DNA from: Eumeta japonica
Lineage: Eukaryota; Arthropoda; Insecta; Lepidoptera; Psychidae
Reading direction: 5' to 3'
DNA: 64,000 nt
NCBI GenBank assembly: GCA_005406025.1
Contig: BGZK01001414.1
Coordinates: 1 to 64,000, forward strand
Below, in pieces: positions 1 through 64,000 of the stretch. Every line of letters starts with the position of its first letter. Position 1 is the stretch's first letter. Below the pieces are notes generated by a model. That model saw only the letters and a list, made by a program, of their open reading frames with translations, was not told where the DNA came from and ran no database searches. Made by a program: the position numbers and the translations under genes.

Positions 1-815
1 GTTAGATGCGCGTTTTTCGTACCACGTAACTGTGTAATTTTCATAGAATCGGCTGGAAAACAAAATTTCAGAGCTAAAAATATTCGTAATTGTGACAGCT
101 GACATTTCGAAATCAAAATGCAGTGAACAATAAAGTGATATATCATCGGATGCCTTTTTTCCCTACAACAGTGAAAACCCTATCAAAATCGGCCTGGAAA
201 CAAACTTCCAGAGCCGAAAACATTTTGCAATAAGACAGTTGACATTTTGGAGGAAACATTGTGAAACAATAGTGAACAAATATATCGTTGATTCGCCTTT
301 TCTACATAAAAATTCCAACTCCAAACAAATCTTCCAGAGCCGAAAACATTTTGCAATAAGTGACAGTTGATGAATTGGGAAACATTGTGAACAATAGTGA
401 ACAATATATCGTTGGATCGGCCTTTCTTTTTTCCCTACACAACAGTGTAAAATCGGCCTGGAAACAAATCTTCCAGAGCCGAAAACATTTCTGCAATAAG
501 TGACAGTTGACATTTTGGAACAGTAAAACATTGTGAACAATAGTGAACAATATATCGTTGATTCGCCTTTTTTCCCTACACAACAGTGAAAACCCTAACA
601 AAATCGGCCTGGAACAAATCTTCCAGAGCCGAAAACATTTCTGCAAGTAGTTGACATTTTGGAACAGTAAAACATTGTGAACAATAGTGAACAATACATC
701 GTTGATTCGTCTTTTTTTCCCTACACAACAGTGAAAACCCTAACAAAATCGGTCTGGAAACAAATCTTCCAGAGCCGAAAACATCCATGCAAAAGTGACA
801 ATTGACATCTGGTGA
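1..815 (+). repeat. Tandem array of ~140-bp units (about six copies)
   Basis: A unit containing 'ggaaacaaatcttccagag' followed by 'ccgaaaacat', then 'gacagttgacattttgga', 'gtgaacaatagtgaacaat' and 'ccctacacaacagtgaaaac' recurs about six times. The core starts near 50 (diverged), 190, 313, 453, 605 and 749, so the spacing is 123-152 bp. Unit lengths differ by small indels and the first copy is the most diverged. The short open frames here exist only because the units repeat without stops; I see no gene. The array lies upstream of the C1 LINE on the same strand and could be a repeated promoter region of it or an independent subtelomeric satellite. Confidence 0.85.
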
Positions 816-1563
816 CGTCATACTCAAAAGCAGTCGATGATCCCTTTGTTTTTGGTGGTCATCTGATTCATCCTTCCATGCTGCGTCGACGTGCATAAAT
901 CTAGATTTTTCTCGTGGCCCATTCCGCGGAAAATCTGGAAGACGCACAATTAAGGTGAGTCCCTGATCCTCCGAGGGAGATATTCGGAAACGGGATTGAA
1001 ATGACCATAATATAGATAAGTTTGTTAGGCCCAATACCCGGCACCTACTGCATTTAACTGCGATCTCCTGGAATTCCGTTCCCGAGAAAACTCCTTAAAC
1101 CGAAACCGTGTAACCACGAGGTCCTGATCCCAAGATCGAAATAGAGCTTGACATCTCTTCGCCTTGCATTCCAAGGATTATAAATCGACACCTCAATCGT
1201 GATTTACGACCTCTGGTTCCCGAAAACTTGGAAAACCATTTGCCGGGACTTTGGACTTACTCCCCGGCTATAGCACGGGAACGGGACAGTGCGTCAAATG
1301 TGCAAATAGATAGTTTGTCGGCACACGCAACTACAACGTCCGTAGATTTTCAGAATTTTCCCGCTGTCCAATCACAGAGAAAATTAAGAAAACTAACAGA
1401 GTGCCGGGCCGAGCCGAAATTTGCCAAATTTGTGTCGAAACCCACCATTAAGGGGGCGTGAGGTATCATTCGGTGTGGGCTCGAGGAGTCCTATCCCGAT
1501 TTTGATCCTGCGACTCCTGATCCCGACACAAACCGAAGAAAACAACATTCAATTTAGGTTAAT
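816..1563. other. Mixed-composition stretch without a recognisable gene
   Basis: This stretch has a balanced base composition, unlike the AT-rich DNA after it. An open frame of 77 codons (1228-1461, +) has no recognisable domain. It may be leader sequence of the downstream C1 LINE. I see nothing else in it. Confidence 0.4.
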
Positions 1564-2762
1564 GCACACCGGATAGTGGCTGGATTGCTGTTTAACCTGT
1601 TAAATTAAAATCTCTTAAATTTACCAATATAATTTTATTTATTTAATTCATTCAAACTATAAAATTGTTAAATTTAAATTTAATAAAATTTTAATATTAA
1701 TTTTATTTATAAAGATCCTATAAATTGGCCTAATATTAATCCGGGTTGGAGACCTTATATAAATTGTAAATTATTATTGTAAATTAATTAAATTTAACTG
1801 GATTAAACTGAATTGGGCCAATAATCTTAGTCCTAATCTTAGTCCCAATTTCTTGCTTTATTACTGATATCATCAAGTTATTGATTTTTATTTTATTTAC
1901 TTATTAATTGCTACTGATTTAATTTTAACACAACCAAATTAATAACTGCACACCGGATAATTGGATTGCTGAAAACTGACTTTAACCTGTCAAATTATAA
2001 TCTTCTAAATTTACTAATATAATTTATTTATTTAATTCATTCAAATTATAAAATTGTTAAATTTAATATAAATTTAAATATTAAATTTATTTATAAAAAT
2101 CTTAACTAATATTAACTGGATTAGACCATATAAATTGTAAATTAATTATTATAAATTAATTAAATTTAACTGGATTGCTATTATAAACCATTAAATTTAA
2201 CTGATTAAACTGAATGGCCAATAATCTTAGTCCTAATCTAGTCCCAATTTTTTAACTGATAAACTGACAATAATAATTTAGTCCCAATCTTAGTCCCAAT
2301 TTTCATTTCTTGTTTATTACTGATATCATTGTTATTGATTTATTTATTTTATTTACTTATTAATTGCTACTGATTTAATTTAACACAACTAAATTAATAA
2401 CTGCACACCGATAAGGCTGGATTGCTGAAAATCCGATTCAAATTAAATTTCATAGAATTTAATATAAATTTAAATATTAAATTTAATTTATAAAAATTTA
2501 TATAGAATTGGCATCTAATATTAATCCGATTGGAGACCATATAAATTGTAAATTAATATTATAAATTAATTAAATTTAACTGATTATTATTATAAACTAA
2601 TTAAATTTAACTGATTAAACTGAATTTACAATAATCTTAGTCCCAATCTTAGTCCCAACTACCCCATTTATTACTGATATCATCACTATTGATTTATTTT
2701 ATTTAATTTATTCTATTTACTTACTAATTGCTACCGATTCAATTTAATTCAACCAAATTAAT
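1564..2762 (+). repeat. AT-rich tandem array, three ~400-bp units
   Basis: The phrase 'gcacaccggata' followed within a few bases by 'ggattgctg' begins copies near 1564, 1948 and 2403. Within each copy the same order recurs: AT-rich 'aaattgttaaatttaa' tracts, 'ataaattgtaaatta', 'aataatcttagtcc', 'tttattactgatatcat', 'tattaattgctac' and 'caaattaataactg'. Spacing is about 385 and 455 bp and the copies differ by small indels. No coding potential is visible. It may be leader DNA of the downstream LINE, since LINE B also has a long AT-rich repetitive leader. Confidence 0.8.
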
Positions 2763-3490
2763 AACCAAATCAATTTTAAATATTCAACAATTGAACTGTT
2801 TATCAACCCAACTACATATTATACCTTGCAATTATTTTAATTTGATCCTTGCAATTATTTAATTTGATTGAATTTCACCGAATCATTAATCTGCAAAACA
2901 TAAATTGTTATTAAATTGTTATTAAATTGTCACTAATTAATAATTATAATTATTACTGACTAATTAAATTATTTCTGATACCCAAATCGACCAACTAAAT
3001 TAATTTAATGTATATAACTATCAATATTTAATTAAATTGAAAATTTATTTTAAATTTACTAATTATTAATAATTATAATTATTACTGACCTCAAATCGAC
3101 TAAACTAAATTAAGTTAATGTATATAATTATCAATATCTAATTAAACTGTAAATTGTAAATTGTAATTTATTTTAACTTGCTAACTAATTATTAATAATT
3201 ATATTAATTAGGATCTTATTATTTATTGTCTTAATTATTATCCTGTAATAGCACAATAGATAATAATCTAAATTATCAAACTGCTTTGTCTTACCTCATA
3301 ACCACTGACTGATTAACCATTAACTAATATTCCAGCTGTTACATTATATTGTATTGCCTGTTAATACCGACACTTAATTACATCCAATTACATTTCATCT
3401 CAGATCTTAGACTGCTAACCTTGTACGTGGACCCGTTCGCACACATATAGATCATAAAAAATAGTAAAACAACAAAAATAGCAAACAGCA
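2763..3490. other. AT-rich region upstream of LINE C1
   Basis: Very AT-rich DNA with locally repeated phrases such as 'aattattaataattataatt' (near 2936, 3060 and 3188) and 'taatgtatataa' (near 3007 and 3117). It ends abruptly where GC-rich LINE sequence begins near 3490. No gene, RNA or clear promoter motif was seen. Confidence 0.5.
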
Positions 3491-3504
3491 GCATTACGGA
3501 GACC

Positions 3505-4903
3505 ATGCCGCGCCTGGAGGTGCCCCTTCAAAAGGCGCAGAGGCGGGTGGCAGGTCGGAACTGGCGTCCTGGCAAAGGCAAGGCAGGGAGCGGCGAAAAA
3601 GCTCGCCAAACCAGCAACCCTGACCTTCCTTGGAAGCTGGAGAGAGGGCAGCATCGAGATGAGACAGAGACACCGGAAGGTGCCTCGCGCCTGTAGGTTT
3701 TGCGGGTCAGTCCCTGCCAACCATCCTCCCTCATTTCAGCACCTCGGCCGCCAATACAGTGCCGGCCTCCCAAGGTCGCAAGAGGCTCCGCGAAAACCGG
3801 GCCGCCACCGCCGCCAACCGGGCGGCGGTAAAATAACAGCCCTCACTAGAGGCGAGGACGAGCTAGAAGCGGCAATATAAGCAGGAGGTAAAACTCCGTC
3901 TGCGAAAAATTGCAGCGCATCGCTGCGCTCGCCCTTAGCCTCGAAGAGTCTGCTCCCACCACATTCTGGAGGTGGAACGGGAGAAGACCAAGAGGGCTCG
4001 CGACCTTGAGGGGCTGAGAACGACTGCAAAGACGACGGAGCACCACCCGACAGATGTCTGAGGGTGGAAACCGCCGTCGCCAACATGGCGGCCGAGATCA
4101 AGAGGACGCAGGACGCCATAGACAGGATGGACATCCCCAACAAGTTGGAGGGGTCCGCAAGACACTGGAGATCAAGCCGACGACCCATGCGGCTCAAACA
4201 CGTGCGGCCGCCCACACCTATTTCAAGAAACCCGGATCGCGTCCACACCACCGCGACCACAGGTGGTCAAAGCCATCAGGAGGTGGTTGATGAAATGGGT
4301 GGGGGTGGATAGAGTGAGGAAAGCCAGGAACCAGAAGGTCGTCCTCACATGCGTGTCCGATGACGCTATATCGAGACGCGCATTAAACTAAATCTAAAGA
4401 TCTCCAAGTCCAAACCGGAGCCATCGCTACCACTTATCATTATACGGGATGTCCTGAAGGTCAATTCCGACGCACAGATCGTTGAATCGCTGAAGAGGCG
4501 GGCACACCACCGAAGGCTGAAAGGTCGAGGCGCGTCCGCTACCGCAGACGTGCGCGAAACCCCTCGAGTGCCATCCGGTCCTCGAGGTGTCGCCCGCGCT
4601 ATATACGCGTCTCATAAAACCGGCGTGTATGGGTTGCAGCGGCGACCGGTTTGGGACCGCCTCTAGTGCAGTGCTCGCGCTGTCTTGGTTTCGGCCAGTA
4701 AGAAATGGTGCCGAGAACAAAATGACAAGGTGCGCACTGTGGAGGCGATCATACAGGTCCACGTCCAGACCGCAAAGCTGCTCAACCCCAAAGTGCAAAC
4801 TGCACGAGCCGGCTGCGAGGACGTCGCCCATTCGGCACTTAGCCAAGAATGCGGCGTCCGCGCCATGGACGCTATAGCGCGGACAAAGGTCGCGTACTGT
4901 TAG
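3505..4903 (+). pseudogene. LINE C1 ORF1 (Gag-like, zinc-knuckle) remnant
   Basis: ORF1 of R1-type LINEs encodes a nucleic-acid-binding Gag-like protein that packages element RNA. The reading is split over several frames. A charged N-terminal part (from the ATG at 3505) is followed near 4064-4160 by a helical segment containing 'RTQDAIDRMDIPNKLEG', which recurs nearly unchanged in C2 near 38430. Towards the C-terminus are damaged zinc-knuckle pieces ('AHCGG', 'CEDVAHSALSQECGVR') and the ending 'ARTKVAYC' at 4903, the same C-terminal motif that closes ORF1 of B and A ('ARSKVAYC', 'ARSRIAYC'). Several frameshifts make it non-functional. Confidence 0.75.
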
Positions 4904-4904
4904 C

Positions 4905-7900
4905 GGCGGCGCCTCGGCTGCCCAAAACCGTACTCACATGGCTGACGGCTTTGTGGGAAGTGAGGCTGACCACGCATCTCTGCGGTTCATTCAATCCAAC
5001 TGCAGCGGAGCAAGCTCGCTACGGCGAGCTGCTGGTTGGAGCGAGCAGGCGCAAGATTGCAGTGGCACTAGTCCAGGAGCCCTACGTGGGCTACTGGCGA
5101 GCTCAAGCGGTACCCGGCCAGGGTCATCCAACGGTGGCCCCGCGTGCCGGACCCGTAAAAGCCGCCATCCTAATCCTGGACAGTGACGTGGACGTCGAGG
5201 AAGATCAAACACTCATCGACGAAAACGTCACTGCTGCTGTAGTCACGGCCGGGCAGAATTGGCGTCGTGTCGGTCACTTCGAGTGCGACAAGCCGATCGG
5301 CCCATACCTCGACGCGCGTGAAGTGGGTCTGCTCGAAGCTCGGGACGAACAAAATCATCCTGGGGGCGACGTCGCATGGAGCGTGTGGTGGGCAGTGAGC
5401 GACGACGCGAGGGGAACAGAACTCTGCGACTTCCTCGACGTGGAGGGTTACATGTACTCAACGAAGGAATATCCCCACGTTCGAAGTATACAACCGTCTC
5501 TGCGAAGTACGGTGACGGTGGAGGCAGCTCCGCTCTACTGGATAGAGCGGAGGAATGGCAAGTGGTCCGAGGAGTAACATCCTCGGACCATAACGCAGTC
5601 ACGTTCAACGTACGCACCGGGGCGGTCCGGACCTGAACCTCCGGCATAACGAATCAAACACAGCGAAGGCTCGGTGGTCGGAGTTCCTAACAGCGTTTGA
5701 TAACGCGAAGGAAGAAAGGGCTCTGACTGCCGGGACGGTGGAGGTTGTAGACCGTGTGACCGACTCGACGAGGTCGTGGATCTGTACACCGCGTCAGCAC
5801 GCGTGCGACACTGCCATACCGCGAAAGCGCTCGATGCGAAGACCGAAGCCCCTTGGTGGAGTCCCGAACTAGAGGGTTGAAAAGGATGCGAACACCAAAA
5901 GCGTCGCATCCGAAACGCAGCCCCTAGCAGACGCCGGTATGTGGTCGAGGAATATGTGAGAGCCAAGGAGGTTTATGAACGGGCAGCGGATGCCCAGACG
6001 ACGAGCTGGAAACGGTTTTGCACCGCCCAGGACAGGGAGAGTATGGGATGGTATCTACAGGGTCATCAGGAACACTGGGAGAAACCGAGGATGTTTTACT
6101 TATCAACGACTCGGGCAGACGCAGCCCGAACGAGTCTGCCGTCCTCCTGGCGAATTCTGATGACCGTGTCGACACGGATGGTCCGTACCACACGGAACTA
6201 AGAAGACGAACCGACGGAAGTATCCGCCCGCCGGAGGTTTCGGATATCTTGTCCGAGATGGACCCGTCAGCTGAAATGGCCCTTAAGGCATTCAATCCCA
6301 AAAAGCCCTGGGATTGACGGGTTCACTTCGGATATATGCCAGGCTGCCCAGGGACCTGGGATTGTTCTAGCCATGGCGAACAAATGTTTGCAGCTGGGAT
6401 ACTTTCCCCGGCCTGGAAGGTAGCGACCATAAAGGTGATACCAGCCAGGTAAGGACGACTACTCCCGTCCAAAGTCTTACCGTCCCATAGGCCTTCTCCC
6501 GCTGAACCGTGGAAAATGCTCGTCTGGCGCATCCAATGGCATATAATGCCGAAGCTGCAGACGCGGGTATGGTTTCATGCCACAGCGGGACGGACTTTGT
6601 ACGATCTGATGACACACATCCATAATGAGTTAAATCAGAATTATTGTGATGGTGTCATTGGACATCGAGGGGCGACAACGCGTGGTGGCCGGCTTTTACG
6701 AAACCAACTGCTCGACAAAATAACTTTATTTAACGAGGATTTTGTTTGTTGTTCATCCTGGACGACCTCATTTGACCTGACCAGAATGGTCAAGAAAGAC
6801 CGGAGGCGGGAGAATCAGGCACTCAGCTCCATGTGAGGGACTGGGGCGATCGAAACAAGTTGAGGTTTGCACCATCGAAACCAACGCGATGGTGCTCACC
6901 AGAACTGAAGTTCGATGTCCCGGTCATTGCATGGGCAACACAGAAATTGCCCTTGTTGACGAGATCCGCCTCCTAGGTCTTACAATAGACAAGGGGCTGA
7001 ATTCCCCACGTAGCCAAGGCGTGCTGCCAGCATTTATGGCATAGCCAGGCGGCCAAGGCTACCTGGGGTTGAGTCCGATATCAGGACGATATACGTCGCC
7101 GCGATAGAGCCATACGCGCTTCGCGCTGGGCCCCGGCAACAAAAAAGCTCGGCGTGATGCTGGACGCGCTACAGCAGTGTAGCATTGAAAGCATGCCGAG
7201 AACGGTTCTCCATTCCGCGCTGATCCTCGCGAGGTTGCTCCCCTAGACATACGGGTGAGGGAAGCAGCCAGACTCTATGAGGTGAAGCGCGGAAGTGAAT
7301 CGGGGACGTCTGTGCGACCGGGAGCTCGAAGCCCGTGGACTTCCGCGAAATGCCGCATCCGCGCACACTCCCGAACTGGTTCGAGCGTTGAAGACCTGGA
7401 TCCATCAACAGTCGACCGTCTCATTGTCGGGCCGCACATATATACCGACGGCAGTAAGACCGAAGGTGCGCGGCCCCGACAGAGTGGCGGGACGAAATGA
7501 ACTGGAACTCCCACGTTCCGGCTCGAATCCTGCACGGCAGAGATGTTCGCGCTGCACAGGGCGATAAAGAGGGTCAAGGAAGGCAAGGATCGCTGGTCAA
7601 CATCTTCAGCGACTCAAAGTCGTCGCTGCAGATGTTGACCGCCCCAAAACCTACAACCCTCTGGCCCATGCAGCGCGCCAAGACATCAGGGATATCGTTG
7701 CGGAAGGCAGTGGCGCCTATTCTGCGCGTAAGGTCGCGGGAACCACAGCGTTGATGAGCCGCCAGAACGCCGCCCTGAAAAGAAAACGGCAGCGGATTAC
7801 GATCGCTATCCGCTGTCGTACGCCGTGATCAGGGCGGCGAGCCTGGACGAGTGGCAACAGCGTTACACCGAGGCACTGGTGAAATAAACCGCGCTTCTTC

Positions 7901-8160
7901 CCCGAGTGGAAGGGGCGTATAGGGTCCTCGCGATTCACGATCACGCCCCGATAGCGCAAACCCTAACGGGACACGGCGGATTCGCTCAGTACCTGAACAG
8001 GTTTAATGAAGGATTCGCCACCGCGTGCGCGCCCTGATAAGGTCCAAGATGTACTGCACGTTCTCGAAGAATGCCCATCCGGGAGAAGCGCAGACCGAGG
8101 CGGGCACCGCCGTAGTCGCGAGGCATGGTTTCCGGCCTCCTTGACGACGAAACAAATAGA
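4905..8160 (+). pseudogene. LINE C1 ORF2 (endonuclease/reverse transcriptase/RNase H) remnant
   Basis: ORF2 supplies the enzymes for target-primed reverse transcription. Recognisable pieces in order are: the endonuclease start 'LVQEPYVG' near 5071; 'DVDVEEDQTLIDENVTAAVV' near 5188; the endonuclease tail ending near the 'SSDHNAVTFNVRTG' segment at about 5578-5620; reverse transcriptase fragments ('RIQWHIMPKLQ' near 6527); the RNase H motif 'IYTDGSKTEG' near 7438; and a C-terminal 'HVLEECP' motif near 8058, which matches the Cys/His motif ending many R1-type ORF2 proteins. The polymerase active-site motif is not preserved in a readable frame. ORF2 stops soon after the Cys/His motif, with no room for a helicase. 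Confidence 0.8.
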
Positions 8161-8531
8161 AAACATTTTGGAATTTTGCGAGCGGGTCACGCGAAGGTGC
8201 AATAAAATGAACGGTCTAATATGGCATACAATGAATAAAATAAACACAAATGAGGACTTTAAACACGATAAATCAGACATAAATAAAATGCCAATGGTTG
8301 GAAGACAAAGACAAATAGTGCTAAATGTAATAAATATAACAGGAAAAGTAGAGATAAATATGTGGTATTATATAAAAATAAAAATAAAAATATATAAAAA
8401 AAAATAAAATAAAGAAAATAAAATAAAAATAAGGATCCCAAACAATCACCCTAAAGGCTGAATGAAAGTGGATAAGAACTGATAAAAGGTTGGTCGCCAA
8501 CATGGACAGGGGCAAAAGGATCAAAACAAAA
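8161..8531 (+). other. 3' untranslated region and A-rich tail of LINE C1
   Basis: AT-rich sequence with a long A-rich stretch (8376-8432), then about 90 bp ending 'caaaacaaaa' immediately before (CCTAA)n. This is the expected structure of a LINE 3' end at a telomeric target. Short open frames here look like shadows. Confidence 0.65.
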
Positions 8532-8590
8532 CCTAACCTAACCTTAACCTAACCTAACCTAACCTAACCTAACCTAACCCAATCCCAACC
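8532..8590. repeat. Telomeric repeat block (CCTAA)n between LINEs C1 and A1
   Basis: About ten CCTAA units with one variant (CCTTAA), decaying at the right edge into 'cccaatcccaaccc'. TTAGG/CCTAA is the ancestral insect telomere repeat. It sits exactly between the 3' tail of C1 and the 5' end of A1, as expected for telomere-targeted LINEs. Confidence 0.95.
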
Positions 8591-9670
8591 CAGTTACCTC
8601 TCAGGAGCCAACCAAGCAACACGCGTTCGTATCGCTCCGCGGATAAGCTATGTAAAATACAATTTCCGCGAAAATAAACTGTCCGACAACAGTGTAAAAG
8701 TGTGCAAGTTCTTAGTGATCGAATATCGGTGTCACCTGGTGAGAACCCGACGCTATCCTGGAAATTAAAATAAAGTTTTCGAAAGTGCCCAAAGTGAAAA
8801 ACCGTTCCGGATATCGGTAAAGTGTCGTGCTTAGTACACAATAAAGTGCACACCACAGGCCGCCACATATCCCTCAGGAACAACATAGCAGGAAGAACTC
8901 AGGAAACTAAATATTTCCCGGAAAGAAAAATAAAAATTTCTCATCTCATAAAGAAGACCCTATTCTTAACTTGTGACATATATCACACGGTGACCTAGTA
9001 GACATTGTCACCAAAGATTGGCTGAGTCAGTTAAATGTAAACAGGGCTTCATTTGAAAATAGAAACCGATATACATATCACCAAAACGCGCGAAAAACGA
9101 AAAAACCGAGACATAAAAATACAAAAACACGCTGAAAATAGGTGCGACCCCAAAAAATTTCCTCGCAGATCATAAAGTGCACAAATACGATAAGTGGACA
9201 GAACGGATTATATTCCAAAAATAGTGCTCTTTGTCAAAAAGAAGTTTTTCGAAAACACCTAAAGTCCTACAAATCAGAATAGGGTCCTAAAAGGTGAAAA
9301 ATAATTTCCCGCTGACAAAGCACCACATATCGCGGCCACGACCGAGCCAGTACACGTGCACTGAAAGTTGCAAATCTGCGTCATTGGGGACGGCGACCGC
9401 ATTCCTTAATAAGGCGACCTCTCGGAATTCGGTCAGAACGTGCGTCATTAGGCACGTGTACACGTGTTTACAAAGTATAACAAAATCGGACTAACAATAT
9501 AATAACCATTGCCTAAAAAATTTGGATCAACACTAACACCTAATAACAATAATAGATACGAAACGCAATAGTTGCAACTAACAAATGCTTGCTGTGCAGC
9601 AGTAAAGGTAACCACCATTACACACTCCCAAATTATTAAATAAATACTTAAATAAAATAAAAAAAAAAAA
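8591..9670 (+). promoter_or_regulatory. 5' untranslated region of LINE A1 (internal promoter expected)
   Basis: The element starts at 'cagttacctc' directly after telomere-like sequence; A2 starts at the same base after CCTAACC. LINEs carry an internal promoter at this end, but no specific element can be pointed to. A 66-codon open frame (9294-9494) also occurs in A2, but the copies are too similar for that to be evidence of coding. An A-rich run just before the ORF1 ATG at 9671 gives a favourable start context. Confidence 0.7.
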
Positions 9671-11679
9671 ATGTCGACAAAGAGTCAAAGCCGCATCGAA
9701 GAAGGCAGCATCTCACATCAAGAAGGCACAGAACCCCGGCTGAGAACTTTACAGTCGAGGATGGTGAAACGCCCATTGAGAGTGCAAACCGACTTGAGTG
9801 AAGCGGGAAGCGTAAAAGCGATCCCAACCCGCAAAACAGTACGCAGGTCGAACTCAGACGGTGCGCAACACAAAGTCCAAGAATGGGAGCAAGCAAGCTG
9901 CCCCTCGTCACCACAAGAAATAGAAGAAGGTTCGATTCCCTCCCCACCATCTCAGCAGCCCTCTGAAAGTAAAATAGAAGAGAGAAGGTTGAGCATGTTA
10001 CCGAGAACGAAAGGAAGGGGGCGGAGATGGACCTGGCGACTAGGAAGCAAACGAACTGCTTCTGAAAGGCAAAGAGGCCTGGAGAGTGCAGGCAACATGA
10101 AGCGAGTGCAAAGCATCGCAGCGAGTGCCTGCAATCACTCTACGAGATCGTGCTCGCTCTTTCGGACTCCCGTTCTAGACATAAATACAATCTAGAGGCC
10201 GAACGCACCAAACACGCACAAGAACTGGTGCGAATAGAAAGGCCCACAACAAAGATTTGACAAACGTCGTTAAAACGCTGACAGAAGAACTCAGCCAGGC
10301 GCGAAGACGTCCGAAAAAGTCTGGACGAAACAAAATCAATAAGGGACTGGCTGGGTTATGAAACAGAGGAAAGCAAGGAGACAAACAAAGACGTAAAGAA
10401 GCGACTACTAGATATAGAAACCTCCTAAGGGAAATAAAGATGGAGAAATCCAAAACGAAGTAGAGAGCGTCACACCGTCCACTAAGAAAATGGAAACAGA
10501 CATAAAGACGCTTTCGGCACAATTGGATGAACTCAGAACCAAATGGGGCTCTAAAGAATGAAACTAGCAAAACGCTTGAAACGTCGAACAAAACTCTCCA
10601 CGAAATAAAAACCTCCGAAACAACTGTCCGCAACGAAAAGGTAGAAGAACAACTAAAAGCCGTTCAATCGGTCGAAAATGTCAGCGAACGTCTTAACAGT
10701 GCCAGGGATCCAGTCGTGCAAATCGATCTGCATGAGCAATTGCAGCCGCTGCAAGAAAAATGGAGGCAATGTCATCAGCAATGAAGACAATGAGGGATAA
10801 AGAGCCCAGACACCGCCAACGCCGGGAAGGAATCTCGAAAGAGAACTGGCGGAAGCTCATAAAAGCTCACAAATCCCAAACCCTCATACGCAAGCGGCTG
10901 CGAAATCACCAACCCCACAACCGAATCACACGTTGATAGTCTCCTCAAAGGACAAAACCCATACGGGAGAACACGTCCTTCAAATAATTAGAGAGGCTAT
11001 CGACACAAAGAAATCAGGTGCGAAAGTGGAAAGGGTCCGAAAAGCCAGGAACCAAAAGGTGATACTGAAATGCAGCACGAAAGAGGACATGGAGGCCATC
11101 CAGAACAAAATGAGGTCCCGTAAAGAAATAAAAGTGGAAGCGGCCAAAGCGGCGAACCCCCTGCTCATCATGAAAGGGGTAATGGCCTACCATAAGGACG
11201 CGGACATTATTGAAAACGTTCTGGCTCAAAACAAGCACTTGGTTAAAGACATTAACTTAAAAGAAGTGACGATACGGGTCAGATACAGGAAGAGGGCACG
11301 CAACCAACTACAGTGCCACCCAGTACTAGAACTAAGCCCAAGTGTCCACAAAAGATTCCTAGAAGCAGGAAAATTGTATATCGACCTCCAAAAAGTCGCA
11401 GTGTACGACCAATCCCCCCTGGTCCAGTGTGCTAAATGCCTAGGTTTTGGGCACACAAAAGCTGTTTGCGGGGAAAAAACTGCGACATGTAGTTACTGCG
11501 CGGACAAAACTCATGAATGGGAAAAATGCCCGCGTAGAAAACAAAACGAGGAACCGAAATGCAAGAACTGCTGGGAGAACGGGATCAAAACTGAGGCCAA
11601 CCACGAGGCCTTTAGCAACAAATGCAAGGTGAGGCAGAAATGGGATGAAATAGCCCGATCGCGCATTGCCTATTGCTAA
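9671..11679 (+). CDS. LINE A1 ORF1: Gag-like RNA-binding protein (frame interrupted)
   Basis: ORF1 protein is expected to coat element RNA and, in telomere-specific LINEs, to help bring it to chromosome ends. The start is the ATG after an A-rich run, reading 'MSTKSQSR'. A long charged coiled-coil region (10200-10780) is rich in E, K and leucine heptads. The conserved C-terminal half is intact from 10933 to 11679: a Gag-like domain starting 'MIVSSKDKTHTGEHVL' and then three zinc knuckles near 11428-11635. The first is 'CAKCLGFGHTKAVC' (CX2CX4HX4C), the second 'CSYCADKTHEWEKC', and the third is the spaced set starting 'CKNCWENG'. It ends 'ARSRIAYC'. The N-terminal half is split by indels, several absent from A2. 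Confidence 0.9.
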
Positions 11680-11689
11680 GGGCAACGAC

Positions 11690-14600
11690 ATGGAAACCGG
11701 CGACGCTCCCACAGAAGTGGACACAAAAACGATTCTGATGATTCAAGCGAATCTCCAGAGATCCAAAGTAGCGACTGCAGAGTTACTCCAGCTGGCGACA
11801 GAGAAAGGGATATCGATAGCCTTGGTTCAGGAACCCTATGTAGGAAACCAAGGCATCCTAAAACAAAATCCCGGCACCAAAGTAATACAGTGCACTGTCG
11901 GCCGCCAGAAGCCAGTGAAAGCGGCGATAATTGTTTTCGGAGACAAAGTAGAGGTTTTACATGACCCACAACTAGTCACGGAAACCGAATCGGCCGTCCT
12001 ATTAAAAATAGGCAGAATGAAGCTGGGTATCATCTCGATCTACTTCGAAGGAGACGAGGACATCGAGCCATATATCATCAGAACGAAAAAGGCTTGCAAA
12101 AATCTGGGAACAGAAAATCTGATCATAGCTGGCGACATAAATGCGTGGAGCCACTGGTGGGGAAGCCAGAGAGAAGACAGGAGGGGCCAAGCTTACAGAG
12201 ATTTCTTGGACGAAATGGGCTTCCACATCCTCAACACAGGAAGCACTCCCACCTTCGAGACCTATAGGGGCGATAGAATCTGCAGTAGTATAGTAGACGT
12301 GACCACCCCTAATAGGTAGAGTCGAGAATGGAGAGTGGACAGAACGGCAACAACATCGGACCACAACGCGATCGTGTTCAACCTGCGTCTAAGCGGGCCC
12401 ATAAAACCCATGGAGCCGATAACCACGCGCAGATACAACACGAACAAAGCAGACTGGACTGAATTCTGTCTACAGCTCAGAAATACTCTTCAGAAGTACG
12501 GGATTGCCGAAAAGGTCGAACGAACGAAGAGACCTGAGGATTTGGAAGCGAACAGCAGAGAATACATAGCTGCTATCCAGGAAGTCTGTGAAGAAATATT
12601 TCCGAAGATAGGACAGAGGAAAACAAAGCGAATCCCCTGGTGGACAGCGGAACTAAGCGCTCTAAAAAAGACGTCTTGCGCAAAAGAGGAGAATCCGCAA
12701 CGCAGCCCCACGAGAAAAAGGCCGTAATCGAAGATTACCTTACGGCCAAGACGATATACACTCAGAAAGCCGAAATAGCACAGACAGAAAGCTGGAAAGA
12801 GTACTGCACGACCAGGACAAGGAAAGCATGTGGGACAAAGTATACAGAGTAATAAGGAATAAAAAGGTAGACTGCCAGACACATTGCTGAGAAACTCTGA
12901 GGGCAAAACACTGAGCCCACACGAATCGGCAAAACTTCTCGCGAACACATTTTACCCCGACGACTCTGTATCGACGGATATGCCATTCCACATCCGAACG
13001 AGAGAAAGGATAGAAGACAAACCTGTAGAAGACCTAAGACTGTCGAAAGATGATCCACCGTTCACGAGGGTGGAACTAAAGGCAGTCCTGAGAGAGTTAA
13101 ATCCGAAAAGGCTCCGGGACCAGACGGCCTGACGGCAGATATCTGCATAGCGGCGATAGAGAGCGAGATGGAAGTATTTCTAGCGATAGCCAATAAATGC
13201 CTGGAATTGGCTTACTTCCCACGCACTGGAAGACCGCACATGTCGTCATAATACCGAAACCTGGAAAGAGGATTACACCCTCCCTAAATCCTACAGGCCG
13301 ATAGGTCTACTACCGATCCCGGAAAGATAGTGGAAAAATTAATGATAGGCCGAATCCAATGGCACATGCTTCCTTCACTCAGTCCTAAGCAATACGGGTT
13401 CATGCCACAGCGAAGCACGGAAGATGCCCTCTACGACCTCGTTAATCATGTCAAAAGGAGATAGAAAGCAAAAAGCGGTACTCCTTATTTCACTTGATAT
13501 AGAGGGCGCCTTCGACAACGCATGGTGGCCAGCACTAAAACACAGCTCATCGACAAAAATGCCCGGGTAATCTATACCAAATGGCATGTTCGTACCTCAC
13601 AGAGCGGAAAATAACGGTCAATTACGCAAGAGAAACGGTCACAAAATCCACAAACAAAGGTTGTGTCCAAGGATCCATATGTGGACCGACCTTCTGGAAT
13701 ATAATCATCGACTCGCTTCTTCAAAGATTGACCGACGCAAAGGTACACTGTCAGGCATTTGCCGACGATGTAGTCCTCGCTTTCTCGAGTGAATCGAGCT
13801 CCACCATAGAAAACGCCGCCAACGAAGCTATGAAAATCGTCACAAAATGGGGTTCCGAAAATAAGCTGAATTTCGCACCACAAAAACACAAGCTATGGTG
13901 CTAACGAAAAGCTGAAATTTCAAAACCCACCATACAGATGGCGGGCTCCCAAATCAACCTAGTCGAAGAGATAAAGGTGCTCGGCCTAATAATAGACACG
14001 AGGCTAAACTTCCGGTCACATGTAGCGGCAGTCTGTAAAAGTCTATCGAAATCTACAAGCGACTAGCCTGCAGCGCAAAAGTAACATGGGGTCTGAACAG
14101 CGAAATAATAAGGATCATATACACAGCAGTGATCGAACCCATCATGATGTACGCATCGAACACATGGGCTCCGGCGACCGAGTTAGAAATGATCAGATCG
14201 GCTCTAAGCTCGCTTCAAAGAGGTTTTGCCATCAAGATCTGTAGAGCCTACAGAACGGTCTCACTCACCTCAGCCATGATCCTTGCAGGCTTACTTCCAC
14301 TGGACCTCAGGGGAGGCGGTACAAAGCAAAAAGGATTATCGATGGATATCTTCCACCAGGAAAGAGCTAGAAAAGGACATTGCAAACACTGAGAGGCCAC
14401 ACCCGCAAAAGCAATGTCCATAGAATACGAGCTCGTAGACGAATCGGATCCCGATCCCCTTGGAAAAATTGCCGGCCCGCAAATCTACACGGACGGCAGC
14501 AAAATTAACGGAAGGGTCGGAGCAGCGATCACCTGGTGGACGAACGATACAGAATCGGAATACCAAACTCTCAGTCTACATCCTTCATGCTCAGTATATC

Positions 14601-17600
14601 AAGCGGAAATGTACGCCCTGTATAGAGCAGTCGCAATGGTTAAAGCCAGTCGAGAGAAAGTGGTGAACATTTTGAGTGACTCTAGATCATCACTGGAACT
14701 CCTGAGCAACCCGAGAACGGGACATCCATTAGCACACGCAATAAGGAAAGTACAAGAAACGCTAACGCTGAAGGAAAAGAAATACGTTTCTACTGGCTGA
14801 GAGCACACGTGGGCATAAAGGGCAACGAAAGAGCAGATGAACTGGCAAAATCGCTGCCCAAAGGCTGATGCCGACTATGATTACGAGAAAATTCCCTATC
14901 CTGGGTAAAAGCAAGATAAGGAGGAGACGATTCTGAAATGGCAAACACGATACGACTCCTCCCAGACCGGTGCAATAACGAAAACATTCTTTCCTGACGC
15001 AAAGAAAGCATACGCAACGATCAGGAAATTGAAGCCAACACCGGTCCAGACACAAATATTCACAGGACACACGGGAATAGCGGAGTACCTGCACAGATTC
15101 AAACTCTTACAGAGCCCGAGTTGCGAGTGCGACGCCGATAAAATCGAATCAGTATGGCACATAATCCTTGAATGCCCCAGGTATGAAGTTGCACGCTACG
15201 ATCTCGAACACAAAATCGAGACAAAGCTGGAAAACAAAAATGCACGAAATAATGGAGAACCCCGAAAAAGAGTGGAATTCTTGTCATTCGCAGAGAAAGC
15301 CTTCCGGGAAGCCACATCCAGACATAGATCCATGAACCGAAAGCGCAATGAAGAAACACCTCCAACTGCGCCGACTTCAGCCCCAACACAAAAACCCCAA
15401 GAGAATCCCGAAAACGAAGCTACAACACTGCGCACGACGACAACGGAAAGAATGTTACGTTGCGCAGAAACAGCAGGAAAGCCTGGGATACGAACAAGGG
15501 GAGTGGCACTGTTCATGGACGAAAACACGGAAAGGCTAGGAATAGGCTTTGGAAGCCCATGGGGAAAGAGCAGCGTTTCACTTTCGCCAGGACTTGCCAA
15601 CCTCATAAACGGCAGTACCAGTAAAACCATCCTAAAAAGGAAAACCTTTGATTCGCTAGAACAACTAGTAATCGAAGGTGAATCCTGCAGAATGGTACGG
15701 ACCAGAAACAAGATCGTCCTACTATTCACATGGACCGAGGATACACCGTTTATCCAGGCAAGTAAAGTACTACATAAACTAAGCGAAAGTGAACAGGCAA
15801 CACCCGAGTGATAAGCATAGACTCTATGTCAGTCGGCTACGAAAAGGCAATGTCGAAGATTATCTCGGAAGCATAGCAGCCTCCGAGAAACACAAGATCG
15901 TAATGTATGAAGATCGAGGAGAAAATCTCAGTTTTCTTCACAAATACGATCCGGCATGCTCAACGACACCGATTGACAGCTGGGGACATCCTGTCAAGGA
16001 CCCAGAAGAAATGAGCGGCTCGGAGCGTCTCCGAAAGCAAATCAAGCTGAAAAGGAGACAAAACCGCGAAGCGAAAGAGCTAGCCCGCGAGCAACGCTCC
16101 GAGACCGGTAAAAACTGGAAAACTTCTTTCGTGCATTTAATGCAGGAATAGCCACAAAACTTAAGGCATTCACCAGCAAAAGCGAGTGTTCGACAACAGA
16201 GGACAAGGAAAAGCCTCGACATCTAAAAGATAACGAACGATTCACCAAAGTCTAGCCCGAAACCCACAAAGGCCGACCTAGGAGAAGTCAAACCTCCCGT
16301 CGTTATGCCTGTCGAGAATCCGAAAGACCACATGAGGAACGCCTTCCTCGAGTTCGCTGCACTAACAATAGCGATACAAGATGTCACCCAAACAATGTGT
16401 AAAACATTCTGAACATATACAAGAAAGGGGACATCGAACAGCTAAAACGAAAACTCGAGGAAAACGAAGGCACCATATACAACAATAAGTCGTCCCAATA
16501 TATACTCGGAGACGCAAGACAAAACATGACGGCCTACAATGTCACATGCGGACTCGTAGATCTCGACGAACAGGCAACGAAAACCACAGACAAGGCCAAA
16601 TACGAAACTCAGAAAACGATCCAATAGTGGTAATGACCAGAGACACAAAGGTAGCCTTGGAAGAAAGAATCCTGAGAACGATGAAAAACTTTCAAAGGAA
16701 AACGACCAAGACTACTCGGAAACATTTACCGACTGGGAAACACCGAAAATTACATGGATCAACGGAGTACCTGGATGTGGGAAAACAACGTGGATCGTTC
16801 AAGAATTTGACAAAAGGGATTGCATAGTCACCGCGACCATTGAAGCAGCAGAAGACCTAAAGCGAAAACTGGCCAACAGAATAGGAGCCGAAGCAACGAC
16901 CAGAGTGCGCACGATGGCTTCTGTATTAGTGAACGGGTTCAAAGAACACACACACAACCGTCTCCTAATCGACGAGGCTATGATGAACCACTTTGGCGCA
17001 ATAATAACGGCCGCTCTGCTGGCCAAGGCCAAGGAACTGCTGCTTATCGGCGACATAAATCAAATCCCTCACATAGACAGACACAATGTCTTTCCGATGA
17101 GCTATGAAAAGCCAAATGCTGTAGCAAAAGTCTCCCGAGAACTGCTACGATCTTACAGAAACCCCATGGATGTGGCATATGCCCTCAACGAAATTTATAG
17201 CGGCATATACTCCACACAGGAAGGGACCCGATCATTGACGTTGGATGGTTACGACAGAAACAAACTCTCCATATCACTACCTCAAACGCTCTACCTGGCC
17301 CACACAAGCTGGCAAAACAGAGCTAAAAGCCATGGGATGCGGACAAGGTAAAGAATCGAGAGTGTTAACTATCCATGAAGCGCAGGGTCTAGCCTCAAAA
17401 AATGTGGTAATAGTAAGAACAGCGTCGAAGAAAGCAGAAATTTACAACAGCATTCAACACGCGGTCGTAGCAATCACGCGTCACACAGAAAATTGTATTT
17501 ACCTTACGGTAAATTGCAGTGACGCGATAGGGAGACTCATACAAAGGGCTAACAATGCTACATCGGAACGAATAATAGAGTACAACGCCAAGATGGCAAT

Positions 17601-17667
17601 AAGATCCCGGGACATAAACTCGGTCAGAGAAATAACCAAATACCGAAGAAAGCCGGAACAGTACTGA
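11690..17667 (+). CDS. LINE A1 ORF2: endonuclease-RT-RNase H-helicase polyprotein (frame interrupted)
   Basis: This is the enzyme of target-primed reverse transcription. Its ATG lies 11 bases after the ORF1 stop in another frame. Domains in order, numbered by nominal codon: APE-type endonuclease (about 15-230; 'QEPYVGN', 'AGDINAWSHWWGS', 'TSDHNAIVF'); reverse transcriptase (about 400-850; 'RIQWHMLPSL', 'AFADDVVLAF' with the catalytic DD at 13764-13769); RNase H (about 930-1060; 'IYTDGSK', 'LSDSRSSLELL'); a Cys/His motif near 15122 ('CECDADKIESVWHIILECP'); an unrecognised domain (about 1270-1490); and an SF1 helicase (about 1640-1990). R1-type ORF2 proteins normally end after the Cys/His motif. 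The frame is broken by scattered one- and two-base indels, so the polyprotein is inferred from aligned pieces and from A2 and A3. Confidence 0.92.
15490..16155 (+). other. Unrecognised domain between RNase H/Cys-His region and helicase in LINE A1
   Basis: After a P/T-rich spacer (15348-15450) ORF2 continues with about 220 residues I cannot assign. The segment opens 'GVALFMDENTERLGIGFGSP', includes 'LVIEGESCRMVRTRNKIVLL' and 'HKIVMYEDRGENLSFLHKYD', and ends in a basic, helical stretch. The alternation of short hydrophobic and charged runs suggests a folded alpha/beta domain. The same segment exists in A2 (25033-25686) but is missing from A3, which has a deletion there. It could be a further viral segment acquired with the helicase, a LINE-specific domain, or diverged cellular sequence. 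Confidence 0.7.
16600..17620 (+). other. SF1 viral-type RNA helicase domain in LINE A1 ORF2
   Basis: All the motifs expected of a superfamily 1 helicase of the alphavirus/tobamovirus kind are present in order: Walker A 'GVPGCGKTT' (16764-16790); Walker B/DExx 'IDEAMM' (near 16968); 'LLIGDINQI' (near 17039); 'SYRNPMDVAYALN' (near 17152); 'TIHEAQGLASKNVVIVRT' (near 17368); and 'VAITRHT' (17466-17486). Such helicases use NTP to unwind RNA during viral genome replication. Here the domain ends ORF2 of a retrotransposon, just before the stop and 3' untranslated region. A small indel upstream of Walker A and a frame change near 17340 interrupt the reading in this copy. Function in the LINE is unknown; helping strand separation during reverse transcription, or interfering with small-RNA silencing, are speculations. 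Confidence 0.9.
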
Positions 17668-18073
17668 CCGGGTAAATAAAACACCGGATCAAAGCAAAGA
17701 AAGGCGTTAATTTAGAAACGAAGCGGACAAAAAAATGGCGTTCCACACACAATGACATCCCAATGCGCGGTGTCAGAGCGGACGGGTTGCCCGCTCCCTC
17801 TAAAATGGTTGAGCTGGACAATGGCTGACCGTCCTGTCGTACTCGTGAACGGGTGCCGTGCAACAGGGACAAGGACCGCCATCACGAAGGAAACAGTGTT
17901 AAAACAATAAACAAATAAAATTTAATAAAGTGAAAGACATTAAATAACTGTGAGAGTGACAGAAAAGTGGTTGCAAAACAGTACAGCAAGTAAACTAACA
18001 CAAAAGTGACAAATGAACAATGCCAGTAACAAAGGTGCGGAACATAAGAGTCTGCAGAATGTAATGTAAAAAA
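17668..18073 (+). other. 3' untranslated region and poly(A) of LINE A1
   Basis: About 390 bp of non-coding sequence containing 'aataaaatttaataaag' (near 17913) and ending 'gtctgcagaatgtaatgt' plus six or so A residues, followed at once by CCTAACC. In telomere-specific LINEs the 3' untranslated region is recognised by the reverse transcriptase, so its conservation in A2 is expected. Confidence 0.8.
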
Positions 18074-18110
18074 CCTAACCTAACCTAACCTAACCTAACC
18101 TAACCTAACC
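18074..18110. repeat. Telomeric repeat block (CCTAA)n between LINEs A1 and A2
   Basis: Seven full units plus CC separate the A tail of A1 from the first base of A2 ('cagttacctc'). The block is only 37 bp long, so A2 and A1 are close to back-to-back insertions in the same telomere repeat, or products of a duplication. Confidence 0.97.
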
Positions 18111-19195
18111 CAGTTACCTCAGGAGCCAACCAAGCAACACGCGTTCGTATCGCTCTCCGCGATAAGCTATGTAAAATACAATTTCCCGCGAAATTAAACT
18201 GTCCGACAACAGTGTAAAGTGTGCAAGTGTCTTAGTGATCGAATATCGGTGTCAACTGGTGAGAACCCGACGCTATCCTGGAAATTAAAATAAAGTTTTC
18301 GAAAGTGCCCAAAGAGAAAAACCGTTCCGGATATCGGTAAAGTGTCGTGCTTAGTACACAATAAAGTGCACACCACAGGCTGCCACATATCCCTCAGGAA
18401 CAACATAACAGGAAGAACTCAGGAAACTAAATATTTCCCGGAAAGAAAAATAAAAATTTCTCATCTCATAAAGAAGACCCCTATTCTTAACTTAAGTGAC
18501 ATATATCACACGGTGACCTAGTAGACATTTGTCACCAAAGATTGGCTGAGTCAGAAGTTAAATGTAAACAGGGCTTAATTTGAAAATAGAAACCGATATA
18601 CATATCACCAAAACGCGCGAAAAACGAAAAAACCGAGACATAAAAATACAAAAACACGCTGAAAATAGGTGCGACCCCAAAAAATTTCCTCGCAGATCAT
18701 AAAGTGCACAAATACGATAAGTGGACAGAACGGATTATATTCCAAAAATAGTGCTCTTTGTCAAAAAGAAGTTTTTCGAAAACACCTAAAGTCCTACAAA
18801 TCAGAATAGGGTCCTAAAAGGTGAAAAATAATTTCCCGCTGACAAAGCACCACATATCGCGGCCACGACCGAGCCAGTACACGTGCACTGAAAGTTGCAA
18901 ATCTGCGTCATTGGGGACGGCGACCGCATTCCTTAATAAGGCGACCTCTCGGAATTCGGTCAGAACGTGCGTCATTAGGCACGTGTACACGTGTTTACAA
19001 AGTCTAACAAAATCGGACTAACAATATAATAACCATTGCCTAAAAAATTTGGATCAACACTAACACCTAATAACAATAATAGATACGAAACGCAATAGTT
19101 GCAACTAACAAATCTGCTTGCTGTGCAGTAAAGGTAACCACCATTACACACTCACAATTAAATAAATACTTAAATAAAATAAAAAATAAAAAAAA
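18111..19195 (+). promoter_or_regulatory. 5' untranslated region of LINE A2
   Basis: Begins 'cagttacctcaggagccaac' immediately after CCTAACC and runs to an A-rich stretch before the ORF1 ATG at 19196. It matches A1 almost base for base. No promoter element is identifiable by eye. Confidence 0.7.
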
Positions 19196-21202
19196 ATGTC
19201 GACAAAGAGTCAAAGCCGCACCGAAGAAGTTGCAGCATCTCACATCAAGAAGGCACAAACCCCGGCTGAGAACTTTACAGTCGAGGATGGTGAAACGCCC
19301 ATTGAGAGTGCAAACCGACTTGAGTGAAGCGGGAAGCGTAAAAGCGATCCCAACCCGCAAAACAGTACGCAGGTCGAACTCAGACGGTGCGCAACACAAA
19401 AGTCAAAGAATGGGAGCAAGCAAGCTGCCCCTCGTCACCACAAGAAATAGAAGAAGGTTCGATTCTCCCCACCATCTCAGCCCTCTCTGAAAGTAAAATA
19501 GAAGAGAAGGTTGAGCATGTTACCGAGAACGAAAAAGGAAGGGGCGGAGATGGACCTGGCGACTAGGGAAGCAAACGAACTGCTTCTGAAAGGCAAAGAG
19601 GCCCTGGAGTGCAGGCAATATGAAGCGAGAGTGCAAAGCATCGCAGCGGAGTGCCTGCAATCTACGAGATCGTGCTCGCTCTTTCGGACTCCCGTTCTGA
19701 CATAAATACAATCTAGAGGCCGAACGCACCAAACACGCACAAGAACTGGTGCGAATAGAAAGGGCCCACAACAAAGATTTGACAAATGTTGTTAAAACGC
19801 TGACAGAAGAACTCAGCCAGGCGCGAGAAGACGTCCGAAAAAGTCTGGACGAAACAAAATCAATAAGGGACTGGCTGGGTTATGAAACTGAGGAAAACAA
19901 GGAGACAAACAAAGACGTAAAGAAGCGACTACTAGATATAGAAACCTCTCTAAGAGAAATAAAGATGGAGAAATCCAAAACGAAGGTAGAGAGCGTCACA
20001 CCGTCCACTAAGAAAATGGAAACAGACATAAAGACGCTTTCGGCACAATTGGAGGAACTCCGAACCAAATGGGGGGCTCTAAAGAATGAAACTAGCAAAA
20101 CGCTTGAAACGTCGAACAAAACGCTCCATGAAATTAAAAACCTCCCGAAACAACTGTCCGCGAACGAAAAGGTAGAAGAACAACTAAAAGCCGTTCAATC
20201 GGCAGTCGAAAATGTCAGCGAACGTCTTAACAGTGCCAGGGATCCAGTCGTGCAAATCGATCTGCATGAGCAATTGCAGCCGCTGCAAGAAAAATGGAGG
20301 CAATGTCATCAGCAATGAAGACAATGAGGGATAAAGAGCCCAGACACCGCCAACGCCGGGAAGGAATCTCGAAAGAGAACTGGCGGAAGCTCATACAAAT
20401 CCCAAACCCTCATACGCAGAAGCGGCTGCGAAATCACCAACCCCACAACCGAATCACACGTTGATAGTCTCCTCAAAGGACAAAACCCATACGGGAGAAC
20501 ACGTCCTTCAAATAATTAGAGAGGCTATCGACACAAAGAAATCAGGTGCGAAAGTGGAAAGGGTCCGAAAAGCCAGGAACCAAAAGGTGATACTGAAATG
20601 CAGCACGAAAGAGGACATGGAGGCCATCCAGAACAAAATGAGGTCCCGTAAAGAAATAAAAGTGGAAGCGGCCAAAGCGGCGAACCCCCTGCTCATCATG
20701 AAAGGGGTAATGGCCTACCACAAGGACGCGGACATTATTGAAAACGTTCTGGCTCAAAACAAGCACTTGGTTAAAGACATTAACTTAAAAGAAGTGACGA
20801 TACGGGTCAGATATAGGAAGAGGGCACGCAACCAACTACAGTGCCACCCAGTACTAGAACTAAGCCCAAGTGTCCACAAAGATTCCTAGAAGCAGGAAAA
20901 TTGTATATCGACCTCCAAAAAGTCGCAGTATACGACCAATCCCCTCTGGTCCAGTGTGCTAAATGCCTAGGTTTGGGCACACAAAGCTGTTTGCGGGAAA
21001 AACTGCGACATGTAGTTACTGCGCGGACAAAACTCATGAATGGGAAAAATGCCCGCGTAGAAAACAAAACGAGGAACCGAAATGCAAGAACTGCTGGGAG
21101 AACGGGATCAAAACTGAGGCCAACCACGAGGCCTTTAGCAACAAATGCAAGGTGAGGCAGAAATGGGATGAAATAGCCCGATCGCGCATTGCCTATTGCT
21201 AA
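19196..21202 (+). CDS. LINE A2 ORF1: Gag-like protein (frame interrupted)
   Basis: The start is 'MSTKSQSRTEE', the same ATG as A1. This copy preserves the coiled-coil region in one long open stretch (19749-20318), with repeated E/K/L heptads and 'LEELRTKWGALKNETSKTLE'. The Gag-like domain (20461-20889) and three zinc knuckles (20941-21160) follow, ending 'ARSRIAYC' and a TAA. One-base losses near 20877 and around the first zinc knuckle (20970-21000) break the frame where A1 is intact; conversely A1 is broken where this copy is open. Taken together the copies support an ORF1 of about 670 residues. Confidence 0.9.
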
Positions 21203-21212
21203 GGGCAACGAC

Positions 21213-24200
21213 ATGGAAACCGGCGACGCTCCCACAGAAGTGGACACAAAACGATTCTGATGATTCAAGCGAATCTCCAGAGATCCAAAGTAGCGACTGC
21301 AGAGTTACTCCAGCTGGCGACAGAGAAAGGGATATCGATAGCCTTGGTTCAGGAACCCTATGTAGGAAACCAAGGCATCCTAAAACAAAATCCCGGCACC
21401 AAAGTAATACAGTGCACTGTCGGCCGCCAGAAGCCAGTGAAAGCGGCGATAATTGTTTTCGGAGACAAAGTAGAGGTTTTACATGACCCACAACTAGTCA
21501 CGGAAACCGAATCGGCCGTCCTATTAAAATAGGCAGAATGAAGCTGGGTATCATCTCGATCTACTTCGAAGGAGACGAGGACATCGAGCCATATATCATC
21601 AGAACGAAAAGGCTTGCAAAATCTGGGAACAGAAAATCTGATCATAGCTGGCGACATAAATGCGTGGAGCCACTGGTGGGAAGCCAGAGAGAAGACAGGA
21701 GGGGCCAAGCTTACAGAGATTTCTTGGACGAAATGGGCTTCCACATCCTCAACACAGGAAGCACTCCCACCTTCGAGACCTATAGGGGCGATAGAATCTG
21801 CAGTAGTATAGTAGACGTGACCGCATGCAGTTCACCCCTAATAGGTAGAGTCGAGAATTGGAGAGTGGACAGAACGGCAACAACATCGGACCACAACGCG
21901 ATCGTGTTCAACCTGCGTCTAAGCGGGCCCATAAAACCCATGGAGCCGATAACCACGCGCAGATACAACACGAACAAAGCAGACTGGACTGAATTCTGTC
22001 TACAGCTCAGAAATACTCTTCAGAAGTACGGGATTGCCGAAAGGTCGAACGAACGAAGAGACCTGAGGATTTGGAAGCGAACAGCAGAGAATACATAGCT
22101 GCTATCCAGGAAGTCTGTGAAGAAATATTTCCGAAGATAGGACAGAGGAAAACAAAAGCGAATCCCCCCTGGTGGACAGCGGAACTAAGCGCTCTAAAAA
22201 AAGACGTCTTGCGCAAAAAGAGGAGAATCCGCAACGCAGCCCCCACGAGAAAAAAGGCCGTAATCGAAGATTACCTTACGGCCAAGACGATATACACTCA
22301 GAAAGCCGAAATAGCACAGACAGAAAGCTGGAAAGAGTACTGCACGACCCAGGACAAGGAAAGCATGTGGGACAAAGTATACAGAGTAATAAGGAATAAA
22401 AAAGGTAGACTGCCAGACACATTGCTGAGAAACTCTGAGGGCAAAACACTGAGCCCACACGAATCGGCAAAACTTCTCGCGAACACATTTTACCCCGACG
22501 ACTCTGTATCGACGGATATGCCATTCCACATCCGAACGAGAGAAAGGATAGAAGACAAACCTGTAGAAGACCTAAGACTGTCGAAAGATGATCCACCGTT
22601 CACGAGGGTGGAACTAAAGGCAGTCCTGAGAGAATTAAATCCGAAAAAGGCTCCGGGACCAGACGGCCTGACGGCAGATATTTGCATAGCGGCGATAGAG
22701 AGCGAGATGGAAGTATTTCTAGCGATAGCCAATAAATGCCTGGAATTGGCTTACTTCCCACGCACTGGAAGACCGCACATGTCGTCATAATACCGAAACC
22801 TGGAAAGAGGATTACACCCTCCCTAAATCCTACAGGCCGATAGGTCTACTACCGATCCCGGAAAGATAGTGGAAAAATTAATGATAGGCCGAATCCAATG
22901 GCACATGCTTCCTTCACTCAGTCCTAAGCAATACGGGTTCATGCCACAGCGAAGCACGGAAGATGCCCTCTACGACCTCGTTAATCATGTCAAAAGGAGA
23001 TAGAAAGCAAAAGCGGTACTCCTTATTTCACTTGATATAGAGGGCGCCTTCGACAACGCATGGTGGCCAGCACTAAAACACAGCTCATCGACAAAAAATG
23101 CCCGGGTAATCTATACCAAATGGCATGTTCGTACCTCACAGAGCGGAAAATAACGGTCAATTACGCAAGAGAAACGGTCACAAAATCCACAAACAAAGGT
23201 TGTGTCCAAGGATCCATATGTGGACCGACCTTCTGGAATATAATCATCGACTCGCTTCTTCAAAGACTGACCGACGCAAAGGTACACTGTCAGGCATTTG
23301 CCGACGATGTAGTCCTCGCTTTCTCGAGTGAATCGAGCTCCACCATAGAAAACGCCGCCAACGAAGCTATGAAAATCGTCACAAAATGGGGTTCCGAAAA
23401 TAAGCTGAACTTCGCACCACAAAAAACACAAGCTATGGTGCTAACGAAAAAGCTGAAATTTCAAAACCCCACCATACAGATGGCGGGCTCCCAAATCAAC
23501 CTAGTCGAAGAGATAAAGGTGCTCGGCCTAATAATAGACACGAGGCTAAACTTCCGGTCACATGTAGCGGCAGTCTGTAAAAAGTCTATCGAAATCTACA
23601 AGCGACTAGCCTGCAGCGCAAAAGTAACATGGGGTCTGAACAGCGAAATAATAAGGATCATATACACAGCAGTGATCGAACCCATCATGATGTACGCATC
23701 GAACACATGGGCTCCGGCGACCGAGTTAGAAATGATCAGATCGGCTCTAAGCTCGCTTCAAAGAGGTTTTGCCATCAAGATCTGTAGAGCCTACAGAACG
23801 GTCTCACTCACCTCAGCTATGATCCTTGCAGGCTTACTTCCACTGGACCTCAGAATACGGGAAGCGGAGGCGCTGTACAAAGCAAAAAAAAAGGATTATC
23901 GATGGACTATCTTCCACCAGGAAAAGAGCTAGAAAAGGACATTGCAAACACTGAGAGGCCACACCCCGCAAAAGCAATGTCCATAGAATACGAGCTCGTA
24001 GACGAATCGGATCCCGATCCCCTTGGAAAAATTGCCGGCCCGCAAATCTACACGGACGGCAGCAAAATTAACGGAAGGGTCGGAGCAGCGATCACCTGGT
24101 GGACGAACGATACAGAATCGGAATACCAAACTCTCAGTCTACATCCTTCATGCTCAGTATATCAAGCGGAAATGTACGCCCTGTATAGAGCAGTCGCAAT

Positions 24201-27200
24201 GGTTAAAGCCAGTCGAGAGAAAGTGGTGAACATTTTGAGTGACTCTAGATCATCACTGGAACTCCTGAGCAACCCGAGAACGGGACATCCATTAGCACAC
24301 GCAATAAGGGAAACTACAAGAAACGCTAACGCTGAAGGAAAAGAAATACGTTTCTACTGGCTGAGAGCACACGTGGGCACAAAGGGCAACGAAAGAGCAG
24401 ATGAACTGGCAAAAATCGCTGCCCAAAAGGCTGATGCCGACTATGATTACGAGAAAATTCCCCTATCCTGGGTAAAAAAGCAAGATAAGGGAGGAGACGA
24501 TTCTGAAATGGCAAACACGATACGACTCCTCCCAGACCGGTGCAATAACGAAAACATTCTTTCCTGACGCAAAGAAAGCATACGCAACGATCAGGAAATT
24601 GAAGCCAACACCGGTCCAGACACAAATATTCACAGGACACACGGGAATAGCGGAGTACCTGCACAGATTCAAACTCTTACAGAGCCCGAGTTGCGAGTGC
24701 GACGCCGATAAAATCGAATCAGTATGGCACATAATCCTTGAATGCCCCAGGTATGAAGTTGCACGCTACGATCTCGAACACAAAATCGAGACAAAGCTGG
24801 AAAAACCAAAAATGCACGAAATAATGGAGAACCCCGAAAAAAGAGTGGAATTCTTGTCATTCGCAGAGAAAGCCTTCCGGGAAGCCACATCCAGACATAG
24901 ATCCATGAACCGAAAGCGCAATGAAGAAACACCTCCAACTGCGCCGACTTCAGCCCCAACACAAAAACCCCAAGAGAATCCCGAAAACGAAGCTACAACA
25001 CTGCGCACGACGACAACGGAAAGAATGTTACGTTGCGCAGAAACAGCAGGAAAGCCTGGGATACGAACAAGGGAGTGGCACTGTTCATGGACGAAAACAC
25101 GGAAAGGCTAGGAATAGGCTTTGGAAGCCCATGGGGAAAGAGCAGCGTTTCACTTTCGCCAGGACTTGCCAACCTCATAAACGGCAGTACCAGTAAAACC
25201 ATCCTAAAAAGGAAAACCTTTGATTCGCTAGAACAACTAGTAATCGAAGGTGAATCCTGCAGAATGGTACGGACCAGAAACAAGATCGTCCTACTATTCA
25301 CATGGACCGAGGATACACCGTTTATCCAGGCAAGTAAAGTACTACATAAACTAAGCGAAAGTGAACAGGCAACACCCCGAGTGATAAGCATAGACTCTAT
25401 GTCAGTCGGCTACGAAAAAGGCAATGTCGAAGATTATCTTGGAAGCATAGCAGCCTCCGAGAAACACAAGATCGTAATGTATGAAGATCGAGGAGAAAAT
25501 CTCAGTTTTCTTCACAAATACGATCCGGCATGCTCAACGACACCGATTGACAGCTGGGGACATCCTGTCAAGGACCCAGAAGAAATGAGCGGCTCGGAGC
25601 GTCTCCGAAAGCAAATCCAAGCTGAAAAGGAGACAAAACCGCGAAGCGAAAGAGCTAGCCCGCGAGCAACGCTCCGAGACCGGTAAAAAACTGGAAAACT
25701 TCTTTCGTGCATTTAATGCAGGAATAGCCACAAAACTTAAGGCATTCACCAGCAAAAAGCGAGTGTTCGACAACAGAGGACAAGGAAAAGCCTCGACATC
25801 TAAAAGATAACGAACGATTCACCAAAGTCTAGCCCGAAACCCACAAAGGCCGACCTAGGAGAAGTCAAACCTCCCGTCGTTATGCCTGTCGAGAATCCGA
25901 AAGACCACATGAGGAACGCCTTCCTCGAGTTCGCTGCACTAACAATAGCGATACAAGATGTCACCCAAACAATGTAAAAACATTCTGAACATATACAAGA
26001 AAGGGGACATCGAACAGCTAAAACGAAAACTCGAGGAAAACGAAGGCACCATATACAACAATAAGTCGTCCCAATATACTCGGAGACGCAAGACAAAATG
26101 GGCGGCCTACAATGACACATGCGGACTCGTATATCTCGACGAACAGGCAACGAAAATCACAGGCAAGGCCAAATATGAAACTCCAGAAAACGATCCAATA
26201 GTGGTAATGACCAGAGACACAAAGGTAGCCTTGGAAGAAAGAATCCTGAGAACGATGAGAAAACTTTCAAAGGAAAACGACCAAGACTACTCGGAAACAT
26301 TTACCGACTGGGAAACACCGAAAATTACATGGATCAACGGAGTACCTGGATGTGGGAAAACAACGTGGATCGTTCAAGAATTTGACAATAAAAGGGATTG
26401 CATAGTCACCGCGACCATTGAAGCAGCAGAAGACCTAAAGCGAAAACTGGCCAACAGAATAGGAGCCGAAGCAACGACCAGAGTGCGCACGATGGCTTCT
26501 GTATTAGTGAACGGGTTCAAAGAACACACACACAACCGTCTCCTAATCGACGAGGCTATGATGAACCACTTTGGCGCAATAATAACGGCCGCTCCTGGCC
26601 AAGGCCAAGGAACTGCTGCTTATCGGCGACATAAATCAAATCCCTCACATAGACAGACACAATGTCTTTCCGATGAGCTATGAAAAGCCAAATGCTGTAG
26701 CAAAGTCTCCCGAGAACTGCTACGATCTTACAGAAACCCCATGGATGTGGCATATGCCCTCAACGAAATTTATAGCGGCATATACTCCACACAGGAAGGG
26801 ACCCGATCATTGACGATGGATGGTTACGACAGAAACAAACTCTCCATATCACTACCTCAAACGCTCTACCTGGCCCACACAAGCTGGCAAAACAGAGCTA
26901 AAAGCCATGGGATGCGGACAAGGTAAAGAATCGAGAGTGTTAACTATCCATGAAGCGCAGGGTCTAGCCTCAAAAAATGTGGTAATAGTAAGAACAGCGT
27001 CGAAGAAAGCAGAAATTTACAACAGCATTCAACACGCGGTCGTAGCAATCACGCGTCACACAGAAAATTGTATTTACCTTACGGTAAATTGCAGTGACGC
27101 GATAGGGAGACTCATACAAAGGGCTAACAATGCTACATCGGAACGAATAATAGAGTACAACGCCAAGATGGCAATAAGATCCCGGGACATAAACTCGGTC

Positions 27201-27242
27201 AGAGAAATAACCAAACACCGAAGAAAGCCGGAACAGTACTGA
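21213..27242 (+). CDS. LINE A2 ORF2: endonuclease-RT-RNase H-helicase polyprotein (frame interrupted)
   Basis: Same domain order as in A1. Endonuclease 21260-21910 ('QEPYVGN' near 21351, 'TSDHNAIVF' near 21886). Reverse transcriptase about 22560-23900: finger motif 'KKAPGPDGLTADIC' near 22643, 'IEGAFDNAWW' near 23037, 'KGCVQGSICGPTFWN' near 23196, catalytic 'FADD' at 23297-23308. RNase H 24046-24430 with 'YTDGSK', 'LSDSRSS' and 'GNERADELAKIAAQ'. Cys/His motif near 24693. Unrecognised domain 25060-25690. Helicase 26200-27170. The nominal length is about 2,010 codons. Frame changes fall near 21530, 22790-23060, 23930, 24570, 25030, 25690-25830 and 26595-26705, many at homopolymers. Confidence 0.92.
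25033..25686 (+). other. Unrecognised pre-helicase domain in LINE A2
   Basis: A 217-codon open stretch after the P/T-rich spacer holds the segment described for A1 without interruption: 'MDENTERLGIGFGSPWGKSS', 'SLEQLVIEGESCRMVRTRNK', 'SIDSMSVGYEKGNVEDYLGS' and 'MYEDRGENLSFLHKYDPACS'. I recognise no family. It is followed by a basic linker and then the helicase. Confidence 0.7.
25958..27242 (+). other. SF1 viral-type RNA helicase domain in LINE A2 ORF2
   Basis: Open from 25958 to 26683 through Walker A ('GVPGCGKTT', 26339-26365), a segment starting 'TATIEAAEDLKRKL', and the DExx motif ('IDEAMM', near 26547). A two-base loss near 26594 ('gctcctggcc' where A1 has 'gctctgctggcc') and a one-base loss near 26704 then shift the frame. 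Motifs IV-VI ('YRNPMDVAYALN', 'TIHEAQG', 'VAITRHT') continue in other frames to the stop at 27242. About 120 residues before Walker A ('NILNIYKKGDIEQLKRKLEE' onward) look like an N-terminal helicase extension. Confidence 0.88.
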
Positions 27243-27660
27243 CCGGGTAAATAAAACACCGGATCAAAGCAAAGAAAGGCGTCAATTTAGAAACGAAGCG
27301 GACAAAAAAAATGGCGTTCCACACACATGACATCCCAATGCGCGGTGTCAGAGCGGACGGGTGCCCGGCTCTAAAATGGTTGAGCTGGACAATGGCTGAC
27401 CGTCCTGTCGTACTCGTGAACGGGTGCCGTGCAACAGGGACCAGGACCGCCATCACGAAGGAAACAGTGTTAAAACGATAAACAAATAAAATTTAATAAA
27501 GTGAAAGACTAATTAATTAACTGTGAGAGTGACAGAAAAGTGGCTGCAAAACAGTACAGCAAGTAAACTAACACAAAAGTGACAAATGAACAATGCCAGT
27601 AACAAAGGTGCGGAACATAAGAGTCTGCAGAATGTAATGTAAAAATAAAAAAAAAAAAAA
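27243..27660 (+). other. 3' untranslated region and poly(A) of LINE A2
   Basis: Matches the A1 tail and ends 'gtctgcagaatgtaatgt' followed by a 20-base A-rich tail interrupted by one T, then CCTAACC. The longer tail compared with A1 argues that the two copies arose by separate retrotransposition events rather than by simple duplication, if the tail lengths are real. Confidence 0.8.
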
Positions 27661-27737
27661 CCTAACCTAACCTAACCTAACCTAACCTAACCTAACCTAA
27701 CCTAACCTAACCTAACCTAACCTAACCTAACCTAACC
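27661..27737. repeat. Telomeric repeat block (CCTAA)n, the longest in the window
   Basis: Fifteen uninterrupted CCTAA units plus CC (77 bp) between the poly(A) of A2 and AT-rich DNA that begins 'gatttttattttgcac'. The perfect repeats suggest recent telomerase synthesis or recent exposure at the chromosome end. It marks the 5' boundary of LINE B. Confidence 0.98.
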
Positions 27738-29847
27738 GATTTTTATTTTGCACTTCGGAGGGTATTTCCTATCTACTGAAACGAAAAGTAATTAATTAAT
27801 TGAAGGTTCGATATTGAAATTATTTCGTTTCCTGCATTTTAACATATTAATTCTGCTGGTTTTACACAAAAATTGGATATTTAATTCTAATTTGTTTGCT
27901 TTTCACAATCACGTAATTAATTAATTAATTAATATTGACATTGATACAGTTTAACATCTTAAATATTAGACTTATTGCGAGGGAATTAATTGATGTATTG
28001 CGTAGTTAATTGATTGAACATTTTGAGATAGACAGTCGAATTAATTAAGCAGTATATATAGAATTTATTGCGATTACAGCTAAGGCATACCTGTATACTA
28101 TTGTTCGATATTTTATGTCTACAATTGATCCTGTATTGTGCTGACATTTCATTTTGTGAACTTCTGCATTTTAGGATCGATTTTTGAATTATTTGCTGTA
28201 CATAAATTAACATAGTTGAATTTTATATTGGTTTGAATTGGTTGATTAATAACTTGATTTTCAGCATTGTATTTTACTTTATTTTATTCCTACAATGGAC
28301 ATTAAAATTTTATTGTTGCTTTTGAGATCCGACATTTAATTGATTGAATTTTCCATAAATTGACATTAATTTAGTTACATTTAAGATTTTAAAATTTAAT
28401 ATTGGAATTTTGATAATTTATTTGCCTTTCATAATTGTGTAATTGTTATTGAACATTTCGGGGTCGATGTTTAATGGATTGGATTGCCTCTATAATTGAC
28501 TGTAAATTGGTTTACATTATAGAATTGATATTTTGAATTATTTGCTATTGAAATATTTAGATTTTGGAGTTTAAAATTCTGACTGCATAGCTTTCTACAG
28601 TTGTATATTTCTAAATTTTTACATTCTACACTTTAATTGAAAATTGGATATATTAGGTGTATTTTCCTACTATTTCACATCTTTATTACTTTGTATTTTA
28701 TTTTAATTGAAGTTGTATATTTTGATTTGTTTTGCTTTCACAATTGCGTAATAGGTTGATTGAGTTTTTGATTGGATTTTAATTTCATTGAATTGCCATC
28801 TATAGAATATTCACTATTGCAAATTGACATTGAGAATATTCTGCACTAAGATTTGATATTCTTAAATTTCTGCTATAATTTGACCTTTTAATTTTATTCT
28901 GTTTTTGCATTTTAAAGTTATATATTTTGGATTGTTTTGTTTTCACAGTTGCGTAATTGGTTAATTAATATTTTGAACTGGAATTTTAATTTTATTGAAC
29001 TGCCATCTATAGAAATTATTCGCCATTACAAATTAACTTTGAAAATTGAATTGAAATTATTTTGCACTTTAAAATTAGATATTCTTAATTTCTACTTATA
29101 ATTTGACAATTGGAATTTTATCTTATTGCTTTGTTTTTGCTTTAAAATTGTATATTTAATTTATTTTGCTTTCACAATTACGTAATTGGGTAGTTAGTGT
29201 TTTGAATTGGATTTTGATTTCACTGAATTGCCATCTAGAATTTATTTGCCATTGCAAATCGACATTGAGATTGTTTTACACTAATTGTTATTGAACATTT
29301 CGGGGTCGATATTTAATAGATTGGATTGCCTTCTGTAATTGACTATTAATTGGTTTACATTATAGAATTCGATACTTGAATTATTTGCTATTGAAATATT
29401 TAGATTTTGAAGTTTAGAATTTGACTGCATAGCTTTCTACAATTGTATATTTCTAAATTTTGCATTCCACACTTTAATTGAAAATTGATATATTAGGTGT
29501 ATTTTCCTACTATTTCACATCTTTATTGTTTTTTTTAGATTTTATCGTTAATAACACATCGATTTAAACTTTGTTTTACTGATTTATTGCAATTTAATTT
29601 GTTGTGTTGTGTTGCTCTGTTGCTGTGTTTGATATAATCTGAGTTTTAGTGCATTATTTTTATTTTTTTGTGTGTTATTTTCTTTACAATTGCAATTTGA
29701 CATTTACATTTTATTTTGCCTTTTGACATTTCATTTATTTTTGATTTTAATTATAGTTTATATTTTACACTTTAACAAGTTATTTAACAAATTATTTATT
29801 TAAACTTGACTAAGTCCTGTATATTATAAGAATTTTAAATAGTAATT
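27738..29847 (+). repeat. AT-rich leader of LINE B with internal repeats
   Basis: 2.1 kb of AT-rich DNA without coding potential. A block of about 250 bp containing 'gaacatttcggggtcgat' at 28439-28692 recurs at 29284-29531 with few differences. Between them, units with 'ttcacaattgcgtaat', 'ttgccatctatagaat' and 'gcaaattgacattgag' recur near 28737, 28941 and 29170 (spacing about 205-230 bp). The region lies exactly between (CCTAA)n and the ORF1 start, which suggests the 5' untranslated region of LINE B; a separate subtelomeric satellite is the alternative. Confidence 0.7.
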
Positions 29848-31589
29848 ATGAAATCGACTTTGAAAATTGACGAAGCCCCTAAGGCACTGGAACGGTTTCC
29901 GGGAGGTGGCGCAGAGCGGGATATGGCGTCAAGGCGGGTACTAAAGGGACGTTGACGGCGGTGTCCAAGGCCGAGGAAAGTGTCCCAAACCCAATTATGG
30001 GGCAACAAAGACCGACGGGAAGAAAAGCTGTTGCAGAAGGCGACGACTACACCACCCGTCCTCGGCACGCCCCCTGCAAATATCGAAAGAGCGAAGTCCT
30101 CCCAGTCAAAGAAGACGCGGACCGTCGCCTCGGATGATGTATCGGCGGTGCCGGCACCCAAAGTGGTGGTGGAGGTCGGACCGGCGGATGCCGCAGCGGC
30201 CGCCAGAGTCCGAGGCCGGCGTCTTTACCGCGCTGGAGGCGGTGGGAGACTTCGCCAGACGGGCGAGCCTAAAACGAAATTGGCCGTCCGTCCTGTCCGT
30301 GTCGGAGATGAAATCACCAGCGGACCTGTCCGAGGACCTCCGCGGCCGGAACTTCGAAAAGCCGAATCCGCCCGGCCGGACGCACTCCCACAGGAAGATT
30401 GGCGTCTGAATCGGAAACCCGCCATGGAGGCGAGGCGCGAGCTCGAGGGCCTAAAAATATAAGTCGAGACGTGAAAGAGTCCGTCATCGGAAAGTTGTCG
30501 GTGATCGGCGAGCTCGCCCTTCGCCTCGAGGAATCCCGCTCGAATTACGTGGCGGAACTGGAGCGGGAAAAGGCGAGGAGGGCAAGGGAGATGGAAGCCG
30601 CGGAGAAACGAATTACCAAAATAACATCGGAAAACCTGGACAGGATCCTAAATGTAGAAAGTAAAATAGAAAGAATGATGGTAGAGGTAACCTCGACGCG
30701 GACAATTCTGGGACACTTCGACGTCCCGGAAAAGTTGGAGGCGATTCGTAAGGCGGTTGAAACGAGACCGGCCCCGCGACCACAGAACTACGCCGAGGCG
30801 GCAGCGAGGCCGAAACCCTGGCTGCTGCCGCCCAAGATCCCGGCCCCTGGTCCGGCCGGCCACACTCTTATAATATCCTCAAGATGCGAGAACCACACCG
30901 CGGAGCAAGTCGTAGCTAGGCTGCGCGGAGGTGGACGCTAGGGAGGATGGTGGCCGTGGACCGGCTAAGAAAAGCCGGGAATCAAAAGTAGTGATGAGCT
31001 GCTCCTCCGCAGAGGATGCTCTGAAAATAGAGGAGCGGCTCAAGATTCGCGGGGCTGATCTTAAAGTCTCAAAGGGAAAAAGCTGCCTACGGTCGTCATC
31101 CGGGACGTCCTCAAGATCAATACGGACGAGGACATCGTCGAGTCCCTGAGGACCCAAAATAAGCACATCGCCGACGGTCTCGATTGGAGTCGGGAGAGGG
31201 CAAAGGTGTGCTAGAAGGCGTGCCAGAAATGACCTCGAGTGCCACCCGGTGCTGGAGGTCACGACCGAGCTATATAAGCGCCTAATAAAGGCCGCATACG
31301 TTTATGTGGGCTGCAACGGCGCCCGGTCTGGGACCAGTCCTCTCGCACAGTGCTCGCACTGTTTGGGCTACGGACACTCTAGGCGCTTCTGCAAAGAAGC
31401 GTCTGAGAAGTGTGCCCACTGCGGAGGGGACCACGTGAGCGCGGCCAGTCTCGGAGCGCGGGGAGCCCCGAGATGCATAAACTGTGTGAGAGCGGTCGTG
31501 CCGACACTGCGCATGGAGCGTTTAGCTCGGAGTGCAGTGTTCGGCATAAATGGGACGAGATAGCTCGGTCCAAGGTGGCATATTGTTAG
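29848..31589 (+). pseudogene. LINE B ORF1 (Gag-like) with frameshifts
   Basis: The first ATG after the AT-rich leader (29848) opens a frame starting 'MKSTLKIDEAPKALERFPGG', broken after about 35 codons. Further on are a charged A/P-rich region (29980-30462) and a coiled coil ('YVAELEREKARRAREMEAAE' near 30546). A Pro-rich hinge near 30770-30850 leads to the Gag-like domain start 'AGHTLIISSRCENHTAEQVV'. Zinc knuckles follow at 31349-31530 ('CSHCLGYGHSRRFC', 'CAHCGGDHVS', 'CINCVRA'), and the C-terminus is 'ARSKVAYC' with TAG at 31587-31589. The domain order matches ORF1 of A. Several one-base shifts interrupt it. Confidence 0.8.
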
Positions 31590-33489
31590 CCGCCGGCGCC
31601 CTGGACTCACAAGCCCGCACAGAATTGGCCGAGGGATCGTCCGCGGAAGGAAACACTGACCACGTATCCCTGCGGTTTATTCAGTCCAACTTGCAGCGCA
31701 GTAAACTCGCTACGTCTGAGCTGCTCGTTGAGGCTGATAGGCGGAGAATAGCGGTAGCCCTAGTTCAGGAACCCTATGTTGGGAGTATTGGCGAGCTGCG
31801 ACGGTACCCAGGATGCAGAGTCGTCCAAAAGGCGACTCCGCGAAGGGGACCCGTCAAAGCCGCCATCGCGTCCTGGACAGTGGCGTGGACGTCGAGGAGG
31901 ATCAGACCCTCATCGACGAGAAAACGTCACGGCTGCCGTAATCGTAGCCGGAAACTGCAGGATTGGCGTTGTGTCGGTGTATTTCGAAGGGACATGCCCA
32001 TCGGCCCGTACCTCGATCGCGTGCGATACGTCTGCTCTAAACTCGGGACGGACAAAATAACCTGGGGCGACGTCAACGCGTAGCGTGTGGGGTAGTGAGC
32101 ATGATGATGCACGCGGGGTGGATCTCTGCGATTTCTTCGATACTGAGGGGCTGCACATCTTGAACGAGGGCAATACGCCCACGTTCGAGGTGTATAGGGG
32201 GACCGTCTCTTCAGGAGTGGTGGATGTGACTGCGTGCGGCTCCGCTCTACTGGATAGAGTGGAGGAATGGCAGGTGGTCCGAGATTTAACATCCTCGGAT
32301 CATAATGCGGTCACGTTCGCCGTGCGAATGGGGAAGCGGTCCGGTCCTCGGCCCCCACCGGTACGGGTCTACACACAGCAAAGGCTCGATGGTCCGAGTT
32401 CGCAGCAGCCATGGATGCTGCTCTCGCTGAACGGGCTCTGACCGTCGAGATGGTGGAATCTGTGGACTCGTGCGACCGACTCGATGGGATCGTGGAGACC
32501 TACACCGAATGCATCCAACAAGCATGCGAAATTGCTATCCCACCTAGAAACTCGAAGCGCAGACTGAAACTCCTGGTGGAGTCCCGAGTTAGAGGGCTGA
32601 AAAGGATGCGCACTAAGAAGCGGCGCATCCGAAACGCGGCCCAGCAGGCGGGAGTACGTGGTCGGGGAATATGTGCAGGCCAAAGAGGTTTACGAAAGGG
32701 CAGCGGCTGAGGCGCAGACCGCGAGCTGGAAGCGGTTTTGCTCTGCACAGGACGGTGAGAGCCTGTGGACGGCATCTACAGGGTCATCAGGGAAACGGGA
32801 AACCGGGAGGATATCCACTTCAAACCGACTCGGGACTAGTATTAAGTCCGAACGAGTCGGCGACCCTCCTGGCGGAAACCTTCTTCCCTGATGACTGGTC
32901 GATACTGACCATCCGCATCACGCGGAAGTCAGAAGGCAAACCGACGGGGATGATCGTCCACCCGCAACTTGGGATCTGCCCGGGTGGACCCACCTTTACC
33001 GGGGCTGAGGTTAAAACGCCCTTAAGGCGTTTCATCCCAGAGCCCCGGGCATTGATGGGTTCACGTCGGACATATGCCAGGCTGCGATCTTCCGGGACCT
33101 GGGAGTGTTCCTAGCGATGGCAAATAAATGCCTAGAGCTGGGATACTTTATCCGGGCCTGAAAGGTGGCGGCCATAAAGGTAATCCCGAAGCCGGGCAAG
33201 GATGATTATGCCCGTCCTGAGTCTTACCGGCCCATAGGCCTGCTCCCTGTGCTGGGCAAAACAGTGGAAAGGATGCTGGTCGGGCGCCTCCAATGGCATT
33301 TGATGCCGAAGCTGCAGGTGACGCAGTATGGCTTCATGCCGCAGCGCGGGGCGGAGGATGCCCTTTATGATCTGATGACATACATCTACAAAGATTTAAA
33401 TCTCAAAAAGATCGTTTTAATGGTGTCATTGGACATAGAGGGCGCCTTCGATAACGCATGGTGGCCGGCGTTGAAGGCCCAGCTGACAA
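31590..33489 (+). pseudogene. LINE B ORF2, endonuclease and N-terminal half of reverse transcriptase
   Basis: The frame continues from just after the ORF1 stop. Endonuclease: 'RFIQSNLQRSKLATSELL' near 31674, 'ALVQEPYVGSIGEL' near 31757, 'DVTACGSALLDRVEEWQVV' near 32224 and 'SSDHNAVTF' near 32292. The catalytic 'GDVNA' (near 32068) is followed by a break. Reverse transcriptase: 'IKVIPKPGKDDYARPESYRP' near 33171, 'GRLQWHLMPKLQVTQYGFMP' near 33285, and the first catalytic aspartate motif 'SLDIEGAFDNAWW' near 33427. It ends by fusion to LINE A3 sequence, so the FADD motif and everything after it are absent. Confidence 0.85.
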
Positions 33490-33547
33490 ATGCAAGGTAA
33501 GGCAGAAATGGGATGAAATAGCCCGATCGCGCATTGCCTATTACTAA
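33490..33547 (+). pseudogene. 3' end of LINE A3 ORF1
   Basis: Only the C-terminal ~18 codons remain, with 'VRQKWDEIARSRIAYY' and a TAA at 33545-33547. The final Cys of A1 and A2 is Tyr here. The ORF2 ATG follows 11 bases later, preserving the A-family spacing. Confidence 0.85.
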
Positions 33548-33557
33548 AGGTAACGAC

Positions 33558-36500
33558 ATGGAAACCAGCGACGCTCTCACAGAAGTGGACACAAAACTGT
33601 TCTGATGATTCAAGCAAATCTCCAGAGATCCAAATTAGCGACTGCAGAATTACTCCAGCTGGCGACAGAGAAAGGGATATCGATAGCCTTGATTCAGGAT
33701 CCCTATGTAGGAAACCGAGATATCCTACAACAAAATCCCGACACCAAAGTAATACAGTGCACTGTCGGCCGCCAGAAGCCAGTGAAAGCGGCGATAATTG
33801 TTTTCGGAGACAAAGTAGATGTTTTACATGACTCACAACTAGTCACGGAAACCGAATCGGCCGTCCTATTAAAAATAGGCAGAATGAAGCTGGGTATCAT
33901 TTCGATCTACTTCGAAGGAGACGAGGACATCGAGCCATATATTATCAGAACAAAAAAGGCTTGCAAAAATCTGTGAACAAAAAATCTGATCATAGCTGGC
34001 GACATAAATGTGTGGAGCCACTGGTGGGGAAGCCAGAGAGCAGACAGGAGGGGCCAAGCCTATAGAAACTTCTTGGACGAAATGGGCTTCCACATCCTCA
34101 CCACAGGAAGCACTCCCACCTTCGAGACCTACAGGGGTGATAAAATCTGCAGTAGTATAGTAGACGTGACCGCATGCAGTTCACCCCTAATAAGTAGAGT
34201 CGAGAACTGGAGAGTGAACAGAACAGCAACAACATCGGACCACAACGCAATCGTGTTCAACCTGCGTCCAAGTGGGCGCATAAAACCCATGGAGCCAATA
34301 ATGATGCGCAGATACAACACGAACAAAGCAGACTGGACTGAATTCTGTCTACAGCTCAGAAATACTCTTCAGAAATGCGGAATTGCCGAAAAGGTCGAAC
34401 AAACGAAGAGACCTGAGGATTTGAAAGCAAACAGCAGAAAATATATAGCAGCTATCCAGGAAGTCTGTGAAGAAATATTTCCAACGATAGGACAGAGGAA
34501 AACAAAAGCAAACCCCCCCTGGTGGACAGCGGAACTAAACGCTCTAAAAAAAGACGTCTTGCTCAAAAAGAGGAGAATCCGCAATGCAGCGTCCACGAGA
34601 AAAAAGGCCGTAATCGAAGAATACCTTACGGCCAAGACGATATACACTCAGAAAGCAGACATAGTACAGATAGAAAGCTGGAAAAAGTACTGCACGACCC
34701 AGAACAAAGAAAGCATGTGGGACAAAGTATACAGAGTAATAAGGAATAAAAAAGGTAGACTGCCAGACTCATTGCTGAGAAACTCTGAGGTCAAAACACT
34801 GAACCCACACGAATCAGTAAAACTTCTCGTGTACACATTTTACCCCGACGATTCTGTATCGACGGATATGCTATTCCACATCCGAACAAGAGAAAGGATA
34901 GAAGACAAACCTGCAGAAGACCTAAGACTGTCGGGCGATGATCCACCGTTCACAATGGTGGAACTAAAGCAGTCCTAAGAGAGTTAAATCAGAAAAAGGC
35001 TCCGGGGCCAGACGGCCTGACGGCAGATATCTGTATAGCGGCGATAGAGTATTTCTAGCGATAGCCAATAAATGCCTGGAATCGGCTTACTTCCCCACGC
35101 ACTGGAAGACCGCACATGTCGTCAAAATACCGAAACCTGGAAAAAGGATTACACCCTCCCGAAATCCTACAGGCCGATAGGACTACTACCGATCCCGGGA
35201 AAGATAGTGGAAAAATTAATGATAGGCCGAATCCAATGGCACATGCTTCTCTCACTCGTCCTAAACAATACGGGTTCATGTCACAGCGAAGGTCGGAAGA
35301 TGCCCTCTACGACCTCATCAATCATGTCAAAAAGGCGATAGAAAGCAAAAAAGCAGTACTCCTTATTTCACTTGATAAAGCGGTCGCCTTCGACAACGCA
35401 TGGCGGCCGGCACTAAAAACACAGCTCGTCGACAAAAAATGCCCGAGTAATCTATACCAAATGGCATGTTCGTACCTTACAGAGCGGAAAATGACGGTCA
35501 ATTACGCAAGATAAACAGTCATAAAATCTATAAACAAAGGTTGTGTCCAAGGATCCATATGTGGACCAACCTTCTGGAATATAATCATTGACTCGCTTCT
35601 GCAAAGACTGACCGACGCAAAGGTACACTATCAGGCATTTGCCGACGATGTAGTCCTTGCATTCTCGAGTGAATCGAGCTCCACCATAGAAAACGCCGCC
35701 AACAAAGCTATGCAAATCGTCACAAAATGGGGTTCCGAAAATAAGCTGAATTTGGCACCACAAAAAACACAAGCTATGGTGCTAACGAAAAAGCTGAAAT
35801 TTCAAAACCCCACCATTCAGATGGCTGACTCCCAAATCAACCTAGTTGAAGAAATAAGGGTGCTCGGCATAATAATAGACACGAGGCTTAACTTCCGGTC
35901 ACATGTAGCGGCAGTCTGTAAAAAGTTTATCGCATTCGACAAGCGACTAGCCTGCAGCGCAAAAGTAACATGGGGTCTAAACAGTAAAGTAATAAGGATT
36001 ACACAGCAGTGATCGAACCCATCATGATGTACGCATCGAACACATGGGCCCCGGCAACCGAGTTAGAAATGATCAGATCGGCTTTAAACTCGCTTCAAAG
36101 AGGTTTAGCCATCAAGATCTGTAGAGCCTACAGAATGGTCTCACTCACCTCAGCTATGATCCTTGCAGGCTTACTTCCACTGGACCTCAGAATACGGGAA
36201 GCGGAGGCGCTGTACAAAGCAAGAAAAGGATTATCGATGGACTATCTTCCACCAGGTAAAGAGCTAGAAAAAGAGATTGCAAATACTGAGAGGCCACAGC
36301 CCGCAAAATCAATGTCCTCAGAATACGAGCTCGTAGACGAATCGGACCCCGACCCCCTCGGAAAAATTGTCGGTCCACAAATCTACACGGATGGCAGCAA
36401 AATTAACGGAAGGGTCGGAGCAGCGATCACCTGGTGGACGAACGATAAAGAATCGGAGTACCAAACTCTCAGTCTACACCCTTCATGCTCAGTATATCAA

Positions 36501-38260
36501 GCGGCAATGTACGCCCTGTAGAGAGCAGTTGCAATGGTTAAAGCCAGTCGAGAGAAAATAGTGAACATTTTGAGTGACTCGAGATCATCACTGGAACTTC
36601 TGAGAAACCCAAGAGCGGGACATCCATCAGCACACGCGATAAGGAAAAGTACAATAAACGCTAAAGCTGAAGTAAAAGAAATCCGTTTCTACTGGCTGAG
36701 AGCACACGTGGGCACAAAAGGCAACGAAAGAGCAGATGAACTTGCAAAAATCGCTGCCCAAAAGGTTGATGGCAACTATGATTATGAGAAAATTCCCCTA
36801 TCCTGGGTAAAAAGCAAGATAAGGGAGGAGGCGATTCTGAAATGGCGAACACGATACGACTCCTCCCAGACCAATGCAATAACAAAAACATTCTTTCCTG
36901 ACGCAAAGAAAGCATACGCAACGATTAGGAAATTGAGCCAACGCCGGTCCAAACACAAATATTCACAGGACATACGGGAATAGCGGTGTACCTGCACAGA
37001 TTCACTCTTACAGAGCCCGAGTTGCGAGTACGATGCCGATAAAATCGAATCGGTATGGCACATGATCCTTGAATGCTCCAGGTATGAAGTTGCACGCTAC
37101 GATCTCGAACACAAAATAGAGACAAAGCTGGTAAAAAAATGCACGAAATATAGGAGAACCCCGAAAAAAGATTCAATTCTTGTCATTCGCAGAGAAAGCC
37201 TTCTGGGAAGCCACATCCAGGCATAGATCCATAAACCTAAAGCGCAATGAAGAAACACCTCTAACTGTGCCGACTCCAGCCTGAACACAAAGACCCCAAG
37301 AGAATCTCAAAAAACGAAGCCACAAAACTGAGCACGACGACAACAGAATAAATGTTACATTGAACAGAAACAGCAGGAAAGCCTGGGATACGAACAAGGG
37401 GAGTGGCCGAATGGACGAAAACAGAGGACAAAGAAAAGCCTCAACATCCAAAAAGATAACGAATGATTCACCAAAGTCTAGCCCAAAACGAGGAACGCCT
37501 TCCTCGAGTTCGCTGCACTAATAAAAGATGTCACCCAAACAATGTGTAAAAACATCCTGCAACATATATAAGAAAGGGGACATCGAACAGCTAAAGCAAA
37601 AACTCGAGGAAAACGAAGGCACCATATACAACAATAAGTCGTCCCAATATATTATTATACTCGGAGACGCAAAACATGGCAGCCTACAATGACACATGCG
37701 GACTCGTATATCTCGACGAACAGGCAACGAAAATCACAGGCAAGGCTAAATACGAAACTTCCAGAAAACGATCCAATAGTGGTAATGACCAGAGATACAA
37801 AGGTAGCCTTGGAAGAAAGAATCCTGAGATCGATGAAACTTTTAAAGGAAAACGACCAAGACTACTCACAAACATTTACCGACTGGGAAACACCGAAAAT
37901 TATATGGATCAACGAAGTACCTGGATGTGGGAAAACAACGTAGATCGTTCAAGAATTTGACAAAAAAAGGGATCGCATAGTCACCACGACCATTGAAGCA
38001 GCAGAAGAAAGGGAAAACTGGCCAACAGAACAGGAGCCGAAGCAACAACCAGAGTGCGCACGATGGCTTCTATATTAGTGAACGGGTTCAAAGTACAGAC
38101 ACACAACCGTCTTCTAATCGACGAGGCCATGATGAACCACTTTGGCGCAATAATAACAGCCGCTCTTCTGGCCAAGGCTAACAAACTGCTGCTTATCGGC
38201 GACATAAATCAAATACATTATATAGACAGACACAATGTCTTTCCGAAGAGCTATGAAGAT
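33558..38260 (+). pseudogene. LINE A3 ORF2: endonuclease to partial helicase
   Basis: Endonuclease 33605-34260 ('LIQDPYVGN' where A1 has QEPYVGN, a change at an active-site-region Glu). Reverse transcriptase 34260-36200 with 'FADD' near 35640. RNase H 36376-36760 ('YTDGSK' near 36382). Cys/His region near 37020. The helicase begins near 37530; Walker A reads 'EVPGCGKTT' (first Gly replaced by Glu) with an in-frame TAG two codons later, near 37941, and the domain stops after 'LLIGDINQIHYIDR'. A 322-codon open stretch (34010-34978) shows the decay is moderate. At homopolymers where A1 and A2 are broken (for example 'ctaaaaacacagct' near 35412) this copy keeps the frame. Confidence 0.88.
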
Positions 38261-38270
38261 GATGTCTCGT

Positions 38271-39128
38271 TCCCGCCATATCTTGAAGGTGGAGAGGGAG
38301 AAGGCAAGGAGGGTTCGCGACCTGGAGGTGGCTGAGAGGCGGCTTCAAAAGGCGACGGAACACCACCTCCACAGATGTCTGAGGGTGGAAGCCACCGTCG
38401 CCAATATGGCGGCCGACATAAAGCGAACACAGGACGCCATGGACAGAATGGACATCCCGAACAAACTGGAGGGGCTCCACAAGGCACTGGAGGCCAGGCC
38501 GACGACTTATGCGGCGGCTGCGGCAAAGCCGAACCCTCCGGAGGCCGCGAAGCCGCAAGTTCCTGGCCCGAATAACGCCGCTACCCACGCCCTAATTATT
38601 TGGTCCCGATGCGCCAACCACACCAGCGACCAGGTGGTCATAGTCAGACGAGAGTTATACGGGATGTCCTAAAAGTCAATTCCGACCAGCAGATCGTGGA
38701 GTCGCTGAAGAAACAAAACGGACACGCCACCGAAGGTCTCAACTGGGAAAAGTTCTAGACGCGTGTTCCCTATCGAAGATGTGCGCTAAATCTCCTCGAG
38801 TGCCATCCGGTCCTCGAGGTGTCACCCGCGCTATATACGCGCCTCATGAAGGCCGGCTTTGTGTATGTGGGGTTCTAGCGGCGACCGGTTTGGGACCAGT
38901 GGCCTCTAGGACAGTGCTCGCGCTGTCTCGGCTTCGGCCACAGCCGAAAATTCTGCCGAGAGCAAAGCGACAAGTTCGCGCACTGTGGAGGCGACCACAT
39001 AGGTCCCTTGTGCCAAAACCGCAAAGCCACTAAACCTCCAAAGTGCATGAACTGCACGAGAGCCGGCTGCGATGACTTCGCACACTCAGCGTTCAGTCCG
39101 GAATGCGGTGTCCGAGCCAAATGAGGCG
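38271..39128 (+). pseudogene. LINE C2 ORF1 (Gag-like), 5'-truncated
   Basis: A 145-codon stretch (38235-38672) holds a coiled-coil segment ('VEREKARRVRDLEVAERRLQ'), an A/P hinge and the Gag-like opening 'THALIIWSRCANHTSDQVV'. Zinc-knuckle pieces follow in broken frames near 38915-39110 ('CSRCLGFGHSRKFC'-type reading, 'CMNCTRAGCDDFAHSAF'). The C-terminal 'ARxKVAYC' ending is lost near 39120 by a change to a stop after 'CGVRAK'. Confidence 0.75.
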
Positions 39129-41965
39129 AGCGCCTCGGCTGTCTTAAACCGCACTCACACGGCTGATGGCTGGTCGGTGGGAATTGATACTGACCACGCA
39201 TCTCTGCGGCCCATTCAATCCAACCTGCAGCAGAGCAAGCTCGCAACGGCATAGCTGCTGGTTGGGGCGAGCATATGCAAGATTGCAGTAGCATTAGTCC
39301 AGGAGCCCTACGTGGGCAATGCTGACGAGCTTAAGCGGTACTCCGGCTGTAGGGTCATCCAGCGGATGGCCCCGCGCGCCGGACCCGTAAAAGCCGCCAT
39401 CGTAACCCTCGACAGTGGCGTGGACATCGAGGAGGACCAAACACTCATCAACGAAAAAGTCACAGTTGCTATAATCAGCGGCCGGGACCTGCAAAATTGG
39501 CGTTGTGTCGGTTTATTTCGAGGGCGACAAGCTGATCGGTCCATACCTCTACCACGTGAAATGGGTGTGTTTGAAGCTCGGAACAAACAAAACCATCCTG
39601 AGGAGCGATGTCAACGGGTGGAGCGTGTGGTGGGGCAGTGATCGCGATGACGCGAGGGAACAGAACTCAGCTACTTCCTCGATATGGAGGGGCTACATGT
39701 ACTCAATGAAGGGAATATTCCAACGTTTGAAGTATAAAGGAGGGACCGCCTTTTCCAAAGTGCGGTTGATGTGACGGCGTGCAGCCCGCTCTACTGGATA
39801 GAACGGAGGAATGGCAAGTGGTTTGGGGAATAACATCCTCGGACCATAACGCCATCACATTTAATATACGCACCGGAGGGCGGCCCGGATCTAGGCCCTT
39901 CCGTGGTACACGAATCTACAACACGGCAAAGGCTCGGTGGTCGGAGTTCCTCACTGCGTTTAATAGCGCAAAGGAGGACTGGGTTCTGTCTGTCGAGATA
40001 GTGGAGACTGAATTCGTGCGACCGACTCGATGAAGTCGTGGATCTGTATACCAAATGCGTCCAACATACGTGCGACACTGCTATACCACAGAAGCGCTCG
40101 GTGGGAAGACCGAAGCTCCCTTGGTGGAGTCCCGAGCTAGAGGGGCTGAAAAAGGATGAGATGTGAATACCAAAAAACGGCGCATCCGAAATGCAGCCCC
40201 TAGCAGACGCCATTATGTGGTCGAGGAATACGTGAGAGCCAAGGAAGCTTATAAACGGGCAGTAGATGCCTAGACGACGAGCTGGAAACTGTTTTGCACA
40301 GCACAAGACAGGGAGAACATATGGGATAGTGTCTGCAGTGTCATCAGAGACACAGGTAAAAACCAGGAGGACGTATTGCTTATTGACGACTCGGGGCAGA
40401 CTTGTAGCCCGTACGAGTCCGCCGTACTCCTGGTAAATACCTTCTTTCCTAATGACCGAGTCGACACAGACAACCCGTACCATACGGACTTGAAAAGACG
40501 AACCGATGGGAGTGTCTGCCCACCGGAGGGTTTGGATATCTTATCCGAGATGAACCCGCCCTTCACCGAGGCCGAAGTTAAAATGGTCTTGAAGGCATTT
40601 AATCCCAAAAAGCCCCTGGGATTGACGGGTTCACCTCGGACACATCGTGTCAGGCTGCCATATAGCGGGACCTGGGATTGTTCCTAACCATGGCAAACAA
40701 ATGTTTGCGGCTGGAATACTTTCCCCAAGCCTGGGAAGGTGGCGGCCATTAACGTGATACCGAAGCCAGGTAAAGACGACTACTCCCGTTCGAAGTCTTA
40801 TCGTCCCATAGGTCTTCTCCCTACAATGGGTAAAGCCGTGGAAAGAATGCTCGTATGGCGCATCTAATGGCACGTTATGCCGAAGCTGCAGACGCGGCAG
40901 TTTGGTTTTATGCCACAACACGGGACAGAGGACTCCCTGTATGATCTGATGACACACATCCACAGTGAGTTAAATCTCGAAAAGATCATTTTGATGCTGT
41001 CATTGGACATCTAGGGGGCCTTCGACAATGCGTGGTGGCCTGTAATAAAAAACCAGCTGTTCGCTCACAAATGCCCAATAAACCTCCGCGGAATGGTGAT
41101 GGTTTACCTATGAGACCAGGAAGTCGTGGTCCGATACACCGGAGGGGAGTTCAGGAAGGTGACTTCGAAAGATTGTATACAAGGGTCGATAGCCAGTGCA
41201 ATCTTTCGGAATCAAGTCCTGGACTCCCTACTCCGCGAACTCGGGGACCTCGGCGGGACCGCGAACTCGGGGACGTTCGCGGCTGACGTGGTCTTTGTTT
41301 TCCGGACAGTCGGCCTCATTACTGGAGGCGGAGACCAACAGGGCACTAGCCCATGTGAAGGATTAAGGCGATCGAAATAAGTTGAGGTTTGTACCATCAA
41401 AAACCAATGCGATGGTGCATACCAAAAAACTAAAGTTCGACGCCCAATTTTTGTATACGCATGGGCAATACAAAAATTGCCCTGATAGACGAGATCCGCC
41501 TCCTAGGTCTCAAGATAGACAAGAGGCAGACTTTCACGCCCTATGTAGCAAAGCCGTATAAAAAGGCTGCCAACATTTATAAAGCATAGCCAGGGCGCCC
41601 AAGGCTACTTGGGGGTTGAATCCGGAGATATTTAGGACGATATACATCGCCGTGATAGAGCCTATCGTCATGTACGCTTCGTGCGCTTGGGCACCGGCGG
41701 CTAGAAAGCTTGGCGTGCGAAAGACGCTTGATGCTTTACAGCGGAGCATCGCACTAAAAGCATGCCGAGCTTACCGATCGGTCTCCCTCCATTCCGCGCT
41801 AATCCTCGCGAGGCTGCTCCCTCTAAATATACAAGTGAGGGAAGTAGCCAAACTTTACAAGGTAAAGCGCGGAAAAGAATTGGAAGACATATTTGCCGAC
41901 CAGGAGCTCGAGAGGCTCGTGGACTTGCAAACACTCCCGCCGCACCCTGCACACACTTCCTGCTA
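39129..41965 (+). pseudogene. LINE C2 ORF2: endonuclease and reverse transcriptase remnant
   Basis: Endonuclease pieces: 'VQEPYVGNADELKRYSG' near 39298, 'DSGVDIEEDQTLINEKVTVA' near 39411, 'YFEGDKLIGPYLYHVKWVC' near 39512 and 'SSDHNAITFNIRTGG' near 39836. Reverse transcriptase pieces: 'FTEAEVKMVLKAFNPKKPLG' near 40562, 'DCIQGSIASAIFRNQVLDSL' near 41174, and a thumb-like region 'AVIEPIVMYASCAWAPAARK' near 41651. The active-site motif region (41276-41300) reads 'FAADVVFVF', with Ala in place of the first catalytic Asp of FADD. Numerous stops and frameshifts are present. RNase H is absent. Confidence 0.8.
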
Positions 41966-42573
41966 AACTGTCCGTTTTAGCACTCATTTATTGCGGCCGT
42001 TTTTGAGCGCAGGACTGTGCGTTTTCTCTTTTTTATAAATTAGATATATTTTTATATACACTGAAAACTATTAATGATCAAAATTGAATAATGGGTTTGG
42101 TTGAAATCTATACCGACATGGAAAATTAACTATTTCGTACAATATAATCTAAATGTTTTTTTTTTCGAATATGCTCATAAATTGAAAATTACTGGATGTA
42201 AAAGTTTACAAAAAAATATCGTATTCTTGACAAGTATGTCACTATTTGCATTTAAAAAAAACATGGTGAACATTTTATTGGAAATATGTACAGGTATTAT
42301 ATTAAAAATCTACTTGATGTTCAAAAAGTGTTCAATAATTAATTTTATATGATACTGTATTCTCAAAATCGACTAACATTAAGCTGAGTATGATTCTATT
42401 GTTTTTACTCCTACTCATTCTAATTAATAATGCTATTTATGTTCACGTCTTATATGTTAAAAAATGCTATGTATGATCACTACTGCGCGATACTTATGAT
42501 GAAAAACTCCGATTACTGATGATCTATAGTTTGAGGATCAAGGATTTTTCGGATATTGTAACATTTTAATATT
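41966..42573. other. AT-rich spacer at the boundary between LINE array and single-copy DNA
   Basis: Base composition drops sharply to AT-rich right of the C2 remnant. An 83-codon open frame (42101-42352) is low-complexity and has no recognisable domain. No telomere repeat is present. I see nothing else. Confidence 0.5.
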
Positions 42574-43043
42574 GTTGCGAACTGCACTCTCTAGCTAAAA
42601 ATAAAACTACAACCTAATTCTCCTACAAAAAAATATCCAAAAATAGAATTCTATAAGTATGAACAACCCGCCCCGCGCGTCCCTCGTTTGTCGCTGTCGG
42701 CGGTTTTGATACGTGTTTACATTTTTATAAATGGATTTATTTTATGGAATGGAATTTTCGAGGCAATAAATATTGTTTGTCAGACGTGACATACTTGTTA
42801 TTTTTCAGATGATTTATCAATGTTTATATTTCAAGACATTCTGGACGGCCAGTTCGCGGATATAAATAGTTAAGTGTGGGCGCACAGGGATTGTTTTATT
42901 CCTGCGATCAGTGCATTCACATCAAATGCCATCAACGACAAGGGATCGACCGATCACGTAGCAATTTAGTGTGACTATGTACTTCTGAATATACGCTTTC
43001 TGTTGCTTTACAGGTTTCCTTTAATCCCCAATACTTCGTAATA
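42574..43043 (+). mobile_element. LTR remnant (~470 bp) of a retrovirus-like retrotransposon
   Basis: The segment starts 'tgttgcgaa' and ends 'ttcgtaata', which is the inverted complement of the start apart from two C-to-T changes, as expected of decayed LTR termini. A TATA box 'tataaatag' at 42861-42869 lies in the middle, where an LTR promoter should be. The next bases (43044 on, 'ttttggtagcg') look like a tRNA primer-binding site beginning TGG. No second LTR and no pol genes follow. The call rests on structure only. Confidence 0.6.
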
Positions 43044-43075
43044 TTTTGGTAGCGTAAATAATCAAGCGGGAGTCT
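43044..43075 (+). other. Primer-binding-site-like sequence after the LTR
   Basis: Directly after the LTR end comes 'ttttggtagcgtaaataatc' and 'aagcgggagtc'. A TGG two or three bases from an LTR end pairs with the CCA end of a tRNA primer. The sequence after TGG is 'tagcg', but the matching tRNA was not determined. Confidence 0.45.
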
Positions 43076-43680
43076 AAGAGTCGTTAAGCCGTTTGTTCTT
43101 TGGTGTTCACAATTTGTCTATCTCTCGATGGCTGGTTTCGTCTTTCCCCAAATTATACTGGGTTTCCGCTTTTGTGCCTATGTTATTTGCAACACGATTA
43201 TTTCAATTTTGTATTGATGCGCGCATGTACAACTCATTTGGACAATGGCAGCCAACAACTGATATAGGGAGAGGGAGGAGTAGGGTGGCCTATTTAAAAA
43301 ATTGACAATATAAGTAAAATTATGTGCCCGCCGATTTTACCAATAAAACATTAAAAATAATTATTAGATATACTTTAATTCAATCACATTCAAAATTCTA
43401 CTAAATATACAACTATTAAATAAGCAGATACAATATAGAATTAACAATATGGCTACACATTAGCGTTTTTGTTAGTACGAACTGTTTGAGAATTACAAAC
43501 CAGTAACTCAATATATAACATTTAAAAAATATTTGTACGATTCACACCTCAACTTCTTAATGTAGAATAGAATTAGTATTTAAAATTAATTTAGTCAAAT
43601 ATTTGGTAACATGTGTATCATTTAAGAATATGAATATTCCTTAGAAACAAAATTGTCACTTTAGTCCTTGAAAATTAAAA
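43076..43680. other. AT-rich DNA without visible gene
   Basis: After possible LTR-element leader sequence (to about 43310) there is plain AT-rich DNA. A 70-codon open frame (43093-43305) has no recognisable domain. Nothing else is supported. Confidence 0.4.
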
Positions 43681-44480
43681 GAGTCTGACGCTCCCGCTTT
43701 AGCGTAAATATACGCCGGCACACGCGCCGGGCAGACACGCGTCTCCGAAAAACGTACAGAGTGATCAAGACCGCTATCGCAAGCGTGGAAGCCTCGTGAC
43801 GACGTGGACGTGGAAGACGTGGCCGGGGGCGGGCGGGGCGTCTAATCGTTTTCAACATTTTGACGAGCGATTTCAACGCGCGCACGCGATGACTCGTCAA
43901 CCACTCGTCTACAGCATATTAATTTCAAATGATAGTTGTTAAGTTCTGCGTTCGACCTTCGACGGCGACTCTTTGCAAGAACGTTCCATCGCGAGGTGAC
44001 ACTCGGAGGAGCCCGGGCGTGACGAGAACGCGGCCGAAGGGATGCCAGGTCGGCGGCCGCGGCGGGCCCCCAGCGACGACTCGGGAAAAAAAGAGTAAGT
44101 AGACAGATTTTTCACTCGAGATAATGGACGGGGCCGCGAGCCGCACATCAAAGCGCGTGCGTAATGGTGACGCGCCGTGCTCACTTTGGACATCGGAAGC
44201 ACTACAGTGCATCTATTACATTAGTCTAGTGCTCGCTAGTGGCCGACTTCATTGTCTTTGGAGTGTTTCGGAACGCTTTTGGTTCGAAACTCGATGCCAT
44301 TTATTCGCTTTTGTGTTATGACGACATCGGTTATTTGCCGGTTATTCGTCGCAACGACTTAGTACTACGAATTGTAATTTTATACGAAAAAATATTCCTA
44401 TCAAGCGTGCACAAACAATCGCAGCGCTCGTCGGCAGCGGCGTGCGATGCCGGCGCACCGCCTGACGCGCTACCATCCGG
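43681..44480. other. GC- and CpG-rich island of unknown role
   Basis: About 800 bp with many CpG dinucleotides (for example 43690-43880, 43960-44060 and 44400-44475) inside AT-rich DNA. Open frames on both strands are short and low in complexity (Arg- and Pro-rich on the minus strand, 43661-43900), so I do not call a gene. It lies about 0.8-1.6 kb past the stop of the minus-strand dehydrogenase gene. It could be the promoter or first exon of another gene, or part of a very long 3' untranslated region. Confidence 0.4.
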
Positions 44481-45293
44481 CAACTTACTTCTTTTATTGA
44501 CTTCGCATTTATTTACAACATAAACATATTTACAACATCAATACAAACGCTCAAGAATCCTTCTTTTCATTGTAGATGTAAATATACATAGAAATCTATA
44601 TTTTATATATAATTTATTATCATTAATATACAAACACGAGTAACATTTTTCTTTTGTTGTTAACAACTATAACATATTTATAATCACAAGCTTAATATAC
44701 TAAAATCATGTGCATTACAAAACAGTGCTGTAATACACAGTGGCACTCGGCCATTACATTCACATCATAATATATTAATCAGAATTATTATTATGACAAA
44801 ATTCTAAGATATGAATAGCGTTGCAATTACAATAGTAATATAAACACATTATTAAATGCCCCTAGCGCGAATGGTGCCTCGAAGAATTTAAAACGTAATG
44901 TGTAAAACTAAGAAAATAACGTACCAACCGATAATTAATATCCATTTCCCAATCTTAAAAGTCGGCGAAGTCGGTGCGGCCGCCGCAGCTCACCTCGATA
45001 ATTCAAAACGATTCAAATTCAACGTTAAAGCTCACAAAAAAAGTAATTATCTAGCACTAATTTACGAGCGGCAAATGTTAAAAACTACTTCAAACTCTAT
45101 GTTCCATCTGGTTCGCGTTTACTATCTATCATTCCTATAAGACTATGTACAGCGTTACGGAGGTAGTTTTATCTAACTCATTAATTACTGTACAAACGAA
45201 AGTAATCATCTTAGGAAAACCGTTTTCTTTTAAAATTACACATTACCACACTTGGTACTACTTTAAAAAAAAGGCCACGTGCGCGGGCGGCAC
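44481..45293 (-). other. Probable 3' untranslated DNA of the dehydrogenase gene
   Basis: AT-rich DNA directly after the stop codon of the minus-strand gene. On the minus strand AATAAA hexamers occur at 44508-44513 and 44493-44498, possible polyadenylation signals if the 3' untranslated region is about 800 bp. This is positional inference; no transcript evidence is available. Confidence 0.35.
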
Positions 45294-45410
45294 TCAATCC
45301 ACGTTATGGAACTTAAATATTGCGCGGCCGACGATCTCGGAGTCGCAAAGACGACGCACCACCTCGTGCGCCTCCTCCACCGGAAACACGCTGTGCGGAG
45401 GCGGCTCTAT
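45294..45410 (-). CDS. Dehydrogenase exon 4 (stop codon exon)
   Basis: 117 bp. The acceptor 'ttaattgcAG' precedes 'IEPPPHSVFPVEEAHEVVRR', and the exon ends 'AIFKFHNVD' with TGA at 45296-45294. 'VEEAHEVVRRL...GRAIFKF' is the typical C-terminal signature of MDR enzymes. It is 9.2 kb from exon 3 and GC-rich against an AT-rich background. Confidence 0.88.
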   Translation of the reverse strand: MEPPPHSVFPVEEAHEVVRRLCDSEIVGRAIFKFHNVD

Positions 45411-46578
45411 CTGCAATTAAAACTTATATTTTTACCCAACTAAGCCCAAAAGGAGGGGTACATGTTTGATCTGTATACATGTATATTCCATTCTTACGTT
45501 CTCTCGTATCTGGTACATTTATAAACCGATTTCAATGAGTTCTACGTCGTTGTATTTGTCTTGGTGGCGCGAGTGTCATTGTGTATATTAAAATTATTTA
45601 CAAAAAATCGAACATGAAATTGAGTGGTAATAACAAATGATAACAAAATGAAATTATAATATAACAAGCACATTGACTACTCACTTTATTCTTATTAATT
45701 TCGTAACGATTTCTTTTACCGCTGAGATTTTTTTGTACCTGATTGCGCGACAGCAAAAAAACAGGGTTATGTTTTTGGCATGTATATGGGTATGTATGTA
45801 TGTAGAATTATTTATGCCATTGAAATGGCTAGATGGATTTGATCAAAGAAGTATCTATCGATTCGTGTAAACCGTGCAATGATTAAAGGTTTATATGTTT
45901 CCCTTTTATAAAATGAAAATGACAACTGTAAAATACAAAATGCCGGGAGAGACAAAACTAAAATTACGTGCCATATTGAGCAACATATCATTAAATATTT
46001 TTTTTTAATCAAAGTTTAGTTAATACCATATTATATCAATGAAAATTTTATCTCGATTATTACAAGGAGGCAGGATATTCACACCACTAATGACGGAAAA
46101 GCCATTCTAGTATATTATTAAAACCGAATTAAACATAAATAAAAAGATAGTACATAAAAAAGAACCCCAACTGCATAAAAGTTAACTAAGATGGATGCAA
46201 GATGGTGTAAGGCATCCAATCATATGTCAAATATCTGCCATGATTTTATTCTTTACGAAAACTCACAAGTTTAAGGGTAAATAAAATAAGTTGATTTCAT
46301 ACAAATTTACTTCGCCAGGCGTTTTCGTTACATGCAACTAGCTCCGCCCCCGGCAGTACTCGCATGTACTACAGAAGTTTTAGTTTTTTTATATCTAAAT
46401 AAATAGCGTAAGAATCGTGCTGCCCCCGCCGCATGCTGCGGTCGCCGGCCGTCGATCGCTGGATATTATTTTAAAGACTAATATCCTTATAGTGGATCAT
46501 CCTTAGAAAATTTACATATGTCATTGTAGAATTTTTTGTGAGTCTTTTTAAGATCTACAACTACGTAGTACATTAATT

Positions 46579-46615
<37 letters not shown>

Positions 46616-49600
46616 TTTATCTAATGGTTCGCTGACCTTAAACAATTGAAGAGCACCAAAAGCGTTTTTTTGTCGACTGCTTCGCCGTTAGCGTGACTGC
46701 TTATTTATACGCTACATTACATAAAAAATATATATTTCATATCCTGGCCATATAACAACAATGGAATACGAATAAAATGAGGAGCTGAATTTCAAAAAGG
46801 TATCATTTGATAAATTGTCAAAAAATATTTTTTTAAGAATCTGGTAGAAAATCTTAAACTCTATTGATATTTTTCACCAAATTTTATGAATTAAAATTGT
46901 TTTCAGTACATAAAAGATAATTAAATTTATGCTTGGGATCAAAAGATCTTTTTATAAAAAAAAAAAAAAAAAAATCAGTATTTATCATTATTATTAAATT
47001 ATATAAACATTATTATATATTTTTTATTATTATAAGTTATTTATGTTTTGATAATAATTTAAAATTAAAAATTATTATTAAAATTAATAAGAATTAATTT
47101 AAGCCCTCGATACCTAAAAAAGTAAAATCAAACGATCAATGTTTTCGTACAATTTTGTGATAGATATTCATTTTATGACTAACTGATCCCAATTCTACCA
47201 TTTTTTAAATTTATGTCTGGCGGTATGTCTATGTCCTTTTATAACTGACCAATCGTGATAAAAATTAGTATACAGTAAAAACATGTGATTGAACAAATGA
47301 TAGGGGAGTGTGCCTATCTGTCTTTCTTATTATAATTTAAAAATGGTTTCACCGATCGTAATGAAAATTGACATGGAGTAACATGTGATTGCACAAATGA
47401 TACACTAATGTTTGTCTGTCAGTCTGTTTGTCTATCTCTATGTCCTTTTATAACTTAAAATAGGTTTGACTAATTAAAATGAAAATTAATATACAGTCTG
47501 AATATGTGATTGTGAAAATAATCTACTGTCTGTCTCTTTGTTTCTGTGTCCGTTTATTATTTAATAATTTAAAAAAGTTTTAAGAGGTTTCGAAGAAAAT
47601 TGTTATGTAGTCCCAACATATGAGTGGATGAAGGACAATTTTGTTTGTTCTCCATCGCTAATGGGTTATGTGAATGTGTCATTTCCTCTGTTGTTTTTTA
47701 TTTTAAAACAAAAGAAGTATTGGGTAGTCATTTATTCATAATAATATTGTAAAAAGGTAGTTAGTAAATTATAAAGTGCAATATAATGGGTAATCTCTGG
47801 AACTATTGATCCATTTCCAAAAATTCTGTTACCAAAAGGAAGCTATTATTCTGATTCCTAAGTGCTGTAAGTTATATTTAATTGTAATAAAAATGTATTT
47901 TCAGTAAGAAATCACAAAACAGTAATTGAAGTTGGAAAAAACTAGGCGTCTGGTTAATTTCATAGGCGTAAATTAGGCACCTTTTAAGAGTGGATCCAAG
48001 CACTTCCTCCAACATTGTTTCTCGGTGACTTGATTATTTAAGATCATTGTACCTAGTTAGATAGATAAGGAGACATAGACTTTTTAGAAAATATCTTCAG
48101 TTCCGTTTCAATGGTTTTTTTTTTTAATAAAGTCCTTTATAACATGAAGATATTTTAATTTTTTTTATATAATCATGTCTCATTTTCGATATTTTAGTTT
48201 ATTATTTTTTTAATGATAATAATAATGAATTAACGTATGAATTAAACAAAATCTAATAAAGCGTCAAATCGATAAACTTAAGAATAGAAAAATAGTCCGC
48301 ATTTGGATGACATTTAAAAAAAAAATAGGTTAACCCTGTAGGCCAACCCTGAAACTTCCCGCTATTTTCGAGTTCAAAACAGTCGAAAATATACGGGATT
48401 TGACGCGGTTTTTTGAGTAAAAAAACGGTTTGTTTCGATTTCTTTTGTAAACGATTTCTCGCAAACGAATCAACCGATTTTGACCCGGTTAGCGGCAATC
48501 GACGAGTTTTTACAGGGTCAAGAGTTGGTTAGAATTTGAAATCGATCGATCAAGACGTTTCGTAGTTATTCCAAAAAAACTGTTTTTTTCGATATCTTTC
48601 GACAACGATTTCTTACAAACGAATCAACCGATTTTGATCTGGTTTGCGGCAATCGACGTGTTTTTAATAGGTTAAAAGCTGATTAGATTTTGGAATTGAT
48701 CAGTCAAGCCATTTTAAAGTTATTTTGAAAAAACTTAAAAAAAAAATTTTTCTGTCTTTTGATAATTTCTCAAAATCTACCGGTCCAAATCGACCCAAAC
48801 TTTCAGGAAATCTAAGTTTGGTGAAACTCTTTGGAACGCCGTTTAGTGGGCTCGATTCAGTCAAGCCGTTTAAAAGTTATAAGAGGTTTACATACATCTA
48901 CACATTCACACTCACACACACATCCACACAGACATACGGACATCATCTCAGGGATGATCAGGGAAGCTTCCTAGACCCTCAGAACGTCGAGATCTGATGA
49001 GAACTCGATTTTTGCAAAATGGGGTGAAACCAATAAATTCCCGAAAATTTTAGAAAATTTTCAATTTTCTCAGCGGGAAGTTAAAAATTTAAAGTGGAAT
49101 ATCTCGAACGATATTCATTTTTAGATTGGACATTCTATAGTTAGATATGTTTGTAACGATCTCTACTACAAGCTGTTTACGAATCTACGTCTATTTTCCC
49201 TGTAATCCAGTATACAATGAAAACGTTATTTCTTCGACTCCCAAAATCTCTGAAACTACTGAGCGTATCGGCATGGGTACGTGGCCAATGGGGACGCAGA
49301 ATAGTCTTTAGATGGTTATAGGTTATTTATAAAACAAAAATGTAAAAGTTTGTTTGTATGGACGTTTGTTACATGCTGACGACTGCATAGATGTAATTGG
49401 GATTTTGCCAATTCAACGAGGAATCATTTTTATACCGTCATATGCTATTCATAATAAAAAAAATGTAGAAGTTTGATTGTATGGATGTTTGTCATACGCT
49501 GACAGCTTAGAATGAAATTAGTCACCCCAGTATTACGTGATTTAAAAAAAAATGAAATTTTTAGCATCGCTAGTATAATATAAACTTAAAAACGGATAGG

Positions 49601-52600
49601 TATTCGTTAAGCTGAAATAGGAGCCGTTTTACAGGTAGTAGGTAGCAAAGATCAAAAAAAATCATGTTGGGAAGTGTTAATACATCTACCATATAGCCCG
49701 GACCTTGAACCTTCAGATTGTCACCTGCTTCAGTTTCCTTCAGATTTTTTTTAGGTACTATTAGGTTAACATCAAGACAGTACTGTCAAAACTATTTGTC
49801 GCAATTTTTTGGATCAGAAGTCCCAAAATTTCTACAGCAATAGGATTATGTCATTTCATTCAAAATGGCATCAAATTATTGAATAAAACGGCATATACAT
49901 ATTATAGATAAGATAAATGAAATATGACGAGAAATTATTTCTAAATTGTATATAAAATACGAAAAATCTTTTTCCCCGAAGACTTTACATATAATGAAAA
50001 TTATTTATTTTGTCAGTAATAACAATAATTATTGAAATGATCTCTATGAAACTTTGACCGTTCGATGCGAAATCGTTTAAAGTGAGTTTTATGTTTTTAT
50101 ATTATGTTTATTAAGATATCAGTTGCAATATTCCATATGAAATCGATCATACATCTATCCGCTAATATTCATAATCTTCTTATTTACTAGAATAACTTTG
50201 CTAAAAAAAACCATAGTTATTGAAGTATGTAGTCATTTCTGAGAAAATAGCTTAGAATATGTACATAAAAAAATCCCACCGACAACCTTGCGCGCCCCCC
50301 ACTCTCTAGTTCCACATCGCCAAACGCGAAGCACGACCTACACCGTCTCAGTCGATTACGTAGCTCAGTCGCGTGCAGTCGTTGAACTTCGTACAAGTTC
50401 AACTATAAGTAAGTATTTTGTTAGTATAGAATTACATTTACGATATTGACGATTTTGAAAGTACGATTGTGTGTGATAAATATTTAAGTATTTGATAACA
50501 ACACATTTCACTGCTATCGAATATGCAAATATGATTTATTATTGGGGAGTCTGCAAAAGTAACATTGCTGCGGCTGTTAAACTTTATACTCAAACTTACC
50601 GAGAAAGTCAACGACCTGTGAATTCGCAAGTAATATTGCGTATTGTGTATCGTTTACGCAATAATTTACCTTAGTATACCTTATTTGTTTAGAAGTGAGT
50701 GGAACACATGTGGAAAATCGGAGACTAATTTAATAGTACCATCAGGACCTCTACATTACTGACAACATCAAGTGTCAGTTGTAGGTAAGTGACTAAATAA
50801 ATTCTTTAAAAATTAGACATCAAAGAGCGCAAGCGCAAGGCAAAAAGTTGAGTTCGTTCACGCAGCACCGCAACTCGACACCACCCGCGTTTGCAGTCTA
50901 GCAGAGCATTTAATAGGGTTGTGTCTATATTATTTTATATTATTTAGAAAGATATTTTCAATGATATATTTTTGTTATAGTTACTTTGACAAAGTTTTTC
51001 ATAAAATATTTTTTCATATTTACGAAAAAATGCATGATCAATTCCACCTCGTGTATGTATATAAATATATATAAACGTGATTTATTACTAGTTCTTGAAA
51101 TTAAAACTTAATTGAGTTTCTCTGAGAAAGCAATGTTTTATTACAAATAATGTTTTACATACAATACTTCACTTCTCCATACAATTTTACATAACTAAGT
51201 TTACTAACCTGGAAAAGAAACAACATTTAAAGCTATTATTTCGTTATAATTGATTCGGTTCTCTTTATTTAGCGTAACGGCTTCTTCAAAAATTGTATCT
51301 ATTTGACAACTTAAAACTTAACCTATCTGTCATAGAGCAATCGAATGACATGAGTAAATAAATGCGCGGCAAATTCAAATTAAATGAAGTGTCATGATCA
51401 TGGCCTTCGTTTACATACATAGTAATTTGTTCTCACTACCATTAACGCTCAAAGGTGGACCAAGATCGATATCGAGACTTGTATCGGAATCGAAAGCGGA
51501 CGGGGACCAGACCCGGCAATGGAAACAGAATTGACATCAAGAACAGGGTCATGATCGCGATCAAAATCCACAGAAAAATCTGCCGATATAGATAATGAAG
51601 AAATTCATCCTATGTCCACGAGAGCGCGACCAGGAGCAAATTTGAATAGTAAAAAAGCTGCTAAATTTAAATTAATGTCCCGCGAAATGGGCGAGTGATA
51701 GCTAGCATAATATATTTTTAAGTAACATGATTTATCTATACATATAATACAACAGTAGAACCAGGTTTATACACTGAAGCTGTCCATAAAAAATGGAGAG
51801 TAAACGACAAGAGAAAATAACGATTTAATTTTTTTTTTATCTTTTTGTCTGTTTTTCTATTCGCATACATCTCTGAAAATATCAAGCGTGTTTTATTGCG
51901 GTTTTAATGGTTAGATAGAGCTCGGCTCGAAGCAGAATATAGGCTTAATTTATTTAAATTAGATGTCAGGGAAAAAATTATCCTCAGAGGGCTAGTGAGG
52001 TTGTATAAAGTATAAAAATACTTTCATACATTCATTACTTGAGGTATGCCAAAAAAAACTAGATACTTAAACATTATAATGTTTATTATTTATTACTAAT
52101 AATTATCTTTAAAAAATATCCACCTTGAACATGAATACACTTTTTCATGCGTTTGAACTACTTGAAAAATACTACTAACTACTCTTTTTCAGATAATTGA
52201 GAAATTTAGAAATTATAGGCAGCCAATTTATCTCTTTGATCTCAAATCTCTTGCCTTTCAAATTTTCTTTGATTTTGTGAAACATCTAAAAATCGCATGA
52301 CGCTAAATCAGGGGAATATGGTAAGAGTGAGGTAAGGTACACATTTTTTTAATTACCAAAATCAAGTGTTCCAACGAACCTGTGCGGCGCGGCATTGTCG
52401 TGGTGCCAAAAAAGATGCCGGATTGCAGGAAAGACTTCGGTTGCATGTCACAAGCTGATAATACTTCTGGGGCAAAAACTATCACATACCACTTCGAATT
52501 AACTATCTTTTAATCCTCTAGCACCAGAATAGCAGTATACCGGTCTTACAAGAAAAACGTTACGACCATTTATTTCTAAGTACTTCGCGCACGGAGACAT

Positions 52601-55600
52601 TTTGTTGGTGTTGGTTCAGAGAGACGTAATTGTGAATAATAAGTTCACAGCGCTACCGACCCATACCCAGATTTCACTCACACTCTACATACGTAATTCT
52701 TCGGTTCTTTCGGATAAATTTTGCAACTGCTAGATCAATTTCTTAGGAGACTGCAGTTGGCGGCCGACCTGTCCCAGTTTCATCTTCAAAGATTCCTCAT
52801 TTTCTTTTAATTTCTGCAGACTATTTAAAAACTGTTTCTCGCGAAAAAGCAGATTCACCAAAAGTATTGACCAAAAGTTCAAAACATTCTTGGGACATCA
52901 AACATATTTTATAAGTATAATAAATCATAGCGCAAAAATCATGTCGACTGAAGTCGACTGGTTCCATTGTTGCAAGTCAATTCCCAGCAGATTCACAGAA
53001 AAACAAGCATTCTAAAGAAAAAAATAATTCAATTCAAATATGTTTCGGTTTTAATTTATCACTAAATAATCGATATTTACGGCAGTGCATAACTTGCCAG
53101 TATGAGATTATTAAGTAAAGGGTATCTAATTCTTTTAGCTTACCCCATGTTCTCCAGAGTAATATTGCCTATATTTTTTTTTTGATACTAACATTTGTCG
53201 TGACTTCGTACAAACTGAAACCGTGAGCGGTATCGGAATCGAATAGTGGTACAGAATCGAGAAGCAGGACCAGATTGGAAATTAACAACGTGACCGGGGT
53301 CGAAACAGAGTATCTGACCGGGATTAGAATGAAGAACGTGACCAGGATCTAAATCAAGAGCAGTACCGAAACCAGTCGAAAGTGGGAACAAGATTGCGAT
53401 GGACAGCATGGTCTGTCCAAATAAAAGATGAAGGAACACATCTATGTCCACGTGGGCGAAGGCGGGGGGATAATTAGTGCATCATAATTTATTGAATCTT
53501 ATTAACACATTCGAAGAAAAGTATATACATGCTTTCAGTATTATAGGAGATTCATTTATTTACCCCCTTTGCTTATTGTATATTCAGACAATTGCATTTA
53601 AAGAGTAAACTCAAATCGCCCGACGGACCTGATTAGCCATTTTTATAAATAACTTATTTTTACAGTAAAAGATTTCGGATTTTAAAATAAAATAATTATC
53701 TTTTATCTCATATTAGACGCTCAAAAAATATGTCATCAAAATGTATGAACTAAGATTTTATTATTAGCTGATGGACACAAAGCGTAACATAACTTACTTG
53801 TTGTATTAAATGTTAAATGTATATGACGCAAGTTTTTCCAGAAAATACTTTATATAGGAAGTAAACTTAACTAAGGACAGCCAATCTAATATGAAAGCAA
53901 TAAGGTTTCATTCGTGAATTTTGCATTTAGATACGTTGAGTGTCCTCTTTCCATCGAAGGGACGAACATGTACCAGGGATTAAGCTAGATTACCGGATCT
54001 ATTAAAACACCAAGATTACATTTATTTCCATACAGGTAGCAGGAATGCTATCATATGTACATGAAACAATTTAGAAATGGAACTATTGCATATTTCTCGA
54101 GGGACCGTTTCACGCCGAACGGATCATTAATCGATACATTGCGTTGACAATATATCACTGGGAGCTTCATAACCCTTATGCCAGAGTGGCTCTTAAATCA
54201 ATTTCTCGACTAGTCACAGCTAGCATTCACTGCCTTCAAAAACGCTGCTGTGAGCCTCCAACGTCACTCCTGGACGGCAGCACTCAAACGGCGGTCTGGC
54301 ATAAAACCACCGCAGCTCACGGCCCGTCCCCTCACGGGGTAGACGCGGCAGGCGCTGGCTACCGCCTATGTGCACATTGCGCGTCCTGCCACGGTCATCG
54401 TACACAGATCTTTCGACGTGGCTGTCGGGTGTGTATCCGGCCAGCCATGTAACTGACGCGAGTCGGGGCTGAGAGACCACCGTGGCAATACTTTAATTAG
54501 GCAGCCTGCGACCACTGCCACCATTCCGTGACAGTGACAGGACTTTATGCTATCACTACAATTACTTAAAAAAAATTTCTAGCTAACGATATTTATGAAT
54601 TGAACATGTTAATTTGAATCGAATACTAAATGTATATCGATATAGGTCAGCTCGCAGCGACGATACCTGTCCATGAGCGACGAGCTGCACCAGTTCCTGC
54701 AGCTGCTCAATGGAACCGTTGGGCACCGGCACGATGTTCACGCTCAGCTCATCGGCCCTCCGTGCGAACTTCGGCAGCAGCTTTTCGCCTACATCCTCCG
54801 TTACCAATATCACTCCTCCCTGGAGCACAGGAAAGAAACTCAAAAAATACTGTAGTGTTATGTGTGAGAAAGCAGCATCTACACAGGCTAAATTTAATTT
54901 ATAATAAACTCCATCACGCAGCAGTCTTGTAGATTTCATACATAAGAAATATAAATAGCATATTTATATCCAACAGATAAATAATAATAAATATTTAATC
55001 CATAAAGATTATTCTTAATATATTGTTTATATTTTTCTTGGTTTATTTATCTTTCCTATTACATAAATAAGTAGCGTGTTTCAGTACTTACAATTATTAT
55101 GTCAATTCTTGTGATAAATATTGCTTTTAAGACTCGCTAACCCTAATTGCATGCCCTAAGCGCGAACGTAGGTTATGCTTCTACTGTCGCCTGAAAATCC
55201 AGTGTAATCACGGTAACTAAAAAACTATTTAACTTTTAAACTTAATTTCTTTTTCAATCTCATCACTAATCGATTGGGAATAACTGTATTGAAAATGATA
55301 GTTTGATATAGTACCGATAAGTTGTAATTGATTTTTTTAACTCGCAGTCATTCATGTTTTAATCTGTCATTTCGCTTAAATATCTGAAATGGAGATTGAA
55401 ATGAATATTTTATGTTTTTGTAATTGCCAATAGATGACGGTAGTAATATCAAAAATAAAACGACTATTTTCGCCCGAGGATCAGCTGTACGATTTAGTTC
55501 AACTGTTTAGCTTTAAGTCGCGCACGTAAGGTGCCTGGGTTCAAATCTGTCCTAGAATTCGTTTTTTTTTTAATTTTAATTACTTTCACACGTTTTAATT

Positions 55601-58600
55601 AATTCCAAAGTTATTATTAATGTAATTAGTAATATGTTTATATTAACAACAATTATTGTATAATAATTTTAATTAGTGACTTCGGGATAGTTTTGAAGAA
55701 CTCCAAAAAAGGATTTTTGGTGAAAAGCTCATATATTATCATTAACCTCTAATTTAAATAACATACGTATGTCACGAGCGCTTAAGGCATGCAACATTTG
55801 GTTTTACCAAATTTCTTAATAATGTGTATAAAGACCTAACCGACATTTTAAATATTCTACCTTTCCTAACGTTCCGTAGTTAACAAGGATCCCTTATAAT
55901 ATTGCCATGTCCGTCAATCCTTTTATCTGTCCGGAGTTTAGCTCAACGACTCTCAATATTAGAAAGTTGTAATTTGGCATTTAATCACGCTGACAAAATG
56001 GTAGAATAAAATATTGTAGGAGTACCTCTCCTACAGGTAAAATAGGGATGATTTTTATGTTCTTTACCTATCCTGTAACGTGGGGTATCGTTAGAAAGTT
56101 CATTTAAAAACACTGCAAGTCTATGAAAACATTTTTTTTTTGATTTAGAGATCCATTTGCGAAATATTAAGTTTGAAAGAGCTCATTATTGTCACAGTCA
56201 AGTATGCCGCACGCCAACTGAATAATAACTCTAGGATATGTGAGAAAGTTCAGGATAGTAGTGTATATAAGGAACTGAAAAGGATAACTATCACCACTAA
56301 GGTGGCTTCATTAGTTAACGATAGTCGAATAACTTACAAAATGTACTTGGAGAAGTAAAAGTAAATTTCGTACAAATTTCATTGAAAATTACGTGATGAC
56401 ACGGTTGGTTGCGTAAAACAGGTGGTATATATAAGGTTATGAACCGTGGAACATTAGGCAAATATGAAGTCATAACACCCATCCTATGTGATCCCGTTTT
56501 AAGGCATTATTAGTTAATCCGTGAACTCAAGTAATAGGTTCATAGTATTAAACAAAAAGCCCCATTCTCAGTCCGCAAATAGTGACGTGCAACAACTTGA
56601 CCGGTTTTAAATTCATGTCTGTCTGCCAGTATGTCTTTTTTTAAACTTAGAACGGTTTGATCAATCTTGGTGAAAATGGATATATAGTAAGAAAATGAAA
56701 TTGCACAGATAATAGTTATAATAATTTCGATACAGAGTATGTATGTTTGTTTATCCAGGCTAATCTTCGGAATGGTTTAATAATTTATAATCATATTTGG
56801 AATAAAAGTAAATTACCTCCTGGAATAAGAAATAGGAAAAATTTTATTTATATATACTAATATATATTGATTGAAAAAATAGGGCATATAACAAATTGCA
56901 ATGTGAAATCTTCAGATATATGCAGCATCTTTCGTACGTATACTAATAATTCAACATCAAGTTCAATTATTTTTCACTACAGTCTTTCAGCACCGAGTTC
57001 ACTAGCCTCCATTAAAATGACTTTAGAAATCGACGTGTGATTTCAACAAGAAGAATACAACAAAGTTGAATTCTAAACATCTAGACAAACCGTCCTGGGG
57101 GGCCCAGCCACCCCCCAGGACGGTTTATATCACTCAACATCTTACAAATAAATTTTCTTGCCAGTTTTAACTAACGCGTAGACTTGCTAAGGAATATAAT
57201 TATGCCCACTGCTGGACTCTAAACAGAAAAATTTACATACGCAAAAAGAACGGAGATCCAGCACTACGAATTAACAATCAAGAAGGATTGTCACTGTTAC
57301 AGAGGAAAGAATAACTATATTATTTAAGTCTTATGTTTATACTATTTTCTAAAATTATATGTCCCACTTACATAGTTATATTATTATTTTGGCAAGAATT
57401 TTTCCTACTTACAAACATTGTATTTTCAAGAATTTACATTACATCAATTACCAAGCACACAGTTCGTATTCAGATTCAAAATAAAAATCGCATTGTACAC
57501 TCATCGTTATACTTAAGATTAACTACTCGTCAGTCAATAAACACTTGCAGATTAAACCAACCTACTTAACTGTCTAGTTCAGAGAGGACGGTTTAACTTT
57601 GATACCGATTTTAGTCCGACGGCTGACCATAGGATAACGAAAACTCTATTCCGAAACGCGTACTAACGTTAATACCGGTACTTGGGTGGGACTAGCGACC
57701 ATTGTTTTATTAAACCACCTCGAACCAGATTTAAGTGAGTTAGTACGGGATTTGTGTAACAGGTTAAAAACAGCTGTATGCGCGAAATCATTTCATATTT
57801 GTAGTTATGGAAATAAATGAGTGTGATGATATTAATGATATTATAGAATATAAAGAATTTATAAAATAGCAATTGAACAACCGAGGATTTATCGCAAAAA
57901 GATCGATCCGTTCGAAATTTTCACTTTGTACTTCTTTTGTGATTATTGATGTCTGTTTGTTTATCTTCAATAATTTTAATTTTGGATTGAATTAAGTTCA
58001 GTAGAAAAACATTAACTTGTTCACTCCAGTTCCTTCCTTTTTTCCTTTTGTCGCATTAGGTTTGTCGTTAATTAACGCTATATCAAATCACAAAAGGTAA
58101 AGTAGATCAATAATTAAAGTCGAAATTAAAACCTCTGCCAATAATGCCATATTAGATCGACCGCTGTCAAAATAAGCCCTTATTAAAGCGACTAATTACA
58201 ATAGGCAGTTGATTTTTATTATGCTATAATATAGCATGTATTCGCAAATAGGTAGTATAATCATGTGTTGCCATTTAAAATATCTAATACCGGTGCTTAC
58301 AAATACCGCGCTTAAGGACGACTCTGAATTGAATTGACGTAGGTTAGTTAATCCGGCCTTAATACTGGTTTAGTTAGAACCACCTTAGTACTGGTTTTAA
58401 GACAACGTTTCTGAATTGTACAGTAAGTCCACATCATTGAGTATATGCACAAACGTGTAATATAAATACAACTTATATTTAATAATATTACTGTCATTGG
58501 ATGGGAGCTCTTATGAAGATGATAACATCAATTTTTATACCACTCGAATGACAATTCACATGCTGTATTAGACAGTTGTATCTCTCTACACTGTATTACA

Positions 58601-61600
58601 TTAATATGTCTGAAGCTTCCTACATTGTAAACAATTACAGTTCTGCTCCTGTCTTATATAAACACAAAAATAGATGAATTATTTAAGGACATAGATAAAA
58701 TCTCAGTAGCCGAATCATCATTATGCAACCTGGCATATGTGTCATCTATACCGAATTCATGTCCAATTTACAAAAATAGAATTATCATCAGATCTAGACC
58801 TTTTCAGTTCCAATGTAACTATTCTAACTCTTTAGATGACAGAGTATCTATGACTGGATTTGTGAAATATACCTAAAATTCGTTACATTTGGGCACCTAT
58901 ATTGAAAAAAATGTTGATAAAATATTTGCACAGATATTTTTTCTTACGTAATAATAAATAGAAATAGTTTAGTCCTTTTGTTTTTATACATAAAAAGAAA
59001 AAAGATTTTTATATGGATTCTACAATAAAGAAAATCATTCTTCGACCATTTTTCGATGATGTTTGGTTCTTAGAGCTACTTTGACACACTGTGTTATTTG
59101 AACAAATAGATGGATGAATATGTGTTTCGATCAATAATTATAGAAATGTTTATGCTCCACAACTTCAGACAAATCATTTTTTTATTTCAATATATTCTGA
59201 GTTATTTCACATCTAATGATGTCGTTTACGATCAAGCGCGTGAATAATGTCTTCGCGTTCATATTCATATCGGGGCTTTAATTGTATTTGGAAATTTTTG
59301 ACCCATGAGATTGATATGGCTACTTATATAGTTCTCTAAGTGACAAAAATTAAGACTGACACTATCAATAAAATTCCAGTTTCTTTTTTGGATTTCTAAG
59401 ACATCTGGCAAAAAGTTGCTGACAATAGAAGTGACTGGCAGTATTGAATATTAATTTTTACATTTTATTAGATCCTCAAGTACGACGCTTTGCCTAATGT
59501 GAACGCAATACAGATAAGCTATTCATGTTATTAAAATCATTCTAGTCTTTGGTGTAGCTTATAGCTTTTCACTGTTTAATTATAAATTATTTTTAAACTA
59601 CCAATTGCTGCAAATAGTTTTTATTTATTTAATTTGTCATTCTATTGTAAAAAGTGTTTTTCTTTTATTTGGAACTTAAATTTTTTGAAATCTTAAATTT
59701 TCATAGCGAGAAGTAAAAAAACATTCTCCCTCACGTTGATCTACATTGCCATACTTCAGCTATAAATACTAGTTTGTCATCACAAAAAAAATCTCTTTTA
59801 AGTGATGATATTTCAGATTTTTTTTTACTTGTGCTGTGAGACCATGCGTTTTGCCAAATTTCATGATTATAGGTCAACAAGAAGTACCCTATATGTTTTG
59901 ATTCATTTGCGAGCGTCAAAATATACGGCAAAAAATACCGTATTGTTTTGATTTCGTTGACTCATAATCTGGATTTTTTATAGCTTTAAGGAACCATAAA
60001 TCTAAGTGTTTGATATTCATTTCAAAATCATTCCTATACGCATTCTTGAAAAAAAGAATATTGATAGATAGATTGACAACGTAATGATGCTATAAAGGTT
60101 ATTTTTGAGGTACAGAATTCTAAATCCTAAACCCTGAATGGGCATGAACGTGACCCTTTCTAAAAGGCCCTGGCGCAAGCGCGCGTACCTGAAAAACTAG
60201 TTTTGAATACATGTACAAAAGTGGATAAGAAGTGGCATGTGTCGTATGTACGTGGAAAAGTAAGGCCATTCTAAGATTGGCCCAAGCAAATCTTAAATTT
60301 TGTCAAAATGTTTGGAATCGTTAAATGGCCATTTTAATGTATGGTATGGGTGCGGCGAGGCAACAGTACGTCCGAAGTCGCAATAAACTAACAATCGCAA
60401 AAATAACGTTGAAATCGTAAACAAGTCCGTTAATTTACGACAGACAGTCTGATTGAGCAGTACAACTTTGATAAAGAGGTCACACGAACAACCCAGCAAA
60501 GCTAATTCGGGAAACGACAACGCGGCATCTTCGAGTGCAAAATCTCTCGGTGTCTAACGACAAAAAGTCTTTGAACAATGTATGCTGCTAACCATGATAC
60601 ACGCACGCCAGACGTAATCTCTTATTTTTAGTTTCATAGACAAACTCAGTCATTCAATGAGCGATGGAAAAAGCCATTAATACCAGCGCCTCTGCGCCCG
60701 AGTTTTATTAAATGCTCACGTGTGATGGATACATAAAAGAATAAAATTAAAATTATCATAATTTATATTTTAAACACAACTTTTATATTGGATTTAAAAT
60801 AAAAAAATCTTAAACGAAATTGGCTCAATCTACATTTGGAAATAGGATTAGTAAATTATCAAATAATATAGAGGGACATACTGAAGCAAGGCATTGTAGT
60901 GACCGATTTAAGGTGCGGGAAGTGGTGCCGAAATTCATGACGACGTCGACCGGGCCCCCGCACGCGTCTAATGTGCGTTCAATTAGTTGCTTCTCGTATA
61001 GGTCTTCAGTCCACTGCACCACATTAATACTGCAACACGACATAGATTTTATATACTCTTATCCTATTGCTGAATAATGTTTTATATCAAATTTTAAGCA
61101 ACTAATAAATAAGTTACATCAAAGAAAATGAATCGAATTATACATTCGTAACAACTGCAAATGTCAAAACTTACTAAGGTGATTTCTTGATCAAAACAAA
61201 GGCTTCATCTTTCAATGTTGCGACGGTTATCTTTACTTTATCAGCAAAATAGGTCCGATCACTAGTGAATTGTTGTGTAGCAATTCTAAGAGCCCAAAGG
61301 GCTAAACCACCGGTGCCGACGATCAACAGCGAAGCTTTCTCTTTACATGCATCGGTGGCCCGTGCAAAATTTCGTGAATCGTCCCATTTGCAGTCCGGCA
61401 CGACGATATACTCCGCATAGCCATGCGGTACACCTTCATTTGGATACAGAATTACTCTAGAACCCTCTTTGATGTCTGAAGTGCGGTCGGCGTGGTCTCC
61501 CAAGGCGTCGACCACGCCCGCCACTTCATAACCAGGAAACAGTGCGCCGTCGCGTATGCCCACATGTCCCGGAATGGGACCATGGGCTATTCCGAAATCC

Positions 61601-61818
61601 ATCTCGGTTGAAACGCTGCTCATTGAGGAAATGGACGACGTGCTGCAGATGGAGGCAGACCGCACACGGTTGGCTCGGTAGCAGGCGCCCGCGTAGGCGA
61701 CCCGCAGGCGCGCGCCGTACGGCGGCACGTCCGGCACCGGAACGTCGAAGTTGAATACGCACTCCTTGAGCGTCGGCCCCGGAGACTCTATTGATACTTG
61801 TCGACACAGCTTACTCAT
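45294..61818 (-). CDS. Medium-chain dehydrogenase/reductase (zinc-type alcohol dehydrogenase-like), four exons
   Basis: Join of 61175-61818, 60882-61029, 54667-54819 and 45294-45410, all minus strand, gives 353 codons, a normal MDR length. Every junction has GT..AG ends and phases agree (2, 0, 0). Residues 1-160 form the GroES-like half, with 'AYAGACYRA' (40-48), 'GALFPGYEVAGVV' (91-103) and 'HGYAEYIVV' (132-140). 'LLIVGTGGLALWALRIA' (164-180) is the nucleotide-binding glycine motif. The C-terminus is 'FPVEEAHEVVRRL' and 'VGRAIFKFHNVD'. The Tyr in 'GYE' replaces the His that binds catalytic zinc in classical alcohol dehydrogenases, and the structural-zinc Cys cluster is absent, so a zinc-free NAD(P)H-dependent reductase is likelier. 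A Ser-rich insert (53-71) is unusual. The third intron is about 9.2 kb and full of repeats. Substrate unknown. Confidence 0.9.
45421..46580. other. Intron 3 DNA of the dehydrogenase gene, left part
   Basis: AT-rich intronic DNA. Open frames of 65-66 codons on either strand (45673-46012) are low complexity and look non-coding. A small GC-rich patch sits at 46429-46460. Nothing else is supported. Confidence 0.5.
46581..46609. repeat. (AT)n microsatellite
   Basis: An uninterrupted run of about 14 AT dinucleotides in the large intron, followed by 'acatatatttat'. Confidence 0.95.
46610..47139. other. AT-rich intronic DNA with a poly(A) run
   Basis: AT-rich sequence with a run of 19 A residues at 46956-46974, possibly the tail of an unrecognised retroposon but with no recognisable body. 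No gene seen. Confidence 0.4.
47140..47610 (+). repeat. Degenerate tandem repeat, three to four ~120-bp units
   Basis: The units contain 'tgtctatctctatgtccttttataact', then 'aatgaaaattaatatacagt', then 'catgtgattgcacaaatgat'. Copies begin near 47212, 47310, 47435 and 47535 and are well diverged. A related copy lies far away at 56610-56800, so this is a dispersed repeat family that has become locally tandem. Confidence 0.65.
47611..48352. other. AT-rich intronic DNA without visible gene
   Basis: AT-rich sequence with homopolymer T runs (48115-48125, 48159-48165). No coding, RNA or clear repeat feature was recognised. Confidence 0.4.
48353..49082. mobile_element. 730-bp non-autonomous element with 11-bp inverted termini
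   Basis: It starts 'aacttcccgct' (48353-48363) and ends with the exact inverted complement 'agcgggaagtt' (49072-49082). Inside, a segment of about 170 bp is present twice ('aaacgaatcaaccgattttg', 'gcggcaatcgacg' near 48462-48515 and 48615-48660). The right part has a CA-rich stretch (48895-48940) and 'cgtcgagatctgatgagaac'. No transposase is encoded, so it depends on another element. The right half resembles repeats I remember from hymenopteran genomes; that is recollection only. The 90-codon open frame across it is incidental. Confidence 0.75.
49083..49640 (+). repeat. Diverged low-copy repeat, two units
   Basis: The phrase 'aaaatgtaaaagtttgtttg' + 'tatggacgtttgttacatgctgac' (49338-49381) recurs as 'aaatgtagaagtttgattg' + 'tatggatgtttgtcatacgctgac' (49461-49503), about 122 bp apart. 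The upstream phrase 'aaatctctgaaactactgag' is of a kind common in insect repeats. No coding potential. Confidence 0.55.
49650..49905 (+). pseudogene. mariner-type transposase remnant (C-terminal part)
   Basis: From 49668 the reading 'WEVLIHLPYSPDLEPSDCHL' followed by 'LQFPSDFF' matches the catalytic-domain signature of mariner transposases (a 'PYSPDLxPSD' box, where the last catalytic Asp lies). Beyond that, stops and frameshifts interrupt it, with a recognisable but broken tail to about 49905. The N-terminal half and inverted repeats are not visible. It is a dead fragment in the large dehydrogenase intron. Confidence 0.8.
49906..50270. other. AT-rich intronic DNA
   Basis: No gene, repeat or RNA feature seen. 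Confidence 0.4.
50271..50415 (+). promoter_or_regulatory. GC-richer patch with initiator-like motifs (candidate promoter)
   Basis: A short GC-richer island contains two 'ctcagtcg' motifs (near 50346 and 50365) that fit the arthropod initiator TCAGT. It ends 'caactataagtaagtatttt', which contains a donor-like 'gtaagt'. This is the look of a small non-coding first exon on the + strand inside the intron of the minus-strand gene. No TATA box is obvious and no downstream coding exon was found, so the call is weak. Confidence 0.3.
50416..51460. other. Mostly AT-rich DNA with a GC-richer patch at 50820-50910
   Basis: A 60-codon frame at 50492-50674 (+) contains 'YANMIYYWGVCKSNIAAAVK' and 'LYTQTYRESQRPVNSQVILR', which resembles the helix-turn-helix N-terminus found in some insect DNA-transposon or DUF4817-like proteins, but it is too short to call. 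The patch at 50820-50910 ('gagcgcaagcgcaaggc', 'cgcagcaccgcaactcgac') is another possible promoter-like island. Otherwise nothing. Confidence 0.35.
51461..51700 (+). repeat. Diverged purine-rich 'atcgrgat'-type repeat, copy 1
   Basis: Sequence built from loosely repeated words such as 'gatcgatatcgagac', 'cggaatcgaaagcgg', 'catgatcgcgatcaaaatcc', ending with 'cctatgtccacgagagcgcg'. A similar block with the same ending ('ctatgtccacgtgggcg') occurs at 53215-53470. Read forward it would encode R/D/N-rich low-complexity sequence with stops. Origin unknown. Confidence 0.5.
51701..52019. other. AT-rich intronic DNA
   Basis: Nothing recognisable in this stretch. Confidence 0.4.
52020..52960 (-). pseudogene. 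mariner-type transposase remnant, minus strand
   Basis: On the minus strand 'FWHHDNAAPHRFVGTLDFGN' (52410 down to about 52352) carries the HxDN(A)xxH box with the second catalytic Asp. 'SLLPYSPDLASCDF' (about 52332-52291) is the last catalytic box, followed by a readable 'FHKIKENLKGKRFEIKEINW' tail. Further 5' the reading is badly broken, with a helix-turn-helix-like start near 52900 ('MCPKNVLNF' region). The overall length of about 940 bp fits a near-complete but dead transposase. Inverted terminal repeats were not identified. Confidence 0.8.
53215..53470 (+). repeat. Diverged purine-rich repeat, copy 2
   Basis: Words such as 'gcggtatcggaatcgaatag', 'gaccggggtcgaaac' and 'gaccaggatctaaatcaaga' repeat loosely, and the block ends 'catctatgtccacgtgggcg', paralleling copy 1 at 51461-51700. 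The two copies lie about 1.75 kb apart on either side of the mariner remnant. Confidence 0.5.
53471..54190. other. AT-rich intronic DNA
   Basis: No gene or repeat recognised. Confidence 0.4.
54191..54560. other. GC-rich island of unknown origin
   Basis: About 350 bp with much higher GC than its surroundings, including 'cggcccgtcccctcacgggg' and 'ggcaggcgctggctaccgc'. Open frames of 102 (+) and 86 (-) codons overlap here without recognisable domains. The minus-strand reading 'RELRWFYARPPFECCRPG' and the base composition suggest a decayed retroposon fragment, but I cannot name it. It lies in intron 3, about 100 bp past the exon 3 donor. Confidence 0.35.
54667..54819 (-). CDS. Dehydrogenase exon 3
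   Basis: 153 bp, phase 0 at both ends. A pyrimidine-rich acceptor 'tttctttcctgtgctccAG' precedes 'GGVILVTEDVGEKLLPKFAR', and the exon ends 'LVQLVAHGQ' before a GTATCG donor. Continuity of sense with exons 2 and 4 is good. Confidence 0.9.
54820..55470. other. Intron 2 DNA, AT-rich
   Basis: Nothing recognisable apart from the exon 3 acceptor at its left edge. Confidence 0.4.
55478..55560 (+). ncRNA. tRNA-like sequence with B-box (SINE head or tRNA pseudogene)
   Basis: 'gggttcaaatctgtcc' is close to the RNA polymerase III B-box and T-loop consensus, and 'tttagttcaactgttta' about 35 bp upstream resembles an A-box/D-arm. It is followed by a run of nine T residues, a pol III terminator. The T-stem does not pair properly and no full cloverleaf forms, so it is not a functional tRNA. 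A tRNA-derived SINE head or pseudogene fits. Confidence 0.4.
55561..56600. other. AT-rich intron 2 DNA
   Basis: Contains a 61-codon open frame (56173-56358) with no recognisable domain. No other feature seen. Confidence 0.4.
56601..56800 (+). repeat. Distant copy of the 47.2-kb repeat unit
   Basis: 'catgtctgtctgccagtatg', 'acggtttgatcaatcttggt', 'gaaaatggatatatagtaag' and 'gaaattgcacagataatag' follow the same order as the units at 47140-47610. One diverged unit plus part of a second. Confidence 0.5.
57087..57126. repeat. Perfect 16-bp inverted repeat (GC-rich hairpin)
   Basis: 'aaaccgtcctgggggg' (57087-57102) is followed by an 8-base spacer 'cccagcca' and the exact inverted complement 'ccccccaggacggttt' (57111-57126). 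The stem is GC-rich within AT-rich intron 2 of the dehydrogenase gene. The stem is shorter than an animal pre-miRNA. It could be a miniature palindromic insertion, a structured RNA or a binding site. Confidence 0.9.
57127..60881. other. Long AT-rich remainder of intron 2
   Basis: 3.7 kb of AT-rich DNA. Open frames of 60-78 codons on both strands have no domain signatures and no codon bias. No RNA gene, array or clear repeat was recognised. Confidence 0.45.
60882..61029 (-). CDS. Dehydrogenase exon 2
   Basis: 148 bp. The acceptor 'gtgttgcAG' at 61030-61031 completes codon 215 as Tyr. It encodes 'INVVQWTEDLYEKQLIERT', 'LDACGGPVDVVMNFGT' and 'SRTLNRSLQCLAS', the second half of the nucleotide-binding fold. 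The donor after TCA is 'GTATGT'. Confidence 0.9.
61175..61818 (-). CDS. Dehydrogenase exon 1 (start codon exon)
   Basis: Encodes residues 1-214 and two bases of codon 215. The ATG at 61818-61816 is the first in frame with the conserved GroES-like region. An acceptor-like 'atttaag' lies just upstream, so a non-coding first exon may exist further right. The donor is 'ccttaGTAAGT'; without splicing the next codon is a stop. Confidence 0.9.
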
Positions 61819-63280
61819 TGTTACACCTTAAATACGTAAAATATATTATTACAAAATGTATTTTAAAGTCTCCAACTGATTTTTTTTAAAAGCAGTAAAA
61901 TTGAAAGAGTTGGTTTGTAATAAATAGAACAGAATAATGTTCTAATGGACATAATTCACAGCCTAACAAGTAGCCATTACGTTATAACCTTAACAAACTT
62001 TATCATTAAATGGGTCCCTGTTTACAATACACAATAGGATTGCCGACTATGTTTGTATTATTGCATTTATTTTGTTCATTTATAAGAATGCTGTGACTAT
62101 TTTTAGATATCTACAAAAGTAGCAAAGTATAAACGTTTCGATTTGCCGATTGCCAAAGAGAGCACCGAGTGACTGCAACATCGTTTTGTAAAAGTGCCAC
62201 ACGATACAACGACGAAGTCCGTTTTGCAAGAAAGATAGGGCAATGAATTTTCATGGCTTATGATTCATTGTTTTTTTAACTAACTTCAATTTCGAACTCG
62301 GCTTCTATCATTGTGTTAGCAATGTTAATGTTTTTATCGATATCGAAACGATTACAAGAAAAAGACAAATGAAAGAGAGAAAGATACCAGATATTATGTC
62401 TTGGTTGCTCTCTCTATGTACCGAAAACAAATCGCCATATCAACTCTCCCCACATACAGTACGAATGCGGTCGTGCATCACTTGCAAATAGACGTAATCT
62501 CCTTATCTGAAGAACTTTACCAATTTACAAACGAAATAGTCAGTCAGTAGTCCTAGTCAGAATTAGTAGTCCTCGAAAATAATCGCATTGATGTATTAAA
62601 TCAGTTTAGTTTCTCAATAATGACAGTTTCCAGACTAGAAATAGTTATTGTACATATTTCTAGAACAAGAGGAAAATATCTGCCCTGAGCACAGACACCC
62701 AATGGACTGCATAAGGGTCTGAAGCCAAAAAGCCTTCTTTTTACTATCAGAGGGCAGGTGGAGCAGTTTCGTACTTTTGTAACTGTATCATTCCACTTTA
62801 CCCTTCGTGGTCTCCTGGTCTCTAGTTAATAGCGTATATTTTTATTTTAATGATTTATACTACATGCCATATTAAAATAACATGTATTCCTAATAAATCT
62901 ACCTCCTTAATGTCATATGCACATCATGACGTTACGTTTGCGTGTTGGGCTATTTGTTCGCAGTGATGTCTATGTAAACGTCGTTCGCGCTTTGCGTGTA
63001 AAGGGCTCTACAGTGACTCAGTCTTGCACTGTTTTATTCGTTTATGAAATGTCAACAGCGTAGCTTTACATGTAACGCTTTATGTTAATCTATGCTTAAA
63101 ACACATATTGAAACCCCTTGGTTACTCCCAAATTATATATACAAACTTACACACGACACTTTAACAGGGCATTAGCATCCTAGCAAAGGTGTCTAAAAGC
63201 AAATATCCACAGACATAACCATCTCCTCATCGAGTTTTTAAGCTATTGCATTGCTTTTATCGCTGGCTTTGAGCGCAGCG
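61819..63280. other. DNA upstream of the dehydrogenase start
   Basis: This should hold the promoter and any non-coding first exon of the minus-strand gene. No TATA box or initiator could be assigned with confidence on the minus strand. No other gene seen. Confidence 0.4.
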
Positions 63281-63289
63281 ACCGAACCA

Positions 63290-63440
63290 AGAAATTCCGT
63301 AACGAAAATAAAACCTAACACCCCCCACCCCGCCTACCATGTAGCTCGGCCGAGCGTTCGCTTAACGTGTATATATATGGTACGACTGTACGAAGTTCGC
63401 ACGGATCAAAACGAGCTGCTTTGAAATCAGACGAATACGT
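63290..63440 (+). promoter_or_regulatory. Candidate promoter with TATA-like run
   Basis: A CpG-containing patch ('gtagctcggccgagcgttcg') is followed by 'gtatatatatgg' at 63369-63380 and then non-repetitive sequence 'tacgaagttcgcacgg' at the distance where transcription would start. A donor-like 'acgtaagc' follows at 63437-63444. It could begin a gene running right, out of the window. Evidence is composition and motif only. Confidence 0.3.
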
Positions 63441-64000
63441 AAGCAGCTGTTTGTGAGAAAATATATAGGTGTATAGATATCTATCATATCTTTATAATGC
63501 CACACTCACCGCATGTGCCCCGTAAGTATAAAAGTAGGTATATATATCTATACATAGGTGTACCTATGTACAACAGTGAATAGCAGTTGCTGATGAATAG
63601 CTATACTCATAAAATTTGTGTATAAAATGTTTTAAATATGAATAAACAAAGTGCATTTATTAATGAAGAAAGTGATGAAAAACTTGCATTAATATCAAAG
63701 AAAAAAAATACTGCATAAATAAATAAATAATTATAATTGCATAAGTTGATAAAAAATGCTATGCAATAGCTTTACCGCAGCAGTCCCTGAGTGCCACACG
63801 TTTCATTATTTTTTCTATTTCTGTAATGCTTATATTTTTGATTGTATGTAATTGTATAAAATTTAATTTGAAAACGGCTACCCTTAAGTGTCATGTACAT
63901 TCTTCTCGAAAAAAAACTGCCTTCCAAACGAATGGAAAATTTATATAATGATGTATTACAATAGTTATTCGAAAAAAAGGATGTTTTAAAAATTTATTTA
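63441..64000. other. AT-rich end of window
   Basis: Nothing recognisable in this stretch. Confidence 0.4.

Follow-up and report, generated by a model that had tools for sequence, protein, structure and literature searches.

A viral-type SF1 helicase at the end of ORF2 in a telomeric TRAS retrotransposon of Eumeta japonica

Described helicase-bearing LINEs and the Eumeta elements

Lazareva et al. 2015 and Morozov et al. 2017 described TRAS LINEs of Lepidoptera that carry a helicase (PMC4686597, PMC5563155); the former is the report, dated to about 2015, of a helicase in insect R1 LINEs to which the initial annotation of the present DNA had pointed. The published elements resemble those of Eumeta japonica in host order, in their R1/TRAS clade and in an ORF2 with an endonuclease, a reverse transcriptase (RT), a spacer of more than 300 aa and a C-terminal viral SF1 helicase. 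Unlike the published elements, the Eumeta copies sit in telomeric repeats, and the spacer, formerly called unrelated, is read here partly as a putative helicase N-terminal domain and a folded domain. Jockey LINEs of Hemiptera and Orthoptera also carry a viral SF1 helicase (Morozov et al. 2017), but these belong to another LINE clade, have the helicase in ORF1 and form a separate branch in the authors' tree (PMC5563155). TRAS1 of Bombyx mori shares with the Eumeta elements the endonuclease family, the (CCTAA)n target, a 5' flank ending in CC, the orientation and the poly(A) end. In contrast, the Bombyx protein P0163 is without the C-terminal block of the Eumeta elements, and no helicase-bearing LINE was found in B. 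mori (PMC4686597). TRAS elements are described as inserting where C is followed by T on the CCTAA strand, with the element sense on the (CCTAA)n strand and poly(A) at the 3' end (PMC7265360).

No report on helicase-bearing TRAS at telomeres or on retrotransposons of Eumeta was found in the open-licence literature. Morozov et al. 2019, citing Kondo 2017 and Geisler 2018, state that helicase-bearing copies are not near (TTAGG)n (PMC6338049). In the accessible portions of three other papers, "helicase" occurs once in PMC10088271, on TRAS in telomeres, in a reference on MOV10L1, and does not occur in PMC13338207 and PMC12036569. The words Psychidae and Eumeta are absent from the main texts of Lazareva 2015 and Morozov 2017 (PMC4686597, PMC5563155). 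The Eumeta helicase-TRAS is of a kind already known; its genomic location is new, as is its host family as far as these two main texts go.

Layout of the window and domain order of the copies

The window, a stretch of 64,000 nucleotides of E. japonica contig BGZK01001414.1, contained two near-identical LINEs arranged head to tail on the forward strand. Both copy A (8591-18071, from CAGTTACCT to the poly(A)) and copy B (18111-27658) were full-length helicase-bearing TRAS elements, and the parts of the copies, element D and the telomeric tracts given below lie on the same strand. The initial annotation had called the LINE telomeric, and both copies were indeed located between (AACCT)n tracts, at 8530-8579, 18072-18110 and 27659-27737. 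Three (AACCT) units, with up to one mismatch, were matched 26 times in the window and 0 times in shuffled sequences. The junctions of A and B read AACC|CAGTT at the 5' end and poly(A)|CCTAACC at the 3' end, the exact base being ambiguous by one C on the 5' side and by A on the 3' side; target position, orientation and poly(A) end agree with the insertion pattern of TRAS elements. The first tract separates copy A from element D (5023-8529), a TRAS-like LINE with no helicase match whose 3' end adjoins the tract.

Copies A and B differed by 78 substitutions (0.83%) but by 94 indels, of which 88 were not multiples of three and 46 fell in homopolymers of three or more. The excess of indels over substitutions suggests assembly error more than decay, which would explain the broken reading frames of the window copies. 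Copy C (33486-38257) was an older fragment, 90.7-92.7% identical to A and B. The initial annotation had put the helicase at one and the same position of three copies of two ages. The two ages were borne out, and A and B carry the whole domain; copy C, on the other hand, ends inside the helicase at 38257 and is without the YRNPxDV, HEAQG and TRH motifs and the 3' UTR. Fragments of other TRAS-like LINEs flank copy C (31233-33472 and 38271-41926), and its edges (33485-33486 and 38257-38271) are abrupt switches inside coding sequence, which may reflect nested insertion, recombination or misassembly. Elsewhere in the window, a 146-base unit was repeated 3.3 times in tandem near the start (324-800), and a weak ADH_N match (22.4 bits, Pfam cut-off 23.5) was found on the reverse strand at 61177-61827.

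In copy A, the 3' part of ORF1 (10801-11676) contained candidate CCHC-like zinc knuckles, recognized by eye; no Pfam family matched. The endonuclease of ORF2 (11738-12316; PF14529, 1.4e-13) had the TRAS1 endonuclease as its closest solved structure, and the segment 11654-12316 matched TRAS1 ORF2p (1wdu) at E=1.7e-43 versus 1e-7 for R1Bm. RT (13135-14039, in broken frames) and the approximate RNase H region (14480-14870) were located by tblastn, and their counterparts in copy B were matched by PF00078 at 23036-23929 and PF00075 at 23788-24564. RT and RNase H of the window elements were of the R1-clade type. An accessory folded domain, weakly macrodomain-like, was placed by eye from its copy B counterpart at approximately 15500-15950, and a putative N-terminal domain of the viral-type helicase, likewise placed by eye, at approximately 16290-16724. 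The SF1 helicase core followed at 16725-17634, its last frame closing with a stop codon at 17665-17667, and then the 3' UTR and poly(A) at 17668-18071. In copy B, the helicase N-terminal domain and core together occupied 25973-27209. The helicase motifs were present in copy A where the initial annotation had placed them, with the correction that they are read in two frames: Walker A, DEA, GDINQ and YRNPMDV in 16560-17348, and HEAQG and ITRH in 17239-17664. The Viral_helicase1 profile (PF01443, cut-off 21) scored 67.7 and 37.9 bits in these frames (E=1.7e-18 and 2.3e-9). The position of the helicase, 3' of endonuclease, RT and RNase H and just before the 3' UTR, was confirmed by the intact relative P0044, of which residues 3 to 2013 (of 2022) aligned to the window as a collinear series of pieces.

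The frames being broken, RT and helicase are not joined in one frame in the assembled window copies, and the many interrupting indels are what could be said for the fusion as an assembly artefact or a chance neighbourhood. Such an explanation is hardly conceivable: A and B have the same order of endonuclease, RT, RNase H, spacer and viral-type SF1 helicase, copies of the helicase with a shared 3' UTR were found on many contigs, and fusions in a single open frame were seen in many other Lepidoptera. In a protein search with a long query, all 53 matches covering the full-length range carried PF01443, and 51 of these relatives had the xADD motif of RT and the helicase in one open frame, in agreement with the initial proposal of a helicase fused to the end of ORF2. 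The two others, P0065 and P0082, were without the RT motif, P0065 beginning at RNase H. The helicase motifs were mostly kept among the 53, of which, by pattern, seven were without HEAQG and five without YRxPxDV. The helicase piece was 99% identical to E. japonica protein P0001 (Lepidoptera: Psychidae).

Origin and extent of the acquired block

Derivation of the helicase from a cellular SF1 gene (Upf1/RecD/Pif1-like) instead of a virus was found to be very unlikely. Viral_helicase1 scored 114.8 bits in P0044 against 37.5 for AAA_19 and 33.9 for AAA_30, with no AAA_11 row at E<=0.1 in the same profile search. Tomato mosaic virus (ToMV) helicase led by far in both sequence and fold comparisons. 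The likeness to the ToMV replicase helicase (PDB 3vkw/3wrx) covers the sequence profile and the fold including the N-terminal domain, whereas the ToMV enzyme is part of a viral replicase, has no RT and is only 21-25% identical in structural alignments. Profile, solved-structure and fold comparisons all preferred viral over Upf1-like enzymes, as the initial annotation had anticipated, and support the reading of an SF1 helicase of viral type (tobamovirus/alphavirus-like) joined to the C-terminal end of a telomeric TRAS ORF2. No virus-named protein was among the 53 matches of the protein search, a search of IMG/VR by conserved peptides gave no relative, and a Walker A pattern matched 42 loci.

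The C-terminal block of ORF2, of about 800 residues, is best explained as consisting of three parts: a folded accessory domain, then a linker, and last an SF1 helicase of the tobamovirus/alphavirus type, complete with N-terminal domain. In the relative P0065 the helicase fold match started about 150 aa upstream of Walker A, and the parts of the block co-occurred in the related proteins compared. The accessory domain had a weak likeness to macrodomains only: Pfam gave no macro family for P0065 or P0082 at E<=10 (matches above about 0.1 being mostly filtered) and nothing for this domain in the window. The acquired block appears larger than published, part of the "unrelated spacer" being a probable helicase N-terminal domain and another folded domain.

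The block was present in 55 and absent in 68 of the 123 related proteins compared, a set bounded by a protein list showing 120 of 934 matches (7984 candidates scored). These 68 TRAS-like proteins do without the block, which LINEs of this sort therefore do not generally require. Together with element D, which has no helicase match and also adjoins a telomeric tract, they also mean that telomeric insertion as such does not depend on the helicase. On an RT tree of 128 rows, built by a quick method and effectively unrooted (its midpoint was taken by the chimaeric row P0049), helicase presence required five changes, three of them forced. P0057 carries the helicase, yet by RT groups with rows without it; P0099, P0100 and P0101 are without the helicase, yet group with helicase-bearing rows. 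These changes make a single gain compatible with the tree and do not demonstrate it. The block would have been gained once or a few times by a telomere-specific LINE within the TRAS group of the R1 clade. Tentatively, an ancestral telomeric LINE may have captured a single uninterrupted segment of a viral replicase (a macro-like X domain plus the N-terminal domain and core of the helicase), which would then have been carried as a unit through the lepidopteran radiation, one branch still residing in telomeres and perhaps lengthening them and another becoming dispersed; we regard this scenario as possible but less than probable.

Telomeric and dispersed lineages and the role of the helicase

A helicase query matched 159 pieces in the 701.7 Mb genome of E. 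japonica, and head-to-tail arrays of helicase copies with a spacing of 9.3-9.7 kb were observed on two further contigs (C2601 and C2542). Telomeric flanks were counted in 42 fetched stretches, mostly from the upper part of the list of 159 pieces, together with copies A and B; leaving out L052, a duplicate of L091, gave 43 copies. The end of the 3' UTR was reached by 34 of the 43, the nine short ones being L068, L070, L073, L076, L079, L082, L087, L088 and L089. Among the 34, L085 runs into the end of its contig, which left 33 testable junctions. CCTAACC in the sense orientation was found within 70 nt 3' of the copy in 30 of the 33 (misses: L071, L074 and L086), against a background of seven CCTAACC and three GGTTAGG in 207,812 bases outside the junction zones of telomeric and dispersed loci. 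For Eumeta, the published claim that copies with a helicase lie away from telomeric repeats does not hold. Two pairs of the short copies, L070/L082 and L073/L088, diverged from the common 3' UTR at one and the same place (position 383-384), each pair continuing in a different tail that its two members share; they are perhaps subfamilies with other 3' ends. Downstream of L059, L062, L075, L081 and L090, the 5' end of another element family seemed to follow the telomeric tract (similar starts, by eye), and more than one telomere-targeting family may thus be interspersed in the telomeric arrays.

Among the weaker matches in the list, eight copies, 45-55% identical to the query, did not match the 3' UTR of the telomeric copies, and telomeric repeats were found in none of the eight in about 1.8 kb downstream. 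Several of them share a 3' sequence, as judged by eye, which indicates that these dispersed copies are probably LINEs. A tree built from 84 helicase rows (quick method, LG+G4, no bootstrap) separated 16 telomeric from seven dispersed rows by a strong branch, with an SH-aLRT support of 100 according to the group table and of 99 at the drawn dispersed fork. One of the rows classed as telomeric, L079, has no testable 3' end, and the dispersed copy L108, with five stops, was excluded. Eumeta rows L070 and L074, assigned to neither group, fell within the telomeric clade. Elements of other species were found on both sides of the branch, and the deepest forks were weak.

Most telomeric copies were nearly identical, whereas the dispersed copies were not. 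Between copy A and four open dispersed copies dN was 0.37-0.39 with dS saturated. Pooled pN/pS was 0.41 among dispersed copies; for the young lineage (19 copies) it was 0.58, single pairs reaching 0.97 (L067), 1.06 (L072) and 1.22 (L059, L061), as expected of decaying copies. This pattern shows long-term constraint on the helicase and an apparent near neutrality of the young copies. The suggestion that the domain was kept because it helps the element is accordingly upheld in part, by purifying selection over the long term, while selection in the young copies is weak or lacking.

Specialisation of helicase-TRAS for host antiviral defence, with telomeres no longer served, was put forward by Morozov et al. 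2019 (PMC6338049), and the dispersed Eumeta lineage, with telomeric flanks in none of eight copies, would fit. It is an unlikely explanation for the young lineage: the telomeric location of its copies removes the premise, an absence near (TTAGG)n, and the regularly spaced head-to-tail arrays also speak against it.

The reading we favour, at a probability of roughly 0.6, is that the ORF2 protein nicks the TTAGG strand and primes reverse transcription there, while the helicase acts in cis, removing RNA structure or hybrid in front of the advancing synthesis. The endonuclease would nick the TTAGG strand, RT would prime on the nicked strand, and the helicase, held in the ORF2 ribonucleoprotein, would unwind structure in the template RNA, the RNA:DNA hybrid or the target duplex, allowing long full-length copies of about 9.5 kb. 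The main rival, after Lazareva et al. 2015, is that the helicase serves mainly to suppress RNA silencing, countering piRNA/siRNA control, and takes no part in reverse transcription. The helicase domain of a Plutella LINE is reported to have stood in for the missing suppressor of a plant virus and to have had a weak suppressing effect on silencing in plants (PMC4686597, PMC5563155), and a role independent of the target would fit the occurrence of the helicase in the telomeric as well as the dispersed lineage. The published effect was weak, however, and obtained in a plant system, and the nucleotide-binding and unwinding motifs, superfluous for RNA binding alone, are mostly kept, so we consider silencing suppression possible but short of probable. 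As the dispersed sister lineage also keeps its helicase, the task is probably a general one, in retrotransposition or in escaping silencing, and not specific to telomere targeting.

A virus-type helicase in a young LINE of telomeric repeats contradicts the published statement on location. The putative N-terminal domain, and possibly a macro-like domain, offer a new handle on what was an "unrelated spacer". The finding makes it possible to test whether, in moths, a captured viral helicase aids the upkeep of telomeres or target-primed reverse transcription.
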